Origin: Oscillatoria sp. FACHB-1407
GTDB taxonomy: Bacteria > Cyanobacteriota > Cyanobacteriia > Elainellales > Elainellaceae
Assembly (NCBI RefSeq): GCF_014697545.1
Contig: NZ_JACJSA010000008.1
Coordinates: forward strand, 124,001-188,000
Direction: 5' to 3'
Length of the DNA stretch: 64,000 bases
In this document: positions 1 to 64,000 of the stretch, one piece after another
How the letters are laid out: the number at the start of each line of letters is the position of its first letter
How positions within the stretch are numbered: position 1 is the first letter of the stretch
The notes under the pieces: generated by a model
Database searches by the model: none
Seen by the model: the letters and a program-made list of their open reading frames with translations, nothing else
What the model was told of the DNA's origin: nothing
Made by a program: the position numbers and the translations under genes

Positions 1-281
1 GTGCCACAGGGAACCTCAATGATCAGGTCGTCCCCAGAAGCACCCGTCATGTTTTTTGGGCCCCCCCGTTGCCCATCTTTAGCCTTAAATTTGTGGGCAT
101 AGCGGAAGTCCAGCAGGGTTTGCAAGTTTTCGACGGCTTTGAGAATGACAGACCCTCCGTGACCTCCGTTACCCCCCGACGGACCTCCCGCAGGCACATA
201 CTTCTCTCGGTGAAAGGCTACCAGCCCGTCTCCCCCATCACCTGCTTTGACGTCAATTTCTGCCTGATCGATAAATTGCAT
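1..281 (-). CDS. obg: Obg family GTPase, N-terminal part (cut by window edge)
   Basis: Reading the minus strand from the ATG at 281 gives a protein starting [19 protein letters not shown], with [18 protein letters not shown] a little further on, then a glycine-rich stretch and [11 protein letters not shown]. This is the glycine-rich Obg fold that precedes the GTPase domain in ObgE/CgtA proteins. Only about 93 residues lie in the window, so the G domain is off the left edge. The family is a ribosome-associated GTPase involved in 50S assembly and stress response. There is no frameshift in the visible part, and the run of seven C on the plus strand near 61-67 is read correctly in frame. Identification rests on motif match and is strong. 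Confidence 0.93.
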
Positions 282-359
282 GGAACCCAAACATTACGCT
301 TCTTTCTTGATGGTAGGCGATTTTAGGGTAGGTCGGTTGCTTCAGGGGCGATCGCCACT

Positions 360-608
360 TTATAGATGCAACCGTATTTGATTAAGCAGACCAATCTGTT
401 CTGCTTTGGTGTTCACTGAGAACCTTTCCCAGTCCTCACCCGTTCTCACATCTGCAAACAGTTGATTTTGGTCTTCGTGGAAGTGTAGAAATGCTTGGGA
501 CTTCCGATAAAAGACTCCACGCTTCTTCTCTTTCAAGCTCTGAAGTTGACGGATCTCGACCAGCAATTCCTCCAGTTTGTCGAGTGCATCCTCCCCAGCA
601 TGTTTCAT
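360..608 (-). CDS. small conserved-type hypothetical protein downstream of Uma2 gene
   Basis: This is an 82-residue ORF whose ATG at 608 is preceded by a purine-rich AAAGGAAAGGG stretch that can serve as ribosome binding site. It begins 19 bp after the stop of the Uma2-family gene, so the two are probably co-transcribed. The first 30 residues are acidic/basic and helical in character; the rest holds the stretch GVFYRKSQAFLHFHED and a FADVRTGEDWERF segment. I do not recognise a named domain. The H-F-H-E pattern is reminiscent of metal- or nucleic-acid-binding proteins, but no function can be assigned. Its position with Uma2 and NACHT genes suggests an accessory role. Confidence 0.6.
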   Translation of the reverse strand: MKHAGEDALDKLEELLVEIRQLQSLKEKKRGVFYRKSQAFLHFHEDQNQLFADVRTGEDWERFSVNTKAEQIGLLNQIRLHL

Positions 609-627
609 GGCTAGCCCTTTCCTTTAC

Positions 628-1464
628 TTACACTTGCTCTGGGTCAATCCCCAATTCTCGTAGTCGAGCCGCTAATCGTTCTGCACGTTGGCGTTCCTGT
701 TCGACTTGCTCTTCTGGCGTTAGAACCCAGATTCCTGAGCGATCGCACCAGCGCAACCAAACCCGTTCAATGTCTTGATAAGCTCCCTGCCAAAGACCTA
801 ATCCCAACTCCAGTTCTGGAATCCAGATTTGCGGAGAATCAGCACTCAGTGGTTGCTGTTCATAGCGTCCGCCCACGAGCTTAAAGAACCACAGCTTGTT
901 GGTATAACGACTGAAGACCACATAGTAAGGCACTCGCAAGATCGTTTCGTAAACCGTCCACTTGCTGGGTGGCGTCTCGCGTTCGGGTTGACCGTTCTCT
1001 GGAGGCAAGCTTGGAGCGTCAAGAACGACTTCGGGTAACCCACTCTCTGCCTGGGAAATCTTTGCGTAGGGACCTAAATCTTCTGCTTGCGTGCCTGGAG
1101 AAAGCAACTCCACCACCACAAAGGGATGGATGCCTTCCTGCCAGATCACATAGCTGGAACGCAAATCAACCCCATCGTAGAGACGCGGCACACCAACCAC
1201 TAGGAACCAGTCGGGGCGTTTTTGCCATAGGGGATGGCGCACATCATAGTAAAGGTTGAGATCAGTCCCCGTAAAAATCTCGTCACGGGCATAGGTGCTG
1301 AGGCGCAGTGTGGCACTCAACAGTTGCGGTTGGAGATCGTGAAATTCGTCAGGCAAGCCGGGTTCGTTAGGATCTTCGCTGGGCAGATCATACATCGTCG
1401 GCAGTGTCTCTCTGGGAGAACGCGGCGGGTCAACCTGTTCTAGTGAAGGGCGTGAGAGGGTCAT
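628..1464 (-). CDS. Uma2 family (DUF820) putative endonuclease
   Basis: The protein is about 278 residues from the ATG at 1464; an in-frame TTG at 1470 would add only two residues. The segment YDVRHPLWQKRPDWFLVVGVPR followed by GIHPFVVVELLSPGTQAEDLG is the PD-(D/E)xK-like core of the Uma2/DUF820 family, which is greatly expanded in cyanobacteria. The C-terminus ends in the usual charged helix (EEQVEQERQRAERLAARLRELG). Family members are predicted nucleases, often close to mobile or defence genes, but their biological role is largely unknown. The core has the V-E-L segment expected after the conserved Asp. The neighbours are a small unknown ORF downstream and a NACHT-TIR gene upstream. Confidence 0.85.
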   Translation of the reverse strand: MTLSRPSLEQVDPPRSPRETLPTMYDLPSEDPNEPGLPDEFHDLQPQLLSATLRLSTYARDEIFTGTDLNLYYDVRHPLWQKRPDWFLVVGVPRLYDGVDLRSSYVIWQEGIHPFVVVELLSPGTQAEDLGPYAKISQAESGLPEVVLDAPSLPPENGQPERETPPSKWTVYETILRVPYYVVFSRYTNKLWFFKLVGGRYEQQPLSADSPQIWIPELELGLGLWQGAYQDIERVWLRWCDRSGIWVLTPEEQVEQERQRAERLAARLRELGIDPEQV

Positions 1465-1470
1465 GAGCAA

Positions 1471-1664
1471 CCGGGGCGATCGACTGTCTCAAGTATAGAT
1501 CTCCGACTTCTTTAATCTCCTCGGCTGCTTGAAGCAGACAGGGAGTTGGTATCTGGGTTTTGGAAGCGATCGCCCCCTACACTCGTAGTCAACTAAACCA
1601 CCAACAGGACAGACGCGATTAATCGCGTCTCTCTGGTTAAACCTCGTGGATCAGAAATAGACTC
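1471..1664. other. intergenic spacer with palindromic repeat
   Basis: This is a gap of about 190 bp between the NACHT-TIR stop and the Uma2 start, both on the minus strand. It contains HIP1-like sites and the 20-bp palindrome at 1611-1630 described separately. No ORF or clear terminator is visible. Confidence 0.5.
1611..1630. repeat. 20-bp perfect palindrome, interspersed repeat copy 1
   Basis: The sequence AGACGCGATTAATCGCGTCT is its own reverse complement. An identical copy lies inside mutS at 10894-10913, and variants (AGACGCGATAAATCGCGCCT) occur four times in tandem at 63532-63680. It is followed here by CTCT, as in mutS, which extends the similarity. Confidence 0.85.
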
Positions 1665-4600
1665 TTACTCTGCCAGTTTGCGTTCAACGGCTGTGAAGAG
1701 TTCATCAAAGCCTGACTCTGCGTGCATGTCTGGCGTGAGGGTATTCATGTCTTTGAGGATGTCGATCAGTCCGGCGATCGTTCCTCGAATCTCGGTGTAC
1801 AAATCAATGTCATCGCGGAAGCCTTGAAGATTGGCGGCACTGACCGTTTTCATGGCTTCATTCAGTTTATGAATTTCGTCTTCCCAGTACTGAATATATT
1901 GGATGCGCTGGATGGGTTTGTAGATGTTGGCATCAGCGAGGATGATTGGGAAAATGCGATCGTAAAATGCACCATTTTTGGCAATTTGCACCAGTTCATA
2001 CATGCAGTTTTCAGATTTGAGGTATTTCTCACTAATCACGACGACCACACATTTGCCGCGTCCGATGCGCTGCATAAATTCCTTAATCCGTCCTTTGAAA
2101 CCGAGGTCGCGCTTGTCACGTACCAGGGTAATGCCCTTATTCTGGAATGCCTGATCGAGTTGATTGGCGATCGCTTCACTGTCGCCACCCCAGGCGTAGG
2201 AGACGAACACTTCTTGGTCAGATTTCACAACAGGTTGCGAGTTGGAGGTCGGGGAATCAGAGCCATAGATCTCTGGATAGCGGCGTTGCAGTTCCTCCCA
2301 GGGCAGCAGCAGGCTCTCTTCAATTTCAGCCCGAACATTTGGACTTACCGCACCCTCAATCTTCATCAGCTTAACGAGGAAGCGGTTGGCATTGTAGTAG
2401 CGTTGTAGTTGTTGTTTCTGTTGGTTAGTGAACTGCCAATCGTGACCAATATTAATATTCCGATGCTGAATCATCACCTGCCGCAGCTCTTCTAACCACT
2501 GTTGCCCCTGTGCTTGCCACCATTGCTCGAAGTGCTGCCAGCTTTTTCGTGAAGGCAATTTAGTCTTCAACTCTTCCAGTTTGAATGCAAGTTCATCGCT
2601 GAAGTCGAGGGCGAGGGCGAGGGTGAGGGCGAGGGCGAGGGCGAGGGCGAGGGCGAGGGCACGATCGTGGGAACGGGTGAGGGCGCGGTCGCGGGCGAGA
2701 GCAAGGGCACGGTCGAGGTCGAGAGCAAGGGTGAGGGCGAGGTTCAGGTCGAGGGCGCGGGTGAGGTTCAGGTCGAGAGCGCGGGTGAGGTTCAGGTCGA
2801 GGTCGAGGGCGCGGTCAAGGGCGAGGGCGAGGTTGCAGGCGCGAGCGCGGGCGAGAGCAAGGGCGAGGTCGAGGGCGAGGTTGCAGGCGCGAGCGCGGGC
2901 GAGAGCAAGGGCAAAATAGAAAGCTCGAAGGGCGGCGGGTCTATAGTTAGACTGAATAGAGCCCGCTTTTTTCAAGACCCAATTTAAAAATTGATTCAAC
3001 GTGGGTTCACCTGCGATTGACCAATCGATAGAGTGTTTAATCAGGCGCAGTAGGCGATCAGCAGGCTGTTGCGATTTCACCAGTTGCTCAACCACCTGCT
3101 GCCATTGTGAATTGGCAATCTTTGCAGCTAGTTGTGCTGGGGTCAGTTGAGTCAGCCATTGAACGGTGAAATGCTCCTGAAAAGTAAGGTGGGAAAACGA
3201 CCACAACTCGTCTGCCCGTTCAATCAACAGTCCGTGCTGTGCCTCCATCGCTTTCAGGACGGCGACACCCTCTTCTCGATTAGCAAGGTGGAGAAATTCA
3301 GCAATCTGAGCAGCAATCTCGTTCTGTTGAAACAAAACAAAGTTTTCTGGATTCTCAAATTTGCGGGCGGCAATCTCGATCAGCAATGTCTGTTTTTGTT
3401 CTACACTCAATTGGCGATAGGCGTCAATGCCCACTTCCCAGCCTTCGATCGCCTTAGCATCATTCCATTTCTCTAGCAGTAACCGAATCCCTCTTTGATA
3501 GAGATCCGTCATCTGGGAGGGCATTTCTCCCTCGTCGTGAAAGACTAAACACATCAGACTCAGCAGCACCGGAGTCACCGTCAGTTCCTTCAATGCTGAA
3601 TTCCTGCTTACAGCAGCATCAAAGTTTTCCCACTGCTGTGCCACTTCGACATCCGATTGTCCACTCGCCTGAAACCAGTTCTGGACAAACTGTTGCACCT
3701 GCTCTGGGCTGAAGTCTGCTACCTCCACCGAGGTAAACCCAACTGGAATTGACTCAATAATCTGGGTGCGGCAGGTCAGAATCCATCGGTTAGCCTTATA
3801 CTCCTCTATGATCTCTCGGAGTTGAGTCTGCACCTCGCCCCGCAGTTCATTCGTCGGCACTTCGTCCAATCCATCCATTAGCACTAAAAGTCTGCCCTTT
3901 TTCAGTAGAACTTGTAGTGGTAATGCCTCTAAATTCTGTTGCAGTTCTTTAATTTGGTTTTCTTTATTTTTGTTTTCCTCCAGAGATTCAGTAATATTTC
4001 GCTTTAACTGCTGAATTTGCTGCTTCAGTGCTCTGATCTGATGACCTTCGTCCAGTCCCAATTCCTTTCCAATTGCATCTAATAAATGCCATTGCTCATC
4101 TCGAATGCGGCGAAGTTCAATGAAGACTGCAATCAAGTCTGGCTGAAAGTGCCCCTTGCACCAATCCACTGCCAGGTGCTTGAGAAAGGTTGTTTTCCCG
4201 GCACCAGGTTTGCCCAGAATCAGGAGTTTTGGGTTGGCATCGGCAATCTCAAAGCCTGGATTGCGTTTAATACGATCGCCCAATCCCAGGCGATCGTTCC
4301 GCAAGTCAAAGGTTTGCAACAGCTTATCTTCAGACACTTGATAGGTGCGGGGCGATCGATTCAGTAACCAGACATCGACGTAAAGCTGATCGACCCCAAT
4401 CTCCTCCCCACTCAGCAAGCGCATTCGACTGTGCTGCCTGAGGATTTTCTGACGGCAGTGTTCTCGAATTTGTTGGAGTGGATCCGTCTTGTTTTGGGGT
4501 TGGGAAGCGCTAGCGAAGCTCTCCGCAAGAATTGACTGAACTGTAGAAACCTCTTGCCAATTCAACCGCAAAGCTGAGCAGAGCTTGCGAAACTCTGCCT

Positions 4601-4763
4601 CACGCACAGGCTCCAGCTTGAAAAAAGCGGTGACGGTGGTGCGGGACATTTTAACGTGCGCGGTCAGCTTCGATTTATTGCCCTCGAAATACAGATTCAA
4701 AGCATCGTTCGCTTTTGTCCAATTCGTCAGCACTAACTTGCGCGATCGCTCCATCCCTCCCAT
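1665..4763 (-). CDS. NACHT NTPase with C-terminal TIR domain and repetitive AL/RA/DL segment
   Basis: This 1032-residue protein has four visible parts. Residues 1-80 are a helix-turn-helix-like segment (KMSRTTVTAFFKLEP). A NACHT NTPase follows, with Walker A GKPGAGKTT near residue 184 and Walker B LLVLMDGLDEVP near 290-300; between them lies a charged coiled-coil insertion. A helical region contains a low-complexity segment at about 618-721, made almost wholly of Ala-Leu, Arg-Ala and Asp-Leu pairs. A TIR domain starts near 850 (EVFVSYAWGG) and has the Glu expected for NADase activity in the ENCMYELVQ segment near 923. STAND NTPases with TIR effectors are known or suspected anti-phage sensors: ligand binding triggers oligomerisation and NAD+ depletion. 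That role is inferred here. The start could also be the Met at 4754. Neighbours are a Uma2 nuclease and a MntA/HepT pair. Confidence 0.88.
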   Translation of the reverse strand: MGGMERSRKLVLTNWTKANDALNLYFEGNKSKLTAHVKMSRTTVTAFFKLEPVREAEFRKLCSALRLNWQEVSTVQSILAESFASASQPQNKTDPLQQIREHCRQKILRQHSRMRLLSGEEIGVDQLYVDVWLLNRSPRTYQVSEDKLLQTFDLRNDRLGLGDRIKRNPGFEIADANPKLLILGKPGAGKTTFLKHLAVDWCKGHFQPDLIAVFIELRRIRDEQWHLLDAIGKELGLDEGHQIRALKQQIQQLKRNITESLEENKNKENQIKELQQNLEALPLQVLLKKGRLLVLMDGLDEVPTNELRGEVQTQLREIIEEYKANRWILTCRTQIIESIPVGFTSVEVADFSPEQVQQFVQNWFQASGQSDVEVAQQWENFDAAVSRNSALKELTVTPVLLSLMCLVFHDEGEMPSQMTDLYQRGIRLLLEKWNDAKAIEGWEVGIDAYRQLSVEQKQTLLIEIAARKFENPENFVLFQQNEIAAQIAEFLHLANREEGVAVLKAMEAQHGLLIERADELWSFSHLTFQEHFTVQWLTQLTPAQLAAKIANSQWQQVVEQLVKSQQPADRLLRLIKHSIDWSIAGEPTLNQFLNWVLKKAGSIQSNYRPAALRAFYFALALARARACNLALDLALALARARACNLALALDRALDLDLNLTRALDLNLTRALDLNLALTLALDLDRALALARDRALTRSHDRALALALALALALTLALALDFSDELAFKLEELKTKLPSRKSWQHFEQWWQAQGQQWLEELRQVMIQHRNINIGHDWQFTNQQKQQLQRYYNANRFLVKLMKIEGAVSPNVRAEIEESLLLPWEELQRRYPEIYGSDSPTSNSQPVVKSDQEVFVSYAWGGDSEAIANQLDQAFQNKGITLVRDKRDLGFKGRIKEFMQRIGRGKCVVVVISEKYLKSENCMYELVQIAKNGAFYDRIFPIILADANIYKPIQRIQYIQYWEDEIHKLNEAMKTVSAANLQGFRDDIDLYTEIRGTIAGLIDILKDMNTLTPDMHAESGFDELFTAVERKLAE
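2602..2911. repeat. GC-rich hexanucleotide-based repeat inside the NACHT-TIR gene
   Basis: About 310 bp consist of variations on GAGGGC / GAGGTC / GCGGGC / GAGAGC (plus strand), including runs such as gagggcgagggcgagggcga and longer duplicated units (for example gcgcgggtgaggttcaggtc, and a repeated unit ending in gagagcaaggg). On the minus (coding) strand this reads Ala-Leu, Arg-Ala, Asp-Leu and Asn-Leu pairs, so 6-bp gains or losses keep the frame. Other frames on the plus strand are also open because of the repeat, but they are shadows. Confidence 0.9.
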
Positions 4764-4989
4764 CGCTCCGCTATTCCAGCTTGGTCACTATTCTATCTAC
4801 AGATACAAACCTGGACAAACGTGAATACTCTTGAACACGGGTTGAACAAATCCTGTGGGCGGTTGAGAGCGTAGGAGGGCGCAATGCCTCATCAACTTAC
4901 CTGTAATGTTACGCAAAGGGTTAGCTCAAGCCTCTATTGCTGCATCCAGGACAATCTAGGACATAATTTGAAGGAATCTGTGATCTGCC

Positions 4990-5337
4990 GTGTCAGAACC
5001 AATGACTACTGAATTACAAGCCATGATGAGCGATCGCTGCCATGTAACGCGATCGCAAATTATCGAGTTCTGTCACCGATGGCATGTGATTGAATTTGCC
5101 GTGTTTGGCTCTGTCTTGCGCGATGACTTTCGAGATGACAGCGACATTGATGTTTTAGTTACCCTTGCTCCCGATCATGGCTTAAACCTGTTTGATTGGA
5201 TGGATATGCAGCAAGAACTAGAAACCCTGTTCCACCGGGAAGTTGATTTAGTAGACAAACGTGGGCTGAAAAATCCCTACCGTCGCTCAGAAATTTTGAA
5301 CACTCGTCAAATCGTCTATGCAAGCGAACAATCGTGA
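4990..5337 (+). CDS. mntA: MntA-type nucleotidyltransferase antitoxin
   Basis: This 115-residue protein has the minimal nucleotidyltransferase signature GSVLRDDFRDDSDID (GS-x10-D-x-D), with a third acidic residue in REVDLVDKR. It belongs to the MNT family, which pairs with HepT/DUF86 proteins. In the characterised MntA/HepT systems the nucleotidyltransferase AMPylates a tyrosine of HepT and so neutralises its RNase activity. Translation may start at GTG 4990 or at the ATG at 5002; both keep the whole domain. Its 3' end overlaps the HepT-like gene by 20 bp, the usual arrangement of a two-gene module. Confidence 0.85.
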   Translation: MSEPMTTELQAMMSDRCHVTRSQIIEFCHRWHVIEFAVFGSVLRDDFRDDSDIDVLVTLAPDHGLNLFDWMDMQQELETLFHREVDLVDKRGLKNPYRRSEILNTRQIVYASEQS

Positions 5338-5677
5338 TGCTGCCTCCGTTTGGGATATGGTGCAAGCCATTCGTCGAATTCAAGAATTCACCATGGGTTT
5401 AACGTCTGATGACTATCAGGCAAGCATCTTGATTCAAAGTGCCGTAGAAAGACAACTCGAAGTTTTGGGAGAAGCCGCAGGTCGAGTTTCCGATACCTTC
5501 CGACAAACTCACCCGGAGATTGATTGGCGTAGAATTGTTGGCTTACGGAACATCATCATTCACCGCTATGACGAAATTCAGCAAGACATCATCTGGAACG
5601 TCATCACTACAGAACTAGCCACTCTTCTAGCACAGCTAGAACCCCTGTTACCTCCTTTACTAAACGGGCGATCATAG
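5318..5677 (+). CDS. hepT: HepT-type (DUF86) RNase toxin
   Basis: This 119-residue helical protein carries the HEPN motif R-x4-H-x-Y at residues 77-84 (RNIIIHRY), the catalytic and AMPylation site of HepT toxins. The segment AVERQLEVLGEAAGRVS and the following TFRQTHPEIDWRRIVGLRN are typical of DUF86. It overlaps the upstream MntA-type gene by 20 bp, so the two are translationally coupled. The known role is a tRNA/mRNA-cleaving toxin controlled by AMPylation by MntA. All expected key residues are present, so it looks intact. Confidence 0.87.
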   Translation: MQANNRDAASVWDMVQAIRRIQEFTMGLTSDDYQASILIQSAVERQLEVLGEAAGRVSDTFRQTHPEIDWRRIVGLRNIIIHRYDEIQQDIIWNVITTELATLLAQLEPLLPPLLNGRS

Positions 5678-6273
5678 GAATACGGGAAACCTGAAGGAAA
5701 ATGTCATCTACTGCATCAGTCTTGTAGTCAGGCGATTCCGACGGAGAACTTCGCTAATGCCCTCTAACCTCCACTTTTCAACTCCTAAACATGGAACTTT
5801 GACCTTTTTACTTGAAGGTTTGAGTTCAAAATAGGAAACTTCAAGTTCAGAATAGAAAGCTCCGAGTTCAAAATAGGAAATTTCAAGTTCAGAATAGAAA
5901 GCTCCGAGTTCAAAACACAGAACTTCGAGTTCGGAGTAGAAAATTTTGAGTTCAAAATAGGAAACTCCGAATTCAGAACTCAAAGGACGAAGCTCAGACC
6001 TCAAGCGATCGCGCTTTTAACTCTAACCGTCAAGTGAAGTAGTCCTTCTAGCTCCTCGGCTTCTTTGCCCTTCTAATACCAATTTGAATTAGAAAGGCGA
6101 CGAATGCTTGTACGGGTTTGGCACTGCCAAACCCCTCCTGATAACATTTCTATCAATTCAGGTCTATAAATTAGGGTTATACATCTATATACCTGTAGGG
6201 GTGGTTCGCGAACCGCCCCTGTCTAAACCGTTAGAATAGAACTCGATTCCCATCCCGTCAGCCGCTACCAGAC
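5678..6273. other. intergenic region with 21-bp tandem repeats
   Basis: This is about 600 bp between hepT and mnmG. The central part (5824-5991) is the tandem array described separately. The rest is low-complexity intergenic DNA with short repeats such as TTTGGCACTGCCAAAC near 6118-6133, an inverted repeat. No convincing gene was found: the 98-residue minus-strand reading frame over the array starts at TTG, has no clear ribosome binding site and consists of the repeat. Confidence 0.5.
5824..5991. repeat. tandem array of eight 21-bp units
   Basis: Units begin with GTTC at 5824, 5845, 5866, 5887, 5908, 5929 and 5950, with a degenerate eighth copy at 5971 (ATTC). Two alternating variants, gttcaaaataggaaacttca and gttcagaatagaaagctccg (each followed by an A), give a higher-order 42-bp period in the left half. 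Because 21 is divisible by 3, the minus strand carries an open frame with a 7-residue repeat (YFELGAF / YSELEVS). Confidence 0.9.
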
Positions 6274-8220
6274 ATGAGCACGCCCGTTGAATTTCAAGAT
6301 TATTTTGATGTCATTGTCGTTGGAGCCGGACACTCTGGCTGTGAGGCAGCGTTAGCCGCTGCACGACTGGGTTGCCGCACCTTAATGCTGACGCTGAATC
6401 TGGATAAGATCGCATGGCAACCCTGCAATCCAGCGGTGGGAGGTCCAGCTAAGTCACAGTTGACCCACGAAGTCGATGCGCTGGGCGGTGAGATTGGCAA
6501 AATGGCCGATCGCACCTATCTGCAAAAGCGGTTGCTGAACATTTCACGGGGGCCAGCCGTGTGGGCATTGCGAGCGCAGACTGACAAGCGAGAATATGCG
6601 GCGGTGATGCGGCGGATTGTGGAGAACCAGGAAAATCTGTCGGTGCGTGAGGCAATGGCGACGGATCTGATCCTGGGCAAGAATGACGAAGTGATTGGGG
6701 TGCAAACCTATTTTGGAGTTGCGTTCCAATGCAAAACGGTGGTGTTGACAACAGGAACATTTTTGGGTGGGATTATCTGGGTGGGCAACAAGTCAATGCC
6801 TGCGGGACGAGCGGGTGAGTTTGCCGCTGTGGGGCTAACCGAAACGCTGAACCGCCTGGGCTTTGAAACCGATCGCCTGAAAACGGGGACTCCGGCACGA
6901 GTTGATAAGCGATCGCTTGATTACAGCAAACTGGAACCTCAACCCGGAGATGAAGAGGTGCGCTGGTTTAGCTTTGACCCGGAGGCATGGGTTGAGCGAG
7001 AGCAAATGCCCTGTTACCTGACGCGCACTACAGCGGAAACTCATCGGCTGATTCGGGAGAATCTGCACCTGTCCCCTGTTTATGGCGGTTGGGTGGATGC
7101 CAAGGGACCGCGTTATTGCCCTAGCATTGAAGACAAAATCGTGCGATTTGCCGATAAGGAGTCGCACCAAATCTTCATTGAGCCAGAAGGGCGAGACATT
7201 CCAGAGCTTTATATCCAGGGCTTTTCAACCGGATTGCCCGAAACGCTGCAATTGCAAATGTTGCGATCGCTCCCCGGTCTAGAAAATTGCGTCATGCTAC
7301 GTCCAGCCTATGCCGTGGAATACGACTACATCCCGGCAACTCAGTGCTATCCCACGATGATGACCAAAAAAGTGGAGGGACTGTTCTGTGCCGGACAGAT
7401 CAACGGCACCACCGGGTACGAAGAAGCGGCAGCACAGGGACTCGTTGCCGGAATTAATGCCGCTCGCTTTGCACGGGGGCAGGAGATGATCGTGTTGCCA
7501 CGCGAACAGAGCTACATCGGCACCCTGTTGGATGACCTGTGTACGAAGGATTTGCGCGAACCCTATCGGATGCTGACCTCCCGCTCAGAATATCGATTGC
7601 TGCTGCGATCGGACAATGCCGATCAGCGACTGACTCCGCTGGGTCGTGAGATTGGATTGGTTGGCGATCGCCGCTGGGAGTTGTTTAGCCGCAAACAAGC
7701 CAATATCGTCGCTGAAAAAGAGCGATTGCACGAAACCCGCGTCAAGGAACACGATCCGCTGGGCAAACAAATTGTGGCGGATACACAGCAGGCGATTAAG
7801 GGTTCAATTACTCTTGCTGACCTCTTGCGGCGACCGGGATTTCACTATGTCCATCTCGATCGCTATGGGTTGAGTAACCCTGAGTTGAGCCAAGCTGAGC
7901 GCGAAGGCGCAGAGATTGACATTAAATATGCGGGTTACTTGCAGCGTCAACAAAATCAGATTGACCAGGTGGCGCGACAAGCCCACCGTCCACTGCCTCC
8001 CGACCTGGACTATCACGCCATCAGCACGCTATCCAAAGAATCTCGCGAGAAGTTGACCAAAGTGCGACCCCTCACGATTGGGCAAGCCGCTCGCATTGGT
8101 GGAGTCAACCCAGCGGATGTGAATGCCCTGCTGATTCATCTAGAGGTGCGATCTCTGCGAGATACCAGGGAGTCGCAACAGACGCACCCGGCGGCTGAAG
8201 AAGTGTTAAACAAAGGATGA
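6274..8220 (+). CDS. mnmG: tRNA uridine-5-carboxymethylaminomethyl modification enzyme MnmG
   Basis: This 648-residue flavoprotein has an N-terminal FAD-binding Rossmann motif ([15 protein letters not shown], about residues 16-30), the family signature [29 protein letters not shown] and PAGRAGE, and the C-terminal tRNA-binding region ([17 protein letters not shown], then DIKYAGYL). Together with MnmE it installs the cmnm5 group on U34 of certain tRNAs, using FAD, methylene-THF and glycine. Length is normal for the family. The ATG at 6274 is used because the GAGHSG motif follows at the usual distance. The gene stands alone, with about 270 bp of non-coding sequence between it and the repeat array. 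Confidence 0.96.
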
Positions 8221-8318
8221 GCGATAGATCAATAAGGATAAACACTGAACGATGGAACCAACTTCCACTCTTATCCTTTATTTTTTATCCTTCATCCTTT
8301 ATCCTTCACCCTTTCCCC

Positions 8319-8624
8319 TTAGTCTTCCTCAATCTCCAAAACCTCGCCGCTTCTGGCATTGACGTAAACCAGACGCTCGTCGTTTAACTCCACCACATAG
8401 ATCAGCCCACGCTCACCTCGTGGCTCCAGGTTGACTTCCTCAATCTCATTGTTTGGAGCAATTTGCAACACGATGCGCATCAACTGCGGCATGGAGAGAA
8501 TTGGCCCTGCTTGAGCACGAGGATATTCATCATCTTTATCGGCTCGTGCTACTGGAGCCACTGTGCCAAGAGTCAGGGGAATAATAACAGAGGCGATCGC
8601 CAATAAACGTGGATTCAGTTTCAT
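8319..8624 (-). CDS. secreted PepSY-domain protein
   Basis: This 101-residue protein has an N-terminal signal peptide (KLNPRLLAIASVIIPLTLGTVAPVARA, cleavage after ARA), then one PepSY-like module: MPQLMRIVLQIAPNNEIEEVNLEPRGERGLIYVVELNDERLVYVNARSGEVLEIEED. The last part matches the typical PepSY ending (Y-V-V-E-L and V-N-A-x-S-G-E-V-L). PepSY domains are thought to bind or inhibit peptidases or to act as membrane-associated sensors. It lies convergent to mnmG, with 98 bp between them that contain a T/C-rich STRR-like stretch (8270-8318). Function beyond localisation is unknown. Confidence 0.75.
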   Translation of the reverse strand: MKLNPRLLAIASVIIPLTLGTVAPVARADKDDEYPRAQAGPILSMPQLMRIVLQIAPNNEIEEVNLEPRGERGLIYVVELNDERLVYVNARSGEVLEIEED

Positions 8625-8905
8625 AGGTCAAGCGGAGAGATAAAAGGCGACGACAAAACAGGAAAATGCTGTTCCCAATCTACAGTAGCAACACGTAAAC
8701 CGCTACCAACCGGGTTCCCCAAATCTCATGTCCTTACGATAAAGTCATTAACAGTCAACGTAGCTTTACAAAAGAGTTAATGGTCAGTCGTCAATGGTTA
8801 ATAGTTAAGAGTGTTGAGTGCCAGGAGTAATGTCTCAGCCCAAAACTCGAAACTCATCCCCCCACTTCTCTACCCCTCTGCCTTCCCTTTCTCTCTGTCT
8901 TGCTC
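8625..8905. other. spacer between PepSY gene and mutS with heptamer-like repeat
   Basis: The stretch 8776-8816 (taatggtcagtcgtcaatgg followed by ttaatagttaag) is a short version of the tcaatgg/tcaatag heptamer repeat seen at 57636-57790. No ORF. A promoter for mutS and one for the divergent PepSY gene must lie here, but none is clear enough to place. Confidence 0.4.
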
Positions 8906-11674
8906 ATGAACTCGCCTGCATCTGCTGACTCAAACCCCATCGCCGATCTGCCCGAACGGTTGGTCAAACACGCCGTTCGCTATGCCGATCACCAGTCGGT
9001 CAATCGAGACGACCTGACCCCGATGATGCGGCACTACGTCGAGATGAAGGATCAGTATCCCCATGCGCTGCTGCTCTATCGAGTGGGTGACTTCTTTGAA
9101 ACCTTCTTTCAAGACGCGATCGCCGTGGCACGAGAGCTAGAACTGGTGCTGACCAGCAAAGATGGGGGCAAAGAAGTGGGGCGGGTTCCCCTGGCAGGCA
9201 TTCCCCATCATGCGCTCGATCGCTACTGTGCCCTGTTGGTAGAGCGGGGTTACGCCGTTGCGATTTGTGACCAGACAGAAGATGCCGCTGATGTCCAGGG
9301 GCGACTGGTGCAGCGAGAAGTGACGCGAGTCATTACCCCCGGTACGGTGCTCGAAGAGGGAATGCTAAATGCCCGCCGTAACAACTTTTTGGCAGCGGTT
9401 GTGATTGCAGGCAACCATTGGGGATTAGCCTACGCGGATGTCTCTACAGGCGAATTTTTAACGACGCAATCCACCGGATTAGATCAACTCACGCAGGAAG
9501 TGATGCGGTTACAACCTTCTGAGGTGCTCGTTCCTACAAATGCACCTGATCTGGCAGGTTTATTGCGCCCAGGGCAAACCTCTGATCAAATTCCCAACTG
9601 CTTGCCATCTCACTTTTGCTACACCTTGCGATCGCAGACTCCCTTCAATCCCGCAGAAGCCCGGCAGCGATTGTTAGAACAGTTTCGGGTGCGATCGCTG
9701 GAGGGAATGGGCTGTGAGCATTTGCCTCTGGCGGTGCGAGCGGCGGGTGGTTTACTGGAATACCTGGAGGACACTCAGAAAGAAACACGACTGCTGCTGC
9801 AACCACTCTGCACCTACACACTGACGGAATATCTGGTGGTGGATCACCAGACTCGCCGCAACCTGGAAATCACCCAAACGGCACGGGACGGCACCTTTCA
9901 TGGCTCCCTCTTATGGGCACTCGATCGCACCGTTACGGCGATGGGAGGTCGGGCACTGCGCCGCTGGTTGTTGCAACCGTTGCTGGATATTGCTGCGATT
10001 CAAGCCCGACAAGACACGATTCAGGAACTGATCGACCAGGGCAACCTGCGACAACAGTTGCAGCAGTTGTTGAAGCAAATCTATGACCTGGAGCGACTTA
10101 CGGGGCGATCGGGAGCAGGCAATGCCAATGCTCGTGATCTGGTTGCTCTGGCGGATTCGCTAGCCAAATTACCCGATCTGGCTCAACAGGTTGCTGCTAC
10201 GAAATCGCCCTATCTGGTTGCCCTACAAACCGTCTCACCCGTGCTCGAAACATTAGCCCAAACCCTCCAGGCACATCTGGTCGAGCACCCGCCGATTTAT
10301 TTGACGGAGGGAGGATTAATCCGGGCAGGGATTAACCCCCAACTCGATCAACTCCGGCAGCAAATCGATGCCGATCAGCAGTGGATCGCCCAACTGGAGG
10401 CGATCGAACGGCAACGCACCGGTATTTCTAACCTGAAAGTCGGCTTCAACAAAACCTTTGGCTATTACATCAGCATCTCTCGCGCTAAATCGGGTGACAA
10501 AATTCCAGACGGTTACATCCGTAAGCAAACCCTGACCAACGAAGAGCGTTACATTACTCCCGAATTAAAGGAGCGCGAAAGTGCCATTCTCAATGCCAAG
10601 AATGACTTGCACAATCTGGAATACGAGATTTTTGTGAGCTTACGCGAAGGGGTCGCAGAACACGCAGATTTAATTCGCTCCGTAGCACGGGCGATCGCGT
10701 CTGTGGATGTGCTCTGTGCCTTGGCAGAAGTGGCAGTTTATCAGAACTACTGCCGTCCAGAGATTGTCCCAACTCGCGAAATCCAGATCGAAGACGGTCG
10801 CCACCCAGTCGTCGAGCAATCCCTACCCAGTGGATTCTTCGTGCCCAACTCCACCCAACTGGGGAATTCTGCTATCCCTTCATCGCCGAGTACAGACGCG
10901 ATTAATCGCGTCTCTTCCACATCTTTAATCTCCTCCCCTGATCTGATCATCCTCACCGGACCCAACGCCAGCGGCAAAAGCTGTTATCTCCGGCAGGTCG
11001 GGCTGATTCAACTGATGGCACAGGTCGGCAGTTTTGTCCCTGCTCAGTCCACCACCCTGGGCGTGTGCGATCGCATCTTTACCCGTGTTGGGGCAGTCGA
11101 TGACCTGGCAACGGGGCAATCCACTTTCATGGTCGAGATGAACGAAACGGCTAACATCCTCAACCACGCCACACCGCGATCGCTTGTGCTACTGGATGAA
11201 ATTGGACGGGGCACTGCTACTTTTGATGGCTTGTCGATCGCCTGGGCAGTGGCCGAACATTTGGCAACCGAAATTCGGGCACGCACCATCTTTGCTACCC
11301 ACTATCACGAACTCAACGAACTGGCATCCCTGCTGTCAAACGTCGCCAACTATCAAGTCACCGTCAAAGAACTGCCCGACCAAATCATCTTTTTGCATCA
11401 AGTGCGTCCCGGTGGAGCCGATCGCTCCTACGGCATTGAAGCCGGACGGTTAGCTGGATTACCCGCCTCTGTCATCCAACGGGCTAAACAGGTCATGGGA
11501 CAAATTGAAAAACACTCTCGCATCGCGATCGGCTTACGCAAAGGCAGCACTCCCAAAGCTGATAAAAACGGAACTGAAAAAAACGGCAGGAGCGATTCTC
11601 CTAAAGGAGAAACCGCTTCGCGTCGCGTCTCTGAAGCCAAGCCCATCGAGCAACTCGACATCTTTCAAAACTGA
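8906..11674 (+). CDS. mutS: DNA mismatch repair protein MutS
   Basis: The protein is 922 residues from the ATG at 8906; the TTG at 8900 is an unlikely alternative. The N-terminal mismatch-recognition loop has the F-x-E motif in [10 protein letters not shown] (near residue 60). The connector, lever ([23 protein letters not shown]) and clamp regions follow. The ATPase has Walker A GPNASGKS (about 685-692), [12 protein letters not shown], Walker [13 protein letters not shown] and ATHYHEL. It recognises mispaired bases and recruits MutL. Two low-complexity insertions are odd: one just before the ATPase at about residue 663, encoded by the 20-bp palindrome, and one near the C-terminus ([14 protein letters not shown]) encoded by another interspersed repeat. 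The ATPase motifs are intact, so the gene should be functional. Confidence 0.97.
10894..10913. repeat. 20-bp palindrome inserted in frame within mutS
   Basis: This is identical to the intergenic palindrome at 1611-1630 (AGACGCGATTAATCGCGTCT). It encodes part of a loop (TDAINRVSS) between the core and the ATPase domain. The surrounding residues NSAIPSSPS and TSLISS are low-complexity, which suggests an insertion into a tolerant linker. Confidence 0.85.
11594..11634. repeat. interspersed repeat fragment near mutS 3' end
   Basis: The stretch contains CTCCTAAAGGAG (a perfect 12-bp palindrome) followed by AAACCGCTTCGCGTCGCGTC. A related, reverse-oriented sequence occurs in the rpmH leader near 36650-36705 (GCGTCTCCCTCC...GGAGAGGAACGCTACGGCAACGG). 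Here it is read in frame as part of the MutS C-terminal tail. Confidence 0.5.
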
Positions 11675-11989
11675 AGATTGAAAAAAGAAAAAAGAAAATA
11701 AAATGCTCTCCCTACTCCCTTCTTCTCTCTTCTTTTTCTTTCCCTTACCGTGGGTTACGTTGTCGAGTACCCTTTTATCCTTACTTCCTTGCCCCTTTTA
11801 GCCTTCATCCTTTAGCCTTTATCCTTTAGCCTTCATCCTTTCCTCTTTTTTCCTCTTCTCTCTTCCTTCTTCTTTTTTCTTTTTTCCCTTCTCTTCCTTC
11901 TTCCCTATTCCCTTTCCCGCTAGACAGTCCGATAAGGAGCGTTATCATAAGTAGGAATGATTCATGTTTCTTAACGATTACAAGCTTAC
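11675..11989. repeat. T/C-rich STRR-like intergenic region
   Basis: About 315 bp between mutS and the transporter gene. Positions about 11780-11910 are nearly pure pyrimidine on the plus strand and contain heptamer-like repeats (ccttcat, cctttag, cttcttt). This resembles the CCTTCAT-type arrays at 59826-60005 and 8270-8318. No gene; the transporter promoter probably lies in 11930-11989. Confidence 0.65.
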
Positions 11990-13456
11990 ATGGCTATACT
12001 GTCCCCCGGATTCAGCCGCTTCAAGGATTCCTTGACAGAACGGGTTTTCTTTGGACATGAACCTACCCCAGAGTTGATGGCAATTCTGTTGGTGTACTTT
12101 GTCCAGGGTATTTTAGGGTTGGCACGACTTGCGGTCAGCTTCTTCCTCAAAGATGAGTTAGGGCTAGGACCTGCCCAGGTATCAGCATTAGTCGGGGTTG
12201 CTGCCTTACCGTGGATGATTAAACCCCTGTTTGGGTTTATCTCCGATGGGCTACCAATCTTTGGCTATCGTCGTCGCCCCTACTTAGTTCTATCGGGCTT
12301 TTTGGGCGCACTGTCCTGGGTCAGTTTGGCAACCCTGGTACACACCGCCTGGGCAGCGATGATCGCGATCGCTCTCAGTTCTCTGGCGATCGCCGTCAGT
12401 GATGTCATCGTCGATTCTCTGGTAGTGGAGCGAGCACGGCAGGAGTCGGTCAGTGATGCGGGGTCGTTACAATCCCTCTGCTGGGGCGCATCAGCCGTTG
12501 GGGGGCTGATCACGGCTTACTTCAGTGGCTTCTTGTTAGAGCACTTCAGCACCCACACCGTATTTGCCATAACAGCAACCTTTCCCCTGATTGTGTCGAT
12601 GGTGGCAGGATTAATCGCAGAGTCAAAGGTGGAATATGCTACCGATTGGGCGATCGTCTGGAATCAGGTGAAGCAATTAAAAGGGGCAATCACACAAAAG
12701 TCGATCTGGATGCCCACTGCATTTTTATTTCTCTGGCAGGCTACTCCCACAGCGGAGTCTGCCTTTTTCTTCTTCACCACAAATGAACTAGGCTTCTCGC
12801 CAGAGTTTTTAGGACGGGTTCGGTTAGTGACGAGTGTGGCATCCCTGGTTGGAATTTGGCTGTTTCAGCGATTTTTTAAGTCAGTCCCGTTTCGGACTAT
12901 TTTTGCCTGGACGATGGTGATCTCTGCCGTTCTAGGCATGACGATGCTGCTCCTTGTTACCCACACCAATCGGGCTTTGGGGATCGATGACCACTGGTTT
13001 AGCCTGGGAGACAGCTTAGTTCTGACCGTAATGGGGCAGATCGCCTACATGCCTGTACTGGTCTTAGCCGCGAGACTCTGTCCACCGGGGGTTGAGGCAA
13101 CTTTGTTTGCGTTGTTAATGTCAGTAACAAATCTTGCAGGTTTGCTGTCCTACGAGTTTGGGGCGGGGCTAATGCACCTGTTAGGCGTTACGGAAACCGA
13201 TTTCACCAATCTTTGGCTGTTGGTAGTTATCACTAATCTCAGCACATTGTTACCGTTCCCGTTTCTGGTATGGCTTCCTGGGGCATCTTCTCAACCACTC
13301 CCGGTCACCACTGACGCTAGCTCAGGGGTGCTGCCTTCAGGCTCAGCAGTGACCCTAGAAACCGGGGCGATCGCCAACAGTGCGATTGAAAATCCGTTAC
13401 GTCCAGAGCTTGTCGTCCCTTCAGGGCGGCAACCCATTGAAGAACCTGCCGATTAA
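11990..13456 (+). CDS. folate/biopterin transporter family (FBT/BT1) MFS protein
   Basis: This 488-residue polytopic membrane protein has about 12 hydrophobic segments. The N-terminal stretch ELMAILLVYFVQGILGLARLAVSFFLKDELGLGPAQVS followed by ALPWMIKPLFGFISDGLPIFGYRRRPYL is the signature of the FBT/BT1 family. Members in cyanobacteria and plastids transport folates (plant homologues in the chloroplast envelope are folate carriers). The last 50 residues are hydrophilic and cytoplasmic (ATLETGAIANSAIEN...). It ends 37 bp before the carotenoid oxygenase gene on the same strand, so they may be co-transcribed; no functional link is evident. The actual substrate is inferred only from family membership. 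Confidence 0.88.
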   Translation: MAILSPGFSRFKDSLTERVFFGHEPTPELMAILLVYFVQGILGLARLAVSFFLKDELGLGPAQVSALVGVAALPWMIKPLFGFISDGLPIFGYRRRPYLVLSGFLGALSWVSLATLVHTAWAAMIAIALSSLAIAVSDVIVDSLVVERARQESVSDAGSLQSLCWGASAVGGLITAYFSGFLLEHFSTHTVFAITATFPLIVSMVAGLIAESKVEYATDWAIVWNQVKQLKGAITQKSIWMPTAFLFLWQATPTAESAFFFFTTNELGFSPEFLGRVRLVTSVASLVGIWLFQRFFKSVPFRTIFAWTMVISAVLGMTMLLLVTHTNRALGIDDHWFSLGDSLVLTVMGQIAYMPVLVLAARLCPPGVEATLFALLMSVTNLAGLLSYEFGAGLMHLLGVTETDFTNLWLLVVITNLSTLLPFPFLVWLPGASSQPLPVTTDASSGVLPSGSAVTLETGAIANSAIENPLRPELVVPSGRQPIEEPAD

Positions 13457-13493
13457 GCGAGTCCATCTCTCAACCTAGTGCTTCAAAACGACC

Positions 13494-15002
13494 ATGCAAA
13501 CCGTTCCAGATCAATCCACTCAGGCAAAGGTGACCACTACTCCGGATGCCAACCCCTACAATTTGCAAGATTGGCAGAAGGGCTATCGGTCACTCAAACA
13601 AGAGCATGACTACTGGATCGATGACATCGAGGGAGAAATCCCCACCGATCTGCAAGGGACGCTCTTTCGCAATGGACCCGGACTCCTGGATGTCAATGGA
13701 CAACGGATTCATCACCCCTTTGATGGCGATGGCATGATTAGCGCGATCGCCTTTAAGGACGGACGTGCTCACTACCGCAATCGCTTCGTCCGCACAGAAG
13801 GGTTTGTCGCGGAACAAGCAGCGCAAAAGATTCTCTATCGCGGTGTGTTTGGTACTCAGAAACCGGGAGGATGGTTAGCCAACGCCTTTGACTTCCGGCT
13901 TAAAAATATCGCCAATACAAACGTTGTCTACTGGGGTGACAAGCTTATGGCACTGTGGGAAGCCGCAGAACCCCATCGGCTCGATCCCAACATGCTTGAT
14001 ACCTTGGGCTTGGAATATCTGAATGGCACATTACAACCAGGATCCGCTTTCTCAGCCCATCCTCGCTTTGATCCTGCCTGTGCTGATGATGGAAGCCCAA
14101 GAATGGTCAACTTTGCGATCAAAACGGGCTTATCCAGCACCATCACGATCTACGAACTCGATTTAACAGGTCAGGTCGTGCGGCAACATTCCCATTCCGT
14201 GCCGGGATTTGCCTTTGTCCATGACTTCGTTATCACTCCTAACTACTGCATCTTTTTCCAAAATCCTGTAACCTTTAACCCCCTCCCCTTTGCGGTGGGG
14301 TTGCGTGGTGCTGGAGAATGCATTACCTTCCGGGCAGATCAACCGACTCAAATCATCGTCATTCCCCGCTACACTCAGGAACCCGTCCAGATTCTTCCAG
14401 CAGAGTCGGGGTTTGTCTTCCACCACGCCAATGCCTTTGAGCAGGACGGCAACCTCTACGTCGATTCCATCTGTTACGCTAAATTGCCGGTAGTAGAGCC
14501 AGAGGCAGATTATCTCAAGACCAAATTTGATGCACTGGAACCAGGGCAGCTATGGCGTTTCACAATCAATTTGGCAGCCAAAACGGTTCAGTGGCATCTG
14601 GTAGAACCCCGCTGTTGCGAATTTCCCACATTGCATCCCCAGCAAGTTGGCAGACCTTACCGCTACCTTTACATTGGAGCGGCTCACTCGCCATTGGGCA
14701 ATGCTCCCCTCCAGGGCATTTTGAAACTAGATCTGGAAACCGGTAACCGCCAATTGTGGAGTGCGGCTCCCTGGGGCTATGCTGGAGAACCTGTGTTTGT
14801 ACCCCGTCCCAACGCTGATCCCCATGTTGAGGATGATGGCTGGCTGCTGGCACTGTTCTTTAATGCCAAACTAGAGCGATCGGAGTTAGTGATCCTGGAT
14901 GCTGGTAACCTCAATCGGGAACCAATCGCCCGTCTACGCCTCAAACACCATGTCCCTTATGGGCTACACGGTAGCTTTACGCCGACGGTGTTTGGAATTT
15001 AG
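13494..15002 (+). CDS. carotenoid oxygenase (RPE65/CCD family)
   Basis: This 502-residue beta-propeller dioxygenase has all four iron-binding His contexts visible: SAHPRFDP, FAFVHDFVITP, FHHANAFEQ and YGLHGSFTP near the C-terminus. Other family motifs are GTLFRNGPG near the start, HPFDGDGMI and EPVFVPRP. Such enzymes cleave carotenoids or apocarotenoids, using O2 and Fe(II). The closest characterised type by layout is the cyanobacterial apocarotenoid 15,15'-oxygenase, which makes retinal, but the substrate cannot be fixed from sequence. The 3' end overlaps the convergent HAD phosphatase gene by 26 bp. Confidence 0.92.
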   Translation: MQTVPDQSTQAKVTTTPDANPYNLQDWQKGYRSLKQEHDYWIDDIEGEIPTDLQGTLFRNGPGLLDVNGQRIHHPFDGDGMISAIAFKDGRAHYRNRFVRTEGFVAEQAAQKILYRGVFGTQKPGGWLANAFDFRLKNIANTNVVYWGDKLMALWEAAEPHRLDPNMLDTLGLEYLNGTLQPGSAFSAHPRFDPACADDGSPRMVNFAIKTGLSSTITIYELDLTGQVVRQHSHSVPGFAFVHDFVITPNYCIFFQNPVTFNPLPFAVGLRGAGECITFRADQPTQIIVIPRYTQEPVQILPAESGFVFHHANAFEQDGNLYVDSICYAKLPVVEPEADYLKTKFDALEPGQLWRFTINLAAKTVQWHLVEPRCCEFPTLHPQQVGRPYRYLYIGAAHSPLGNAPLQGILKLDLETGNRQLWSAAPWGYAGEPVFVPRPNADPHVEDDGWLLALFFNAKLERSELVILDAGNLNREPIARLRLKHHVPYGLHGSFTPTVFGI

Positions 15003-15576
15003 TCTGCAAGATCCACGCTACGGCATCTGCTAGATCATGGGCGACGTAGTCCGGTTGTATGACATGTTGATACTCGCCCTGTAAGACGCGATCGCCATAT
15101 CCTGTCTGCACCAACACGCCCACACATCCCGCATTATGTGCCAGGTCAATGTCAGTTGCTTTGTCTCCCACCATGACACTCTGATTCAGATCGAGGTCGT
15201 ATTCCCAGGCAGCGGAGACAAGCATTCCCGTGTTGGGTTTGCGCCAGGTCGTCCATCGGGTAAACTCTGGCTCAATCCCACCCTCTGGCGAGCTTAGATC
15301 AGGGCAGTAATACAGCGCATCCAGTCTTGCTCCTGCTTCAGTCTGTAGCAATGAGCAGAGCCGTTGATGTAATGCCTCCACATGGGTGATAGGATAGTAG
15401 CCCCTGGCCGGACCCGATTGGTTGGAGATTAAACAGCAAAACACATTGCAGTCGTTCAATCGCCGCACCGCATGAGCCGCACCTGGCACGAGATGCAAAT
15501 CTTCAACCCGACGGATATATCCCGCTTCCAGGTTAAGCACACCATCGCGGTCAAGAAAAACGGCTCCTCTGCTCAT
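14977..15576 (-). CDS. HAD-IIIA phosphatase, GmhB-like
   Basis: The protein is 199 residues from the ATG at 15576; the in-frame Met at 15630 would overlap the upstream GT9 gene and adds no conserved sequence. It carries the HAD motifs DRDGVLN (nucleophile Asp and the DxD), SNQSGPARGYY, a KPNTGML lysine and VGDKATDIDLAHNAG. This is the D,D-heptose 1,7-bisphosphate / histidinol-phosphate phosphatase group. The GmhB zinc-binding Cys/His cluster is missing: the region reads YYCPDLSSPEGGIEP instead of the usual C-x-H...C-x-C. It lies 13 bp downstream of a heptosyltransferase-like GT9 gene, which supports a role in a phosphorylated sugar precursor for a surface glycan. Confidence 0.83.
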   Translation of the reverse strand: MSRGAVFLDRDGVLNLEAGYIRRVEDLHLVPGAAHAVRRLNDCNVFCCLISNQSGPARGYYPITHVEALHQRLCSLLQTEAGARLDALYYCPDLSSPEGGIEPEFTRWTTWRKPNTGMLVSAAWEYDLDLNQSVMVGDKATDIDLAHNAGCVGVLVQTGYGDRVLQGEYQHVIQPDYVAHDLADAVAWILQTKFQTPSA

Positions 15577-15589
15577 GCCATGTCCGTCA

Positions 15590-16549
15590 TCAGCCTCCCC
15601 AGACTTTTTGCAACACCGTTGCAGGAGCAATGTCTGTCATGTTCCCAGTCGGAGATTTGATTGCTGCAAACTTATCACTGACAGGTAATAACTTCGCGGG
15701 ATCGGTCGGACCAAATAACGCCAGGGTATACACCTTGAGTGCAACCGCTAGATGCATCGGAGCACTGTCAGTACACAACATCAAATTGGCTCCCGCAATC
15801 ATCGCAGCCAGTTTACCCACATCCCCTGGAGTGGTGACCTTTAGAGTGGGATTGGCTTTGGTTAAAGCCGCGACAATGTCCTGGTCATCGGGTCCCTTAA
15901 CGACCACGAGGGGTAGATCAGGTTGTTTCTGTTGAAAGTCTTGAACGATTTGTTGCCAGTTCTCAGCAGGATAGATTTTGTCAATACCTTTGGTGACAGC
16001 CAATTCGCTAGAACCACCGTGAATCAGAACATAACCACTGCCAGCAATCCCTAATCGCTTCTGTTCTGTCTCAGCCCAATCAATATCTCGCTTGGGAATC
16101 GCGATCGCCAACTCAGGACAGGGAGTTTTGATTCCCAAACCCTTGAGCAAATCGTGATACATCTCAGCAGCATACTGATCGGTCTTGAGCGGTACTGAAT
16201 TCGTGAGGAAAGAATTGCCGCCCCCCGCATAGCCAACCCGAACAGGAATCCCGGTCAGCCATAACAGCAAACCCACTGCCCACCGCTGCCCCAGAGCAAT
16301 CGCCACATCGTAAGAGCGATCGCGCAACACACCGAGTAAATTAGCCCAATCGGCAGGGCTATTGCGATCTTTAAAATCAAAGGCGATCGTATCATTGACC
16401 GATTTACAAACTCGGTAGGCACCCTTTGATCGAGGCTCTACTACAACGTCAATCTCAGAATCTGGATAGATTTGTTTTAAGTTGTCAAGGGTTGGGAAGA
16501 ATAGAATTTGGTCACCTATCCCGCCCGGGACGAGAGCCACAATTCGCAT
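15590..16549 (-). CDS. glycosyltransferase family 9 (heptosyltransferase-like)
   Basis: This 319-residue protein has the GT9/GT-B layout: N-terminal MRIVALVPGGIGDQILFFPTLDNLKQIYP, the acceptor domain, then YVLIHGGSSELAVTKGIDKIYPAENW and the donor-site CTDSAPMHLAVALK. Family members transfer ADP-heptose or related sugars to lipopolysaccharide or surface polysaccharide. It lies directly upstream of the HAD phosphatase gene, so the pair is probably one transcription unit for a heptose-like sugar pathway. The true donor sugar is unknown. It is followed at higher coordinates by an unrelated minus-strand gene. Confidence 0.88.
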   Translation of the reverse strand: MRIVALVPGGIGDQILFFPTLDNLKQIYPDSEIDVVVEPRSKGAYRVCKSVNDTIAFDFKDRNSPADWANLLGVLRDRSYDVAIALGQRWAVGLLLWLTGIPVRVGYAGGGNSFLTNSVPLKTDQYAAEMYHDLLKGLGIKTPCPELAIAIPKRDIDWAETEQKRLGIAGSGYVLIHGGSSELAVTKGIDKIYPAENWQQIVQDFQQKQPDLPLVVVKGPDDQDIVAALTKANPTLKVTTPGDVGKLAAMIAGANLMLCTDSAPMHLAVALKVYTLALFGPTDPAKLLPVSDKFAAIKSPTGNMTDIAPATVLQKVWGG

Positions 16550-16757
16550 AATATTTTGTTACGTAGATTCGCTCCTTATTTTAAGGGGAATGTCCCTCAC
16601 TTCAAACCAAACATTTGGAAGATTGATTTCTCTTTTTGTAAAACTCCCTAGAACAGAGGCAGCCAAACTGTCCACAACCAAGAACTGATACAGAAACACC
16701 TACTTCACCCCTCTATCCTTTACCCTTGCCCCCTCTACCCTTCACCTCCTCACTCCT

Positions 16758-17099
16758 CTACCCCTGCCACACGCCCGCAAAGATACTTTTTACAGCGATC
16801 GCAATACGAGTCAAATCCTCATCTAGCAGAGGAGGCCAAGTCACTCCCTGTCGTTGTCCCACAACAAACAACTCGCGGCTGTCACTCGCCAAACTATGTA
16901 ATGCGTAGACTAACTCCCGATTGAAGCTATCTACATCCCGTAATGCCTCAAAGACGATCTTGAGAGCTAACAGCAGCGTTGTAACTTGCCCTGGAATGGG
17001 CGGTTTCCCCTGCTTCAGTCGCGTCAACAGAGCATCTGCATCAGTTCCAGGCGGGTTTCCCTGATAAAGCAACAATTGATGGGCAGTTGTGTAATCCAT
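16758..17099 (-). CDS. conserved cyanobacterial protein of unknown function
   Basis: The likely start is the ATG at 17099 (MDYTTAHQLLLYQGNPPG), giving 113 residues; a Met five codons upstream is also in frame. It contains LLTRLKQGKPPIPGQVTTLLLALKIVFEALRDV and ends GVTWPPLLDEDLTRIAIAVKSIFAGVWQG. Homologues occur widely in cyanobacteria; I recall some being labelled dethiobiotin synthetase in databases, but no P-loop or other catalytic motif supports that here. It is a short, mostly helical soluble protein. The function is unknown and no co-transcribed partner is seen. Confidence 0.72.
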   Translation of the reverse strand: MDYTTAHQLLLYQGNPPGTDADALLTRLKQGKPPIPGQVTTLLLALKIVFEALRDVDSFNRELVYALHSLASDSRELFVVGQRQGVTWPPLLDEDLTRIAIAVKSIFAGVWQG

Positions 17100-17550
17100 A
17101 ACCCTTGTAGACATGTAATGAAGTTTGAAGATTGCGTATGGTTCGACCCTACCTGAATGGCTTCATCATTCTTCCGCGTAGACCGACAGGTAAAGATCCC
17201 AATCATCCCTGACACATCAAGCAGATAGACCCTTGACCCTAGGGACAAACTGCATCGGTTCATGGTCTAACCGTCCTACTGCGATCGCCCCTCTCAACCA
17301 CTCAACACCCCACTGTTCGCCAATTTTTGCTTAGGAACAGCCTTCACTTTACAGACTCTTCACCGTTAAACCCTGTTCATTCGACCGTAAATCGCCCATA
17401 ACTGGAAGTATGACAATCTTAACAGTGCAATATCCTATCTCCAGTTGTTTTCCCATTCGCATTGCCTAGAAAACTCTACCCTTCGTAACTTCGCCCTATA
17501 ACCACATCCAGTTGCCCACCTCTTAACCTCCACATTCTTCAAAAACCTTT
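17100..17550. other. 451-bp intergenic region
   Basis: It separates the 113-residue unknown gene (minus) from the DegT gene (plus), so it must carry two divergent promoters. The plus-strand stretch TATGACAATCTTAACAG followed by TGCAATATCCTATC near 17408-17440 could be a weak -35/-10 pair for the DegT cluster. The 79-residue minus-strand open frame at 17024-17263 has no recognisable domain and overlaps the neighbouring gene, so I do not count it as a gene. Confidence 0.35.
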
Positions 17551-18735
17551 ATGAACACGGTTCATGCAACAATTCCCTTCGTGGATTTTAAGCCGCAACA
17601 CCAGCCCATCCAATCTAAGCTAGAACAGGCGGTGCAAGCGGTTATACAGCAAGGAGATTATGTTTTAGGTCAAAGAGTAGCAGAATTTGAACAGGCATTT
17701 GCTCAGGCTTGCAGAACAAACTTTGGCACTGGTGTTGCCTGTGGCACGGACGCGATCGCTCTAGGGTTACAAGCTTGTGGAATCAGCCACGGAGACGAAG
17801 TGATTCTGCCTGCTAACACTTTTGTTGCAACCCTTATTGGCGTCATTCGCTCTGGCGCGACACCTGTCTTTGTCGATTGCGACCCCGATACGGCTCTGAT
17901 TGACTTGAGCGCGGCAGAAAAAGCTATCACAGCTCAAACCAGAGCAATTATTCCAGTTCATCTCTATGGGCAAATGGTATCACCCCACCAATTGCTCGAT
18001 CTCGCTAGCACCTATGACCTTTTAATCTTCGAGGATGCAGCTCAAGCACATTTGGCAGAACGGGAAGGCTATCGCGCTGGCTCAGTGGGGACTGCTGCTG
18101 CGTTTAGCTTCTATCCCAGTAAGAATTTAGGGGCTTTTGGCGACGGAGGTATGGTCGTTACTCGCGAGTGGATTGTTGCAGAAACCATGCGATCGCTACG
18201 CAACTACGGTGCGCCCCGCAAGTACTATCACACTGATTATGGTACAAACAGTCGCCTGGATACTATCCAGGCAGCCGTACTCAGCGCAAAGTTACCGTAT
18301 CTTTCCGATTGGAATGGCGATCGTAATCAAACTGCACAGCTCTACAATCAACTGCTCAAACCCCTGCGATCGCAAGGAATTATCCCAATCGAGAACCACA
18401 GTGGTCATGGTCATGTCTACCACCTCTATGTGGTTCGAGTAACAGATAGCTGCCCCATCGATCGAGCCACCATTCAAAATAAACTACAAGAGCAGGGCAT
18501 TCAAACTGGAATTCACTATCCCATTCCCTGTCATCTCCAACCGGCTTTCCAACATTTGGGCTATCAGGCAGGTGACTTTCCCCATGCCGAAGCTCTGTGT
18601 CAGGAGGTTTTGTCTCTCCCTATGTATCCTGGTCTTGATCAAGCTCAAGTACTCCGAGTCGTTGATACACTGACAACACTGTTTCAACTTCCATCCGCTG
18701 AGGAAAAACTCTGTAGTTCACTGACGTTAGGATGA
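17551..18735 (+). CDS. DegT/DnrJ/EryC1/StrS aminotransferase family protein
   Basis: This 394-residue PLP enzyme has the pattern of sugar aminotransferases: IPFVDFKPQHQPIQ at the start, CGTDAIALGLQACGI, LPANTFVAT, FEDAAQAHLAE (pyridine-binding Asp) and FYPSKNLGAFGDGG, in which Lys191 forms the Schiff base. The catalytic Lys is present, so this is an active-type member (VioA class), not a PLP-lacking dehydratase. The reaction is probably transamination of a 3-keto or 4-keto NDP-sugar; the exact sugar is unknown. It ends three bases before the cyanoexosortase gene and probably forms one operon with the export genes downstream. It fits supply of an amino-sugar for the surface polysaccharide. Confidence 0.92.
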   Translation: MNTVHATIPFVDFKPQHQPIQSKLEQAVQAVIQQGDYVLGQRVAEFEQAFAQACRTNFGTGVACGTDAIALGLQACGISHGDEVILPANTFVATLIGVIRSGATPVFVDCDPDTALIDLSAAEKAITAQTRAIIPVHLYGQMVSPHQLLDLASTYDLLIFEDAAQAHLAEREGYRAGSVGTAAAFSFYPSKNLGAFGDGGMVVTREWIVAETMRSLRNYGAPRKYYHTDYGTNSRLDTIQAAVLSAKLPYLSDWNGDRNQTAQLYNQLLKPLRSQGIIPIENHSGHGHVYHLYVVRVTDSCPIDRATIQNKLQEQGIQTGIHYPIPCHLQPAFQHLGYQAGDFPHAEALCQEVLSLPMYPGLDQAQVLRVVDTLTTLFQLPSAEEKLCSSLTLG

Positions 18736-18738
18736 CCA

Positions 18739-19629
18739 ATGTCAAGCAAAACTAGTTTATTCCGACAGTTCGACTCTCAGGTGCCAACCTTTGCCATGGC
18801 CGGGTTACTCCTGACCTTGTACGCCCCACTCCTGATACATTGGGTCGATGGTTGGCTGAATAAAAGCATCAGTACCGAGCACGAATACTATAGCCACGGT
18901 CTAATTGGCTTGCCGTTTGCCGCTTACCTCTGCTGGAGCAACCGCGATCGCTGGCAGGAGCTACCGAACCAGTCCCACATTACAGGGCTAGTAGGATTGA
19001 TAGCGGGAGTGTTACTCTACCTCAGCGGAGTGACGAATGCGGTTAATCTTTCCTTCCCAATCATTTTGATCGGGCTTTGTCTGTGGCTCAAAGGGCTACC
19101 TGGGCTCAAGCTGCAAGCATTTCCTCTCCTGTTAGTGTTCCTAGCAACCCCAACCGACGTGCCTTACCTTATTGCTCCTTACACTCTTCCACTGCAAGAG
19201 TTTATTGCAGGTACAGCGGGATTTATCCTGTTGCAATTCAACATGAGTGTCAGAGTCGATCAAATCTATCTATACGTCAATGATCAAATTGTTGAGGTTG
19301 CACCCTACTGTGCAGGGCTGAAAATGTTGTTCACAAGTCTTTATGTCGGGCTCATACTCGTTTATTGGACCGGAGTTTGGAACTCTCGTAGCAAAACCGG
19401 TTCGTTTTTCTTAAGTGTTATTTTTATTAGCGTAAGTGCCAATATTATCCGTAATACACTCCTCACGTTCTTTCATGGAACGGGTCGAGATCAGGCCTTT
19501 GATTGGTTACATGATGGTTGGGGTGGTGATCTATACTCAGCGTGTATGCTAGGGCTATTGGTCTTGCTATTGAGGGTTATCGATCAGTGGTTAAGTTCTG
19601 ATTCGGCAGAACTGGAAGTTCAACAGTAA
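18739..19629 (+). CDS. crtB: cyanoexosortase B
   Basis: This 296-residue multispanning membrane protein carries the exosortase catalytic triad in its expected places: Cys191 in PYCAGLKM, Arg238 in NIIRNTLL and His258 in LHDGWGGD. The family is a membrane transpeptidase that cleaves PEP-CTERM-like sorting signals and links proteins to the envelope. The clustering with the associated protein and Wza/Wzc-like genes identifies it as the cyanobacterial type B, which is linked to an exopolysaccharide locus. No PEP-CTERM substrate is recognised in this window. The start at 18739 follows the DegT stop by three bases, so coupled translation is likely. The symbol crtB here means cyanoexosortase B, not phytoene synthase. 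Confidence 0.9.
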   Translation: MSSKTSLFRQFDSQVPTFAMAGLLLTLYAPLLIHWVDGWLNKSISTEHEYYSHGLIGLPFAAYLCWSNRDRWQELPNQSHITGLVGLIAGVLLYLSGVTNAVNLSFPIILIGLCLWLKGLPGLKLQAFPLLLVFLATPTDVPYLIAPYTLPLQEFIAGTAGFILLQFNMSVRVDQIYLYVNDQIVEVAPYCAGLKMLFTSLYVGLILVYWTGVWNSRSKTGSFFLSVIFISVSANIIRNTLLTFFHGTGRDQAFDWLHDGWGGDLYSACMLGLLVLLLRVIDQWLSSDSAELEVQQ

Positions 19630-19729
19630 CAATTTTGGAGGCTGCATCAAACGTAATTAGTCGATGTTTCCTGCGATGTCTATGTTGGCAATGTTTACTG
19701 TTGTTTTAGGTGTAAACAAGGTATAAACT

Positions 19730-20479
19730 ATGTCGTCCTTCCCTCAGGTCCCAAGGCGATCGCCTGTATTAACCATCCTAATTGCGGTGTTTTTGCTGGC
19801 AATTGCTACAGCAGGCGCACTTCCTGGCTACTTAACCCAGCAGTGGTCCTGGAGCACTCCCCCCGATGTACCCCATCTCAGTCAAATTAAAGCTTTGCAA
19901 ACTGAAGGTTTAGCAATTCCTGGGTGGGAGACGCTGCACCAGGAGAAGGTCGAAATCGGTGGTCATAAATGGTCGGTGCAGGAAATCCAATCGCTTGAAC
20001 CTGCATCAGAAGGAACTCAACAGGTTCCAATTTTGGTGATGTTAAGACCACAAACTTGGCATCGTGACCAACCCCAGGTAGATTGGATGGATATAAATGG
20101 GGTGCAACGGTGGACTGCTGACTCTCAGCGTCGTCTCAAATTCACAATCGATAACTTCGCATTGCCCGAAGGCAGCTCTAAAGCCGAATCGGTAACTGTC
20201 AGTGCGCGCTTCTTACGGGGTTGGAACCAACGGCAAACCTATGCAGTCCTGCAATGGTATGCCTGGTCAAATGGAGGAAATGCTTCCCCAAGCCAATGGT
20301 TTTGGGTAGATCAGCTAACTCAATGGCGCGATCGCCATCGTATGCCGTGGATTGCCGTGAGTGTCCTAATTCCAATTAGACCACTTGGAGACATTAACAC
20401 CGCTGAATCACTGGCTCAATCATTAGGGCAAACCATTCAATCAACCCTAATGGCAAATATTTTCTACTCAAACTCCTGA
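19730..20479 (+). CDS. cyanoexosortase B system-associated protein
   Basis: This 249-residue protein has an N-terminal membrane anchor (VLTILIAVFLLAIATAGALPGYL) and a long extracytoplasmic domain with WETLHQEKVEIGGHKWSVQEIQ, VPILVMLRPQTWHRDQPQVDWMDINGVQRWTAD and a WNQRQTYAVLQWYAWSNGG segment. It lies 100 bp after crtB on the same strand. The position and the layout match the protein that accompanies cyanoexosortase B, called the cyanoexosortase B system-associated protein. Its role is not established; it may deliver or modify the exosortase substrate. Comparable proteins of the EpsI type accompany other exosortases. Confidence 0.8.
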   Translation: MSSFPQVPRRSPVLTILIAVFLLAIATAGALPGYLTQQWSWSTPPDVPHLSQIKALQTEGLAIPGWETLHQEKVEIGGHKWSVQEIQSLEPASEGTQQVPILVMLRPQTWHRDQPQVDWMDINGVQRWTADSQRRLKFTIDNFALPEGSSKAESVTVSARFLRGWNQRQTYAVLQWYAWSNGGNASPSQWFWVDQLTQWRDRHRMPWIAVSVLIPIRPLGDINTAESLAQSLGQTIQSTLMANIFYSNS

Positions 20480-20508
20480 CCTCACTAAAGATTGACTCCC
20501 TGAAAATC

Positions 20509-21789
20509 ATGTCTAAAGCCCCCTCTAACCGCAACCGTTCCATTCGTGCTTACTCCCTCTCAGGGCTGTACTCCGTTGTGACTACCCTACCTAGCGTCCT
20601 ACTGCTTTGGGCAGCTAACATGAGCCTGTTCCCAACAGCTGTTGTAGCCCAAACTGATTCATCATCAGAGGCGCAACGCAACACACGGGATCAACTCGAA
20701 GAAGCCAGACAACGGCTGATCGAGCAGGGTGAAGGGAACCGAGGCAACTTGGATCAGGGACAACCCAATCGAGTGCCATTACGCGACAATTCAGAGTTTG
20801 ACAGCTATCGTCTTGGACCAGGAGACTCATTCTTTGTCAATGTTCTTTATTTTCCAGACCTAAACTTTCAAACCACACTGGATTTACAAGGTAATGTCAT
20901 TGTCCCCTTGGCGGGTTTAGTATCCCTCAACGGTTTAACCATTCAACAAGCGGAACAGCGAATTCAATCTGCTCTCAATCAATATGTGATTAACCCGGTT
21001 GTGGATATGACGCTGACGGCTCAGCGTCCAGTTGAAGTCACAATCGCAGGTGAGGTGGTTCGACCAGGCATATATCCATTGCAAGCACCTCAGTTAAACG
21101 TCGCACTCTTAGCGGCTGGTGGCACAACCCGACTGGCAGATTTGCGAACTATCCGCATTCGTCGCACATTAGTGGATGGCTCTGTCATCGAGAGAGATGT
21201 CGATTTCTACACCTCATTACGAGATTCGACACCTGTACCAAGTGTTCGCCTTGAGAATGGAGATGCCATCATTGTTCCTGCCTTGAATGCAGAAACGATT
21301 GACAGTTATGATCCCACGCTAGTTGGACGCTCCACCATCGCTCAACAAGAAATTGTGGTTCGCGTGCTCAACTATGCCGCTCGCAATACCGGACGTGGTG
21401 AGGGAGGAGCTGCAATCGGCAACATTACTCTAACCAACGGCAGTACTTTCCTTGATGCCATTACTGCCATTGGCCCCAGTCCAGACCGGGCAGAGCTAGA
21501 TGATATTGCCCTAATTCGTTTTGATCCGATTCAAGGTAAGGCAGTTACTCAAGAGCTAGACGCTAAGGACGCTCTTTTGGGAGATGCCTCTCAAAATCCA
21601 TTCCTGGAACACAATGATGTCATTGTCATTGGACGTAACTTTATTGCTCGAATTAGCTACGCGCTCAATACGGCTACTCAACCTTTCCGCGACATTCTAG
21701 GATTCTTGCTATTCTTTGACAATTTAGCTGAAAGTGCAGACGATCTATTTGGTCCAGGCGATAACGACGACGATGACGATGATGATTAA
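20509..21789 (+). CDS. polysaccharide export protein (Wza-like, Poly_export plus SLBB)
   Basis: This 426-residue secreted protein has a hydrophobic signal region near residues 20-48 (SGLYSVVTTLPSVLLLW...VVAQ) and a charged linker. The Poly_export domain follows (YRLGPGDSFFVNVLYFPDLNFQTTLDLQGNVIVPLAG), then SLBB segments (VTIAGEVVRPGIYPLQAPQLNVALLAAGG). The last residues form an unusual Asp-rich tail (GDNDDDDDDD). Wza-like proteins form the outer-membrane export channel. It sits between the exosortase-associated gene and a Wzc-like gene, so it is most likely the exit pore for the polysaccharide of this locus. No lipobox Cys was clear, so its anchoring may differ from E. coli Wza. Confidence 0.9.
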   Translation: MSKAPSNRNRSIRAYSLSGLYSVVTTLPSVLLLWAANMSLFPTAVVAQTDSSSEAQRNTRDQLEEARQRLIEQGEGNRGNLDQGQPNRVPLRDNSEFDSYRLGPGDSFFVNVLYFPDLNFQTTLDLQGNVIVPLAGLVSLNGLTIQQAEQRIQSALNQYVINPVVDMTLTAQRPVEVTIAGEVVRPGIYPLQAPQLNVALLAAGGTTRLADLRTIRIRRTLVDGSVIERDVDFYTSLRDSTPVPSVRLENGDAIIVPALNAETIDSYDPTLVGRSTIAQQEIVVRVLNYAARNTGRGEGGAAIGNITLTNGSTFLDAITAIGPSPDRAELDDIALIRFDPIQGKAVTQELDAKDALLGDASQNPFLEHNDVIVIGRNFIARISYALNTATQPFRDILGFLLFFDNLAESADDLFGPGDNDDDDDDD

Positions 21790-21867
21790 TTAGATTAATT
21801 AACTGATGACCGATCTCACTTCATCTGAGATGTCTTACAAATGGGGATGACGATGATGGGGGCGATC

Positions 21868-21893
21868 GCAGAGAATAGCATTAGTTTCTCTGC
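21868..21893 (+). promoter_or_regulatory. hairpin between export and chain-length genes
   Basis: The 8-bp stem GCAGAGAA (21868-21875) pairs with TTCTCTGC (21886-21893) across a 10-nt loop. No T-run follows, so it is not a typical intrinsic terminator. It may stabilise or attenuate the message in the 179-bp gap. Confidence 0.4.
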
Positions 21894-21968
21894 CTTATCT
21901 ACCTCAATCTCCTACGTCCTTCTGATCCTGACTGAAAATCCACTGACTCCGAATACTTCTTTAACGTC

Positions 21969-24161
21969 ATGGCTCCACCGTTTATCAAGCGTTATCTCAT
22001 TGCTTTAGATCGTCACAAATGGGCTGGTTTAGCAGGCTTTGCTGTTGTGATGGGCTTATCAGGCGTAGCAGCTCTCCAACCTGCTCCCCCCGCAACCTAC
22101 ACCGCCCAAGGGTCACTGAGTTATGCAACACCACCAGTTACCTTCTCTGAAACAGGAGTTGCTCTGCAACAGCAGGGGCAAGCCCTAACACCAGAGAGAC
22201 TCCTCTCCAATTATGTGATTGATTCAACGGTCCAGAAATTGACAGCTCAAGGTATTCAAGTTGACCCAAGGACAATTCGGCAGAATACCACGGTTGAAGC
22301 AGGTGATGACGATGACGAGGCAGCTGGGTTAAATCTTCTCATCACCTACATCGACGCCGATGAAGAACGAGCAGAAGTAACGGCAACGCTGTTGATGGAG
22401 GCGATGGTTGAGCAGAGCCGAGAATTTAACAAGCAGCAATTAGAGACCATCATCAACAGTCTCAATGATTTGTTGCCAGAAGTTACCCGAGAACTACGTG
22501 AGGCTGAGCGAAATTTAGAGCAGTACATTCGGGTAGAGGGTCCAGCCATTCAAGCTGCTCAGGATGGCAACTTAGTTGGAGCAATTACAGGTGGACAGGA
22601 TCAGCAACGTCAACTCCGCCTGACGCTAGCTGGCATTGATGCTCAAATCAGAAGTTTACAGTCACGATTAGGGCTATCACCCGACGAAGCGTATGCCTCA
22701 GCAGCGTTAAGTGCTGATCCAATCATTGCTGACTTGCGAGCGCAAATGCATCAAACCGAGACTCAACTCTCGATCTTATCAAGAACGTTGCAACCCGCAC
22801 ATCCCACTATGGTCACGTTGCGCAACCAGCAACAAGCCTTTGAGCGATTGTTGCAGCAACGTGTGAGTGAGGTCATTGGTGGCGCATCCGGTGCAGCACC
22901 CCTGCGAGGAACAGCTCAAATCCGTCAAGACAGTAGCCTTGACCCAGCAAGACAACAATTGGCTAACACACTTGTCAACTTGCAAACCCAACGGGAAACC
23001 ATTCAACAACAGTTGGTTAATTTAAACCAAGAGGGGCAGCGGCTGCGGCAGGAATACTCTAATCTGCCAAACAAACAGTTAGAACAGGCTCGACTAGAAC
23101 AGCAGGTTGCTCTCAAACGGGCTTACTACGACCAGATTCAACAACGCTTAGCAGACGTAACTATTGCTCAAAATGAGGTCGTTGGTAATCTAATCGTCAC
23201 ACAGGATGCCCAAGCCCAATTGACTGAAGCATCGGGAGCGAATCCAGTGCTGATTCTCATCGTCGGTGGTTTTGTTGGGTTACTCGTCGGTGGTGGTTTA
23301 GTGCTGCTGCTCGATTCCCTGGATGCGACCTTCCATACACTGCCAGATCTGCAAGCTGCCCTGCGGCAACAAGAAGTTCCTGTGTTGGGCTTGTTACCCG
23401 CTTTACCAGCAAACAGCGAGACAGATTCTCCAATTGTGCTGGAGCCTGACTCACTGTACATTGAACCGTATGAACGTCTCCGGGGAACATTACGCCGTGC
23501 AGCCGGCAGTAAATCACTGAAGATGATGCTGCTAACAAGCACTGTCAATGGTGAAGGGAAAACCCTGACGGCTTACAATTTAGCGATCGCCTCGGCAAGG
23601 GCAGGTAAACGCACTCTCTTGATTGAAGCTGACCTGCGATCGCCCTCTCACTCTAAGCTTCTGAAAGTAACTCCTGATCCCGATAGTGTTTTGGAACCGT
23701 TGCGTTATTACGGACGCTTAAGCGATTGCATTCGCCTCGTTCCTGAAATCGAGAATCTATACATTCTGCCTAGCCCAGGAATTCAACGTCAGGCATCTGC
23801 CATTTTAGAATCTACTGAAATGCGGCAAATGTTAGAAGATGCGCGAGGACGATTCGATCTCGTTATCCTCGATACCCCTGCCCTCAGCCGATTCAGTGAT
23901 GCTCTGTTGTTAGAGCCTTATACAGATGGTATGGTGCTGGTGACTCGACCAGGCTATACGGAGGAAGGCTTGTTAACAGAAGCTATTGAGCAGTTTAACG
24001 AGTCAGAAGAAATGCAATTCTTGGGAGCAGTCATCAACGGTGCTGATATCGCTATTCAGTCTCCTGGATTTATAGGTGGCAGAGATGACCAATTTATAGT
24101 AGAAGAGTTGGAAAACCAACCTGGATTAGATGGAATCCCAATTGGTTCGAGAGAACCCTAA
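21969..24161 (+). CDS. Wzc-like polysaccharide chain-length/copolymerase protein with BY-kinase-type ATPase
   Basis: This 730-residue protein has one N-terminal membrane segment (WAGLAGFAVVMGLSGVAAL), a long periplasmic coiled-coil region, a second membrane segment near 420-450 (NPVLILIVGGFVGLLVGGGLVLLLDSL) and a cytosolic BY-kinase-type domain. Walker A is STVNGEGKTLTAYNLA (about 520-535), the A' motif is LLIEADLRSPS and Walker B is DLVILDTPA. The Walker A is slightly unusual, with Thr after GEGK. The C-terminus (GIPIGSREP) lacks the Tyr-rich cluster that is autophosphorylated in Wzc, so classic Tyr-tail control is not expected. It probably sets chain length and couples export with the Wza-like protein upstream. 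Confidence 0.9.
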   Translation: MAPPFIKRYLIALDRHKWAGLAGFAVVMGLSGVAALQPAPPATYTAQGSLSYATPPVTFSETGVALQQQGQALTPERLLSNYVIDSTVQKLTAQGIQVDPRTIRQNTTVEAGDDDDEAAGLNLLITYIDADEERAEVTATLLMEAMVEQSREFNKQQLETIINSLNDLLPEVTRELREAERNLEQYIRVEGPAIQAAQDGNLVGAITGGQDQQRQLRLTLAGIDAQIRSLQSRLGLSPDEAYASAALSADPIIADLRAQMHQTETQLSILSRTLQPAHPTMVTLRNQQQAFERLLQQRVSEVIGGASGAAPLRGTAQIRQDSSLDPARQQLANTLVNLQTQRETIQQQLVNLNQEGQRLRQEYSNLPNKQLEQARLEQQVALKRAYYDQIQQRLADVTIAQNEVVGNLIVTQDAQAQLTEASGANPVLILIVGGFVGLLVGGGLVLLLDSLDATFHTLPDLQAALRQQEVPVLGLLPALPANSETDSPIVLEPDSLYIEPYERLRGTLRRAAGSKSLKMMLLTSTVNGEGKTLTAYNLAIASARAGKRTLLIEADLRSPSHSKLLKVTPDPDSVLEPLRYYGRLSDCIRLVPEIENLYILPSPGIQRQASAILESTEMRQMLEDARGRFDLVILDTPALSRFSDALLLEPYTDGMVLVTRPGYTEEGLLTEAIEQFNESEEMQFLGAVINGADIAIQSPGFIGGRDDQFIVEELENQPGLDGIPIGSREP

Positions 24162-24521
24162 TCCTAGTGTTGTGAGCGGTTTAATACAGGGTGTACGGGA
24201 TTGATCCTGTGGGCATAATTCTCGTAAATCCCTCACATTGAATATCTAAAACATAGGTAAAACATAGGTTAGAACGTTGAAGTATTGGAGCCCCTGCACT
24301 TCGTTCTAATCCAGGTTCATTTTGCTACAAGAATAGACCTCCTATACCTCGTCCACCTGTTTCCATGGTTGCCATATTTGGCATATCCAAGTCTTGCAGA
24401 GGGTTGAGGTGGGCAAAGGGATTAATCTGTTATCCCGTACTTTACCGGATGGCAATTGCTAGAGAAAATCTAACAATAAGGGAAATAGCCATCAGTGCTC
24501 TGGCTCTATTTCCCTCGTGTT
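24162..24521. other. 360-bp intergenic region
   Basis: It lies between the Wzc-like gene and the two-repeat protein gene. Part of it (about 24285-24320, GGAGCCCCTGCACTTCG) resembles fragments of the repeated GGGGTTCCACCCC-type sequences seen at 30240-30300, 39830 and 44760. A 66-residue frame at 24365-24565 overlaps the next gene in another frame and has no recognisable features. Confidence 0.35.
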
Positions 24522-25082
24522 ATGTCATCTCAATCGTCAGTTGCCAGTCGTGCGATCGCACCTAAAATCATTGAGTCTCGTCAGCAATATCGCTCCTGCC
24601 ATATTCATGTTCCTCACTCGGAGCAACGATTGCCAGCCATCTTCTTCAACAACGCCTACTATAGTTTCTTCAAGGTGGAGAAAGATAAGAATCGGGCTGT
24701 AGAACTGAGTATTAGATTGCATCGTCGGGGTGAGACAACCATTATTACAAACGTTTCTAGGGGTTACGTAATTTGGATTGAAGAGGCCGAGGCTAAACCT
24801 TCAAAACCCGTGCAAAACTCCTCTAAATGCACTACTTCCTACAAAATACTGACTTCTCCCAGTCAATATCAACCCTGTCATATCAGAGTACCTGACCTAA
24901 ATAAGCCGATAGCAGCAATCCGATCCGATGGCAAATATTACAGCCTCTTCAAAATTACGGACGATACCCAACAAGCCGTCCAACTCATCAAACGTTTAAG
25001 TGCTCGTGGGGAAGAAACTATCATCACAAAAACTGTAAAAGGATATGGAATTTGGGTTTTTGAACCCGAAGCCATTGCATAA
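24522..25082 (+). CDS. two-repeat protein of unknown function
   Basis: The likely start is the ATG at 24522, giving 186 residues; a Met nine codons upstream is in frame but poorly supported. The protein is an internal duplication of a roughly 70-residue module. Repeat 1 runs from QYRSCHIHVPHSEQRLPAIF to TTIITNVSRGYVIWIEEAEA. Repeat 2 runs from QYQPCHIRVPDLNKPIAAI to TIITKTVKGYGIWVFEPEA. The shared pattern is QY-CHI-VP, YYS-FK, AV-L--RL--RGE-TIIT---GY-IW--E-EA. No signal peptide or membrane segment is seen. It stands alone between the polysaccharide locus and apcF. I do not recognise the family; the architecture is stated from the sequence only. Confidence 0.75.
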   Translation: MSSQSSVASRAIAPKIIESRQQYRSCHIHVPHSEQRLPAIFFNNAYYSFFKVEKDKNRAVELSIRLHRRGETTIITNVSRGYVIWIEEAEAKPSKPVQNSSKCTTSYKILTSPSQYQPCHIRVPDLNKPIAAIRSDGKYYSLFKITDDTQQAVQLIKRLSARGEETIITKTVKGYGIWVFEPEAIA

Positions 25083-25129
25083 AAATGACGAATCAAACGT
25101 CTCTACTTATAAGAGTCCACGCAAATACT

Positions 25130-25162
25130 TTGAGGGCTGAGCATCATCTACCCAGCCCTCAA
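25130..25162. terminator. candidate bidirectional terminator hairpin
   Basis: A perfect 10-bp stem, TTGAGGGCTG (25130-25139) with CAGCCCTCAA (25153-25162), has a 13-nt loop. It sits between the convergent two-repeat gene and apcF. Neither side has a strong T-run, so efficiency is uncertain. Confidence 0.6.
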
Positions 25163-25221
25163 TTACTTTAGATATTGGTTAGTGGATTCAAGCAGACAAG
25201 GAGAAAAGGCTCTGGACTAAT

Positions 25222-25731
25222 CTAGATATTTTTCTCAGCTAACTCACGAGTCATGTAATCGAAGGGCTGATCCAGGAGAGAGGTGTTGGTGATCCCTGCT
25301 TCTGCAACTTGATTCTTGACCAACTCTTTCATGATCTGAATGCCTGTTACGGTTGGTCCAATGGGAACACCGAGAGAATTGTAGGTTTCGCGCAAACCTA
25401 GAAGAACTCGTTCATCTAGGACATCGGTATTACCGGCAACAAGAGCGTAGCTAGCATATCGCAAATAATAGTCCATGTCCCGCAGGCAAGCAGCGTAACG
25501 GCGGGTCGTGTAGGCGTTGCCGCTTGGGCGAATTAATTCGGGAATTTCTTCAAACAAGCGAGATGCAGCTTGCTTGACAATCGCAGCTGCATTGGCATTG
25601 ATCACGGCTGCTGCTTGTACGCGGGCAATGCCCGAATCAAAATAGGACTTTAGGGTATCAATGGCATCTCGGTCGAGATAGCGTCCTGTAACATCGTAGT
25701 TTTTAATCAAGCTTGTTACTGCGTCCCGCAT
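25222..25731 (-). CDS. apcF: allophycocyanin beta-18 subunit (ApcF)
   Basis: This 169-residue phycobiliprotein starts [25 protein letters not shown]. The chromophore-binding Cys is in [20 protein letters not shown] and the C-terminus is [15 protein letters not shown]. The sequence between RSLIK and FDYM is the ApcF (beta-18) type rather than ApcB or CpcB. ApcF replaces one ApcB in the terminal core trimer next to ApcE and helps pass energy to the photosystem. The length is normal. It is transcribed away from glnA, and the roughly 720-bp gap between them carries promoters for both. Assignment is strong. Confidence 0.93.
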
Positions 25732-26453
25732 GAAGTCAGTCTCCCAACAGTTCCTTAATAAACAATTTGCTAAGGCTTGGCTTTATCGACACCAGATGCT
25801 GAGCTATGGTGCTGTTAGCCCAAGGACAGTTTTATCCCGTTGTAAAGCTTGGGTTTAGAAATTATGGCAAGCATTTACAACCATTATTAGAAGATAAGTT
25901 TACCATGGTGAGTTTCACGTTACGGGGCTGAAACACCGTGCTGAAGGCGAATGTTATTAAGTTTTGTTGTCGATCGTCTCCTGACGTTAGACCTGTAATT
26001 TTTGTTAAAGAATTTCTTTAGATTTGATTTCTATCAGTCTCAAATTTACTAAACCCTCAAATCTAAGCCCTGTTAAGGCATCGACTCATCTTTAGCAGGT
26101 TTGCTCTGAGGTTTTTAAGGATAAACAGTTTCAATACTCGCTTTTTGGTAGTCTGTTATACAAAATATCGCTAATCCTATTTCTAGGATGATTCAGGTGT
26201 GACAAAGCTTACCTCATTGACGGTATGCCAATCTCTGGCAGAGCTAATTCTGGAAAGAATAATGGCAGTAATTTTGGAGATGCGAATCGCAAACTCTTAG
26301 AGTTAACCAGTCGATACGAAGCGACATTGTTAATGCTGAATTGGACAGCAGCAAGTCGAGGCTTTGTCTCTACGATTTCTACTTAAGTGGTGGGGATCGT
26401 TCAAGAGGTTATTTTCTCTGTAGATTTAAGAACCCAGGAGCAAGGAGTAATCC
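25732..26453. other. divergent apcF/glnA intergenic region
   Basis: About 720 bp without a gene. It contains the NtcA-type promoter of glnA (26148-26189), a glnA leader of about 258 nt, and the apcF promoter, which is not clear enough to place. The apcF-proximal part holds inverted pieces (AAGGCTTGG near 25772 and AAGCTTGGG near 25846). No ORF of note. Confidence 0.6.
26148..26189 (+). promoter_or_regulatory. NtcA-activated type promoter of glnA
   Basis: GTA (26148-26150), eight bases, then TAC (26159-26161) is the exact NtcA palindrome GTA-N8-TAC. Twenty-two bases further on is TAGGAT (26184-26189), a match to the -10 box TA-N3-T. This spacing is the textbook NtcA class II layout. The start site would be near 26196. 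Confidence 0.85.
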
Positions 26454-27875
26454 ATGGCAGAGACGGCACAAGAAGTCTTGGCAATGATTAAAGACCAAGG
26501 CATTAAGATGATTGATCTGAAATTTATTGATATGCCAGGAATCTGGCAGCATCTGACGCTGTATTACGATCAGATCGATGAAAGCAGCTTTGATTCAGGT
26601 GTGCCTTTTGATGGTTCCAGTATCCGGGGTTGGAAAGCCATCAATGAGTCAGACATGGCAATGGTGCCCGATCCAAAAACTGCCTGGATCGACCCTTTTA
26701 TGAAGGAGCCGACCTTAAGCTTGGTCTGCACCATCAAAGAACCTCGGACAGGCGAACTGTATAGCCGCTGTCCTCGTGCGATCGCCCAGAAAGCGGTTGA
26801 TTACCTCCGCTCTACTGGCATTGGTGATACGGTTTACTTTGGTCCTGAGGCAGAATTCTTCATTTTTGATGATGTTCGCTTTGACCAGAACGAGCACGAA
26901 GGCTACTACCACGTAGACAGCGTTGAAGGTCGTTGGAACTCTGGTCGGGTTGAAGAAGGCGGTAACCTCGCGTACAAGCCCCGTTATAAGGAAGGTTATT
27001 TCCCCGTTTCGCCAACGGATACGTCCCAGGATATGCGGACAGAAATGCTGTTGACGATGGCAGCCTGCGGTGTACCCATCGAAAAGCATCACCATGAAGT
27101 CGCTTCTGGTGGTCAGTGCGAACTCGGCTTCCGCTTTGCAGAACTGGTGCAGGCAGCAGACTACTTGATGACATATAAGTATTGCATCAAGAACGTTGCC
27201 AGAAAGTATGGCAAAACGGTTACCTTCATGCCCAAGCCTGTCTTTGGTGACAATGGCTCTGGAATGCACTGCCACCAATCTATTTGGAAAGAGGGCGGTC
27301 CTTTGTTCTATGGCGACGGTTATGCCAATCTGAGCCAGACTGCGCTCCACTATATTGGTGGTATTCTTAAGCATGCTCCAGCTTTGTTGGCAATCACCAA
27401 CCCCACCACTAACTCCTACAAGCGGCTAGTCCCTGGTTTTGAAGCTCCGGTTAACCTCGCTTACTCCCAAGGTAACCGTTCGGCTTCGGTTCGGATTCCT
27501 CTGTCTGGAACAAACCCCAAAGCAAAGCGTTTGGAGTTCCGTTGCCCTGATGCAAGTTGCAACCCCTATCTAGCTTTTGCAGCGATGCTGTGTGCTGGTA
27601 TTGATGGAATCAAGAACCAGATTGATCCAGGTAGCTCATTGGATGTAGACATTTACGACCTCAGTCCCGAAGAACTGGCAAAAGTGCCTTCGACTCCTGG
27701 TTCTCTGATGGATGCTCTGAAGAATTTGGAAGCTGACCATGACTTCCTGACTGCTGGAGGAGTGTTCACCGAAGACTTCATCAACACCTGGATTAGCTAC
27801 AAGTTAGATAATGAAGTGATCCCGATGAATATTCGTCCTCACCCTTACGAATTTGCGCTCTACTACGATGTGTAG
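26454..27875 (+). CDS. glnA: glutamine synthetase type I
   Basis: This 473-residue enzyme has all the GS-I signatures: [36 protein letters not shown], the ATP-binding [16 protein letters not shown] and the glutamate loop region NRSASVRIP. It combines ammonium and glutamate to glutamine and is the main entry of nitrogen in cyanobacteria. The ribosome binding site AGGAGCAAGGAG is just before the ATG. A Tyr in DIYDLSPEE matches the adenylylation region of enterobacterial GS, but cyanobacterial GS is generally controlled by small inactivating proteins instead; none are seen here. Transcription is probably NtcA-activated from the promoter at 26148. Confidence 0.97.
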
Positions 27876-27916
27876 AGATCGCAAGGCATAGCTTCAGTCC
27901 AATTTAAGGTTGTCTG

Positions 27917-27943
27917 GGGGCGTAGTAACTACGCCCCTTTTTT
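27917..27943 (+). terminator. intrinsic terminator of glnA
   Basis: GGGGCGTAGTAACTACGCCCC forms a strong stem, followed by TTTTTT (27938-27943). It begins 42 bp after the glnA stop codon. Confidence 0.92.
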
Positions 27944-27970
27944 AACTGTTATCTTCAGAGCCTGCCTCAA

Positions 27971-28075
27971 CTAACATCAATTCAGGTTAAGCACCTGGCG
28001 AATGAATTCGCGGCTAGCAGAACCAAGTTCGCCTACCCGGACTCCAACAGTGAGGGTTTGGATGAACCGTCTCAA
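27971..28075 (-). repeat. interspersed repeat family A, reverse-oriented copy
   Basis: The stretch contains AATGAATTCGCGGCTAGCAG and GGCGAATGAATTCGCGG-type pieces. Read on the minus strand it matches the tails of the copies at 39485-39680 and 63325-63480 (a gcgaattcattcgcc core). Identity was judged by eye. Confidence 0.6.
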
Positions 28076-28179
28076 GTTTATTTTGTCCTGACATAGCAAA
28101 GGTACTGTTTGTTAGGACACTTCTCAATTCTGAATATGGTGTCCTACCTCTCAGTCCTCAGTCCTCAGCACTTTACTAT

Positions 28180-28295
28180 AGCGGCGGTTTTATAGCTTTG
28201 GTCAGAAAGCTTATGGCAATGGCTCAAACCCTGATGCTGGAGAAGCTTCCTGACACGCCTCCACCTCATCGAATGTGGCGGCGGTTATAACCGCC
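28180..28295 (+). repeat. interspersed repeat family B, copy 1
   Basis: The element starts with a GCGGCGGTTTTATAGC end, contains GGTCAGAAAGCTTATGGCAA and GCTGGAGAAGCTTCCTGAC, and ends with GAATGTGGCGGCGGTTATAA. The ends form an inverted pair. Full-length relatives lie at 31515-31628 (reverse) and 44813-44916 (forward). Confidence 0.85.
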
Positions 28296-28323
28296 AAAAT
28301 TCTTATCTCTAACTCAGGTCAAA

Positions 28324-28617
28324 CTAGATGGTTGCGATCGCACTGATCAAAGATTGGTTTAGCGATCGCCATTCCTCGAAGTCAAGCTTTTCGAGTTCGT
28401 AGAGTTCTCGGATAAAGCTGGTCAACACATGACGAGCAATATATTTGTTAATAATTTTTTTGGCGGCTGCGATCGCCTGAAAATCGGTGGAGTAGGTTAA
28501 GTAATCCCCTAAACGCTCTCTAGCAGGAGAGTAGCAGATACTTTGATAGCCATGTTCAGTCTGCATGACTTCAATGAGCCAACCATGATAAAAGTCTGCC
28601 AGATGTGAATTTTGCAT
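28324..28617 (-). CDS. small conserved-type hypothetical protein
   Basis: This 97-residue protein begins MQNSHLADFYHGWLIEVMQTEHGYQSICYSPARERLGDYLTYSTDFQAIAAAKKIINKYI. The start has the look of a soluble protein with a beta-rich first half (GWLIEVMQTEHGYQSICYSP) and a helical second half (VLTSFIRELYELEKLDFEEW). I do not recognise a named domain. It is alone on the minus strand between glnA and a membrane-protein gene. Its start ATG at 28617 is preceded by only a weak Shine-Dalgarno. Repeat family B lies 28 bp beyond its stop codon. Confidence 0.62.
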   Translation of the reverse strand: MQNSHLADFYHGWLIEVMQTEHGYQSICYSPARERLGDYLTYSTDFQAIAAAKKIINKYIARHVLTSFIRELYELEKLDFEEWRSLNQSLISAIATI

Positions 28618-28854
28618 AGGAGCGAGGGTGCAGAACTAAGCAGATGAGCGAGAACCAGGAGCGTATGAGTCTGAGTGCTTACTTTTAAAGTAATAAACTA
28701 TTGCAATTTAAGGTTGCGCAATATGGCGGAATCCAGCAAGCAGTACGGCTCACGAAATGTTTCCCTTAATCACTAATATGCAATGATACTTCACGGCTTT
28801 CAGGAGAGATTTTAGTTAGGCTGAAGTTACAGCTTAATTTTCATAAAGATCTCT

Positions 28855-29382
28855 ATGAACGCTTCTTCTAGCCCCATGGAATCCACCTCGGTGTGGCGTA
28901 GTTCTAAGTGGCAAACCATTGTATTTCTCATGCTGGCATTTTGGCTCAGTTCCAGTCTGCTCCTCGATTTGGTCATTATGCCTCAGCTATACACGGCTGG
29001 CATGATGAGCCAACCTAGTTTTGCAACAGCAGGCTACTCTATTTTTTGGGTTTTCAATCGAGTTGAGTTAACGTGTGCGGCGGTAATTTTAACGAGTGTT
29101 TTAGTGCTCAACCGCATTGAGAGTGCTGTTTTTACAAAGGCTTGGGCGATCGCTCTAGCATTTGGCTTGCTGCTAATTGGCTTGGTTTATACGTATCTGC
29201 TCACCCCTGAAATGAGTGCCTTGGGCTTGCACCTCGACTTATTTTCTGCCAATCAGGAACTCCCTGCTGGAATGCAGCAGATGCAACAAGGCTATTGGTT
29301 GCTTGAATTAATCAAGTTGAGCAGTATCATTGCACTGTTGAACGCGCTTCAACCCAGAGTCATCAGATCTTTGTCTCATTAA
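28855..29382 (+). CDS. four-helix membrane protein, DUF4149-like
   Basis: This 175-residue protein has about four hydrophobic segments: WQTIVFLMLAFWLSSSLLLDLVIMPQLY, the FWVFNRVELTCAAVILTSVLVL region, AWAIALAFGLLLIGLVYTYL and LLELIKLSSIIALL. The pattern (first segment with a polar D, P and a following helix with N and E) resembles DUF4149/TMEM205-like proteins, but I regard this as a suggestion only. The gene is convergent with the GDT1-family pair; the stops lie nine bases apart (29382 and 29391). Function is unknown. Confidence 0.6.
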   Translation: MNASSSPMESTSVWRSSKWQTIVFLMLAFWLSSSLLLDLVIMPQLYTAGMMSQPSFATAGYSIFWVFNRVELTCAAVILTSVLVLNRIESAVFTKAWAIALAFGLLLIGLVYTYLLTPEMSALGLHLDLFSANQELPAGMQQMQQGYWLLELIKLSSIIALLNALQPRVIRSLSH

Positions 29383-29390
29383 GGGGCTGA

Positions 29391-29708
29391 CTACGAGGCT
29401 TCGTTAAGCTGAGAGGGCTTTGTAACAGCATTCCACAATAAACGAACTGCCATGATCGTAAAACCAAGGGCAGCGATCGCCTTGACCCAGTGTGTAGGTA
29501 ACAATTGCGCCATGCTCCCACCCAGCAATACACCCAAAAAACTAGCGAGTAGCAGCGCAGCAGAAGCCCCCAAAAATACCGCTCTGAGGGACTTACAGCT
29601 TCCTCCCAGGGCGATTGCAGCCAGTTGACTCTTATCTCCCAACTCAGACACAAAGACCGTAATAAAACTCAACCCTAGCAAATGCCAATCCACCGTTTCT
29701 AGCTCCAC
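29391..29708 (-). CDS. GDT1/UPF0016 half-type cation exchanger (downstream partner)
   Basis: This 105-residue protein has the family signature ELGDKSQLAAIALGG once, with three predicted membrane segments. GDT1/TMEM165/Mnx-type transporters normally carry two such repeats; here each repeat is a separate gene. The ATG at 29708 overlaps the 3' end of the upstream partner by ten bases. The family exports Mn2+ (and Ca2+) from the cytoplasm to thylakoid lumen or periplasm. Two half-size proteins probably form a heterodimer. Split pairs of this kind have been described in cyanobacteria as hemi manganese exchangers. No riboswitch was found upstream. Confidence 0.88.
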   Translation of the reverse strand: MELETVDWHLLGLSFITVFVSELGDKSQLAAIALGGSCKSLRAVFLGASAALLLASFLGVLLGGSMAQLLPTHWVKAIAALGFTIMAVRLLWNAVTKPSQLNEAS

Positions 29709-30127
29709 AAAATATCACAACACAACATTGCTGCAATAATCAGCAACAAAACTCCCGCCGAAACCTCTAACACTTTTGGGGAAATTTTAGTGGATAACCA
29801 ACGCCCCAACAGGACTCCTAATAGGCTCGTTAAAACCAGAGCAGCCCCAGCTCCCGCAAACACGACCCAGGGAGAATGCGACTCAGCACTCATCAGCAAA
29901 GTGGTCAATTGAGTCTTATCCCCCAATTCAGCCAAAAAAATGGTGATAAACGTGGAGACAAAGATTTCTAGCTCACCCTTGAGGGTTCGCCTGTTAGCTT
30001 CCTGCTGAGATGCAGTCTGTTCTGAAATCTCAGGGGTTGACCTAAGCTGACAAGCTGAAACATCCACTGAGGGCAATTTATGGTGAGTTGAAGCAGCCGA
30101 TTCAAGGGATTCAACCTCAGTTGTCAT
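29699..30127 (-). CDS. GDT1/UPF0016 half-type cation exchanger (upstream partner)
   Basis: The protein is 142 residues from the ATG at 30127; a GTG at 30157 would add ten residues and is an equally possible start. The first 50-odd residues are hydrophilic and Ser/Gln-rich, which is unusual for the family. Then comes the signature VSTFITIFLAELGDKTQLTTLLMS, and about three hydrophobic segments. Its stop overlaps the downstream partner, so the two are translationally coupled. The likely role is Mn2+ export as one half of a two-protein exchanger. Confidence 0.87.
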   Translation of the reverse strand: MTTEVESLESAASTHHKLPSVDVSACQLRSTPEISEQTASQQEANRRTLKGELEIFVSTFITIFLAELGDKTQLTTLLMSAESHSPWVVFAGAGAALVLTSLLGVLLGRWLSTKISPKVLEVSAGVLLLIIAAMLCCDILWS

Positions 30128-30544
30128 GACACTTGGAGGATCAATTAAGGAAGTCACAGGTGTTTCGCAGGGTTTTCATATTTTTTTCATTTTATCCCTG
30201 ACCCTACGCCAATAGTCAACACCTACAACCCTACCCATAAACGTTAGGGTAGAGGGGCTCGGTCTGCGAACAGGGGTTCCACCTCTACACCTCGTCCTCA
30301 TCTGAATGGTCTTCCCGTACCACAACACTCACAAGCTACATGGGTGGGGTTGATATGAATGTGATATCTTATATCCCTGTAGGCAAAGTGATATTAAAGC
30401 GATGCGAAGCAGTTTCCCCAACGGGGCAATCGCCCAGTTAAATTGCTCCGTTAAAGTTAAATCAATGAAGAATTGACTTCGATCAATAGCCAGTCGGCTA
30501 TGATGCCCACAGGAATGTCTACCAACAGTTTGGGGTGAGCCAAT
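30128..30544. other. divergent intergenic region
   Basis: About 417 bp between the GDT1-type pair (minus) and the methyltransferase gene (plus). The 30240-30300 stretch contains GGTTCCACCTCTACACCTCG, related to the GGGGTTCCACCCC-type repeat core of family C. No manganese (yybP-ykoY) riboswitch consensus was recognised on the minus strand. No gene. Confidence 0.4.
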
Positions 30545-31420
30545 ATGTCTGTTAAACCTTACAGAACGATTGGAGCAGGTGTTGGAATCGCAAATTTGCA
30601 GGTTTTTCATCAACGTGCTGGTTTTCAAACAAGCTCAATTCTTCGTGAAGCAGAGAAGATCGAAGATATTTTGAGAAAAGTTTTGTATTTCAAAACCGAT
30701 GTTAAAGATGCCTGGGATGTCTACACAGGAGATAGTTCTAAGCTAAAGAACCTGAATAGCTTTGGCAAACAAATTGTCAGCCAAATGCTAAGAAGTAATC
30801 CTGAGTTTCAAGGGTTTAAGGTTGAATTCAAAGACCCTGTTCTTAAACCAGATGTCTTATTTTTACTTGGGACGTTGTGTGATGATTTCGACCACATGAA
30901 CACCAGCCCCCTATACGGATTTAATGTGTTGGACATTGGCTGTGGTTCACTTTCACCTTATGGTTCACCTGAAAAAGACAACCTGCTCGATCGCTTTTAT
31001 AGTGATCAACCTCCGATCGCAGCTGAGTTGTTGCAAATTTTGGGTGCCCATACAGTGGGCATTGATTCGCGCCCTAACTCAAGGGAGGTGTATGACTATC
31101 AAACAACTTACAAACACAGAACGATGGAGTTTTGTGATGTTGGCAAGTGGCTCACTAGCCTCGACCATTCATTTGATATTGTGTCTTGCATCAACCTATT
31201 CAACAAGTCTGGTTTTGCCTATCACTACAATTTGCCACACCAAATTATTCATTTTCTGACAGGTATACGGAAGGCGATGTCTCCAGGTGGTTTGCTGTAT
31301 TGCACCCTGCCCATTATTCCCTCGTCACCTGAAAACAAGCAATTGAATGAACAGATCTTTAACGGGTCAGGATTTAAAGTGATCTATGAGGGCTATTACG
31401 TCATTCTGCAAGCTCCTTAA
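30545..31420 (+). CDS. class I SAM-dependent methyltransferase-like protein
   Basis: This 291-residue protein has a methyltransferase motif I, FNVLDIGCGSLSPYG, near residue 127, an acidic motif II region (HTVGIDSRPNSREVY), and FDIVSCINLFNKSGFAYHY in the place of motif IV. It ends AMSPGGLLYCTLPI and FKVIYEGYYVILQA, which fits the last strands of the fold. The N-terminal 120 residues are not part of the core and may recognise the substrate. No operon partner is seen; both neighbours face other ways. The substrate is unknown. Its base composition is more AT-rich than its neighbours, so transfer is possible. Confidence 0.75.
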   Translation: MSVKPYRTIGAGVGIANLQVFHQRAGFQTSSILREAEKIEDILRKVLYFKTDVKDAWDVYTGDSSKLKNLNSFGKQIVSQMLRSNPEFQGFKVEFKDPVLKPDVLFLLGTLCDDFDHMNTSPLYGFNVLDIGCGSLSPYGSPEKDNLLDRFYSDQPPIAAELLQILGAHTVGIDSRPNSREVYDYQTTYKHRTMEFCDVGKWLTSLDHSFDIVSCINLFNKSGFAYHYNLPHQIIHFLTGIRKAMSPGGLLYCTLPIIPSSPENKQLNEQIFNGSGFKVIYEGYYVILQAP

Positions 31421-31514
31421 TCTCAATGGGTAACCCCTCTCCATCCGTCCACGATGAGAAGGACATGTGAGAGAGGGGTGATACGCAGCGGCTTCTCGTC
31501 TTAATGACTCAATT

Positions 31515-31628
31515 GATATCGCCGTAGCCACATCCGATGAGGCAGAGGCGAGTCAGGAAGGTTTCCCAGCCAGCATCAGAGTTTGAGCCATTGCCTTTGC
31601 CCTAAGCTTTCTAACCAAAGCTATAAAG
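31515..31628 (-). repeat. interspersed repeat family B, reverse-oriented copy abutting pntB stop
   Basis: Read on the minus strand this copy begins GCTTTATAGCTTTGGTTAGA and ends with GGATGTGGCTACGG. It starts directly at the base after the pntB stop codon (31629-31631) and spans the pntB downstream region. It matches the full-length copies at 28180-28295 and 44813-44916. Confidence 0.85.
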
Positions 31629-33035
31629 CTACGATAAGTCTTTAACGCTTGCCACCAGTTGAGCCACGATTTCTTTAGCACTACCAAATAACATCATTGT
31701 CTTGTCCTTGTAGAACAACTCGTTATCTACACCAGAGAAACCAGCGTTCATCCCGCGTTTAATGATGATAGTGTGATGAGCTTTGTCTACTTCCAGAATC
31801 GGCATTCCATAAATGGGGCTGTTCGTGTCATGGCGAGCGGCTGGATTAACTACATCATTTGCCCCAATCACGAGCGCAACATCAGTGTGTTCAAATTCTG
31901 GATTAATGTCATCCATGTCATAAAGTTGGGGATAAGGCACATTTGCCTCCGCCAATAACACATTCATATGCCCAGGCATACGTCCTGCAACGGGATGAAT
32001 AGCATATTTGACGTCCACGCCAAGTCGTTCGAGTTGATCAGCTAGCTCACGAACGGCATGTTGCGCCTGTGCCACCGCCATACCATAGCCAGGAATAATG
32101 ACTACTGAGCGGGCATACCCTAGCATCATGGCTCCTTCTTCGGAGTCAATCGATTTAATCACTTTTTCAGTTTGAACAGCATTGGTTGCAACGCCTCCGC
32201 TTGTCTTGGTCGTAAATGCACTAAACAAGACATTTGTGATGGAACGGTTCATTGCCTTACACATGATTTGCGTCAGGATGATCCCAGAGGCACCCACTAG
32301 CGCACCTGAGATGATCAGCATGTTGTTCATCAAGACAAAACCAGCTGCACTTGCTGCCAAGCCTGAAAAGGAGTTGAGAAGTGAGATGACTACAGGCATG
32401 TCTGCTCCCCCAATGGGAATGACAAACAGCACTCCCAGTACGAGCGAAATACCTACAAGCACAAGAAAAACAACCAGATCTCTAGGGTAGGCAATCAGGT
32501 AGGCACTACCCGCAAGAAACGCGATGAGCAGCCCAATGCTTAGCATTCTCTGGAATGGAAAGGTAATGGCAGCACCACTCATGAGTTCTTGCAATTTAGC
32601 AAATGCAATTAAGCTCCCCGTCAGGGTGACGCCACCAATGAGAACACTGAGAATGGTGGTGATGGTGTTGTCGAGGGCGATCGCCTCTGGGTTACCCATC
32701 ACTCTCCAAAACTCTGCCATCGCCACAAGGGTTGATGCACCTCCTCCCAAACCGTTTAACAGACCTACCATCTGTGGCATTGCAGTCATCTCAACCCGCT
32801 GAGCCATGACAGTTCCAATTAAGGAACCAATAGCAATACCAACAAAAATCATTTCGTAGCTGAGAACGGATTGATCTAACAGAGTGGCGGCGATCGCAAT
32901 CAACATGCCAATGGCGGCTATTAGATTACCTCGTCGGGCAGTCGCTGGAGAGCCTAGCTCCTTCAACCCCAGAATAAATAGACAGGCGGCTAGCAAATAA
33001 CTCAATTCAATTCCAGTTGGCAAAAACTCGGTCAT
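31629..33035 (-). CDS. pntB: NAD(P) transhydrogenase beta subunit
   Basis: This 468-residue protein has eight or nine hydrophobic segments in its first 260 residues and the NADP-binding domain III at the C-terminus (SVVIIPGYGMAVAQAQHAVRELADQLERLGVDVKYAIHPVAGRMPGHMNVLLAEANVPY). It couples proton transfer across the membrane to hydride transfer from NADH to NADP+. The start at 33035 overlaps the pntA2 stop by four bases (ATGA). It is the last gene in pntA1-pntA2-pntB. No terminator hairpin was found; repeat family B begins at the base after its stop codon. Confidence 0.95.
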   Translation of the reverse strand: MTEFLPTGIELSYLLAACLFILGLKELGSPATARRGNLIAAIGMLIAIAATLLDQSVLSYEMIFVGIAIGSLIGTVMAQRVEMTAMPQMVGLLNGLGGGASTLVAMAEFWRVMGNPEAIALDNTITTILSVLIGGVTLTGSLIAFAKLQELMSGAAITFPFQRMLSIGLLIAFLAGSAYLIAYPRDLVVFLVLVGISLVLGVLFVIPIGGADMPVVISLLNSFSGLAASAAGFVLMNNMLIISGALVGASGIILTQIMCKAMNRSITNVLFSAFTTKTSGGVATNAVQTEKVIKSIDSEEGAMMLGYARSVVIIPGYGMAVAQAQHAVRELADQLERLGVDVKYAIHPVAGRMPGHMNVLLAEANVPYPQLYDMDDINPEFEHTDVALVIGANDVVNPAARHDTNSPIYGMPILEVDKAHHTIIIKRGMNAGFSGVDNELFYKDKTMMLFGSAKEIVAQLVASVKDLS

Positions 33036-33325
33036 GCCTTCACCTCTTTCTTCTTAAACATTTGCAGCATCCGGTCAGTCACCAAAAAGCCACCTACAAC
33101 GTTGATCGTCGCTAAAATGACTGCAATCAGCCCCAAAACCACAGCAACATTCCAATGACCCGCACCAGACACCAACACGGCACCAATCACAGCAATTCCT
33201 GAAATGGCATTGGAACCTGACATTAGGGGTGTGTGGAGCGTAGGAGGCACTTTATTAATTACCTCAAACCCAACGAACGACGCTAAAACAAACACAACTA
33301 AAGCCGACACTAATTCATTTGCCAT
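33032..33325 (-). CDS. pntA2: NAD(P) transhydrogenase alpha subunit, membrane part
   Basis: The protein is 97 residues from the ATG at 33325, which follows a GGAGG ribosome binding site. An in-frame Met further upstream (33385) belongs to the spacer. It has the three-to-four hydrophobic segments of the C-terminal PntA membrane domain (NELVSALVVFVLASFVGFEVINKVP, SGSNAISGIAVIGAVLV and VVLGLIAVILATINVVGGF). In cyanobacteria the alpha chain is split into PntA1 and PntA2, as here. It lies between the other two subunit genes and shares a four-base overlap with pntB. Confidence 0.93.
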   Translation of the reverse strand: MANELVSALVVFVLASFVGFEVINKVPPTLHTPLMSGSNAISGIAVIGAVLVSGAGHWNVAVVLGLIAVILATINVVGGFLVTDRMLQMFKKKEVKA

Positions 33326-33433
33326 GCACATCCTCCAATTCAAGTGTTGATTTGATCGGGACATTTCGCGAAACGCCCCACCCAATGTGTTTATGTAGTT
33401 CCCATGGATTAGACCAACTCGTACAGAGGATGC

Positions 33434-34600
33434 CTAGCTCATAGCAGGTTGGCGCATCGCCTCTAGGGCATCTCGAACTCGTTGATTGCGAACCTCACCC
33501 CCATGAGCAATACATGCCTCCCGAATGATGTCATCCTCAAAATTCAGGTTGAGCGCACCGTCTTTAATCAGTAGTTGCAGCAGGGTCGCGACATTTTTGG
33601 AATACATTTGGCTAGCATGAACCGGCATGGAAGACGGCAGATTCATTGGCCCAATGATCGTCACACCATTCCGCACCACATTTTTGCCGGGTTCTGTGCA
33701 GGCGCAGTTACCCCCTTGCTCAGCCGCCAAATCAACGATGACCGAACCTGGCTTCATTTGAGCAACCATCTCTTCAGTCAACAGCAGCGGTGCTTTTTTG
33801 CCAGGAACTTGAGCTGTAGTCACTACAACATCGGCTTGACGAACGTGGTCTGTCACAACTTGGCGCGATCGCTCCTTTGCAGCTTCTGAAATCTCTTTGG
33901 CGTATCCTCCAGAGGCGACCGTGTCTTCCTCCAGTTTCACCTCAACAAACTTTGCACCCAGGCTCTGCACTTCCTCTTTGACCGCAGGGCGAATGTCAAA
34001 CGCCTCAACTACTGCGCCCAAGCGGCGAGCTGTGGCGATCGCCTGTAACCCCGCGACTCCTGCCCCCATGACAAACACCTTAGCAGGAGCGATCGTTCCA
34101 GCCGCAGTCGTCAACATTGGGAAAAACTTAGGCAATGCGGTTGCTGCAATCAGCATGGCTTGATAACCCGCCACCCCTGCTTGTGACGACAATGCATCCA
34201 TACTCTGAGCACGGCTCGTTCTGGGAATCATCTCCATGCTAAAAGCGGAAACGTGGCGATCGGCTAACCGTTGCACCCCAATTGGATCCCCTAAAGGATT
34301 TAAGAAACTAATCAGTACGGCTCCTTCACGAAGCAAATTGATCTCAGACTGCCCATTCTCACGCTCACGAGGGGGACTGACCTTTAAAACCACATCAGCT
34401 TCACCCCACAATTGAGCCACATCTGAAACAATCCTTGCTCCAGCAGCTTCGTAGGCACTGTCCACAAAATAAGACCCTTCTCCAGCACCCGTTTCCACTA
34501 AAACCTCTATTCCTTGCTTGACGAGTCGAGCCACCGTATCCGGCACTAAAGCAACCCGCCGCTCACCCATCTCAATTTCTTTTGCAACAGCTATTTTCAT
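33434..34600 (-). CDS. pntA1: NAD(P) transhydrogenase alpha subunit, NAD-binding part
   Basis: This 388-residue soluble subunit resembles alanine dehydrogenase. It starts MKIAVAKEIEMGERRVALVPDTV and has the Rossmann motif VMGAGVAGLQAIATARRLGA near residue 175, followed by FDIRPAVKEEVQSLGAKFVEV. It binds NAD(H) in domain I. A ribosome binding site AAGGAGAC precedes the ATG. It is the first gene of the pntA1-pntA2-pntB operon; the 1.2-kb gap upstream should contain its promoter. Split alpha subunit genes are normal for cyanobacteria. Confidence 0.95.
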   Translation of the reverse strand: MKIAVAKEIEMGERRVALVPDTVARLVKQGIEVLVETGAGEGSYFVDSAYEAAGARIVSDVAQLWGEADVVLKVSPPRERENGQSEINLLREGAVLISFLNPLGDPIGVQRLADRHVSAFSMEMIPRTSRAQSMDALSSQAGVAGYQAMLIAATALPKFFPMLTTAAGTIAPAKVFVMGAGVAGLQAIATARRLGAVVEAFDIRPAVKEEVQSLGAKFVEVKLEEDTVASGGYAKEISEAAKERSRQVVTDHVRQADVVVTTAQVPGKKAPLLLTEEMVAQMKPGSVIVDLAAEQGGNCACTEPGKNVVRNGVTIIGPMNLPSSMPVHASQMYSKNVATLLQLLIKDGALNLNFEDDIIREACIAHGGEVRNQRVRDALEAMRQPAMS

Positions 34601-35816
34601 GCAGTCTCCTTAAAGTAATCAGACATCGATGTTGGTAATTCCAAAACGTGTGATGGATGGTAGAAACCTTAATGCAGTACAGAGCAACTTTAATGTGAAG
34701 CAATTTAACAAAACCGACTTATCTGTTTACAGATAGCCAGCCTCATTAACGTGCAATTGCTGTTGGTTAAAACTACCATTCGAAATGCTAAATAGCTCTA
34801 ACCCTGGCATTCTTTTTAAGTAACAGTTGCCTAGTGATGCATTAGCGCAACATCATTCTTCACTACCACAATTCTCTTCAAAAGAGCTTAATTGAGCTTG
34901 ACCCTACATTTGATCAAGATTCTTCATGATCATTTACCATTCACCATCAAACGTTGCATAACTAGTACTGAGTGGTGAACCGCGATCGCCCTTATCACAA
35001 AGAATTGAGAACAATCCTGGCATTTCAATTATTGTCCTGATAGGCAACAAAACCATCTGTGGAGTGCGGGGTTTGCACTTACAGATAAGGACATCTTATT
35101 CACCTAAAGATCGATTTCACAATTGCGATCAAAATATTTAAAGATTTGGGACATAATTCACAATGTTCGGTTTATAAACCTTTGTTTCAAGAGGAATAAA
35201 TAATACCCTTAGGATGGTTAATCGCATCCTAGTTGATCCCCAAAGTTGCAACCAACTCCTTAACTTAACTTATAATTTTTCCTTACTCAAAAAGTAGAAA
35301 TTGTCACTTAAATTTGAGTCCATTCACTTCATTTTTATGGCCTGGTGTCAGCATTTGTTGACCTAATTCAAAACACTCAATCATATCTATTTCCCCCAGA
35401 TAACACATCACTGGGACTTTATAAATTGAGGAGAGCCACGAGGATACATTACTCTCTCAGTCGTAGCCTGACCCATGTCCAAGAGACAAAGGTCAAATAG
35501 GTGGATTTCAAACCCGATTTGAAATTGCTATCAATCTGGCAAGAGATGCTATCAGCTTTAGCCGGTAAGCAGTGTCGCGCTTGGAAGGGTGACTGGGGGT
35601 TAGAGCAAACTAAATATTCACAGCCAAAAAATGCTTAAATTTTTTATAGTTCTTTCGGCACCTCTTATTAGAGAATGCCGTCAATTGATCGAGCAGGACC
35701 CCAAGCAATCCTGATAAATTCATAAAGGTGGCGTGTTGTTATCATAGGTAACAATACTCGTTACTCGAATCCCACCTATTACCCTATTGAGACGCTCTAA
35801 CTCAGGTATCAAGCCT
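34601..35816. other. 1.2-kb AT-rich region without genes
   Basis: No ORF above 60 residues with any recognisable feature is present on either strand. Visible structure: a 12-bp palindrome GGTTTATAAACC at 35169-35180; a hairpin AGGATGGTTAATCGCATCCT near 35212-35231; an imperfect dyad TTGTTATC-ATA-GGTAACAA at 35736-35754 upstream of the DUF2808 gene. The pntA1 promoter must be near 34601-34760. The region could hold a small RNA, but I cannot show one. Confidence 0.4.
35736..35754. promoter_or_regulatory. dyad symmetry upstream of DUF2808 gene
   Basis: TTGTTATC (35736-35743), ATA, then GGTAACAA (35747-35754) form an imperfect inverted repeat with seven of eight pairs. It lies 63 bp before the ATG at 35817 and may be an operator. 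Confidence 0.35.
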
Positions 35817-36356
35817 ATGTCTTTGAAGCAAGCACGAACCCCTCGTTTTTTATCGGCTCTAGCGATCGCGGGTTGCCTAGCCCTCGGAATGCCGATCGCC
35901 ACTCTGGCGCAGGGCTTACCTGGACTTACTATTTTTAGCGGTGTTGATCGAGAAAATTTATTAGGCTATCGCCTCGATTTTGATGGCAGACCTGGCAGTC
36001 GCGATCGCTATCGTTTAAGAATTCCGGCTCGCAAAATGGATACAGCCGTCTCTCAATTCGCTATTACTTACCCCGACACCTACCGAGGCGAATTTGATGA
36101 AGACGATATTGAAATTCGCATCAGCGGTGATAGTATCCCACTGGATGAAGTAACCTGGGATCGCGAAAATCGGGTCATTGAGATCTATCCCGTCACTCCG
36201 ATTCCGGCAGACACACGGGTCGAAATTGTCTTTTCCAATGTCCGCAACCCGACTAACGGTGGGACTCACTATTTCAACGCTCTCGTCCAAACACCAGGAG
36301 ATGTGCCATTACTGCGTTATGTTGGCACCTGGATCGTCAACATTGGTTCTCAATGA
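35817..36356 (+). CDS. secreted DUF2808 protein
   Basis: The protein is 179 residues from the ATG at 35817; the TTG at 35787 is an unlikely start. It has a signal peptide (FLSALAIAGCLALGMPIATLAQG, cleavage after the ALAQ region) and the DUF2808 core: RYRLRIPARKMDTAVSQFAITYPDTYRGEFDEDDIEIRI, followed by VTWDRENRVIEIYPVTPIPADTRVEIVFSNVRNP. DUF2808 is a cyanobacterial family of secreted proteins with unknown role. A long inverted repeat at 36388-36437 is placed just downstream as a possible terminator. Confidence 0.85.
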   Translation: MSLKQARTPRFLSALAIAGCLALGMPIATLAQGLPGLTIFSGVDRENLLGYRLDFDGRPGSRDRYRLRIPARKMDTAVSQFAITYPDTYRGEFDEDDIEIRISGDSIPLDEVTWDRENRVIEIYPVTPIPADTRVEIVFSNVRNPTNGGTHYFNALVQTPGDVPLLRYVGTWIVNIGSQ

Positions 36357-36387
36357 GACTTGAGACACACTAGCCATCATCGGTATT

Positions 36388-36437
36388 AGAGGCTGAGCGA
36401 TGCACCGTAACCCTACTGCGGCAGTCGTTCAGCCTCT
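36388..36437 (+). terminator. candidate terminator downstream of DUF2808 gene
   Basis: AGAGGCTGAGCGA (36388-36400) pairs with TCGTTCAGCCTCT (36425-36437), 12 of 13 positions plus a G-T wobble, around a 24-nt loop. It is followed by CTTACG, not a clear T-run, so the call is tentative. Confidence 0.5.
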
Positions 36438-36613
36438 CTTACGTCTGGTTGCTCATCCTCATTTACTTAACTTGGGCGATCGCTTTGCACTCAATGCCTG
36501 TTAGTAGTTCCAGCTAAGGTCAGGATACAGACAAGGCGAGAACAGCCCATTATCATCTCGGATTCCCACTCATACCACCGCTGGATTAAAGGTGGAGCGT
36601 CTGGAACAATGGA

Positions 36614-36622
36614 TGTTATAAT
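36614..36622 (+). promoter_or_regulatory. extended -10 promoter of rpmH
   Basis: TGTTATAAT at 36614-36622 is a TGn-extended -10 box with a perfect TATAAT. It would give a leader of about 95 nt in front of rpmH. Confidence 0.6.
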
Positions 36623-36723
36623 TAGCGACTGTGGCTTTTTGGCGGTGTGTGGCGTCTCCCTCCACTGGAGAGGAACGCTACGGCAACGGTTTCGCCGGAT
36701 TATTCAATTGGAGACAGATTTCA

Positions 36724-36864
36724 ATGACTAAACGTACTCTTGAGGGAACTCGTCGTAAGCGGAGAAGAACATCTGGCTTTCGTGCCAGAATGCGAACCAA
36801 AAATGGGCAAAATGTCATCAAGGCAAGACGCCGGAAAGGACGGTATCGTCTTGCAGTTGTTTGA
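36724..36864 (+). CDS. rpmH: 50S ribosomal protein L34
   Basis: This 46-residue protein, [25 protein letters not shown]..., matches L34 with its basic N-terminus and FRARM motif. The true start is the ATG at 36724, preceded by GGAGAC; a longer in-frame reading into the leader is not real. It is the first gene of the rpmH-rnpA-PH-yidC-jag operon. Confidence 0.96.
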
Positions 36865-36914
36865 TGGTTTAACCTCCCCCGTTAGCCCACCACAGTCTTG
36901 GATGGCAATTTGAT

Positions 36915-37304
36915 GTGGCTCTGCCTAAAGCCAACCGATTAAAGCGACGGCAAGATTTTAACGCAGTTTATCAGATGGGTTTACGACGTAGTGCAGCCCA
37001 TTTGACGTTAAGAGCCTTAAAGCTGCCATCCCATCCGGCAACCTCTGAAGCAGGCAATGCAATTACTCCGTTGCCAACCTGCATCGGCATTTCAATCAGT
37101 CAAAAAGTAAGTAAGCGAGCTGTCATTCGCAATCGTATTAAGCGACAGATTCGTGCTGCTTTGTCCGAACTATTACCCACCTTTCATCCTGGTTGGTACT
37201 GTGTCATTGTTGTTAGACCTGGAGCAATCCAGTGCGATTATCAGCAATTTCTGCAAGAATTAAAACAGCTATTAGTAGACGCTGAGGTGATCGATGGGTA
37301 TTAA
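36915..37304 (+). CDS. rnpA: ribonuclease P protein component
   Basis: This 129-residue basic protein starts at GTG 36915 (ALPKANRLKRRQDFNAVYQMGLRR) and carries the RNase P signature: VSKRAVIRNRIKRQIRAALSEL. It binds RNase P RNA and assists 5' maturation of tRNA. The first Met of the translated ORF is a GTG codon, which is plausible for this position 50 bp after rpmH. It overlaps the PH-domain gene by 11 bp. Confidence 0.95.
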   Translation: MALPKANRLKRRQDFNAVYQMGLRRSAAHLTLRALKLPSHPATSEAGNAITPLPTCIGISISQKVSKRAVIRNRIKRQIRAALSELLPTFHPGWYCVIVVRPGAIQCDYQQFLQELKQLLVDAEVIDGY

Positions 37305-37680
37305 AGAAGAGGTGTATTTTGAGGGTGCGCCCCACGTCGGAGATTTAATTATCAACATATTGCTGGGGTTCACAGTGATCTGTTTGCCTCTTACAGTCGG
37401 TGCAATCGTCAGAGCACTATGGCTGCGTTACCGCATCACCGATCGCCGAATTTCAGTAACCGGGGGATGGATGGGGCGCGATCGCTCCGATATCATCTAT
37501 TCCGAAGTGGTAAAGGTGGTCAAGGTTCCTCGAGGTCTTGGAATCTGGGGTGATATGGTTGTAACACTCAGGGATGGAAGCCGCTTAGAGTTGAGGGCAG
37601 TACCCCGATTTCGTGAGGTTTACGACTACATTAATGAGCGAATTTCGACCAAAGGTCGCAAGGTAAGCGAGACGGTTTAG
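37294..37680 (+). CDS. bacterial PH (DUF304-type) membrane protein
   Basis: This 128-residue protein has two hydrophobic segments near the start (LIINILLGFTVICLPLTVGAIVRALW) followed by YRITDRRISVTGGWMGRDRSDIIYSEVVKVVKVPRGLGIWGDMVVTLRDGSRLELRAVPRFREV, the bacterial PH/YdbS-like domain. It overlaps rnpA by 11 bp and lies 70 bp before yidC. Its position inside the conserved rnpA-yidC interval is typical of cyanobacteria and suggests a link to membrane protein biogenesis, but its role is not known. Confidence 0.85.
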   Translation: MGIKEEVYFEGAPHVGDLIINILLGFTVICLPLTVGAIVRALWLRYRITDRRISVTGGWMGRDRSDIIYSEVVKVVKVPRGLGIWGDMVVTLRDGSRLELRAVPRFREVYDYINERISTKGRKVSETV

Positions 37681-37750
37681 GCATAAACCTCTAATATTAC
37701 AGGTAGATTAGATTCAGCAAATTCAGAGCACGTTAGGTTGACATAAAAGC

Positions 37751-38902
37751 ATGGATTTTGGTGTTGGGTTTCTCTCCAATAATGTGATGCTGCCGATCCT
37801 GGATTTTTTCTACGGGATCGTACCCAGCTATGGTCTAGCCATCGTGGCTCTGACATTGGTGATTCGATTTGCACTATACCCTTTGAGTGCTGGCTCAATT
37901 CGTAGCATGAGACGTATGCGAGTTGCTCAGCCAGTCATGCAAAAGCGGGTCAAAGAAATTCAGGAACGATATAAAGATGAGCCTGCCAAGTTGCAAGAGG
38001 AGATGGGCAAAATCTATAAGGAGTTTGGCAATCCTCTGTCAGGTTGCTTTCCCTTGATTTTGCAAATGCCAATCCTGTTTGCTTTATTTGCAACTCTACG
38101 GGGATCACCCTTCTCCGATGTGAACTACTCAATCAACCTCCAAATCTTACCTCGAGAGCAGATTGAGCAAATTCAGCCGCAAGCTTTCTCAACCAATCCT
38201 CAAAACATTTACATCGCTGATGGGGTTCATGCTCCGATCGCAGCGTTGATCCCCAGCGGAAATCGTCTAGTTGTTGGTGATAAAACAACCATCGAATTTC
38301 AAACAACTACAGGTAAGCCGTTCAAAGAGCTTGTCTCTGAGTATCCTGAGACACAGTTGGAGCCAACGAACTGGAAGGTTGTAAAGGGTGAAGATCGGGT
38401 TCGCATTGATGAAAGTGGTGTGATTGAAGCTTTACAACCTGGAGATGTCACTCTCCAAGGCACAATTCCAGGTTTAGCCGCAAATAAGGGCTTCCTCTTT
38501 ATCACTGCTTTAGGTCGTGTTGGGGCTGTTAATGCAGATGGCAGTATCAACTGGGACATCGTGGGCATGGTCATCTCCTTTGGGCTGAGCCTCTATGTCA
38601 ACCAGTTACTCTCTGGGCAGGGCGCAAAACCTGGTGATACCAATGCGAACTCCCAGCAAGAGGTGGTGAATAAGTTTACTCCGATTCTGTTTTCAGGAAT
38701 GTTCCTGTTCTTCCCTCTTCCCGCTGGGGTGTTGATGTATATGCTGATTGCAAACATTTTTCAGACATTCCAGACGTTCATTCTCTCTAGAGAGCCCCTT
38801 CCTGAGAATCTGCAAAAGATTGTTGATGAGCAGGACAAGCAAAGTAAAGAGGACGAGCGACCAGCCCTTCCTTTTGAGCCTGGACGTAAGAAGAAAGCCT
38901 GA
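37751..38902 (+). CDS. yidC: membrane protein insertase YidC/Oxa1
   Basis: This 383-residue protein has the first transmembrane part ([30 protein letters not shown]), the cytoplasmic hairpin ([63 protein letters not shown]) and the last helices ([30 protein letters not shown]). Between helix 2 and helix 3 there is a lumen/periplasm-side insertion of about 170 residues with a Big2-like segment ([18 protein letters not shown]); this is typical of cyanobacterial YidC. It inserts thylakoid and plasma membrane proteins. It is followed two bases later by jag. Confidence 0.95.
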
Positions 38903-38904
38903 TC

Positions 38905-39399
38905 ATGGATGACACAAGATTGCAGCAGGGTAAACAATGGTTAGAGCAACTTTTGAAGCTTGCTGCTTTATCCGTCCCTGTTAAGGCGGATCTGGCAGGA
39001 ACTCAAGCTTTAGACGAAAGCTGTTGGCTGACTATTGACCACACAGCTTTAACTCCGGAACAGATAGAAATCTTGACTGGAACGGATGGAGCGGTGATTG
39101 ACTCCATTCAGTACTTAGTCAATACAATCTTGAATCTGGGTCAAGCTGAGGATCAACGTCGAGCTTACACAGTTGAGTTGAATGAATATCGCATTCGTCG
39201 CCAAACCGAGTTGCAGAAGATGGCAGAGCAGGCAGTCAGCCATGTCCGAGAAACGGGTGATGAGTACGAGATGAAGGATTTGTCTTCAGCCGAGAGACGC
39301 CAAGTTCACACTATTCTCAAAGCGTTTGAAGATTTAGAAACTTACAGCCGTGGGCAAGAACCCGATCGCCGCCTTGTCGTTAGACGATTACAAGCGTAG
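38905..39399 (+). CDS. jag: KH/R3H domain RNA-binding protein (Jag-like)
   Basis: This 164-residue protein begins MDDTRLQQGKQWLEQLL; a KH-like part (LTGTDGAVIDSIQYLVNTIL) is followed by the R3H motif, R-x3-H in ERRQVHTIL. The start lies two bases after the yidC stop, so the gene is translated with yidC. In other bacteria the Jag/KhpB protein binds RNA and affects cell shape. The N-terminal Jag_N domain found in firmicute versions is absent, as usual in cyanobacteria. Confidence 0.9.
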   Translation: MDDTRLQQGKQWLEQLLKLAALSVPVKADLAGTQALDESCWLTIDHTALTPEQIEILTGTDGAVIDSIQYLVNTILNLGQAEDQRRAYTVELNEYRIRRQTELQKMAEQAVSHVRETGDEYEMKDLSSAERRQVHTILKAFEDLETYSRGQEPDRRLVVRRLQA

Positions 39400-39484
39400 G
39401 AGCCTGGTAAAAATCTTTTCCTGAATCTCTCTGTGCATCTGCATGGAGGGATTTCATTTAATGTTCAAAATTGACTTTAGTTAA

Positions 39485-39680
39485 CGTGAATTCGGGGTAA
39501 GGATTTTGGCGGTTAAAACAAACCCTGATTCTGGGAAGCCTCCTGACTCGCCTTCGCCTCATCGCATATGGCTACGGCTTTATCAGGACAAAACCGACCT
39601 GCGTCGGTTGAGCAAACCTATAATCTCCGTTAGTTCGCAACGACGGACTTCGTCCTGATGGCCACAAATTCATTCACCAG
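39485..39680 (+). repeat. interspersed repeat family A with nested family B segment
   Basis: Landmarks are GTGAATTCGGGGTAAGG, GACAAAACCGACCTGCGTCG, GGACTTCGTCCTGATGGCC and AATTCATTCACC. Related copies occur at 63325-63480 and about 50676-50780, and reversed at 27971-28075. The central part (39531-39595) is like the end of family B. Confidence 0.75.
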
Positions 39681-39782
39681 AGGCTTAACCCGAATTGAGG
39701 TTAGTTAACTCTAGTCGTTAACCAACGTTCATGTTTCCAATTAGACTGAGAAGAGTGGGTGGCGATCGCCATCCGCGTCAAC

Positions 39783-39889
39783 CTAGTGTGCGAACAAAAA
39801 GTTCTTCAATGTAGGGGGTTTGGGGGCTTTGCCCCCAAGAAGGGGTTCCACCCTTCACCCCTTTCAAAACTTATTTTTTGCTGTGCTAG
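39783..39889 (+). repeat. CTAG-bounded family C element, copy 1
   Basis: About 107 bp from CTAG (39783-39786) to CTAG (39886-39889). The interior has GTGCGAACAAAAAGTTCTTC, a GGGGGCTTTGCCCCC hairpin, GAAGGGGTTCCACCC and AAAACTTATTTTTTGCTGTG. It is nearly the same, in reverse, as the element at 61298-61405. Confidence 0.88.
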
Positions 39890-39961
39890 TAAGACGTACG
39901 GTATTAAGACATACTGTACTCAAGCGTACTGTCTCAACGAGTTGAGAAGGAAGGCTCACTC

Positions 39962-40471
39962 ATGGATGCAATTTATATTCCCCAACTACTCAGGGCACCA
40001 GAGCAGACCGAAACCCTTGAGATTCATGACTACTTACCTGGATTAGAGACATTAACTCCAGTGCAAGGAGTTGTACGAGTGACTCATCGAGGCAACTATT
40101 TAGAGGTGGTCGCTCAAGCCGAAACCATTATTACCCTAACCTGCGATCGCTGTCTCAAGCAGTATAACCATCGACTGTCAATTGATACCTCTGAATTAAT
40201 TTGGCTTGACGAAGCCGCAGCAGATGTCGATAATCTTCCCCTAGAACGGGAGATTACTCTAGAAGAACTGGTTGAGTCCCTTCATCCGCAGGGACACTTC
40301 CATCCTGATGAATGGCTGTACGAGCAACTCTGCTTAGAAATTCCACAGCGAAAACTTTGTGACCAGGAATGTTCTGGCATCTCTCTCAACGATTCTCTTC
40401 CTGAACCGTCTCCCTCCAATGGCGATCGCCGCTGGGCATCTCTTGAAGCATTGAAACGGCAATTCTCATGA
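39962..40471 (+). CDS. DUF177/YceD family protein
   Basis: This 169-residue acidic protein has the YceD/DUF177 pattern: VVRVTHRGNYLEVVAQAETIITLTCDRCLKQYNHRLSI in the first half, and CLEIPQRKLCDQECSGISLN near 120-140 with a C-x3-C pair. YceD/DUF177 proteins are linked to 23S rRNA accumulation and, in plants, chloroplast ribosome biogenesis. The start at 39962 follows a purine-rich GAGAAGGAAGG. Its 3' end overlaps the Ycf46 gene by four bases (ATGA), so both are translationally coupled. Confidence 0.9.
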   Translation: MDAIYIPQLLRAPEQTETLEIHDYLPGLETLTPVQGVVRVTHRGNYLEVVAQAETIITLTCDRCLKQYNHRLSIDTSELIWLDEAAADVDNLPLEREITLEELVESLHPQGHFHPDEWLYEQLCLEIPQRKLCDQECSGISLNDSLPEPSPSNGDRRWASLEALKRQFS

Positions 40472-41985
40472 GTTTTAGTGATGAGTTTGAATTATTGCTG
40501 CGTGCCCGCTACTCACTGATCTACATTCCAACCCGTGAGGAAGAACGGGTCGAAGCTGCGATCGCAGAGTGTGCCAAGCGGCAAGGCAATCGGGGTGTGT
40601 ATATTTGGGATTTCGTTGATGGCTATCAGGGCAACCCCAACGACGAAGGATTTGGGCGGCGGAATCCCCTCCAAGCCCTCGAACTGATCGAAAAACTTCC
40701 GGCAACGGCTCCAGCTGTTTTTATTCTGCGCGACTTTCATCGGTTTCTTGACGATGTGGCAGTTGCTCGTAAGCTCCGAAATTTGGGTCGGTTACTCAAG
40801 TCTCAACCTAAAAACATTGTTCTACTGTCACCTCAGCTCACCATTCCCGATGATTTGGCAGAAACTCTAACAGTAATCGAGTTTCCGCTGCCTGACACCC
40901 AAGAGATTCGGGTAGAACTGGAAAAACTGCTGGCGGCGATGGGGCGATCGCTAGAGGCACGGGTATTGGATGAGTTTGTGCGCTCTTGCCAGGGGCTTTC
41001 GCTCGAACGGATTCGGCGGGTGTTAGCACGGGCGATCGCGACTCACGGAGAATTGCGTCCTGAAGACGTTGACTTGATCCTGGAAGAGAAACGGCAAACA
41101 ATCCGGCAAACCCAAATCCTGGATTTTTACCCAACCGCTGCTAATATTTCCGACATTGGTGGTTTAGATAATCTCAAAGATTGGTTAATCCGACGGGGAG
41201 GAGCCTTTTCAGAGCGGGCACGGCAATACGGTTTACCCCATCCTCGAGGTTTATTGTTAGTGGGGATTCAGGGAACGGGTAAGTCGTTAACCGCAAAGGC
41301 GATCGCTCACCATTGGCATCTACCTCTGTTGCGGTTGGATGTGGGACGGTTGTTTGCGGGTTTAGTGGGTGAGTCAGAATCCAGGACGCGGCAAATGATT
41401 CAGTTAGCAGAAGCCCTAGCTCCCTGCGTCTTGTGGATTGACGAAATTGACAAAGCCTTTGCAGGGCTGGATGGCAGAGGTGATTCCGGAACAACGAGTC
41501 GCGTTTTTGGTACGTTTATCACCTGGTTGGCTGAGAAGGCCTCCCCCGTATTTGTGGTCGCTACTGCCAATAACATTCAAGCATTACCGCCAGAAATGTT
41601 ACGGCGCGGACGATTTGACGAAATCTTCTTTGTCGGTTTGCCCAGTCAGGAAGAGCGCAAAGCCATTTTTACGGTTCACCTGACCCGGCTGCGTCCTCAC
41701 AACCTCAAAAATTACGACGTCGATCGCCTGGCCTATGAAACCCCTGATTTTTCGGGGGCTGAGATCGAGCAAATGTTGGTTGAGGCAATGCATATTGGTT
41801 TCAGCCAAAACCGAGATTTTACGACTGAAGATGTGTTGGAAGCTGCTAGTCAGACCATCCCGCTGGCAAGAACGGCTCAAGAACAGATCCAGGCATTACA
41901 GGATTGGGCAGCATCTGGAAAAGCCCGCATGGCATCACGACAGGGAAATTTGAGCAACCGAATTCAGCAACAGTCATTACAATAA
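40468..41985 (+). CDS. ycf46: AAA+ ATPase, Ycf46-type
   Basis: This 505-residue protein has a degenerate N-terminal half (MSFSDEFELLLRARYSLIYIPTREEERVEAAI) and one full AAA+ domain: Walker A GIQGTGKS near residue 270, Walker B CVLWIDEID and the sensor region ATANNIQALPPEMLRRGRFDEIF. This is the layout of Ycf46, an AAA+ protein conserved in cyanobacteria and red-lineage plastids. In Synechocystis Ycf46 has been linked to photosynthesis and CO2 uptake; the exact role is not settled. It overlaps the YceD gene by four bases. Confidence 0.93.
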   Translation: MSFSDEFELLLRARYSLIYIPTREEERVEAAIAECAKRQGNRGVYIWDFVDGYQGNPNDEGFGRRNPLQALELIEKLPATAPAVFILRDFHRFLDDVAVARKLRNLGRLLKSQPKNIVLLSPQLTIPDDLAETLTVIEFPLPDTQEIRVELEKLLAAMGRSLEARVLDEFVRSCQGLSLERIRRVLARAIATHGELRPEDVDLILEEKRQTIRQTQILDFYPTAANISDIGGLDNLKDWLIRRGGAFSERARQYGLPHPRGLLLVGIQGTGKSLTAKAIAHHWHLPLLRLDVGRLFAGLVGESESRTRQMIQLAEALAPCVLWIDEIDKAFAGLDGRGDSGTTSRVFGTFITWLAEKASPVFVVATANNIQALPPEMLRRGRFDEIFFVGLPSQEERKAIFTVHLTRLRPHNLKNYDVDRLAYETPDFSGAEIEQMLVEAMHIGFSQNRDFTTEDVLEAASQTIPLARTAQEQIQALQDWAASGKARMASRQGNLSNRIQQQSLQ

Positions 41986-42048
41986 TCCGTGTAATGGTGG
42001 GATTCCGGCTATGATTTTGGACTACCACCCTGTTACACAGGAGAGCTC

Positions 42049-42516
42049 ATGAGTTGGTCTGGGTTAATCAAGTTTTTTACTGGGTTTACGCTGGCGATCG
42101 CCCTGTTGTTTTTTGCAGGGGTTAATGTAACCCGCCACCTCATTACTCGGCTGACCGCTCCACCCCCCAGACCTGTTTTTCCAAACGATACTCCCAGCCC
42201 TGTTGCTAGTGCTGCGGCATCCACTCCTCAGACGCAAGCAACGCCTAGCCCTGCTGCTAGTGCCGCCCCTCCAGTGGAGCGATCGCCCTCACCTAACGAA
42301 GCAGGTGCTTTTGAAGCACGGGTAACTGAGCCGATTGGCCTGATTGTGCGCCAGGAACCGAGCAGAGATGCAGAGCGATTGGGCGGGGTCGAATATGATG
42401 AAGTTGTCACTGTGTTAGAAACCACATCTGATGGAGAGTGGCAGCGAGTCCGTCTATCGGGTAGTGGGGTTGAAGGTTGGGTAAAAGCAGGCAATGTTGA
42501 ACAAATCAGTGAATAA
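42049..42516 (+). CDS. membrane-anchored SH3b-domain protein
   Basis: This 155-residue protein has an N-terminal membrane segment (LIKFFTGFTLAIALLFFAGVNV), a Pro/Ala/Ser linker (about residues 40-80, PSPVASAAASTPQTQATPSPAASAAPP) and a bacterial SH3 domain: GLIVRQEPSRDAERLGGVEYDEVVTVLETTSDGEWQRVRL followed by GWVKAGNVEQI. SH3b domains bind peptidoglycan or peptide ligands. It lies 63 bp after ycf46 and 99 bp before a peptidoglycan-binding protein gene, which supports a cell-wall role. It is probably exposed to the periplasm. Confidence 0.85.
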   Translation: MSWSGLIKFFTGFTLAIALLFFAGVNVTRHLITRLTAPPPRPVFPNDTPSPVASAAASTPQTQATPSPAASAAPPVERSPSPNEAGAFEARVTEPIGLIVRQEPSRDAERLGGVEYDEVVTVLETTSDGEWQRVRLSGSGVEGWVKAGNVEQISE

Positions 42517-42615
42517 GAGAATAAATGTTTTTCCTGATTTTGTAGAAATGACATAAAATGTCGCCTAAAGAACCAAACCGACTCAGCTTTACTTGAAAAT
42601 TGCTGTGACAACATC

Positions 42616-43935
42616 ATGCAAGCCTTTTCCACTCGACTGCTAACCACCTTGATTTCGTTGACCGTCAGCCTTCCTGTGTTAGGAGCCGTCCCCGCTCTAG
42701 CACAGTCTTCCTCAGCCAGCAATCCTAGTGAACCCCTATTAATCAGTCAGAGTATTGATTCTGGGGTTTTGCAATTGCAAGATAGCGGCAGTGCCGTCGA
42801 ACAATTGCAGAACCAACTCACGACATTGGGCTATTACGACGGTCCCATCACAGGCTTTTTTGGTTCACTCACTGAAGATGCCGTTATTCGGTTTCAGCAG
42901 GCAAACGGATTAACTTCAGATGGTATTGTGGGTCCAGCAACTCAAGCCGCATTGCAGCGATCGCTCAACTCTCAGAGCCAATCATTTAATGCGTCAACTC
43001 CTGCTGTCGTAAACGACGGGTTGCTGCAACTGGAGGATCAGGGCGACCAAGTTACAGCCCTACAAACCCGTTTACAGCAGCTAGGCTATTACAACGGTCC
43101 CATCACAGGCTTTTTTGGCTCACTCACCGAAGATGCTGTTATTCGGTTTCAGCAGGCAAACGGATTAACCCCGGATGGCATTGTGGGTGCTAGCACTCAA
43201 GCGGCATTGCAGCGATCACCAAACGCTCAGAGCCAATCGTTTAACCCATCGAGTCCTGCCACGGTAGACGATGGAGTGCTGCGTCTAGAGGATCAGGGCG
43301 ACCAAGTCACAGCTCTACAAATTCGGTTGCAAGAACTGGGTTATTACAACGGCCCTGTCACGGGAGTTTTTAGGGAACTGACCGAGGCAGCTGTAATTCA
43401 ATTTCAGCAAGATAACGGATTGACCCCCGATGGCATTGTTGGTCCTGCAACTCAAGCAGCGTTAAGCCGTCGGGTTGCACCAACTCCCCAGGCAACCACT
43501 CTAACAACCCCACCTCGCATCCAAACGGTTCCTCTCGCGACAGCCAACGATGGTTTGTTGCAACTTGGAGATTCCGGACCAGAGGTAGTTACACTGCAAA
43601 ACCGTTTGCGAGAGTTAGGTTTCTATAGCGGTGTCACCAGCGGACAATTTGACGCACAGACCGAGGAAGCCGTCAGGGCTTTTCAGCGATCGCGAGGATT
43701 AACAGCTGATGGCGTTGTTGGTCCTCAAACCGCTTCGTCATTGAATCTTGCCAATATACAGGACCCTGAAGGTGGACGGTATAGTGTTTTAGAACTCCAG
43801 CGACGGTTACGTGACTTACGATTATATTCCGGTCCCCTAGATGGACGCTTAGGACCGGAAACCAGTGCTGCTATTCAAGCCGCTCAACAACGGTTTAACC
43901 TCAGTGAAAGCGACCTTGTGAATGGACAGTTTTAA
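42616..43935 (+). CDS. secreted protein with tandem peptidoglycan-binding domains
   Basis: This 439-residue protein has a signal peptide (MQAFSTRLLTTLISLTVSLPVLGAVPALAQ) and five PG_binding_1 repeats. Repeats 1-3 are nearly identical at DNA level, with a 255-bp period (LGYYDGPITGFFGSLTEDAVIRFQQANGLTSDG for repeat 1). Repeats 4 and 5 are diverged (LREFGFYSG and LRLYSGPLDGRLGPE). The protein is exported and likely binds the peptidoglycan of the cell wall. It points toward furA with 129 bp between the stops. In Anabaena sp. PCC 7120 the equivalent gene alr1690 is known to read into furA as the antisense transcript alpha-furA, and this arrangement is the same. Confidence 0.92.
   Translation: MQAFSTRLLTTLISLTVSLPVLGAVPALAQSSSASNPSEPLLISQSIDSGVLQLQDSGSAVEQLQNQLTTLGYYDGPITGFFGSLTEDAVIRFQQANGLTSDGIVGPATQAALQRSLNSQSQSFNASTPAVVNDGLLQLEDQGDQVTALQTRLQQLGYYNGPITGFFGSLTEDAVIRFQQANGLTPDGIVGASTQAALQRSPNAQSQSFNPSSPATVDDGVLRLEDQGDQVTALQIRLQELGYYNGPVTGVFRELTEAAVIQFQQDNGLTPDGIVGPATQAALSRRVAPTPQATTLTTPPRIQTVPLATANDGLLQLGDSGPEVVTLQNRLRELGFYSGVTSGQFDAQTEEAVRAFQRSRGLTADGVVGPQTASSLNLANIQDPEGGRYSVLELQRRLRDLRLYSGPLDGRLGPETSAAIQAAQQRFNLSESDLVNGQF
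42829..43470. repeat. 255-bp near-identical internal repeats in peptidoglycan-binding gene
   Basis: The GGCTATTAC landmark occurs at 42829 and 43084, with GGTTATTAC at 43339: a period of exactly 255 bp (85 codons). The first two copies are almost identical over about 200 bp, which suggests a recent duplication or gene conversion. Confidence 0.85.
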
Positions 43936-44064
43936 TCATAATACAGCTTGGACAGCTGCCCAACTATCAAACTATAGCAAACCCAAAGGGGTTGCGAGAA
44001 GCGCACTCCAACGGGATACGCCTCTCACGACTCATTTATCTGACAACTTAAATCACTGAAGGGT
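43936..44064. other. gap between peptidoglycan-binding gene and furA without a clear terminator
   Basis: This 129-bp spacer separates two convergent genes. No stem followed by a T-run was found on the plus strand, so transcription from the left can continue into furA. This is the basis for the antisense proposal listed in the findings. Confidence 0.55.
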
Positions 44065-44520
44065 TTAGATGGGTAAAAGTGCTCTCTGACACGTTGGGCA
44101 AACTGCATGGATAATCAGTTGGCAATCGAGTAAGTGATAACCTTCTTTCTGAGCAGTTTTTGTCCCAGTTTTCAAAATTGAGTCGTTTTTAAATTCAACC
44201 GTTTTGTTGCAGCGGACACAAATCAGGTGATGATGGTGATAAGGAGACGGTTGATTCAACTCGTAATGCTTATGCCCCTCTGCCAATTCCAGTTCTCGCA
44301 AAATCCCCATGCGAGCCATCAGCTTGAGGGTGCGATAGATGGTTGACAAACTAATATTCTGACCTTCACTGTGTAAAAGATGATGAAGATCTTCAGCACT
44401 CAGATGATTTCCCTTTGGAAGATTCTGAAAGATTTGCAGAATCACTTCACGCTGAGGGGTTAATCTCCAACCGCGTTCGTTTAATTCAGCTTTGAGCGAG
44501 GATGCGGTGTAGGCTGTCAT
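44065..44520 (-). CDS. furA: Fur family ferric uptake regulator (FurA type)
   Basis: The protein is 151 residues from the ATG at 44520; an in-frame Met upstream at 44562 belongs to the promoter region. The sequence MTAYTASSLKAELNERGWRLTPQREVILQIF is FurA-like; the helix-turn-helix (STIYRTLKLMARMGILRELEL) and the His-rich HYELNQPSPYHHHHLICVRC follow. Two CxxC pairs (CVRC, CPTC) are present. FurA represses iron-uptake genes with Fe2+ as co-repressor and also senses heme and redox state in Anabaena. The neighbour sigC and the convergent peptidoglycan-binding gene match the Anabaena arrangement. A putative Fur box lies in its own promoter. Confidence 0.9.
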   Translation of the reverse strand: MTAYTASSLKAELNERGWRLTPQREVILQIFQNLPKGNHLSAEDLHHLLHSEGQNISLSTIYRTLKLMARMGILRELELAEGHKHYELNQPSPYHHHHLICVRCNKTVEFKNDSILKTGTKTAQKEGYHLLDCQLIIHAVCPTCQRALLPI

Positions 44521-44527
44521 AATGCTC

Positions 44528-44560
44528 TTCTCAATAAGAGACCTTAATTGAGAATGATAC
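44528..44560 (-). promoter_or_regulatory. candidate Fur box / inverted repeat at furA promoter
   Basis: TTCTCAAT (44528-44535) and ATTGAGAA (44547-44554) form a perfect inverted repeat. The stretch TAATTGAGAATGATAC (44545-44560) resembles the iron box core TTGAGAATGATAC. A second similar element (TGTTGAGAATAAAAG) is at about 44595-44609. They lie within 90 bp of the furA ATG at 44520, which suggests autoregulation. Confidence 0.65.
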
Positions 44561-44655
44561 ACAATTTACAACTGATTTTCAAGAAACTCTGCTTGTTGAG
44601 AATAAAAGTTCATCACACCAAATTAAAGACAGTGCTCTATGAGAGCATCCAGCAA

Positions 44656-44693
44656 AAACGGTAGATAGGCTTAGAGACAACCATCTACCGTTT
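44656..44693 (-). terminator. candidate terminator for sigC
   Basis: AAACGGTAGAT (44656-44666) and ATCTACCGTTT (44683-44693) form an 11-bp perfect stem with a 16-nt loop. Read on the minus strand the stem is followed by TTTTTG, as expected for an intrinsic terminator, at about 230 bp after the sigC stop. Confidence 0.7.
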
Positions 44694-44812
44694 CTAACGT
44701 GCTTATCGCTGTATGGTATAGCAACTGTCGAGACCGTTAATTCAAGGAGATGTGTGGGCTGCGCCCCATCCAGGGGTGGAACCCCTGCACCCCGTCCTAA
44801 TCAACCCCTTGG

Positions 44813-44916
44813 TCGCTATAGCTTGAGTCAGAAAGCTTAAGGCAAAGGCTCAAACCCGGATGCTGGGAAAGCTTCCTGACCCGCCGCCGCCCCATTAAAT
44901 GTGGCTACGGCTATAG
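44813..44916 (+). repeat. interspersed repeat family B, copy 3, next to sigC stop
   Basis: The copy begins GCTATAGCTTGAGTCAGAAA and ends AAATGTGGCTACGGCTATAG, and matches 28180-28295 (same orientation) and 31515-31628 (reverse). Its end is three bases from the sigC stop (44920-44922). Confidence 0.85.
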
Positions 44917-44919
44917 AAC

Positions 44920-46164
44920 CTAAGTCAGAGACTCTAGATAGTCACGCACTCGATTGCGCCGTTTGGGTTGACGGAGCTTTTGCAGAGCTTTGGCTTCGAT
45001 TTGGCGTACCCGTTCACGGGAGAGATCAAGAGCCCGACCGATTTCTGCAAGCGAGTAGGGATGCCCATCGCCCAAGCCAAATCGCATCCGAATCACATCG
45101 CGCTCGCGGCTTGTTAGGTCTGTCAGCAATTGCTGCAAGTCGCGGTGGAGTGCCTCTCGCATCAGCATTTCTTCGGGAGAAATGCCATCGGTTTCGAGAA
45201 GCTCACCTAGTTCAGTATCGCGCTCTTTACCGACTTTCGTTTCGAGCGAAACGGCACGAGGGACGCGGAGGAGGACTTCTCTCACCTGGGGTGGAGTCAT
45301 GTCAAGCTCTGCTGCGATGTCTTCGATGCTAGCAGTACGCCCTTTTTCTTGAGAAATTTTGCGTTGCGCTTTCTTGATTTTGTTGAGCTTTTCAGTGATG
45401 TGGACAGGCAGGCGAATGGTGCGGCTTTGGGTTGCGATCGCCCGTGTAATACCCTGACGAATCCACCAGTACGCATAGGTGCTGAATCGATAGCCCTTAG
45501 TGGGGTCAAATTTTTCCACGGCTCGTTCTAAGCCCAGGGTGCCTTCCTGGATTAGATCCAACAATTCCAAACCACGGTTTTGATATTTCTTAGCAACCGA
45601 CACCACCAGGCGCAGATTGGCTTTGATCATGTGATCTTTTGCCGCTGATCCCTCAGACTGAATCTGGTCTAACTCCTCTACGGTGAGTTGCGTCAACTCT
45701 GCCCAACGCCGTTTTCCTTCTGCCAGGATAGGCTTGAGGTCTGCAACGGTGACTCCAGCTTCAGTTGCCCAGCGTTCTAGCGAGGGGCGATGTCCCAGGT
45801 TAGAGGCGAGGCGATCGTGTGCATCAATCAAGCGCACATAGGGTTGCATAACCGTATCCCCTGCTGTGGCGGCGGCATTACAAGCGTCTAATAACCGCAT
45901 GTAACGTTGAACTCGCTGAGCCTCTGAGACTTCTTCATCTCGTCCTAATAGACGAACCCGTCCAATTTCCTGAAGATAAAGCCTCACTAAATCAGTAGTG
46001 CGACGACCTGCACCTTTGCCTAAGGTATTAGCATATTCCATCTCAAGGCTTACGAGATCGTCCTCAATACTTCCAGCGTCAATCTCCACAGATTCAGGCT
46101 GAAAGTTTAGGGCACTAGAGGATTCATCGTATTCAGCGTCAACAAAAAAGGGTTTGACTGGCAT
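44920..46164 (-). CDS. sigC: RNA polymerase group 2 sigma factor, SigC type
   Basis: This 414-residue sigma-70 factor has region 1.2 (TDLVRLYLQEIGRVRLLGRDEEVSEAQ), region 2 (ANLRLVVSVAKKYQNRGLELLDLIQEGTLGLERAVEKFDPTKGYRFSTYAYWWIRQGITRAI), region 3 and region 4 (SLAEIGRALDLSRERVRQIEAKALQKLR). The sequence and the neighbour furA match Anabaena SigC (all1692 next to furA all1691). Group 2 factors are not essential and respond to nitrogen, iron or temperature conditions. The start at 46164 gives the normal length for SigC. A repeat of family B begins three bases after its stop. Confidence 0.92.
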   Translation of the reverse strand: MPVKPFFVDAEYDESSSALNFQPESVEIDAGSIEDDLVSLEMEYANTLGKGAGRRTTDLVRLYLQEIGRVRLLGRDEEVSEAQRVQRYMRLLDACNAAATAGDTVMQPYVRLIDAHDRLASNLGHRPSLERWATEAGVTVADLKPILAEGKRRWAELTQLTVEELDQIQSEGSAAKDHMIKANLRLVVSVAKKYQNRGLELLDLIQEGTLGLERAVEKFDPTKGYRFSTYAYWWIRQGITRAIATQSRTIRLPVHITEKLNKIKKAQRKISQEKGRTASIEDIAAELDMTPPQVREVLLRVPRAVSLETKVGKERDTELGELLETDGISPEEMLMREALHRDLQQLLTDLTSRERDVIRMRFGLGDGHPYSLAEIGRALDLSRERVRQIEAKALQKLRQPKRRNRVRDYLESLT

Positions 46165-46524
46165 AGTGTATCGTCTCAGTTGCTCCGGGTATAAGGGGCT
46201 GTACTACTACTGCTTACCGTTAGTGTTCCCGCAATTCAGGACTAAGTAATCAAGACTCACCGACAATCTTGTCAGTTCCAACCTGAATTTTTGTAAGACG
46301 CACCCCAGTAAAACTAACACTGGGAATAACTATTCGGAGTCAGTATCTGTTGTTTACAACCCACTGTCAACAAGTGACTTCGGGTTAGATGCTTAGGTAG
46401 CTACATTACTTGTACCTTTAATTCCCGAATCGTTATTTGAATGTTGTTGTTTTCTGCATCAAGTTGCAATAAAGTTTTATGGGATGCTCTTTGAGACGTT
46501 TGCAATCTTTAATAATCGATTCGT
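46165..46524. other. 360-bp region upstream of sigC
   Basis: No gene was found. The sigC promoter should lie here, but no clear -10 or regulator site is convincing. The 63-residue plus-strand frame at 46484-46675 overlaps the next gene and is a shadow. Confidence 0.4.
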
Positions 46525-47133
46525 TTATGGGGCTACTGGTTGCTTCATTGCGTCGAGAAGCGCAGTCAGAGCTTTGTCTTCAGAGGGGTTGACCTGGCGA
46601 TCCAGGAGGGCAATGCTAACCGCTTTGGGGAGGGCGATCGCGGCGATATCTGCGTCCAACCCGGCGATCAGTTGATCCAGCGATTGCGGAACCTTGAGGG
46701 CAGATTTAATACCCAATAAAGTGGGCTCATCAAACCCTAGCTCAGCCAGTTGGGGTTGTAACATTTCCCAGGCAGGCACCCCGTTAGGATGACCGACTTG
46801 AATGACATAGGCGAGTAGACGCTGAAGTTTTGTTTGTTGCGGGGAGGGGGTCGTGAAGGGTTCTGAAGGGACAGTATGCTCCAGAGAGCCGTTGCGATCG
46901 AGGTTGTTGAGAATCTGTTGCCAGTCGTGGGCATCGCATCCCTCAGGTTTTCCCACTGTCAGGGAAACATGAATTTTGTTTGAGGTGGCATCTAACTGTG
47001 TGACCTGAGCATGAACTCCCAAAAAGCCTAACCATTGGGCGATTGTGTTAACCAAGGTGGAGCGAGTGGCTTGGCTGTTTGCCAGTAGGCGAATTTGGGT
47101 GCGAACCATCGGACGCACAATTTGTGAAAGCAT
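46525..47133 (-). CDS. conserved-type hypothetical protein
   Basis: The most likely start is the ATG at 47133 (MLSQIVRPMVRTQIRLLANSQATR), giving 202 residues; a longer frame to 47268 adds a low-complexity N-terminus (MPHSPSPIPHSLFYQS) derived from repeats. The first 90 residues are predicted alpha/beta (LVNTIAQWLGFLGVHAQVTQLDATSNKIHVSLTVGKPEG). The rest is helical with LQRLLAYVIQVGHPNG and LGIKSALKVPQSLDQLIAGLDADIAAIALPKAVSIALLDRQVNPSEDKALTALLDAM. I do not recognise the family. It stands alone between sigC and ilvN. Confidence 0.65.
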   Translation of the reverse strand: MLSQIVRPMVRTQIRLLANSQATRSTLVNTIAQWLGFLGVHAQVTQLDATSNKIHVSLTVGKPEGCDAHDWQQILNNLDRNGSLEHTVPSEPFTTPSPQQTKLQRLLAYVIQVGHPNGVPAWEMLQPQLAELGFDEPTLLGIKSALKVPQSLDQLIAGLDADIAAIALPKAVSIALLDRQVNPSEDKALTALLDAMKQPVAP

Positions 47134-47397
47134 GATAATCCAGTGATGATGCGCGAGGGTATTCTCCCTAGAATAACGAATCATTCTGGGGCGATCGCGT
47201 TTGTTATTAGAAAGAATTAGGGATTGATAGAAGAGGGAATGGGGAATAGGGGATGGGGAGTGAGGCAAAGCACCAACGATAAAGAATGAAGGCTAAAAAT
47301 AGACACGGTATATGAAAAGTACATTCCACCGTTCCAACAACGGCCATTCGTTAGCTTTTATCCCTCAGCCTGCATCTGTTGTCCCACCCCCTTTTGT

Positions 47398-47916
47398 CTA
47401 GACTTTGACTTCTAGAGACTTGAGATACTCAGTGTTGACGCCCGATTCACGAACGAGGGAAATCTTTCCGGTGCGGGCAATCTCTCGAATACCAAAGCGG
47501 TTGAGAACTTGAACGATCGCCACCATTTTTCCAGGGTCACCCACAACCTCCAGGGTGAGAGAATCTTCGGCAACGTCAACAACGCGTGCCCGAAAGATTT
47601 GCGCCAGTTCAACGATTTCAGAGCGAGTTGAACTGGTAGCGTTGACCTTGAGCAGCATCAATTCCCGTTCGACACAAGGCACATCAGAAATATCTTGCAC
47701 CTTGAGCACGTTAATTAGCTTGTAGAGTTGTTTGGTGATTTGTTCGATCGCGCGATCATCTCCAGGAACGACCATGGTGATACGAGAGATGCCATCTTGC
47801 TCAGCAGGACCAACTGCCAAACTTTCGATATTAAAGCCACGACGGGCAAACAAACCTGCAATCCGGGTTAAAACGCCTGCTTCATCTTCAACAAGCACCG
47901 AGAGAGTATGTTTCAT
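47398..47916 (-). CDS. ilvN: acetolactate synthase small subunit
   Basis: The protein is 172 residues from the ATG at 47916 ([50 protein letters not shown]); the in-frame TTG two codons upstream is less likely. It shows the ACT domain ([21 protein letters not shown]) and the C-terminal domain ending [25 protein letters not shown]. It activates and confers valine feedback inhibition on acetolactate synthase in branched-chain amino acid synthesis. The catalytic large subunit is not next to it here. Length is normal for IlvN/IlvH. Confidence 0.94.
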
Positions 47917-48150
47917 AGTCAATTAACGTTGTACGGGAGTGCGGACCGGAGTCAGGAGTTTCCTTTTGAACGGTTGAAAGGGAGCAGAATCCGGCGTTTA
48001 GCCTAAAGGTTTGATCTTTGATTTTATCTCGACTGTTCCCCATTTCTCGCAGAGTCTGCAATGATTACAAGGAAAAATGTTTTTCCTAAAGGGACCTATT
48101 AGAGTTGAAATGGGCGGGCAGCGATTTCACCTTTACCTCTCTTAAAACTC

Positions 48151-50616
48151 GTGGATTACTTGTACTGGCTAGACCAGATTCAACCTGCGCATCGCAATTG
48201 GGTCGGGGATAAAGCGTTTTATCTGGGGGTGTTTGGTCAGCGAGGATACCCAGTGATTCCGGGTGTGGTGGTGTCTGCTCCAGCCTTTCGGAGTTTTTTG
48301 GAGACGATTCAATGGGCAGACCCACTTTTTAGGGACTTGCCCAATTCGTCATTGCACATTGATGTGGACAATCCGCGTCAGTTGCAGGCGATCGCTCAAC
48401 AGATTCGGCAGGGGGTTACAACCACACCCATTGCACAGGATTGGTTAGCCGTATTGGAAGCCGCGATCGCGACCTGGCAAAGCAGAGCCGTGATTTTGCG
48501 TCCCTCGATTGCTGTGGAAGCGGATGTGCTCACTCGTCTGGAGTATCCGCGTGGGGTGCTGCGAGCGCAGGTGTGTTGGGCTGAACCGGGGGCGATCGCA
48601 AAAGGGGTGCAGCAGGTTTGGGGTGAGCTATTTCGGGCAAAGAGCTTGTTGTATTGGCAGCGATTGGGTGTGCAACTGCAACAGGTCAATCTTGCCGTGT
48701 TGATCCAACCTCTGGAATCGGCGATCGCTTCCGGCACGCTACAAGGCAATGCAAGTGGACTGGAAATTCAGTCTATATGGGGATTGGGCAACGCTCTGGT
48801 AGAGGGCATTGTGGCGGCAGATAGCTATCAGGGTGAGCTAACCGGAGAGTGGTGCAGTGTTCGATTGGGGACGAAGCGATACGCCTATGATTTAAGTTCA
48901 CCTGCAACACTCTCCGTAATTGGTGGAGAGGCGTTGCCTGCATCCTCTCCGAACGAGTGCTTGAGGCTCTATCCGGTCGCTGAAGAGTATCAGCAGCAAG
49001 CGGCATTGAGCGATCGCCAGCGTCAGCATCTCCTACAACTGGCTCAACACTTGATTCAGGAGTATGGGCAACCCGTCTGCTTAGAATGGGCGTTGCATCC
49101 TGGCGTCACCGGGGCAGAACCGAGTGTATTGCTGACTCAGATTCATCCCTGCCTTGTTCAGAAGCACCAGTCTACCCAAGACCCGGCAGTAGCTATTGCT
49201 TCTGCAACTGCGTCTCTGCTACCAGAGGGATGCTCTCAGCTTCACGACTCTACCTCTGCCTATTCCACGAGTTCTGATGTCTCCCACTCCATCTTGCATG
49301 GAGTAGCGGCTGCGAGTGGTCAGGTGTTAGCCCAAGCATGGGTCATTGATCACGGGCAAGCCCTGGAGCGGATGCCAAGCAACGCAGTGTTAGTTGCGTC
49401 GCATATTCAACCTCAATGGGTTGCCGCTCTCAAGCAGTGTGCGGGGATTGTCACAGAACAAGGTGGCGCGACCAGCCATGGGGCCATTTTGGCACGAGAA
49501 ATCGGAATTCCAGCGGTGGTTGGTGTTGCTGATGTGACGCAACAGATTCAATCTGGAGAGATCGTTTTTGTAGATGGGGATGGAGGCAAGGTATATCGGG
49601 TTAATGCACTGGATGCAGGTGCCTTTTCAATCCCTGCGACGGCAGTTTCAGCCGTGTATCCCTCGGAAATGCCTGTGTCTCAGCCATCCTCTGCTATGCC
49701 TGTGGCGATCGCTACTCCATTAACTACTCAGTTGATGGTGAATTTAAGCCAGCTTCAGCGGTTAGCGGATGTGGCAGCCATGTCAGTTGATGGGGTGGGG
49801 TTGCTGCGATCGGAATTGATGATGCAGGAGGTTTTGAGCGGCTCTCCGCAGCAATGGTTACTGAATCAGACCGATGTGGATTTGATTGAACGCTTAAGCC
49901 AGCAGATTCAACGCTTTGCGGAGGCATTTGCACCACGACCTGTGTTTTACCGCTCACTGGATTTGCGATCGCACGAGATCCCGGTCAATGCACATATGGC
50001 ACTGACAGAGCCAAATCCTACTTTGGGGTTGCATGGAGCGTTGAGTTATCAAACCAATCCGGCTCTGTTTGAGCTCGAACTGGCGGCACTGCGACGGGTT
50101 CAGGCGAGGGGGTATGATAACTTGCGGCTAATTTTGCCGTTTGTCCGCACGGTTGAAGAGTTTGAATTTTGTCGCGATCGCGTGATTGAAGCAGGGTTAA
50201 CACAAACCTCTACCTTTGAGCTGTGGATTATGGCGGAGGTTCCATCAGTCCTATTTCTAATTCCAGAGTATGTCGATGCCGGAGTCCAGGGGATCTCCAT
50301 CGGCAGCAACGATTTGACCCAACTGATGTTAGCCGTCGATCGCGATCATCCTCAGATGACGGGTGCCTTTGACCAGTGCCATCCTGCGCTAATCCGAGCA
50401 ATGCAACATCTGATTCAAGCGGCAAAACAGGCTGGAATTCCCTGCTCGATCTGCGGTCAAGCTCCCGTGCAACATCCGGAGTTGATCGAGCAGTTAGTAG
50501 AATGGGGCATTACGGCAATCTCGGTGAGTGCTGACGCAATTGAAAGTACCCGTCGGGCGATCGCGGAGGCAGAGGAAAGAAAAAATGAAGAGAGAAGAGA
50601 GAAGAAGGAAAAATGA
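48151..50616 (+). CDS. divergent PEP-synthase-like protein (PpsA superfamily)
   Basis: This 821-residue protein starts at GTG 48151. The N-terminal PPDK-type ATP-grasp region is recognisable (VGDKAFYLGVFGQRGYPVIPG and GLGNALVEGIVAADSY), but the canonical RSSATAEDLP...FAGQ motif is replaced by LRPSIAVEADVLTRLEYPRGVLRAQ. The swivel domain is intact, with His443 in GGATSHGAIL. The PEP-binding barrel has IGSNDLTQLMLAVDRD and Cys768 in SICGQAP, but the usual NPMLGFRGAGR is NPTLGLHGALS. The C-terminal tail AEERKNEERREKKEK looks repeat-derived. An active PpsA makes PEP from pyruvate and ATP; here ATP and PEP sites look altered, so the activity is doubtful and the real role unknown. Confidence 0.85.
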   Translation: MDYLYWLDQIQPAHRNWVGDKAFYLGVFGQRGYPVIPGVVVSAPAFRSFLETIQWADPLFRDLPNSSLHIDVDNPRQLQAIAQQIRQGVTTTPIAQDWLAVLEAAIATWQSRAVILRPSIAVEADVLTRLEYPRGVLRAQVCWAEPGAIAKGVQQVWGELFRAKSLLYWQRLGVQLQQVNLAVLIQPLESAIASGTLQGNASGLEIQSIWGLGNALVEGIVAADSYQGELTGEWCSVRLGTKRYAYDLSSPATLSVIGGEALPASSPNECLRLYPVAEEYQQQAALSDRQRQHLLQLAQHLIQEYGQPVCLEWALHPGVTGAEPSVLLTQIHPCLVQKHQSTQDPAVAIASATASLLPEGCSQLHDSTSAYSTSSDVSHSILHGVAAASGQVLAQAWVIDHGQALERMPSNAVLVASHIQPQWVAALKQCAGIVTEQGGATSHGAILAREIGIPAVVGVADVTQQIQSGEIVFVDGDGGKVYRVNALDAGAFSIPATAVSAVYPSEMPVSQPSSAMPVAIATPLTTQLMVNLSQLQRLADVAAMSVDGVGLLRSELMMQEVLSGSPQQWLLNQTDVDLIERLSQQIQRFAEAFAPRPVFYRSLDLRSHEIPVNAHMALTEPNPTLGLHGALSYQTNPALFELELAALRRVQARGYDNLRLILPFVRTVEEFEFCRDRVIEAGLTQTSTFELWIMAEVPSVLFLIPEYVDAGVQGISIGSNDLTQLMLAVDRDHPQMTGAFDQCHPALIRAMQHLIQAAKQAGIPCSICGQAPVQHPELIEQLVEWGITAISVSADAIESTRRAIAEAEERKNEERREKKEK

Positions 50617-50675
50617 TGAAGGATGAAATTGTAGGGTGATGTTAATGTGAGCGTAACGCGCAGGTGAACTCGACA

Positions 50676-50800
50676 CCTATTCGGGATCGGGAGTTTGGCG
50701 GTTGAAACCATGCTATCGGAACAAAACCGACCTACGTCCGGTTCGACCCCATTGGGTATGGCTACGGCTATCGCTCCACTCCGGGTTCTGCCTGCGCCAT
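50676..50800 (+). repeat. interspersed repeat family A, partial copy
   Basis: Contains CACCTATTCGGGATCGGGAG, GGCGGTTGAAACCATGCTAT and CGGAACAAAACCGACCTACG, then GGTATGGCTACGGCTATCGC. It matches the copies at 39485-39680 and 63325-63480. It lies 60 bp after the stop of the PEP-synthase-like gene. Confidence 0.7.
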
Positions 50801-50862
50801 ATCACGGTTATTCAGCAGGTTTGGTTACCAATAGCTACAGATTAGGCGATTGATAAGGGAAG

Positions 50863-52872
50863 CTAGAGCATTTCCCAGATCTTGACCGTGCTATCTGAAC
50901 TACCGCTGACGATCAATCTACCATCTGCCCCTAAATCAACCGAGTTGACCGAATCGCCATGCCCAGAGATCGTATCAATCACATTGCCTGTGCTGAGATC
51001 CCAAATTTTGATGGTGGTATCACTACTGCCGCTGACCAGCGTCTTGCCATCGGGCATAAAGGCAACTGAGTTGACATCACGAGTGTGGTCACTCAGCGTG
51101 CGAAATGCTTCTTTCGTCCGCAAATTCCAGAGCTTAATGGCTTTATCTTTGCCGCCGCTAGCCAGGGTTTGACCGTCTGGGCTAAATGCTAAAGCATTGA
51201 CGGTGCTCACGTGTCCACTCAACAAACCAACCTGTTCGCCAGTTTGCAAACTCCAAAGCTTGATTTTGTTGTCAAACCCGCCACTGACGAGGAGCCTGCC
51301 ATCGGGGCTAATAGCTAACGACTTAACCATGCTGCCCACACCGAGCAGGGTTCGCAGCGAATTTCCAGTCCCCATCTGCCAGAGGCGAATCGTACGGTCT
51401 TGTCCGCCACTTGCCAAAATTTGACCATCAGGACTTATCACAACTGCATTGACGTTACGCGAGTGACCTGTCATGGTTCGCATCAAAACTCCGTTTTGCA
51501 GATTCCAGGTTTTGAGCGTGTAGTCATCGCTGCCCGTCGTTAACGCCTTACCATTGGGGCTGATGGCGATCGCATTGACAGCTTTGCTATGTCCGACGAG
51601 GCTATAGAGCAGTTCTCCAGTCACCAAATTCCAAACTTTAGCCGTGTCGTCTAAACTGCTGCTCACGAGCACTTGTCCACCAGGGCTAATTTCAACGGCT
51701 GTGACCCAACTGGTATGCCCCGTTAGCGTCTTTGCACACCGCCAATGGCGAGATTGCGTCCCAACAGAGAGCCTTGATGTCGCTCTTGAAGGACCGGAGA
51801 TTGGGGGACGCGATGGGGGTGGCGGTGGCGCAGGGGGTGGGGGAACGATGGGTCTACTTGCCGCCGCAGGGGAAGGGGGACGCGACACTGAGGGTGGTGC
51901 TTTAGCGACCGCTGGAGCTGGAATGGGAGGTCTAGAAACAGGTGGAGCTTCAGGCACTTTAGGCGTGCGGGGGGAGGGCATGAAGGAATCTGCATTTAAG
52001 TCGCGCATGACTTCGTCTGCCGACTGATAGCGTTCTGCGACTAGATCCTTCAGCATGTTGTCCAGAATGTATGCCAGTTGGTCGCTGACGGCTCTACCCA
52101 TATTGCTTAGGTATTCGCGCCAAATCCAACGTCCATTCAGCGGGTCATACAAATTATCTGGCTTTGCTTGCGTCATCAAATGCAGACACGTTGCCCCAAG
52201 ACTATAAATGTCACTCGCCGGATAAGCTCTACCACCCCGAAATTGCTCCATCGGAGCATAACCTTCCGTCCCAATGCGAGTGCCCGGTTCAGCCGCTGCC
52301 TCTGCATTGACTTGTTTGGCAACTCCAAAGTCAATTAGAACCAGGCGATCGTCAGGACGACGCAAAATGTTAGAGGGAGTAATATCCCGGTGAATCACTT
52401 GCTTGTTGTGAACAAACCGCAGAACGGGCAACACATCTGCCAAAACATCTCGGATTTTGCGCTCATCAAAAGGGCCTTCCTGCTTCATCACTTGCAGCAA
52501 ACTCAGCCCTTCAATGTATTGCTGAACCAGATAGAGGTATTGGTCTTGCTCAAAATAGGCAAGCAGCGTGGGAATTTGGGGATGTTCTCCTAGCTCATAT
52601 AGCCGAACTGCCTCTTGCACAAACAAGGCAACCGCTTTTTCTAATGATTTAGTGCCTTGAACTTGAGGCGAAAATTGCTTGATAACGCAGTAGGTTCCTA
52701 ACCGATCTTCGTCTAATGCGAGGTAAGTTCTGCCGAACCCCCCTTGCCCCAATGGTTGAGTGGCACGATAACGCCCCCGGAGTGGTTTGAGTGACCACCC
52801 ACAACTTAAACAGACGGTTGCATCATCAGCATTTTGGGGTTTGTGGCAATGAGGGTTAAGACAACAAATCAT
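50863..52872 (-). CDS. serine/threonine protein kinase with WD40 repeats
   Basis: The protein is 669 residues from the ATG at 52872; an in-frame Met at 52920 is possible. An N-terminal zinc-ribbon-like segment (CCLNPHCHKP...CLSCGW) leads into the kinase: GQGGFGRTYLA (P-loop), VIKQF (ATP Lys), VIHRDITPSN (catalytic Asp) and LIDFGVAKQ (metal-binding Asp). A Pro/Ser-rich linker (about 310-380) follows, then about seven WD40 repeats, each with GHT or GHS...AISPDG...LVSGSDD...IKLWNL. This combination is frequent in filamentous cyanobacteria. Predicted role is signalling with the propeller as protein-interaction platform; the substrates are unknown. The kinase motifs are complete. Confidence 0.92.
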   Translation of the reverse strand: MICCLNPHCHKPQNADDATVCLSCGWSLKPLRGRYRATQPLGQGGFGRTYLALDEDRLGTYCVIKQFSPQVQGTKSLEKAVALFVQEAVRLYELGEHPQIPTLLAYFEQDQYLYLVQQYIEGLSLLQVMKQEGPFDERKIRDVLADVLPVLRFVHNKQVIHRDITPSNILRRPDDRLVLIDFGVAKQVNAEAAAEPGTRIGTEGYAPMEQFRGGRAYPASDIYSLGATCLHLMTQAKPDNLYDPLNGRWIWREYLSNMGRAVSDQLAYILDNMLKDLVAERYQSADEVMRDLNADSFMPSPRTPKVPEAPPVSRPPIPAPAVAKAPPSVSRPPSPAAASRPIVPPPPAPPPPPSRPPISGPSRATSRLSVGTQSRHWRCAKTLTGHTSWVTAVEISPGGQVLVSSSLDDTAKVWNLVTGELLYSLVGHSKAVNAIAISPNGKALTTGSDDYTLKTWNLQNGVLMRTMTGHSRNVNAVVISPDGQILASGGQDRTIRLWQMGTGNSLRTLLGVGSMVKSLAISPDGRLLVSGGFDNKIKLWSLQTGEQVGLLSGHVSTVNALAFSPDGQTLASGGKDKAIKLWNLRTKEAFRTLSDHTRDVNSVAFMPDGKTLVSGSSDTTIKIWDLSTGNVIDTISGHGDSVNSVDLGADGRLIVSGSSDSTVKIWEML

Positions 52873-53217
52873 GGTAGGTCGCACAACTGCCAATACTTTA
52901 ATTTTCACCCTGTTTGGCAATTTTGCTGCCGTGAATACAGGTTATCTGGATAAAACGTATCCATTCAAACTGCTCAAGCTTGAAGAGCAGACACTTTAGA
53001 GAGTGTAGAGCACTTGCAAAAAACCCACTGTCTTCAATAAACCGTCTTCAATTGCAAAGGACTGTATGCTGATTCACAAAGGAGTCGATCCCAAGGGGCA
53101 TAGAGGGCACGAGTCAATCTTTGAGCGACATATGCTCAACGCTTCAAGCAAAAGCGGACAACGCTTATCTTCAAATTCTAGATGGAATTTACAAAGTTGC
53201 GTTGGAAATTACAGATA
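52873..53217. other. 345-bp intergenic region
   Basis: Lies between the kinase-WD40 gene and the DUF3593 gene, which both run on the minus strand. It should hold the kinase promoter. The plus-strand frame at 53066-53266 overlaps the next gene and has no recognisable feature. Nothing else is clear. Confidence 0.35.
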
Positions 53218-53577
53218 TCAGGGGGAGTTGCGATCGCCCTCTGCTTTAGCGGCTTGTCGGTGTTGAATCGCTTGCCAGAACCCAAGAGCAACCATGATAT
53301 TGGACAGGGTTAGAAAAAACTCGGCTCCACCGTGAAGAAAATCAACATTTGCCAACGCTTCACCATAGACCCGTTCTGCATAAATGCCAGCAGGAATAGT
53401 AACAGCGACAAACACGAGCGTCATGTAAAAGCCCAGCAGAGCCAGCCGAGGGGCTTGCTTAGAGCGCGTTAAAAACCAGAGAAACCCCAAGTAGGGAAAG
53501 AGTGATAGGGCAAACAGGGTTTCTTTAGATGCCAGCAGTGCAAGGGCAGGCGGTAAGGCAGAAAGAGTGTGTAGCAT
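53218..53577 (-). CDS. DUF3593 membrane protein
   Basis: This 119-residue protein has three to four hydrophobic segments (LFALSLFPYLGFLWFLTRSK, LALLGFYMTLVFVAVTIPAGIYA and GGAEFFLTLSNIMVALGFWQ), the layout of the cyanobacterial/plant DUF3593 family. Its ATG at 53577 directly follows the stop codon of the DUF2499 gene, so the pair is translated together. Both families are found together in cyanobacteria and plants. The function is unknown; a role in chloroplast/thylakoid membrane biology is suspected from distribution only. Confidence 0.85.
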   Translation of the reverse strand: MLHTLSALPPALALLASKETLFALSLFPYLGFLWFLTRSKQAPRLALLGFYMTLVFVAVTIPAGIYAERVYGEALANVDFLHGGAEFFLTLSNIMVALGFWQAIQHRQAAKAEGDRNSP

Positions 53578-53922
53578 TTAGAGTTGCTTAAGGGAACTAG
53601 CGTTAACTGGCGTATTATCTACTCGCTTGACTCGCGCTTGTTGCCAAATCCACCAGCCTGCGATGCAGAGGGTGATGTTACCGATCAGGGTCATGGCAGC
53701 TTGTAGGGTTGCAAGCCATTCCAGATTGGTAGCGTTATCGAAGAAATGCCAGGTACAGGCACACATCGCACTCACTAGCGCGGGTAACATAGCGATCGCC
53801 AGTGATTGCCAGGCTCGATTGCCGCTGACATTCGCGTAAGTCCAGATGAGCCAGATCGCAACGACCCACTCTAGCACGCTTGAAATATGAATCACCCAGG
53901 TTGGAATGGACAGAGCAGTCAT
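53578..53922 (-). CDS. ycf49: DUF2499 (Ycf49-like) membrane protein
   Basis: This 114-residue protein has about three hydrophobic segments: TWVIHISSVLEWVVAIWLIWTYANVSGN, LAIAMLPALVSAMCACTWHFFDN and ATLQAAMTLIGNITLCIAGWWIW. The pattern IPTWVIHISSVLEWVVA and CAxTWHFFDNxxxLEWL is the DUF2499/Ycf49 family, found in cyanobacteria and red-lineage plastid genomes. It is followed with no gap by the DUF3593 gene. The function is unknown. Confidence 0.88.
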   Translation of the reverse strand: MTALSIPTWVIHISSVLEWVVAIWLIWTYANVSGNRAWQSLAIAMLPALVSAMCACTWHFFDNATNLEWLATLQAAMTLIGNITLCIAGWWIWQQARVKRVDNTPVNASSLKQL

Positions 53923-54037
53923 AGGTTTGTCTTAAACATCCGATTCTAAAGTTTCAGTTCACTTCGTGTCCGTTAAATGCGAGACTCACTTCAAATACAA
54001 GAGCTATTTAGCAAGTCTCAAGCATCATCACTCAAGT

Positions 54038-55090
54038 ATGAAACAAATGCGGGCGGTTTTGTGTGGCTATTATGGCAAGGGCAATGGCGGAGATGAAGCG
54101 TTGTTGGCATCGTTGTTGCAGCTTTTGCCCAGCCACGTCACCCCATTAGTGTTGTCGGGCAATCCTGCGCAGACCAAACAGGATTATGGGGTCGAGGCGT
54201 GCGATCGCATGTCAATTGGAGCGGTGTTGCAGGCACTGCGGCGATCGGATGCTTTTATCTGGGGCGGAGGCAGCTTGATGCAAGATGCCACGAGTGCCCT
54301 CAATCCGTTTTATTACGGGGGGTTGATGAAACTGGCACAGTGGTTTGGGCTAAAGACAATTGCCTGGGGACAGGGTATTGGTCCCTTGCACCGTCCGACG
54401 ACTCGCTGGCTGGCTCGTCAAACCTTCTCAAAGTGTACGGCGGTGAGTGTACGCGATCGCGCCTCTGCTGCCCTCCTGTCACGGTGGAACATCCCCTTTA
54501 CATTGGCTCCCGATCCAGTATGGGCACTGCAACCAGAGCCTGTACCGGGATTATGGAACTTTCCAGCTCCGCGTGTGGCAGTGTCATTGCGAACCCATCC
54601 GCAGTTAACTCCCACTCGGTTAGAGGCGTTAACCCGTGCCCTCGTGTCATTTCAAACAGCTACTCAAGCCTTTGTGCTGTTGATCCCATTTCAGCCTGCT
54701 CAGGACATGGCGATCGCCCAGCAGATTCACGCGCAGTTGCCCAATGTCAGCAAGATTCTCACCCTGAGTAACCCACAGCAGTTGATGGGCGTATTTAATG
54801 GCGTTGAGATGGCGATCGCCATGCGGCTTCATGCGTTGATCATGGCAGCGGCAGCAGGATGTCGATGCTTTGCCCTGAGCTATGACCCCAAAGTCACCCA
54901 GTTAATGGAGGAAATCCAATTACCGGGTTGGACACTAGACCAGATGCCAACTGACTCAACTCAGATCAGCCAGATCTGGTTAGAGCAATATGCCAATGGC
55001 GATCCATTATTGAACGAGCAAATTCACTCACTGGTAGACCGAGCATTAATGCATCAACAGGTATTAGCCACCGCTCTAACCCCGCGCTGA
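54038..55090 (+). CDS. csaB: polysaccharide pyruvyl transferase CsaB
   Basis: The protein is 350 residues from the ATG at 54038; an upstream in-frame reading to 53966 lacks conserved sequence. It starts MKQMRAVLCGYYGKGNGGDEALLASLLQLLP, contains IWGGGSLMQDATSALNPFYYGG and KTIAWGQGIGPL, and ends with MRLHALIMAAAAGCRCFALSYDPKVTQLM. This is the CsaB family, which adds pyruvyl ketals to cell-wall polysaccharide, so that S-layer homology (SLH) proteins can bind. In cyanobacteria it likely supports outer envelope anchoring. It is a single gene here, divergent from the Ycf49 pair. Confidence 0.9.
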   Translation: MKQMRAVLCGYYGKGNGGDEALLASLLQLLPSHVTPLVLSGNPAQTKQDYGVEACDRMSIGAVLQALRRSDAFIWGGGSLMQDATSALNPFYYGGLMKLAQWFGLKTIAWGQGIGPLHRPTTRWLARQTFSKCTAVSVRDRASAALLSRWNIPFTLAPDPVWALQPEPVPGLWNFPAPRVAVSLRTHPQLTPTRLEALTRALVSFQTATQAFVLLIPFQPAQDMAIAQQIHAQLPNVSKILTLSNPQQLMGVFNGVEMAIAMRLHALIMAAAAGCRCFALSYDPKVTQLMEEIQLPGWTLDQMPTDSTQISQIWLEQYANGDPLLNEQIHSLVDRALMHQQVLATALTPR

Positions 55091-55590
55091 TCCTCAGTTT
55101 TGTTCAAACTGTAGACTTGGGGGTGAGTCTCAGCTGGGGTCTGCGGTTGCAACTGTCAGAAGCTTTATCCCAAACTCAGGTTTAGTACCGGACTCAAGTT
55201 TAGGAGCTGACTCAGAGTGCTTTGCGGAATCTCCCCATGGCTTATCGGTGGCGGCTATTCCTTGAATTGGTATTAACGTCAAACGACTGAAGGTTGGCTA
55301 GACATCAATCTGCCCTTGGGGGCATCTGCGAAACACGCTTACCGGACTCACTTTAAAAACGTCAATTTTCACTGCAAAATATGTGGTGAAATCCGTTTTT
55401 TGTGTTACTAAATTAAGGCATCGATTGTTAAATAATTTTGTACTACGCTCAGTTATAGAGCATCATTCATTCCAAAACTTCCTGTTAATTGGGATGTGGA
55501 TTTGCAAAATAGAAAGTGTAGTGATGTGTGCAATTGATCGACTGGCAGATCGATCTGTTTCAGAGATTTTTACCCTTTCGAGATAAAGCC
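55091..55590. other. 500-bp intergenic region
   Basis: It separates csaB from the proline-rich coiled-coil protein gene. The first part holds short direct repeats (GACTCAAGTTTAGGAGCTGA and similar). No clear gene; a 67-residue plus-strand frame at 55383-55586 overlaps the next start and has no recognisable feature. Confidence 0.35.
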
Positions 55591-57624
55591 ATGAGTGAAG
55601 CGACCCCTTCTGAACATAATTCAGCAAAAACAGGCTCAACTGATTCAGCGTCGCCTGCGTGGTTTGCCGATTGGGCAGATTTTTCCGTTCCTCGCGCTTC
55701 AGAACCAGACCCCCAAGAGCAAGACACCGCCGTTAAGCCATCTGCCGATGTGCCGGATGCTACCCCATCCGAAGAGTGGAATGATTGGCAGACGGTGAAC
55801 TTTCCTAATGCAATTAGTGCGGATGCGATCGATCGCCAGTCTCTGTATACCGACCTGCCCCCCAAGCCCGAACGCCCCAAGGCGGCAGTCCCCGCGATCG
55901 CCCTACCCAATTGGGGTCGTCCGAAGCCAGCACCCACGGTTGCTCAGGCTTCTCCATCTCAACCTGCTGTGACAGCATCTGCCAATCAACCTGCCCAGAT
56001 ACCTCCTTCCCAGGTGCCGCCCTCGAACGGGTTGCCTCCTCAAATACCCCCTTCGCAGGTGCCACCCTCGCAGGTATTGCCTTCTCAAATACCCCCTTCA
56101 CAGGTGCCACCGCTGATTGAACCTCTCGCGCAACCCTCTACTGCTCAGCCAGGGGTCAACGTTGCCGATCTGATGAGCTTGATTCAAGAGTTAAATCAGT
56201 GCAACAGTGCTCTGATCGATCGCGTGTCCCAGTTAGAGGATGCGTTGGATCGGAGCGAAACAGCGTTGCAGGCTGAAATTGCGCGATCGCAAGAACAGGT
56301 CTTAGCGGATCCTCACGAGCTAGTTGTGACTCAAGAGCAGTTAGCGACCACTCAAGGGCAATTGGTCACTACTCAGGAAGAGTTAGCCACTGCTCAGGAG
56401 CAGTTAGCCACCGCCTATGAACAGGTAACTCAGCTTACCCATCAATTGGAGTTTACGACCCAAACCCAACAACGCCAGCAGATCCTAGTAGAAACGCTGA
56501 CTACCCAATTAGAGAATAGCCAGGAGCGCGTGGCTCAACTAGAGCGCAACTGTGCCCTGTTGCAGCAGCAATACAACGAACAGACTCATGCCTTAACCCA
56601 GAGCGAAAATACCTGCCGGGACTTGTATGCGCGACTTCACCGTCAGCAGCGATATACCCTGCAATACAAAGCGGCGTTGGAGAAGTGCTTAGAAGTGCCA
56701 CCCCCCAGCTATGAATCGGGGGCAGACGCTGGAGCCGCCGCCGTCTTCCAAGCAGGATATGAGGCTCAACGTCTGGCACCCCAATCTTTTCTGCCTAAGG
56801 CGCAACGGATTCAACCCTGGTCAGCTGACTCGGGATCGCTGACAGGAAAGTTAGAGGCTTTGGTGAACAGTCCCGTAGACATTCCACTAGCTGAACCAAA
56901 CCTGTCTGATGACAACAACCCTCCGGTTATCGGAGCATCAGGCAGATCTCCTGAGGGGCAAAGTACGACGGATCAGTCCATTTTGCCCACAGACGATGCT
57001 GCTGATATGAGCGATGAAGCGATCGAGGCAGCTTTGTTGAATGCAGCAGTGCAGCCTTTGACCGACCTGTCACCCGAAGCCATTCAAGCAGGCTTAGACG
57101 AGTTGCAATCGGTGATCGATGACTTTTTGAGTGGCAAGTCAGACGCTCCAACGGATGCGGAACTGTCGCTCTGGCAAGATCTGGCGCGTTTGATTGAAGT
57201 GTCTACCGATGATGTAGTCAAAGCAAGTGCGGCTCAAAACTTTGAGAGCTTCACCACCCATGAGGCTGATTCCATCAAATCGGTGCTGGATGAATTGACT
57301 GACTCGTTGACCGATTCTGACTTAGCTCAGCAAAAGATTCCTCCGGCGGCAATTCCACCACAACAGCCTTCTGCATCTCCTGACTTGACGCAGCAGATTC
57401 CTCCAGCCGCGATCCCTGCGCAGCAACCCTCTACCCTGAAGTTGCCCATGAGTGCGATCGCTGCCAAAATTGCGGCTCATGCAAGCGCGTCTAAAGATCC
57501 GGCGATCTTGGCTGCTCAGTCGAGTACGCCTTCTCCCCTGGTATACCCGTTGCGACCGACTAAGAAGCTATCCTCGCTGGCGGCAGTGGATCTGCCAACT
57601 TTTCCAAGAAAGAATGAAAATTGA
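55591..57624 (+). CDS. large proline-rich, coiled-coil protein of unknown function
   Basis: Likely start is the ATG at 55591 (MSEATPSEHNSAKTG), giving 677 residues; an in-frame reading to 55528 adds 21 residues. Visible regions: an acidic, disordered N-terminus; a proline repeat zone at about 130-185 with IPPSQVPPS units (QIPPSQVPPSQVLPSQIPPS); a long coiled coil at about 205-390 with repeated Thr-Gln-Glu-Gln-Leu-Ala motifs (TTQEELATAQEQLATAYEQ); and a Glu/Asp-rich C-terminal part (LLNAAVQPLTDLSPEAIQAGLDELQ). No signal peptide or membrane segment. The family is not recognised. It may be a scaffold or cell-shape protein, but nothing proves this. Confidence 0.78.
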   Translation: MSEATPSEHNSAKTGSTDSASPAWFADWADFSVPRASEPDPQEQDTAVKPSADVPDATPSEEWNDWQTVNFPNAISADAIDRQSLYTDLPPKPERPKAAVPAIALPNWGRPKPAPTVAQASPSQPAVTASANQPAQIPPSQVPPSNGLPPQIPPSQVPPSQVLPSQIPPSQVPPLIEPLAQPSTAQPGVNVADLMSLIQELNQCNSALIDRVSQLEDALDRSETALQAEIARSQEQVLADPHELVVTQEQLATTQGQLVTTQEELATAQEQLATAYEQVTQLTHQLEFTTQTQQRQQILVETLTTQLENSQERVAQLERNCALLQQQYNEQTHALTQSENTCRDLYARLHRQQRYTLQYKAALEKCLEVPPPSYESGADAGAAAVFQAGYEAQRLAPQSFLPKAQRIQPWSADSGSLTGKLEALVNSPVDIPLAEPNLSDDNNPPVIGASGRSPEGQSTTDQSILPTDDAADMSDEAIEAALLNAAVQPLTDLSPEAIQAGLDELQSVIDDFLSGKSDAPTDAELSLWQDLARLIEVSTDDVVKASAAQNFESFTTHEADSIKSVLDELTDSLTDSDLAQQKIPPAAIPPQQPSASPDLTQQIPPAAIPAQQPSTLKLPMSAIAAKIAAHASASKDPAILAAQSSTPSPLVYPLRPTKKLSSLAAVDLPTFPRKNEN

Positions 57625-57635
57625 GGTTGGGTTGA

Positions 57636-57792
57636 TGGTTGATGGTCAATAGTCAATAGTCAATAGTCAATAGTCAATAGTCAATAGTCAATAGTCAATA
57701 GTCAATAGCTAATGGTTGATGGTCAATAGTCAATGGTTAATGGTCAATAGTCAATAGTCAATAGTCAATAGCTAATGGTTGATGGTCAATGG
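57636..57792. repeat. heptanucleotide repeats (TCAATAG/TCAATGG)
   Basis: A run of tcaatag units (at least 10 in sequence near 57641-57707), then gctaatggttgatgg and more tcaatag units. The 7-bp period is the STRR type of filamentous cyanobacteria. Confidence 0.9.
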
Positions 57793-57796
57793 GCAT

Positions 57797-57877
57797 GGAC
57801 AACTGACAATTGACGATGGACAACTAACCATTGACGATGGACAACTAACCATTGACGATGGACAACTAACCATTGAG
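57797..57877. repeat. 21-bp tandem repeats
   Basis: Four copies of ggacaactaaccattgacga type units, 21-bp period (57797 onward). They lie in the 260-bp gap between two genes and end at the stop of the ABC-2 gene (57884). Confidence 0.85.
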
Positions 57878-57883
57878 TATGTT

Positions 57884-58666
57884 CTAGCTTGACGCACTGG
57901 TATAGAACCGCAGGGCAAAATTCCAGAACAGGCGTGAGACATAAAAGAGAGCGATCGCCAGTACAGCCGCACCGACCACCCAGGTTGCATCTCCTCGCTG
58001 GAGCAGGGTTTCAGCGGGAATGGTGGTGAGGAAGGCAACGGGGATCACAAAGGTAAAAAAGAAACGGTAGGCAGCGGGATACGCCACGATGGGAAAGCGT
58101 CCAGCTTCGATCAAACCTCGCAGCACCTCGGTGACGTTGTAGATTTTGACAAACCAGATGCTGGTGGCTCCTAACATAAACCACAGGCTATAGAGGCTCA
58201 ATAGCCCCAAGCTGAGGGGCAAGATTCCCAGGAGATAAGCAGTTGGAGCCAACTGCAACCGTCCCCCCGCATAACCAATGAGAATCAGCCCAAAAGCCAG
58301 ATCCGGTAAGCCCCAGGGTGAAACAGTTCGAGTGGATAGCCAAAATTGAGAACTGATCGGCTTCAGGAGCACGAAATCGAGGGTACCCTGCTGGACATGT
58401 TTGACAATTTGATTCAGGTTGGGAGCCAGAAAAATAGCTGAGAATCCTTGCAGGATGGTAAAAATGCCCAGCACGATTAACGCCTCTTCCCAACTCCAAT
58501 TCTCAAAGGTGTAATCGCCTTGATAGAAGAGAAACAGCCCAAATAAGCTGCCTGCAAGGCTACAGATACTGCTCAGTGTGGCAATCAGAAAGTTGAGGCG
58601 GTATTCTAACTCCGCTGCGATCGCCGTTCCCCAAAATAACTGCAACACCCGAAAATAACGGCTCAT
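57884..58666 (-). CDS. ABC-2 family transporter permease
   Basis: This 260-residue protein has six hydrophobic segments in the pattern of ABC-2 permeases (PF06182 type): FLIATLSSICSLAGSLFGLFLFYQG, ALIVLGIFTILQGFSAIFLAPN, LAFGLILIGYAGG, LLGILPLSLGLLSLYSLWFML and VVGAAVLAIALFYVSRLFWNFALRFY. The cognate ATPase is not in the window. Its ATG overlaps the stop of the alcohol dehydrogenase gene by four bases, which would couple translation. Predicted substrate is unknown; such permeases export lipids or polysaccharides. The 21-bp repeats lie directly beyond its stop. Confidence 0.82.
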   Translation of the reverse strand: MSRYFRVLQLFWGTAIAAELEYRLNFLIATLSSICSLAGSLFGLFLFYQGDYTFENWSWEEALIVLGIFTILQGFSAIFLAPNLNQIVKHVQQGTLDFVLLKPISSQFWLSTRTVSPWGLPDLAFGLILIGYAGGRLQLAPTAYLLGILPLSLGLLSLYSLWFMLGATSIWFVKIYNVTEVLRGLIEAGRFPIVAYPAAYRFFFTFVIPVAFLTTIPAETLLQRGDATWVVGAAVLAIALFYVSRLFWNFALRFYTSASS

Positions 58667-59718
58667 GGAGTCATCGCTACCTTGATCACTTTGCGATCGC
58701 GCATGTCATAGAACACTTGCTCTAAGGCTTTGAGCGGTTGGTGATCGCTGATCAACTGCTCAAAGGGCAGGGCGCGACTTGCTAACAACGCTAACGCATC
58801 TCGCACGTAATGGGGGGTGCTATGAAACACGCCCTTCAGGGTCAACTCACTGTAGTGAAGTTGTTCCGTGCTGACGGTGATGGTGGTGTCACGGGGACAT
58901 CCGCCAAACAGATTGACCGTGGCTCCCGGACGAGCACAGGCGATCGCCGTTTCCCAGACTGTTGGTGATCCCGTTGCCTCAATCACGACATCTGCACCCC
59001 AACCGTCGGTCAGGTCGCGCACTGTTTGAGGCAGATTCTCAACTTGGCGGTGATTGAAGGTGTGGGTCGCGCCAAACGCCTCTCCCACCTGGAGCCGTTG
59101 AGCATTACCACCAAACAGGAGAATGGCACTGGGCTTGCCGCTGAAGCCAGATGGCTGACCATAACCAATCGCCAACGCCCCCACCATCATCAGCCCAATC
59201 GCCCCATCCCCAATCACCACAACGCGATCGCCCGGTTTCACATTCGAGCGGGCTACGCCATGCAGCACACAGGCGAGGGGTTCTGTCATGGCAGCGATCG
59301 CATCCGGTAGACCCTCCGGGATTGGCAACAGGTTGTGCTGCACAATCGGAGCAGGAATCTTGAGAAACTCGGCAAAGGTACCATTGTTAAAGCTGAGATT
59401 GGTGCAGAGGGAGAATTCCTGCTTTTGGCAGAAGAAACAGGTCATACAGGGAGCTGAATTATTGGCAACGACGCGATCGCCCACTCGCCATCCGGTGACT
59501 CCCTCACCCAACGCCACAATTTGCCCCGCTGCCTCATGTCCAAACAGCGTTGGAGGTTTCAGCATCTTGGCATGTCCACCCCGTCGCCATACTTTGAGAT
59601 CAGTGCCGCAGGTGGTTGCTGCCTTCACCCGAATCACAATCTCGCCCACGCCCGGAGTCGGTTCCTCTACCTGCTCTAACCGCAAATCTTCCTGTCCGTA
59701 CAGTACTGCTGCCAGCAC
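58663..59718 (-). CDS. zinc-dependent alcohol dehydrogenase family protein
   Basis: This 351-residue protein (start GTG 59718) has the medium-chain dehydrogenase pattern: TTCGTDLKVWRRGGHA (catalytic zinc Cys), LFGHEAAGQIVALGEGV (His and Glu), CMTCFFCQKQEFSLC (structural zinc Cys cluster) and the NAD domain VVVIGDGAIGLMMVGALAIG. The usual Rossmann GXGXXG reads GDGAIG. The zinc ligands are all present. Substrate could be sorbitol, threonine-like or another polyol; no assignment is possible. It is coupled by a four-base overlap to an ABC-2 permease gene, an unusual pair. Confidence 0.88.
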   Translation of the reverse strand: MLAAVLYGQEDLRLEQVEEPTPGVGEIVIRVKAATTCGTDLKVWRRGGHAKMLKPPTLFGHEAAGQIVALGEGVTGWRVGDRVVANNSAPCMTCFFCQKQEFSLCTNLSFNNGTFAEFLKIPAPIVQHNLLPIPEGLPDAIAAMTEPLACVLHGVARSNVKPGDRVVVIGDGAIGLMMVGALAIGYGQPSGFSGKPSAILLFGGNAQRLQVGEAFGATHTFNHRQVENLPQTVRDLTDGWGADVVIEATGSPTVWETAIACARPGATVNLFGGCPRDTTITVSTEQLHYSELTLKGVFHSTPHYVRDALALLASRALPFEQLISDHQPLKALEQVFYDMRDRKVIKVAMTP

Positions 59719-59825
59719 GCTCTACCATCCTGTGCTCATAATCTCCCCAATTTTACTTGGAATAGGGAGTGAGGAGTGGGGAGTGGGAAGTAGCAGATGA
59801 GAGGGCAAACAAGTTTATTTCTCTC

Positions 59826-60005
59826 TTCCTACCTTTTATCCTTCATCCTTCATCCCTCATCCTTCATCTCTCATCCTTCATCCCTCATCCTTATATCCCT
59901 CATCCTTCATCCTTCATTCTTATATCCCTCATCCTTCATCCCTCATCCCTCATCCTTCATCCCTCATCCTTCATCCCTCATCCTTCACTCTTCATTCTTC
60001 ACTCT
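59826..60005. repeat. heptamer repeats CCTTCAT / CCCTCAT
   Basis: Nearly 180 bp of plus-strand ccttcat, ccctcat and ccttata units with a 7-bp period. The array runs into the last codons of the MFS gene on the other strand (stop at 59992), so the gene end is inside it. Confidence 0.9.
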
Positions 60006-61188
60006 TCGCCTGTCCTGTAGCAAAGACGCAAAGTGTTGCGAGAAAAAAGGCGATCGCTGCTAACAATGCCGCCTGTGCCACATTTAACTGCTGCAACGGA
60101 TTAAAGAAAACACCAAAGAGGGAAGTCGCAGCGGCTCCGCCACCTAAATACATGCCCGTGATTAGCCCCGCTCTCGAAGGTGGCACCAGCGACAACACCA
60201 GCGGAAAAACTCCATTCGTCACCAAACTCAGGGCTACAACTAAACCCACAATGCATACTGCTAATATCAGTTGCGCTGAGGAAAAAACCATCAATTGCAG
60301 GAAAACGATCGCCAAAATCAGGCTCAAGAAGACGAGGTGACGATTGCCTACCTGACTCGCTACCAATCCAGCAGGGATGGCTAACACCGCTAACCCCACC
60401 GCCACCCAAAACATGACGGCTCCAACATCGGCGTCGGGTAACCGGGATTGAAATACTTTGACAAAAGTATCCATGACAAAATGGGTGCCCCAGCCAATTG
60501 AAGCACCTAACCCCGCCGCCAAAACCACAGCAGAAACCGCTAAGCGAGGGGCTTCGCGAACACTAGCGACCGTAGGCACGCGAGGGGGATCAACCGCTCG
60601 GAGTACTGTTGTTGCCCCCAACAAGACAATGGAACCGATCGTAAAGGTGGTAACTGGACCCAGACTGAGAATGGATTGGTTGGCGATCGGGCGAGCAGTT
60701 CCAATTAACCCAGAGGTCAGCATGAGCAGACTGTTCGCAATGGGCAACTGCGGAACACTGGAGTAGTTTCGCAACAGCGACAGAACCGGGCTGTGAAAAA
60801 TTGTCATTGCCACTGACCAAGTGACCAACACCCCAACCACACCTAACCGGGTTATGGATGCGAGATTGCCAAACAGCCCAATCAACGGAATCACGATAAA
60901 CAAGGTGGCAGCAGCAATCACTCCAACAGCGATCGCCGGAAAACGAGAGCCGATCCATCTCAGGGATCGGTCGGAGATGCCCCCCATAATCGGCTCAATC
61001 ACTACCGCCAGACCATTCTCAATGGCTACGAGGGCGATCGCAGCTTCAATAGGCAACCCAAACTGCGCCAGCAACTGGGGTAGGTATGCTCCGTAGACAA
61101 CCCACATCAGGGCGATCGCCCCCTGCACTGCCGTCAAACCCAACACCTGTTTCCACAAAATTAGGGGTCGAGGCGGAGAAGGGGTCAT
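59992..61188 (-). CDS. MFS transporter
   Basis: The protein is 398 residues from the ATG at 61188 (MTPSPPRPLILWKQVLGLTAVQGAIALMWVVYGAYLPQLL); the TTG at 61227 is unlikely. About 12 hydrophobic segments, with an MFS-type loop ISDRSLRWIGSRFPAIAVG between helices 2 and 3 and a second half starting SAVVLAAGLGASIGWGTHF. It resembles sugar or drug-type major facilitator transporters (SLC45-like layout), but no substrate can be given. The C-terminal end (FATGQAKSEE) is encoded within or beside the CCTTCAT repeat array, so the tail may be eroded. Confidence 0.83.
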   Translation of the reverse strand: MTPSPPRPLILWKQVLGLTAVQGAIALMWVVYGAYLPQLLAQFGLPIEAAIALVAIENGLAVVIEPIMGGISDRSLRWIGSRFPAIAVGVIAAATLFIVIPLIGLFGNLASITRLGVVGVLVTWSVAMTIFHSPVLSLLRNYSSVPQLPIANSLLMLTSGLIGTARPIANQSILSLGPVTTFTIGSIVLLGATTVLRAVDPPRVPTVASVREAPRLAVSAVVLAAGLGASIGWGTHFVMDTFVKVFQSRLPDADVGAVMFWVAVGLAVLAIPAGLVASQVGNRHLVFLSLILAIVFLQLMVFSSAQLILAVCIVGLVVALSLVTNGVFPLVLSLVPPSRAGLITGMYLGGGAAATSLFGVFFNPLQQLNVAQAALLAAIAFFLATLCVFATGQAKSEE

Positions 61189-61297
61189 AGGCGTATTACC
61201 TGACGAGGGGTAGTCATCTGCTGTCAATCGTCAATGGTCAGTGGTTCATTGTCAATTAAGCATGAACCATTGACCATTGACCCATCCTATCTAGACC

Positions 61298-61405
61298 CTA
61301 GTACAGCAAAAAATAAGTTTTGAAAGGGGTGAAGGGGTTCCACCCCTTCTTGGGGCGAAGCCCTCAAATCCCCTACATTGCAGAACTTTGTGTTCGCAAC
61401 ACTAG
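61298..61405 (-). repeat. CTAG-bounded family C element, copy 2, overlapping moeB stop
   Basis: About 108 bp from CTAG (61298-61301) to CTAG (61402-61405), in reverse orientation to the copy at 39783-39889. The moeB stop codon (reverse-complement cta at 61402-61404) is part of the terminal CTAG. The interior has GAAAGGGGTGAAGGGGTTCC and GGGGCGAAGCCC, a GC hairpin. Confidence 0.88.
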
Positions 61406-62574
61406 TATTCAGGAACCGACGGATCGACTTCACGACTCCAGGCAAGAATACCACCCACAACATTGCTGCCCTCGACACCTGCCTCTTTTAAAGCAGCCAG
61501 AGCTTTAGCAGAGCGAACACCCGACTTACAGTGAACAATCAACCGATGTCCATTGACCAGTTCTTTGACCTTGGTCACTCCGTCCCCATTCTCGATTTCA
61601 GAAAGGGGAATCAAGACTGCCCCCGGAATCTTAGCAATCTCATATTCGTGAGGATTGCGAACATCCAACAGAACAAAGTCATCAGCACCGCTGTCGAGCA
61701 GTTGCTTCAGATCCTTCACCGAAATTTCTGCCATACCTGCCTTTTGTTGTTCTTCTTGTGCTTTAGCTTGAGGGATGCCACAGAACTCTTCATAGTCAAT
61801 CAGCTTGTCAATCACAGGACGAACTGGATTGGGACGCAGCTTGAGTTCCCTGAAGGTCATATTCAGGGAGTTATAGAGCAACAGGCGACCACTCAGAGTA
61901 GTCCCTTGACGGAGGATGATTTTGACGGTTTCAGTCGCTTGAACTACACCAATCAGCCCCGGCAGAATCCCTAACACACCGCCCTCAGCGCAGGAGGGCA
62001 CCAGTCCAGGTGGTGGGGGTTCGGGATACAGGTCACGGTAGTTGGGTCCACCCTCGTAGTTAAACACGGTCGCCTGCCCTTCAAACCGAAAGATGGAACC
62101 GTAGACATTGGGCTTGTCCAGCAGCACACAAGCATCGTTCACCAGATAACGGGTAGGGAAGTTATCGGTGCCATCCACTACAACGTCGTAGGGTCTGACA
62201 ATATCTAGCGCATTCTCAGAGCTAAGCCGCGTTTCATACAGATCAACCTGACAATTGGGGTTGATTTCTAGAATCCGATCTTTCGCGGAGTGAATTTTGG
62301 GTTTGCCGACCCAGGAGGTGCCGTGAATCACCTGACGCTGGAGGTTGGAACTATCCACTACGTCAAAGTCAACAATACCAATCCGCCCGATGCCTGCGGC
62401 GGCTAAATACAGCAACAACGGTGAGCCTAACCCGCCCGTACCAATACAAAGGACACTCGCCGCTTTGAGGCGTTTTTGCCCTTCTAGCCCGACCTCCGGC
62501 AAAATGAGGTGACGGGAATAACGTTCATATTCTTCTCGACTGAGCTGGATTTCATCCAGATTGGGATCTAGCAT
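61402..62574 (-). CDS. moeB: MoeB/ThiF-type E1 with C-terminal rhodanese domain
   Basis: The protein is 390 residues from the ATG at 62574 (MLDPNLDEIQLSREEYERYSRHLILPEVGLEGQKRL); an upstream in-frame Met at 62616 is in a hydrophobic, less likely sequence. E1 domain: nucleotide motif LCIGTGGLGSPLLLYLAAAGIG, VDGTDNFPTRYLVNDAC, and the SCAEGGVLGILPGLIGVVQATE region with the catalytic Cys. The last 120 residues are a rhodanese domain with active-site Cys in RLIVHCKSGVRSAKAL. It adenylates the C-terminus of a ubiquitin-like sulfur carrier (MoaD/ThiS) and transfers sulfur. The JAMM protease gene lies 82 bp upstream; no ThiS/MoaD gene is seen. The stop codon is in a CTAG-bounded repeat. Confidence 0.93.
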   Translation of the reverse strand: MLDPNLDEIQLSREEYERYSRHLILPEVGLEGQKRLKAASVLCIGTGGLGSPLLLYLAAAGIGRIGIVDFDVVDSSNLQRQVIHGTSWVGKPKIHSAKDRILEINPNCQVDLYETRLSSENALDIVRPYDVVVDGTDNFPTRYLVNDACVLLDKPNVYGSIFRFEGQATVFNYEGGPNYRDLYPEPPPPGLVPSCAEGGVLGILPGLIGVVQATETVKIILRQGTTLSGRLLLYNSLNMTFRELKLRPNPVRPVIDKLIDYEEFCGIPQAKAQEEQQKAGMAEISVKDLKQLLDSGADDFVLLDVRNPHEYEIAKIPGAVLIPLSEIENGDGVTKVKELVNGHRLIVHCKSGVRSAKALAALKEAGVEGSNVVGGILAWSREVDPSVPEY

Positions 62575-62656
62575 GGCAATTTTCAAAGGTAATTGAGTCA
62601 GGATGCGTAACATCAATCAGCTCTAGAAGAACTGCCCTAGAGGTGAGGGGGTAGGG

Positions 62657-63136
62657 CTAGTGGCTGTTGAGAATCGTTTCAGGTTGAAACTGGTGAGATG
62701 GGTCTAACCTCCAGGATAGTAAATTTTGGGCACAGCCCTGACGCACAGAAACAATCAGATACGAGTAATCTGACCACGCCAACACCCGATCGCACTCCGA
62801 CGGCACAGCCGGATGATCGATGTGGGAGTGATAGATACCAATAATTGTGAGGTGGCGATCGCGGGCATAGCGTTGACCCACCAACATCTCTTTGGGATCA
62901 ATCCAATAGCGGCGAGATTTGCTCAACGGTAAGTCATCATGAACAGACCCAGACAACTCACGAGCAACCTCATCGCTCCAGGCGTTTTGGGTTTGCCACA
63001 CCTCAACGATTGCACGCATATCCGGCTCATCCGGAACCCCTCGCCCCAACAACAAACCACAGCACTCGTCAGGATAAGTGCCTTCAGCGTGCGCTTGAAT
63101 TTGCTGTAAGTGGTCAGGGGTAAGCCGCAGCGTCAC
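62657..63136 (-). CDS. M67/JAMM family metallopeptidase
   Basis: This 159-residue protein starts at GTG 63136 (TLRLTPDHLQQIQAHAEGTYPDECCGLLLGRG). The JAMM zinc site is complete: Glu in PDECCG and the H-x-H-x7-S-x2-D pattern in YHSHIDHPAVPSECDRV. Such proteins remove ubiquitin-like or sulfur-carrier C-terminal extensions (for example Mec+ acts on CysO). It sits upstream of the MoeB-rhodanese gene, which suggests an E1-JAMM module in sulfur-carrier metabolism. The other possible role, general metallopeptidase, cannot be excluded. Confidence 0.9.
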   Translation of the reverse strand: MTLRLTPDHLQQIQAHAEGTYPDECCGLLLGRGVPDEPDMRAIVEVWQTQNAWSDEVARELSGSVHDDLPLSKSRRYWIDPKEMLVGQRYARDRHLTIIGIYHSHIDHPAVPSECDRVLAWSDYSYLIVSVRQGCAQNLLSWRLDPSHQFQPETILNSH

Positions 63137-63695
63137 AGACGATCGAGAATGTTAAACCAGCCTTTTATCTTACCGTTACCAAGACGATTAGGAAAGAAGG
63201 ACAGGTAGGAAATGAGAGGGTAGAGGGTTGGAGGAATAGCGGAGTAGAGTGCGCGATCGCCTCGACCAGATTTCTGAAATCTGAGAAATACGGGAGCGAG
63301 ACGCTCCCACTGACCCCAAATCAATGTGAATTCGGGATCAGGATTTCGGCGGTTTTAACCACCGCTATCGGAGCAAAACCAACCTGCGTCGGTTCGTCAA
63401 ATCCTGCCTTTTCCGGAGTCCGCGTCGGTGGACTTCGCTCTAGTAGCTGCGAATTCATTCGCCGAGCTCTTAGACCGAATTGCCCCTAAATTATGGGCAC
63501 CCTGGATTCTTCTCTACCCCCATTCCCTTCCAGACGCGATAAATCGCGCCTCTTCCTATTCCTCACTCCCTTCCAGACGCGATAAATCGCGCCTCTTCCT
63601 ACTCCCCATCCCCTTCCAGACGCGATAAATCGTGCCTCTTCCTACTCCCCATCCCCTTCCAGACGCGATAAATCGCGCCTCTTCCTACTCCTCAT
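63137..63695. other. 559-bp intergenic region with repeats
   Basis: Contains the family A copy at 63325-63480 and the 43-bp tandem repeats at 63526-63697. The 63-residue minus-strand frame at 63133-63324 is inside the upstream region of the JAMM gene and shows no domain. No gene in this stretch. Confidence 0.6.
63325..63480 (+). repeat. interspersed repeat family A copy
   Basis: Landmarks AATGTGAATTCGGGATCAGG, GAGCAAAACCAACCTGCGTC, CCGCGTCGGTGGACTTCG and GCGAATTCATTCGCCGAG. Matches the copies at 39485-39680 and 50676-50800. Confidence 0.75.
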
Positions 63696-63697
63696 TC
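63526..63697. repeat. four tandem 43-bp units carrying a palindromic core
   Basis: The core AGACGCGATAAATCGCGCCT starts at 63532, 63575, 63618 and 63661, exactly 43 bp apart. It is a variant of the 20-bp palindrome at 1611 and 10894. The last unit ends at the stop codon of the CAP-domain gene (63696-63698). Confidence 0.92.
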
Positions 63698-64000
63698 ACA
63701 CAGCTGTTCCAAAGTTCTGAGTCCAATAACGCCCGTAATTCACATTCCCTGTATCATTCGTCAACTCGTAATAGCCCACCCCAATTTCCCGGAAGTTGGC
63801 ATTCAAAATGTTGGCTCGATGTCCAGGGCTATTCATCCAGGCATCCACGACCGCCTCAGGAGTCTGCTGCCCTGCGGCGATATTTTCAGCCGCTCGTGAC
63901 CAGCGATACCCCGCTCTGGTCATCCGATCCCAGGGTTGAGAGCCATCGGCTCCGGTGTGAGAAAAGAAGTCCTGAACTGCCATGTTTTGGCTGTGGGTTT
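63696..64000 (-). CDS. CAP/SCP-domain protein, 5' part missing at window edge
   Basis: The reading frame is open to the window end, so the N-terminus is off the right edge; the visible part is about 100 residues. It reads THSQNMAVQDFFSHTGADGSQPWDRMTRAGYRWSRAAENIAAGQQTPEAVVDAWMNSPGHRANILNANFREIGVGYY, the core of the bacterial CAP (SCP-like) domain: the His and Glu of HS-MA and AENIA, and the SPGHRANIL motif. Bacterial CAP proteins are usually secreted, but the signal peptide is not in the window. Function is unknown. The stop codon touches the 43-bp tandem repeat. Confidence 0.9.
   Translation of the reverse strand, partial: THSQNMAVQDFFSHTGADGSQPWDRMTRAGYRWSRAAENIAAGQQTPEAVVDAWMNSPGHRANILNANFREIGVGYYELTNDTGNVNYGRYWTQNFGTAV

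Follow-up and report, generated by a model that had tools for sequence, protein, structure and literature searches.

A 105-bp repeat of Oscillatoria sp. FACHB-1407, probably an IS630-type MITE, is enriched just past stop codons

Family B copies at the locus

The window analyzed here, a stretch of 64,000 nucleotides from Oscillatoria sp. FACHB-1407, carries copies of a 105-bp non-coding interspersed element, family B, which starts with TATAGCTTTGGTCAG and finishes with CTACGGCTATA. Two full copies lie beside the stop codons of pntB and sigC, and a third lies within another repeat, type F. The features are as follows:

31517-31625, minus strand: full family B copy (profile positions 1-105, 99.4 bits), 3 nt from the pntB stop at 31629-31631
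28191-28289, plus strand: full family B copy (profile, 87.3 bits), within the other repeat at tatagcggcggttT-TA-accgcc
44817-44915, plus strand: full family B copy (profile, 91.4 bits), 4 nt from the sigC stop at 44920-44922
39519-39582, plus strand: truncated family B copy (model positions 41-104, 46.0 bits)
approx. 28171-28320, no strand given: type F host repeat around the 28191 copy, boundaries by inspection
31629-33035, minus strand: pntB, NAD(P) transhydrogenase subunit beta (best NCBIfam match NF006974, 455 bits)
44920-46164, minus strand: sigC (NF005785, 734 bits, above the cut-off of 554; profile 1-414 of 415; C-terminus complete)

The preliminary description had put the pntB copy directly on the base after the stop and the sigC copy three bases from its stop. 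Full copies do adjoin both stops, but they end at 31625 and 44915, 3 and 4 nt away, and the coordinates given for the window copies were off by 2-3 bases; the truncated copy at 39519-39582 was absent from its list. The pntB copy has TATA at its gene-proximal end and a degenerate TATC at the other. The pntB product matches NF006974 over residues 10-461 of 468 (profile 7-457 of 460), with a score below the curated cut-off of 689, and its C-terminus is complete, so the gene was not truncated by the insertion of family B.

The third copy, near 28324, also exists as described, but it does not stand as a gene-end case, as empty-site alignment places it inside another repeat: uninterrupted versions of the host repeat, once aligned, have just one TA where the copy is inserted. 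The host repeat finishes no more than a few bases from the stop codon of ORF 28324-28617 and, because the copy is nested in it, the distance of the copy to that stop reflects the location of the host. The inverted GCGGCGGTTATA-like ends earlier assigned to the first copy belong partly to the host repeat (tatagcggcggttTTAaccgcc), whereas the ends of family B itself are TATAGCTTTGGTCAG and TATAGCCGTAGCCAC.

By inspection, the flanks of the 39519-39582 copy resemble this same host repeat on both sides. Type F is larger than family B, ends in ...CCCGAATTCACGTTA, contains the palindrome GGCGGTTTTAACCGCC and hosts family B insertions; it was seen in the window at 28171-28320 and 39470-39520 and in many places of C1 and C2 of the same genome (G000). 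The window also contains GCGATCGC motifs, on which, together with sigC, its assignment to the cyanobacteria is based. It further holds 255-bp tandem units at 42829-43730; the ORF around them, 42616-43935, has matches to peptidoglycan-binding and hydrolase models. Self-comparison showed more tandem or internal repeats at 2600-2913 (inside ORF 1665-4649) and 63508-63697.

Copy number, target site and ends

Self-comparison of the window, a profile search and a core-motif search all recovered copies, confirming that the repeat is real. The consensus, TATAGCTTTGGTCAGAAAGCTTAAGGCAAAGGCAATGGCTCAAACCCTGATGCTGGGAAAGCTTCCTGACTCGCCTCCGCCCCATCGAATGTGGCTACGGCTATA (105 bp), comes from the alignment of 57 extracted sequences, whose flanks are unrelated on both sides. 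In 2.43 Mb of the genome, the profile search found 110 copies, 75 of them near full length, which extrapolates to ~370 copies over the 8.13 Mb genome, and the core motif gave 190 matches in the whole genome vs 1 for its reversed control. In length (<~500 bp), lack of coding sequence and number of copies, family B thus has the features of a MITE. The copies have drifted to ~90% identity with the consensus; transitions dominate the substitutions among them (551 vs 231) and conservation per position is rather even, the pattern expected of decaying copies.

Since several copies are nested in other repeats, uninterrupted versions of those repeats could serve as empty sites, and we matched to them the joined flanks, retaining between 0 and 6 bases of the element. 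The best match retained exactly two bases (TA) in 9 of 15 nested copies, and all five copies with four mutually agreeing separate empty sites gave TA retention, while the other six were scattered (4, 4, 6, 6, 0 and 3 bases), with two higher-scoring disagreements: 507024 retained 3 bases and has small gaps close by, and 169645 retained 6, from a single match. The single TA at the junction is directly visible in the alignments. Family B therefore shows the 2-bp TA target duplication of a MITE, the hallmark of IS630/Tc1-mariner transposition (PMC2170065). Insertion at palindrome centers was considered and set aside: a few nested copies do lie there, but there is no clear overall excess.

The terminal inverted repeats, a further MITE feature, are perfect over only ~6 nt (TATAGC/GCTATA) and then continue imperfectly (TATAGCNNTRGYCA) to ~14 nt. 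Further in, TTAGGACA occupies positions 21-28 in the homologs of another genome (G041) and in nine ends of in-genome copies from the 2.43 Mb sample, which match TATAGC..T(11)TTAGGACA exactly; the consensus has TTAAGGCA, a variant of TTAGGACA. At the right end, the consensus has no TTAGGACA; this end has its outer 15 nt in common with another sequence, TATAGCCGTAGCCACTTGGGTTAGGACG (C2:184547), but is itself without the inner box. The same register at positions 21-28 is found at the ends of two IS630 elements of ~955 bp from other sampled genomes, L179 and L180. Their ends read TATAGC..TACG........TTAGGACA or nearly so, and a DDE transposase is encoded by two overlapping frames in each. Of 60 sampled genomes, 37 contain TATAGC..T(11)TTAGGACA; the family B genome has it 78 times, with 0 matches to its reversed control. 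Taken together, the TA duplication and the TTAGGACA register, seen also at the termini of two cyanobacterial IS630 elements, indicate that family B is best read as an IS630/Tc1-mariner-type MITE. DDE_3 and IS630 models found no transposase flanked by family B ends in its own genome, where the eight IS630 matches were partial, interrupted, weak or had other ends; for this reason, the partner is one that we infer.

In L179 (1159-2113) and L180 (1151-2104), the two transposase frames are divided at a stretch of seven or eight A, which suggests slippage or frameshifting. A separate IS630-type transposase at ~931-2050 of L137 (C44 of G000) has ends TATAGCRATCCTAAAT, which recur elsewhere in the genome, and is interrupted by one stop.

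At least two further short families with family B-type ends occur in the same genome. M1, a second TATAGC...TTAGGACA element of ~107 bp with a GC-rich inner palindrome, has 13 near-full copies in 2.43 Mb (G000 C1:6913, C1:87183, C1:443324 and others) and parts, mostly inner, in >100 further places, among them partial matches at window positions 30225-30308, 39813-39873, 44744-44802 and 61313-61375. M2, a third such family of ~115 bp, has 13 near-full copies (G000 C1:580398, C1:635578, C2:146424, C3:80191 and others). As two of these are identical across the portion seen, M2 was perhaps recently active. We also met two elements of 69 bp that carry TATAGCYGTAGCCA at either end: the one at G000 C6:230475-230543 resembles a family B copy bounded by a right end on each side, and the one at L159:579-647 (genome G031) has a different interior.

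Placement relative to genes and stop codons

Placement was tested in the 2.43 of 8.13 Mb (30% of the genome) with genes called by a simple home-made hexamer model, whose starts are approximate. Only 1 of 110 copies overlaps a called gene by >30%. Within 10 nt of a stop there are 18 of 109 copies vs 2.8 expected for random intergenic TA sites (P ~4e-10, a value that, like the one below, treats copies as independent, which nested copies are not entirely, and is uncorrected for the several thresholds examined), and within 20 nt there are 27 vs 5.4. Starts are avoided (4 copies within 50 nt of a start, in 5' flanks, vs 17 expected), and convergent gaps hold 33% of copies vs 15% expected, divergent gaps 15% vs 31%. 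When each copy was re-placed at the TA sites of its own gap, 18 of 93 were within 10 nt vs ~8.4 (P ~1e-4) and 27 vs 13 within 20 nt; within 10 nt, the own-gap null gave 11 vs 5.9 for convergent gaps alone, and full-length copies alone also gave 11 vs 5.9. Most of the raw excess thus comes from the choice of gap and the avoidance of starts, with a two-fold excess remaining. On 30% of the genome, the comparison with a random model proposed in the preliminary description thus bears out its view that the proximity to stops is non-random.

The precise docking at gene ends that it had also proposed is not what we found. Offsets run 0, 0, 1, 1, 2, 2, 3, 4, 5, 5, 5 and up, spread over 0-20 nt with no register, and an insertion aimed at stops, which predicts a fixed register, is not supported, given this spread and a target that is TA; a milder regional preference for 3' flanks may still operate. 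Orientation is random both near stops (14 of 27) and in tandem gaps (28 of 57), and the left flanks are A-rich relative to the AT background. Erosion of a spacer between stop and element was rejected, as distance is uncorrelated with decay and truncation is no commoner on the stop-facing side.

We believe that the stop-codon association is most simply explained if insertions near stops are the least harmful, and that selection against insertions in genes and promoters accounts for most of the placement pattern. An insertion preference, fine-scale selection (for example, terminators further out being spared) or a role at transcript ends may account for the residual stop excess. The pattern could in principle be an artefact of the gene calling or of the null model, given how simple the hexamer model is, but we consider this very unlikely: stop positions do not depend on the choice of start, most neighboring genes score well, pntB and sigC, the two cases in the window, are identified genes whose C-termini are complete, and the effect persists under three nulls. 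A role as a 3'-end signal, as a terminator, an mRNA stabilizer or a barrier between convergent transcripts kept near stops for that reason, fits the copies within 10 nt of stops, the two-fold enrichment in convergent gaps and a 12-bp internal stem (GTCAGAAAGCTT/AAGCTTCCTGAC) mostly retained in 71 copies, and has a precedent in the SPRITE repeats near pneumococcal 3' ends, proposed as co-opted terminators (PMC3049150). A compensatory pair in this stem, one event, was found in a homolog from another genome (G014); among the copies themselves, however, stem changes are single-sided and decay proceeds without compensation. Folding of the consensus was no better than that of shuffled sequences on one strand (z -0.46) and weakly better on the other (z -1.55), and no Rfam family matched at the gathering threshold in window positions 27800-45000. 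An intrinsic or SPRITE-like terminator predicts a GC-rich stem followed by a T run and a single preferred orientation, yet scans of the window copies found no stem with a T run, and orientation is random. The 3'-end role put forward in the preliminary description is therefore not supported, and we regard a 3'-end function in general as improbable, while a barrier working on both strands might still operate.

A bias at the insertion stage, in which the transposase or the target DNA favors the region past stops (through base composition, supercoiling or DNA exposed at transcription ends), is a somewhat stronger candidate, although still an unlikely one. It would fit the two-fold within-gap excess within 20 nt, present also in convergent gaps, which have no promoter of the flanking genes, as well as the A-rich left flanks and the lack of correlation between distance and decay, by which gradual spacer loss is not indicated. 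Against it, offsets are not fixed, and the apparently unrelated type F repeat has a similar bias, with 16 of 68 copies no more than 10 nt from a stop vs 3.7 expected, favoring a general cause of the proximity. The control with other families is limited: the first seeds of some repeats covered only the inner part, so their distances are no fair control, and the two other TATAGC families, when redone, have too few full-length copies for comparison. As to the two-fold excess itself, we offer only tentatively that it reflects a preference of an IS630-type transposase for 3' flanks, or else a strand-independent boundary between converging transcripts.

Origin, distribution and relation to known elements

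Homologs of family B with 69-83% identity, most of them full length, are present in 17 other genomes among 388 sampled from the class, and span 12 genera, its own counted. In the GTDB contig collection, from which records near the window may be absent, the exact core gave five single matches in unrelated bacteria, about chance level, and a plasmid search gave no match.

The explanation that we strongly favor for family B is that of a MITE of the IS630/Tc1-mariner kind, inserted at TA in trans, amplified and then selectively lost. A transposase acting in trans would recognize TATAGC..T...TTAGGACA-type ends, cut the element out and insert it at TA dinucleotides, giving the TA duplication observed at empty sites. 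Family B would then have been amplified in this lineage to the estimated ~370 copies and drifted, while copies in genes and promoters, where they are now absent, would have been purged by selection, leaving survivors that are intergenic, enriched in convergent gaps and just past stops. Inside a gap, the additional two-fold excess up to ~20 nt from stops is observed but lies outside this proposal, and purifying selection alone is not obviously enough for the 11 vs 5.9 copies in convergent gaps. Other points count against a MITE: no IS630 transposase flanked by family B ends was found in this genome, the right end of the consensus is without TTAGGACA, and the inverted repeat is perfect over so short a stretch. 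In addition, internal sequence, not the ends alone, is conserved across genera, and a purely parasitic element needs no such conservation.

The closest known parallel is RUP of Streptococcus pneumoniae, a non-coding element of ~107 bp with ~110 copies, a TA target and short inverted ends like those of an IS630-family element, over-represented between convergent genes (PMC2229807, PMC3049150). RUP shares with family B its size, lack of coding sequence, target, IS630-like inverted ends and enrichment in convergent gaps, but its sequence is different and AT-rich, it belongs to another phylum, and its partner, IS630-Spn1, is known within the same species, whereas that of family B is deduced. Moreover, RUP is densest at 50-150 bp from genes, while the enrichment of family B lies within 20 nt of stops. 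For the pneumococcal repeats and IS elements that are over-represented in convergent gaps, selective loss of harmful insertions was likewise the reading (PMC3049150). SPRITE, from the same species, is also a small repeat, found in excess near 3' ends and in convergent gaps, but it looks like a Rho-independent terminator and its ends are AAAA/TTTT (PMC3049150), neither of which applies to family B.

Among cyanobacteria, ISY100 of Synechocystis, an IS630/Tc1-mariner element, has a TA target with duplication and short terminal repeats of 24 bp that are likely the minimum requirement in cis (PMC2170065). Target and duplication are common to both, but family B encodes nothing; its ends were compared with those of L179 and L180. 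By their descriptions, Nezha (Zhou et al. 2008, as summarized in PMC10969869) and the MITEs of Anabaena sp. 90 (PMC3542288) are, like family B, short, repeated and mostly intergenic. Family B would thus be a further IS630-type MITE, closely like RUP and of a kind already known.

In conclusion, one cyanobacterial genome appears to hold hundreds of copies, by estimate, of a single IS630-type MITE, with several related families beside it. With so many copies, insertion preference, selection and a role at transcript ends can be directly tested against each other, and family B provides a measured case of small mobile elements accumulating beside stop codons.
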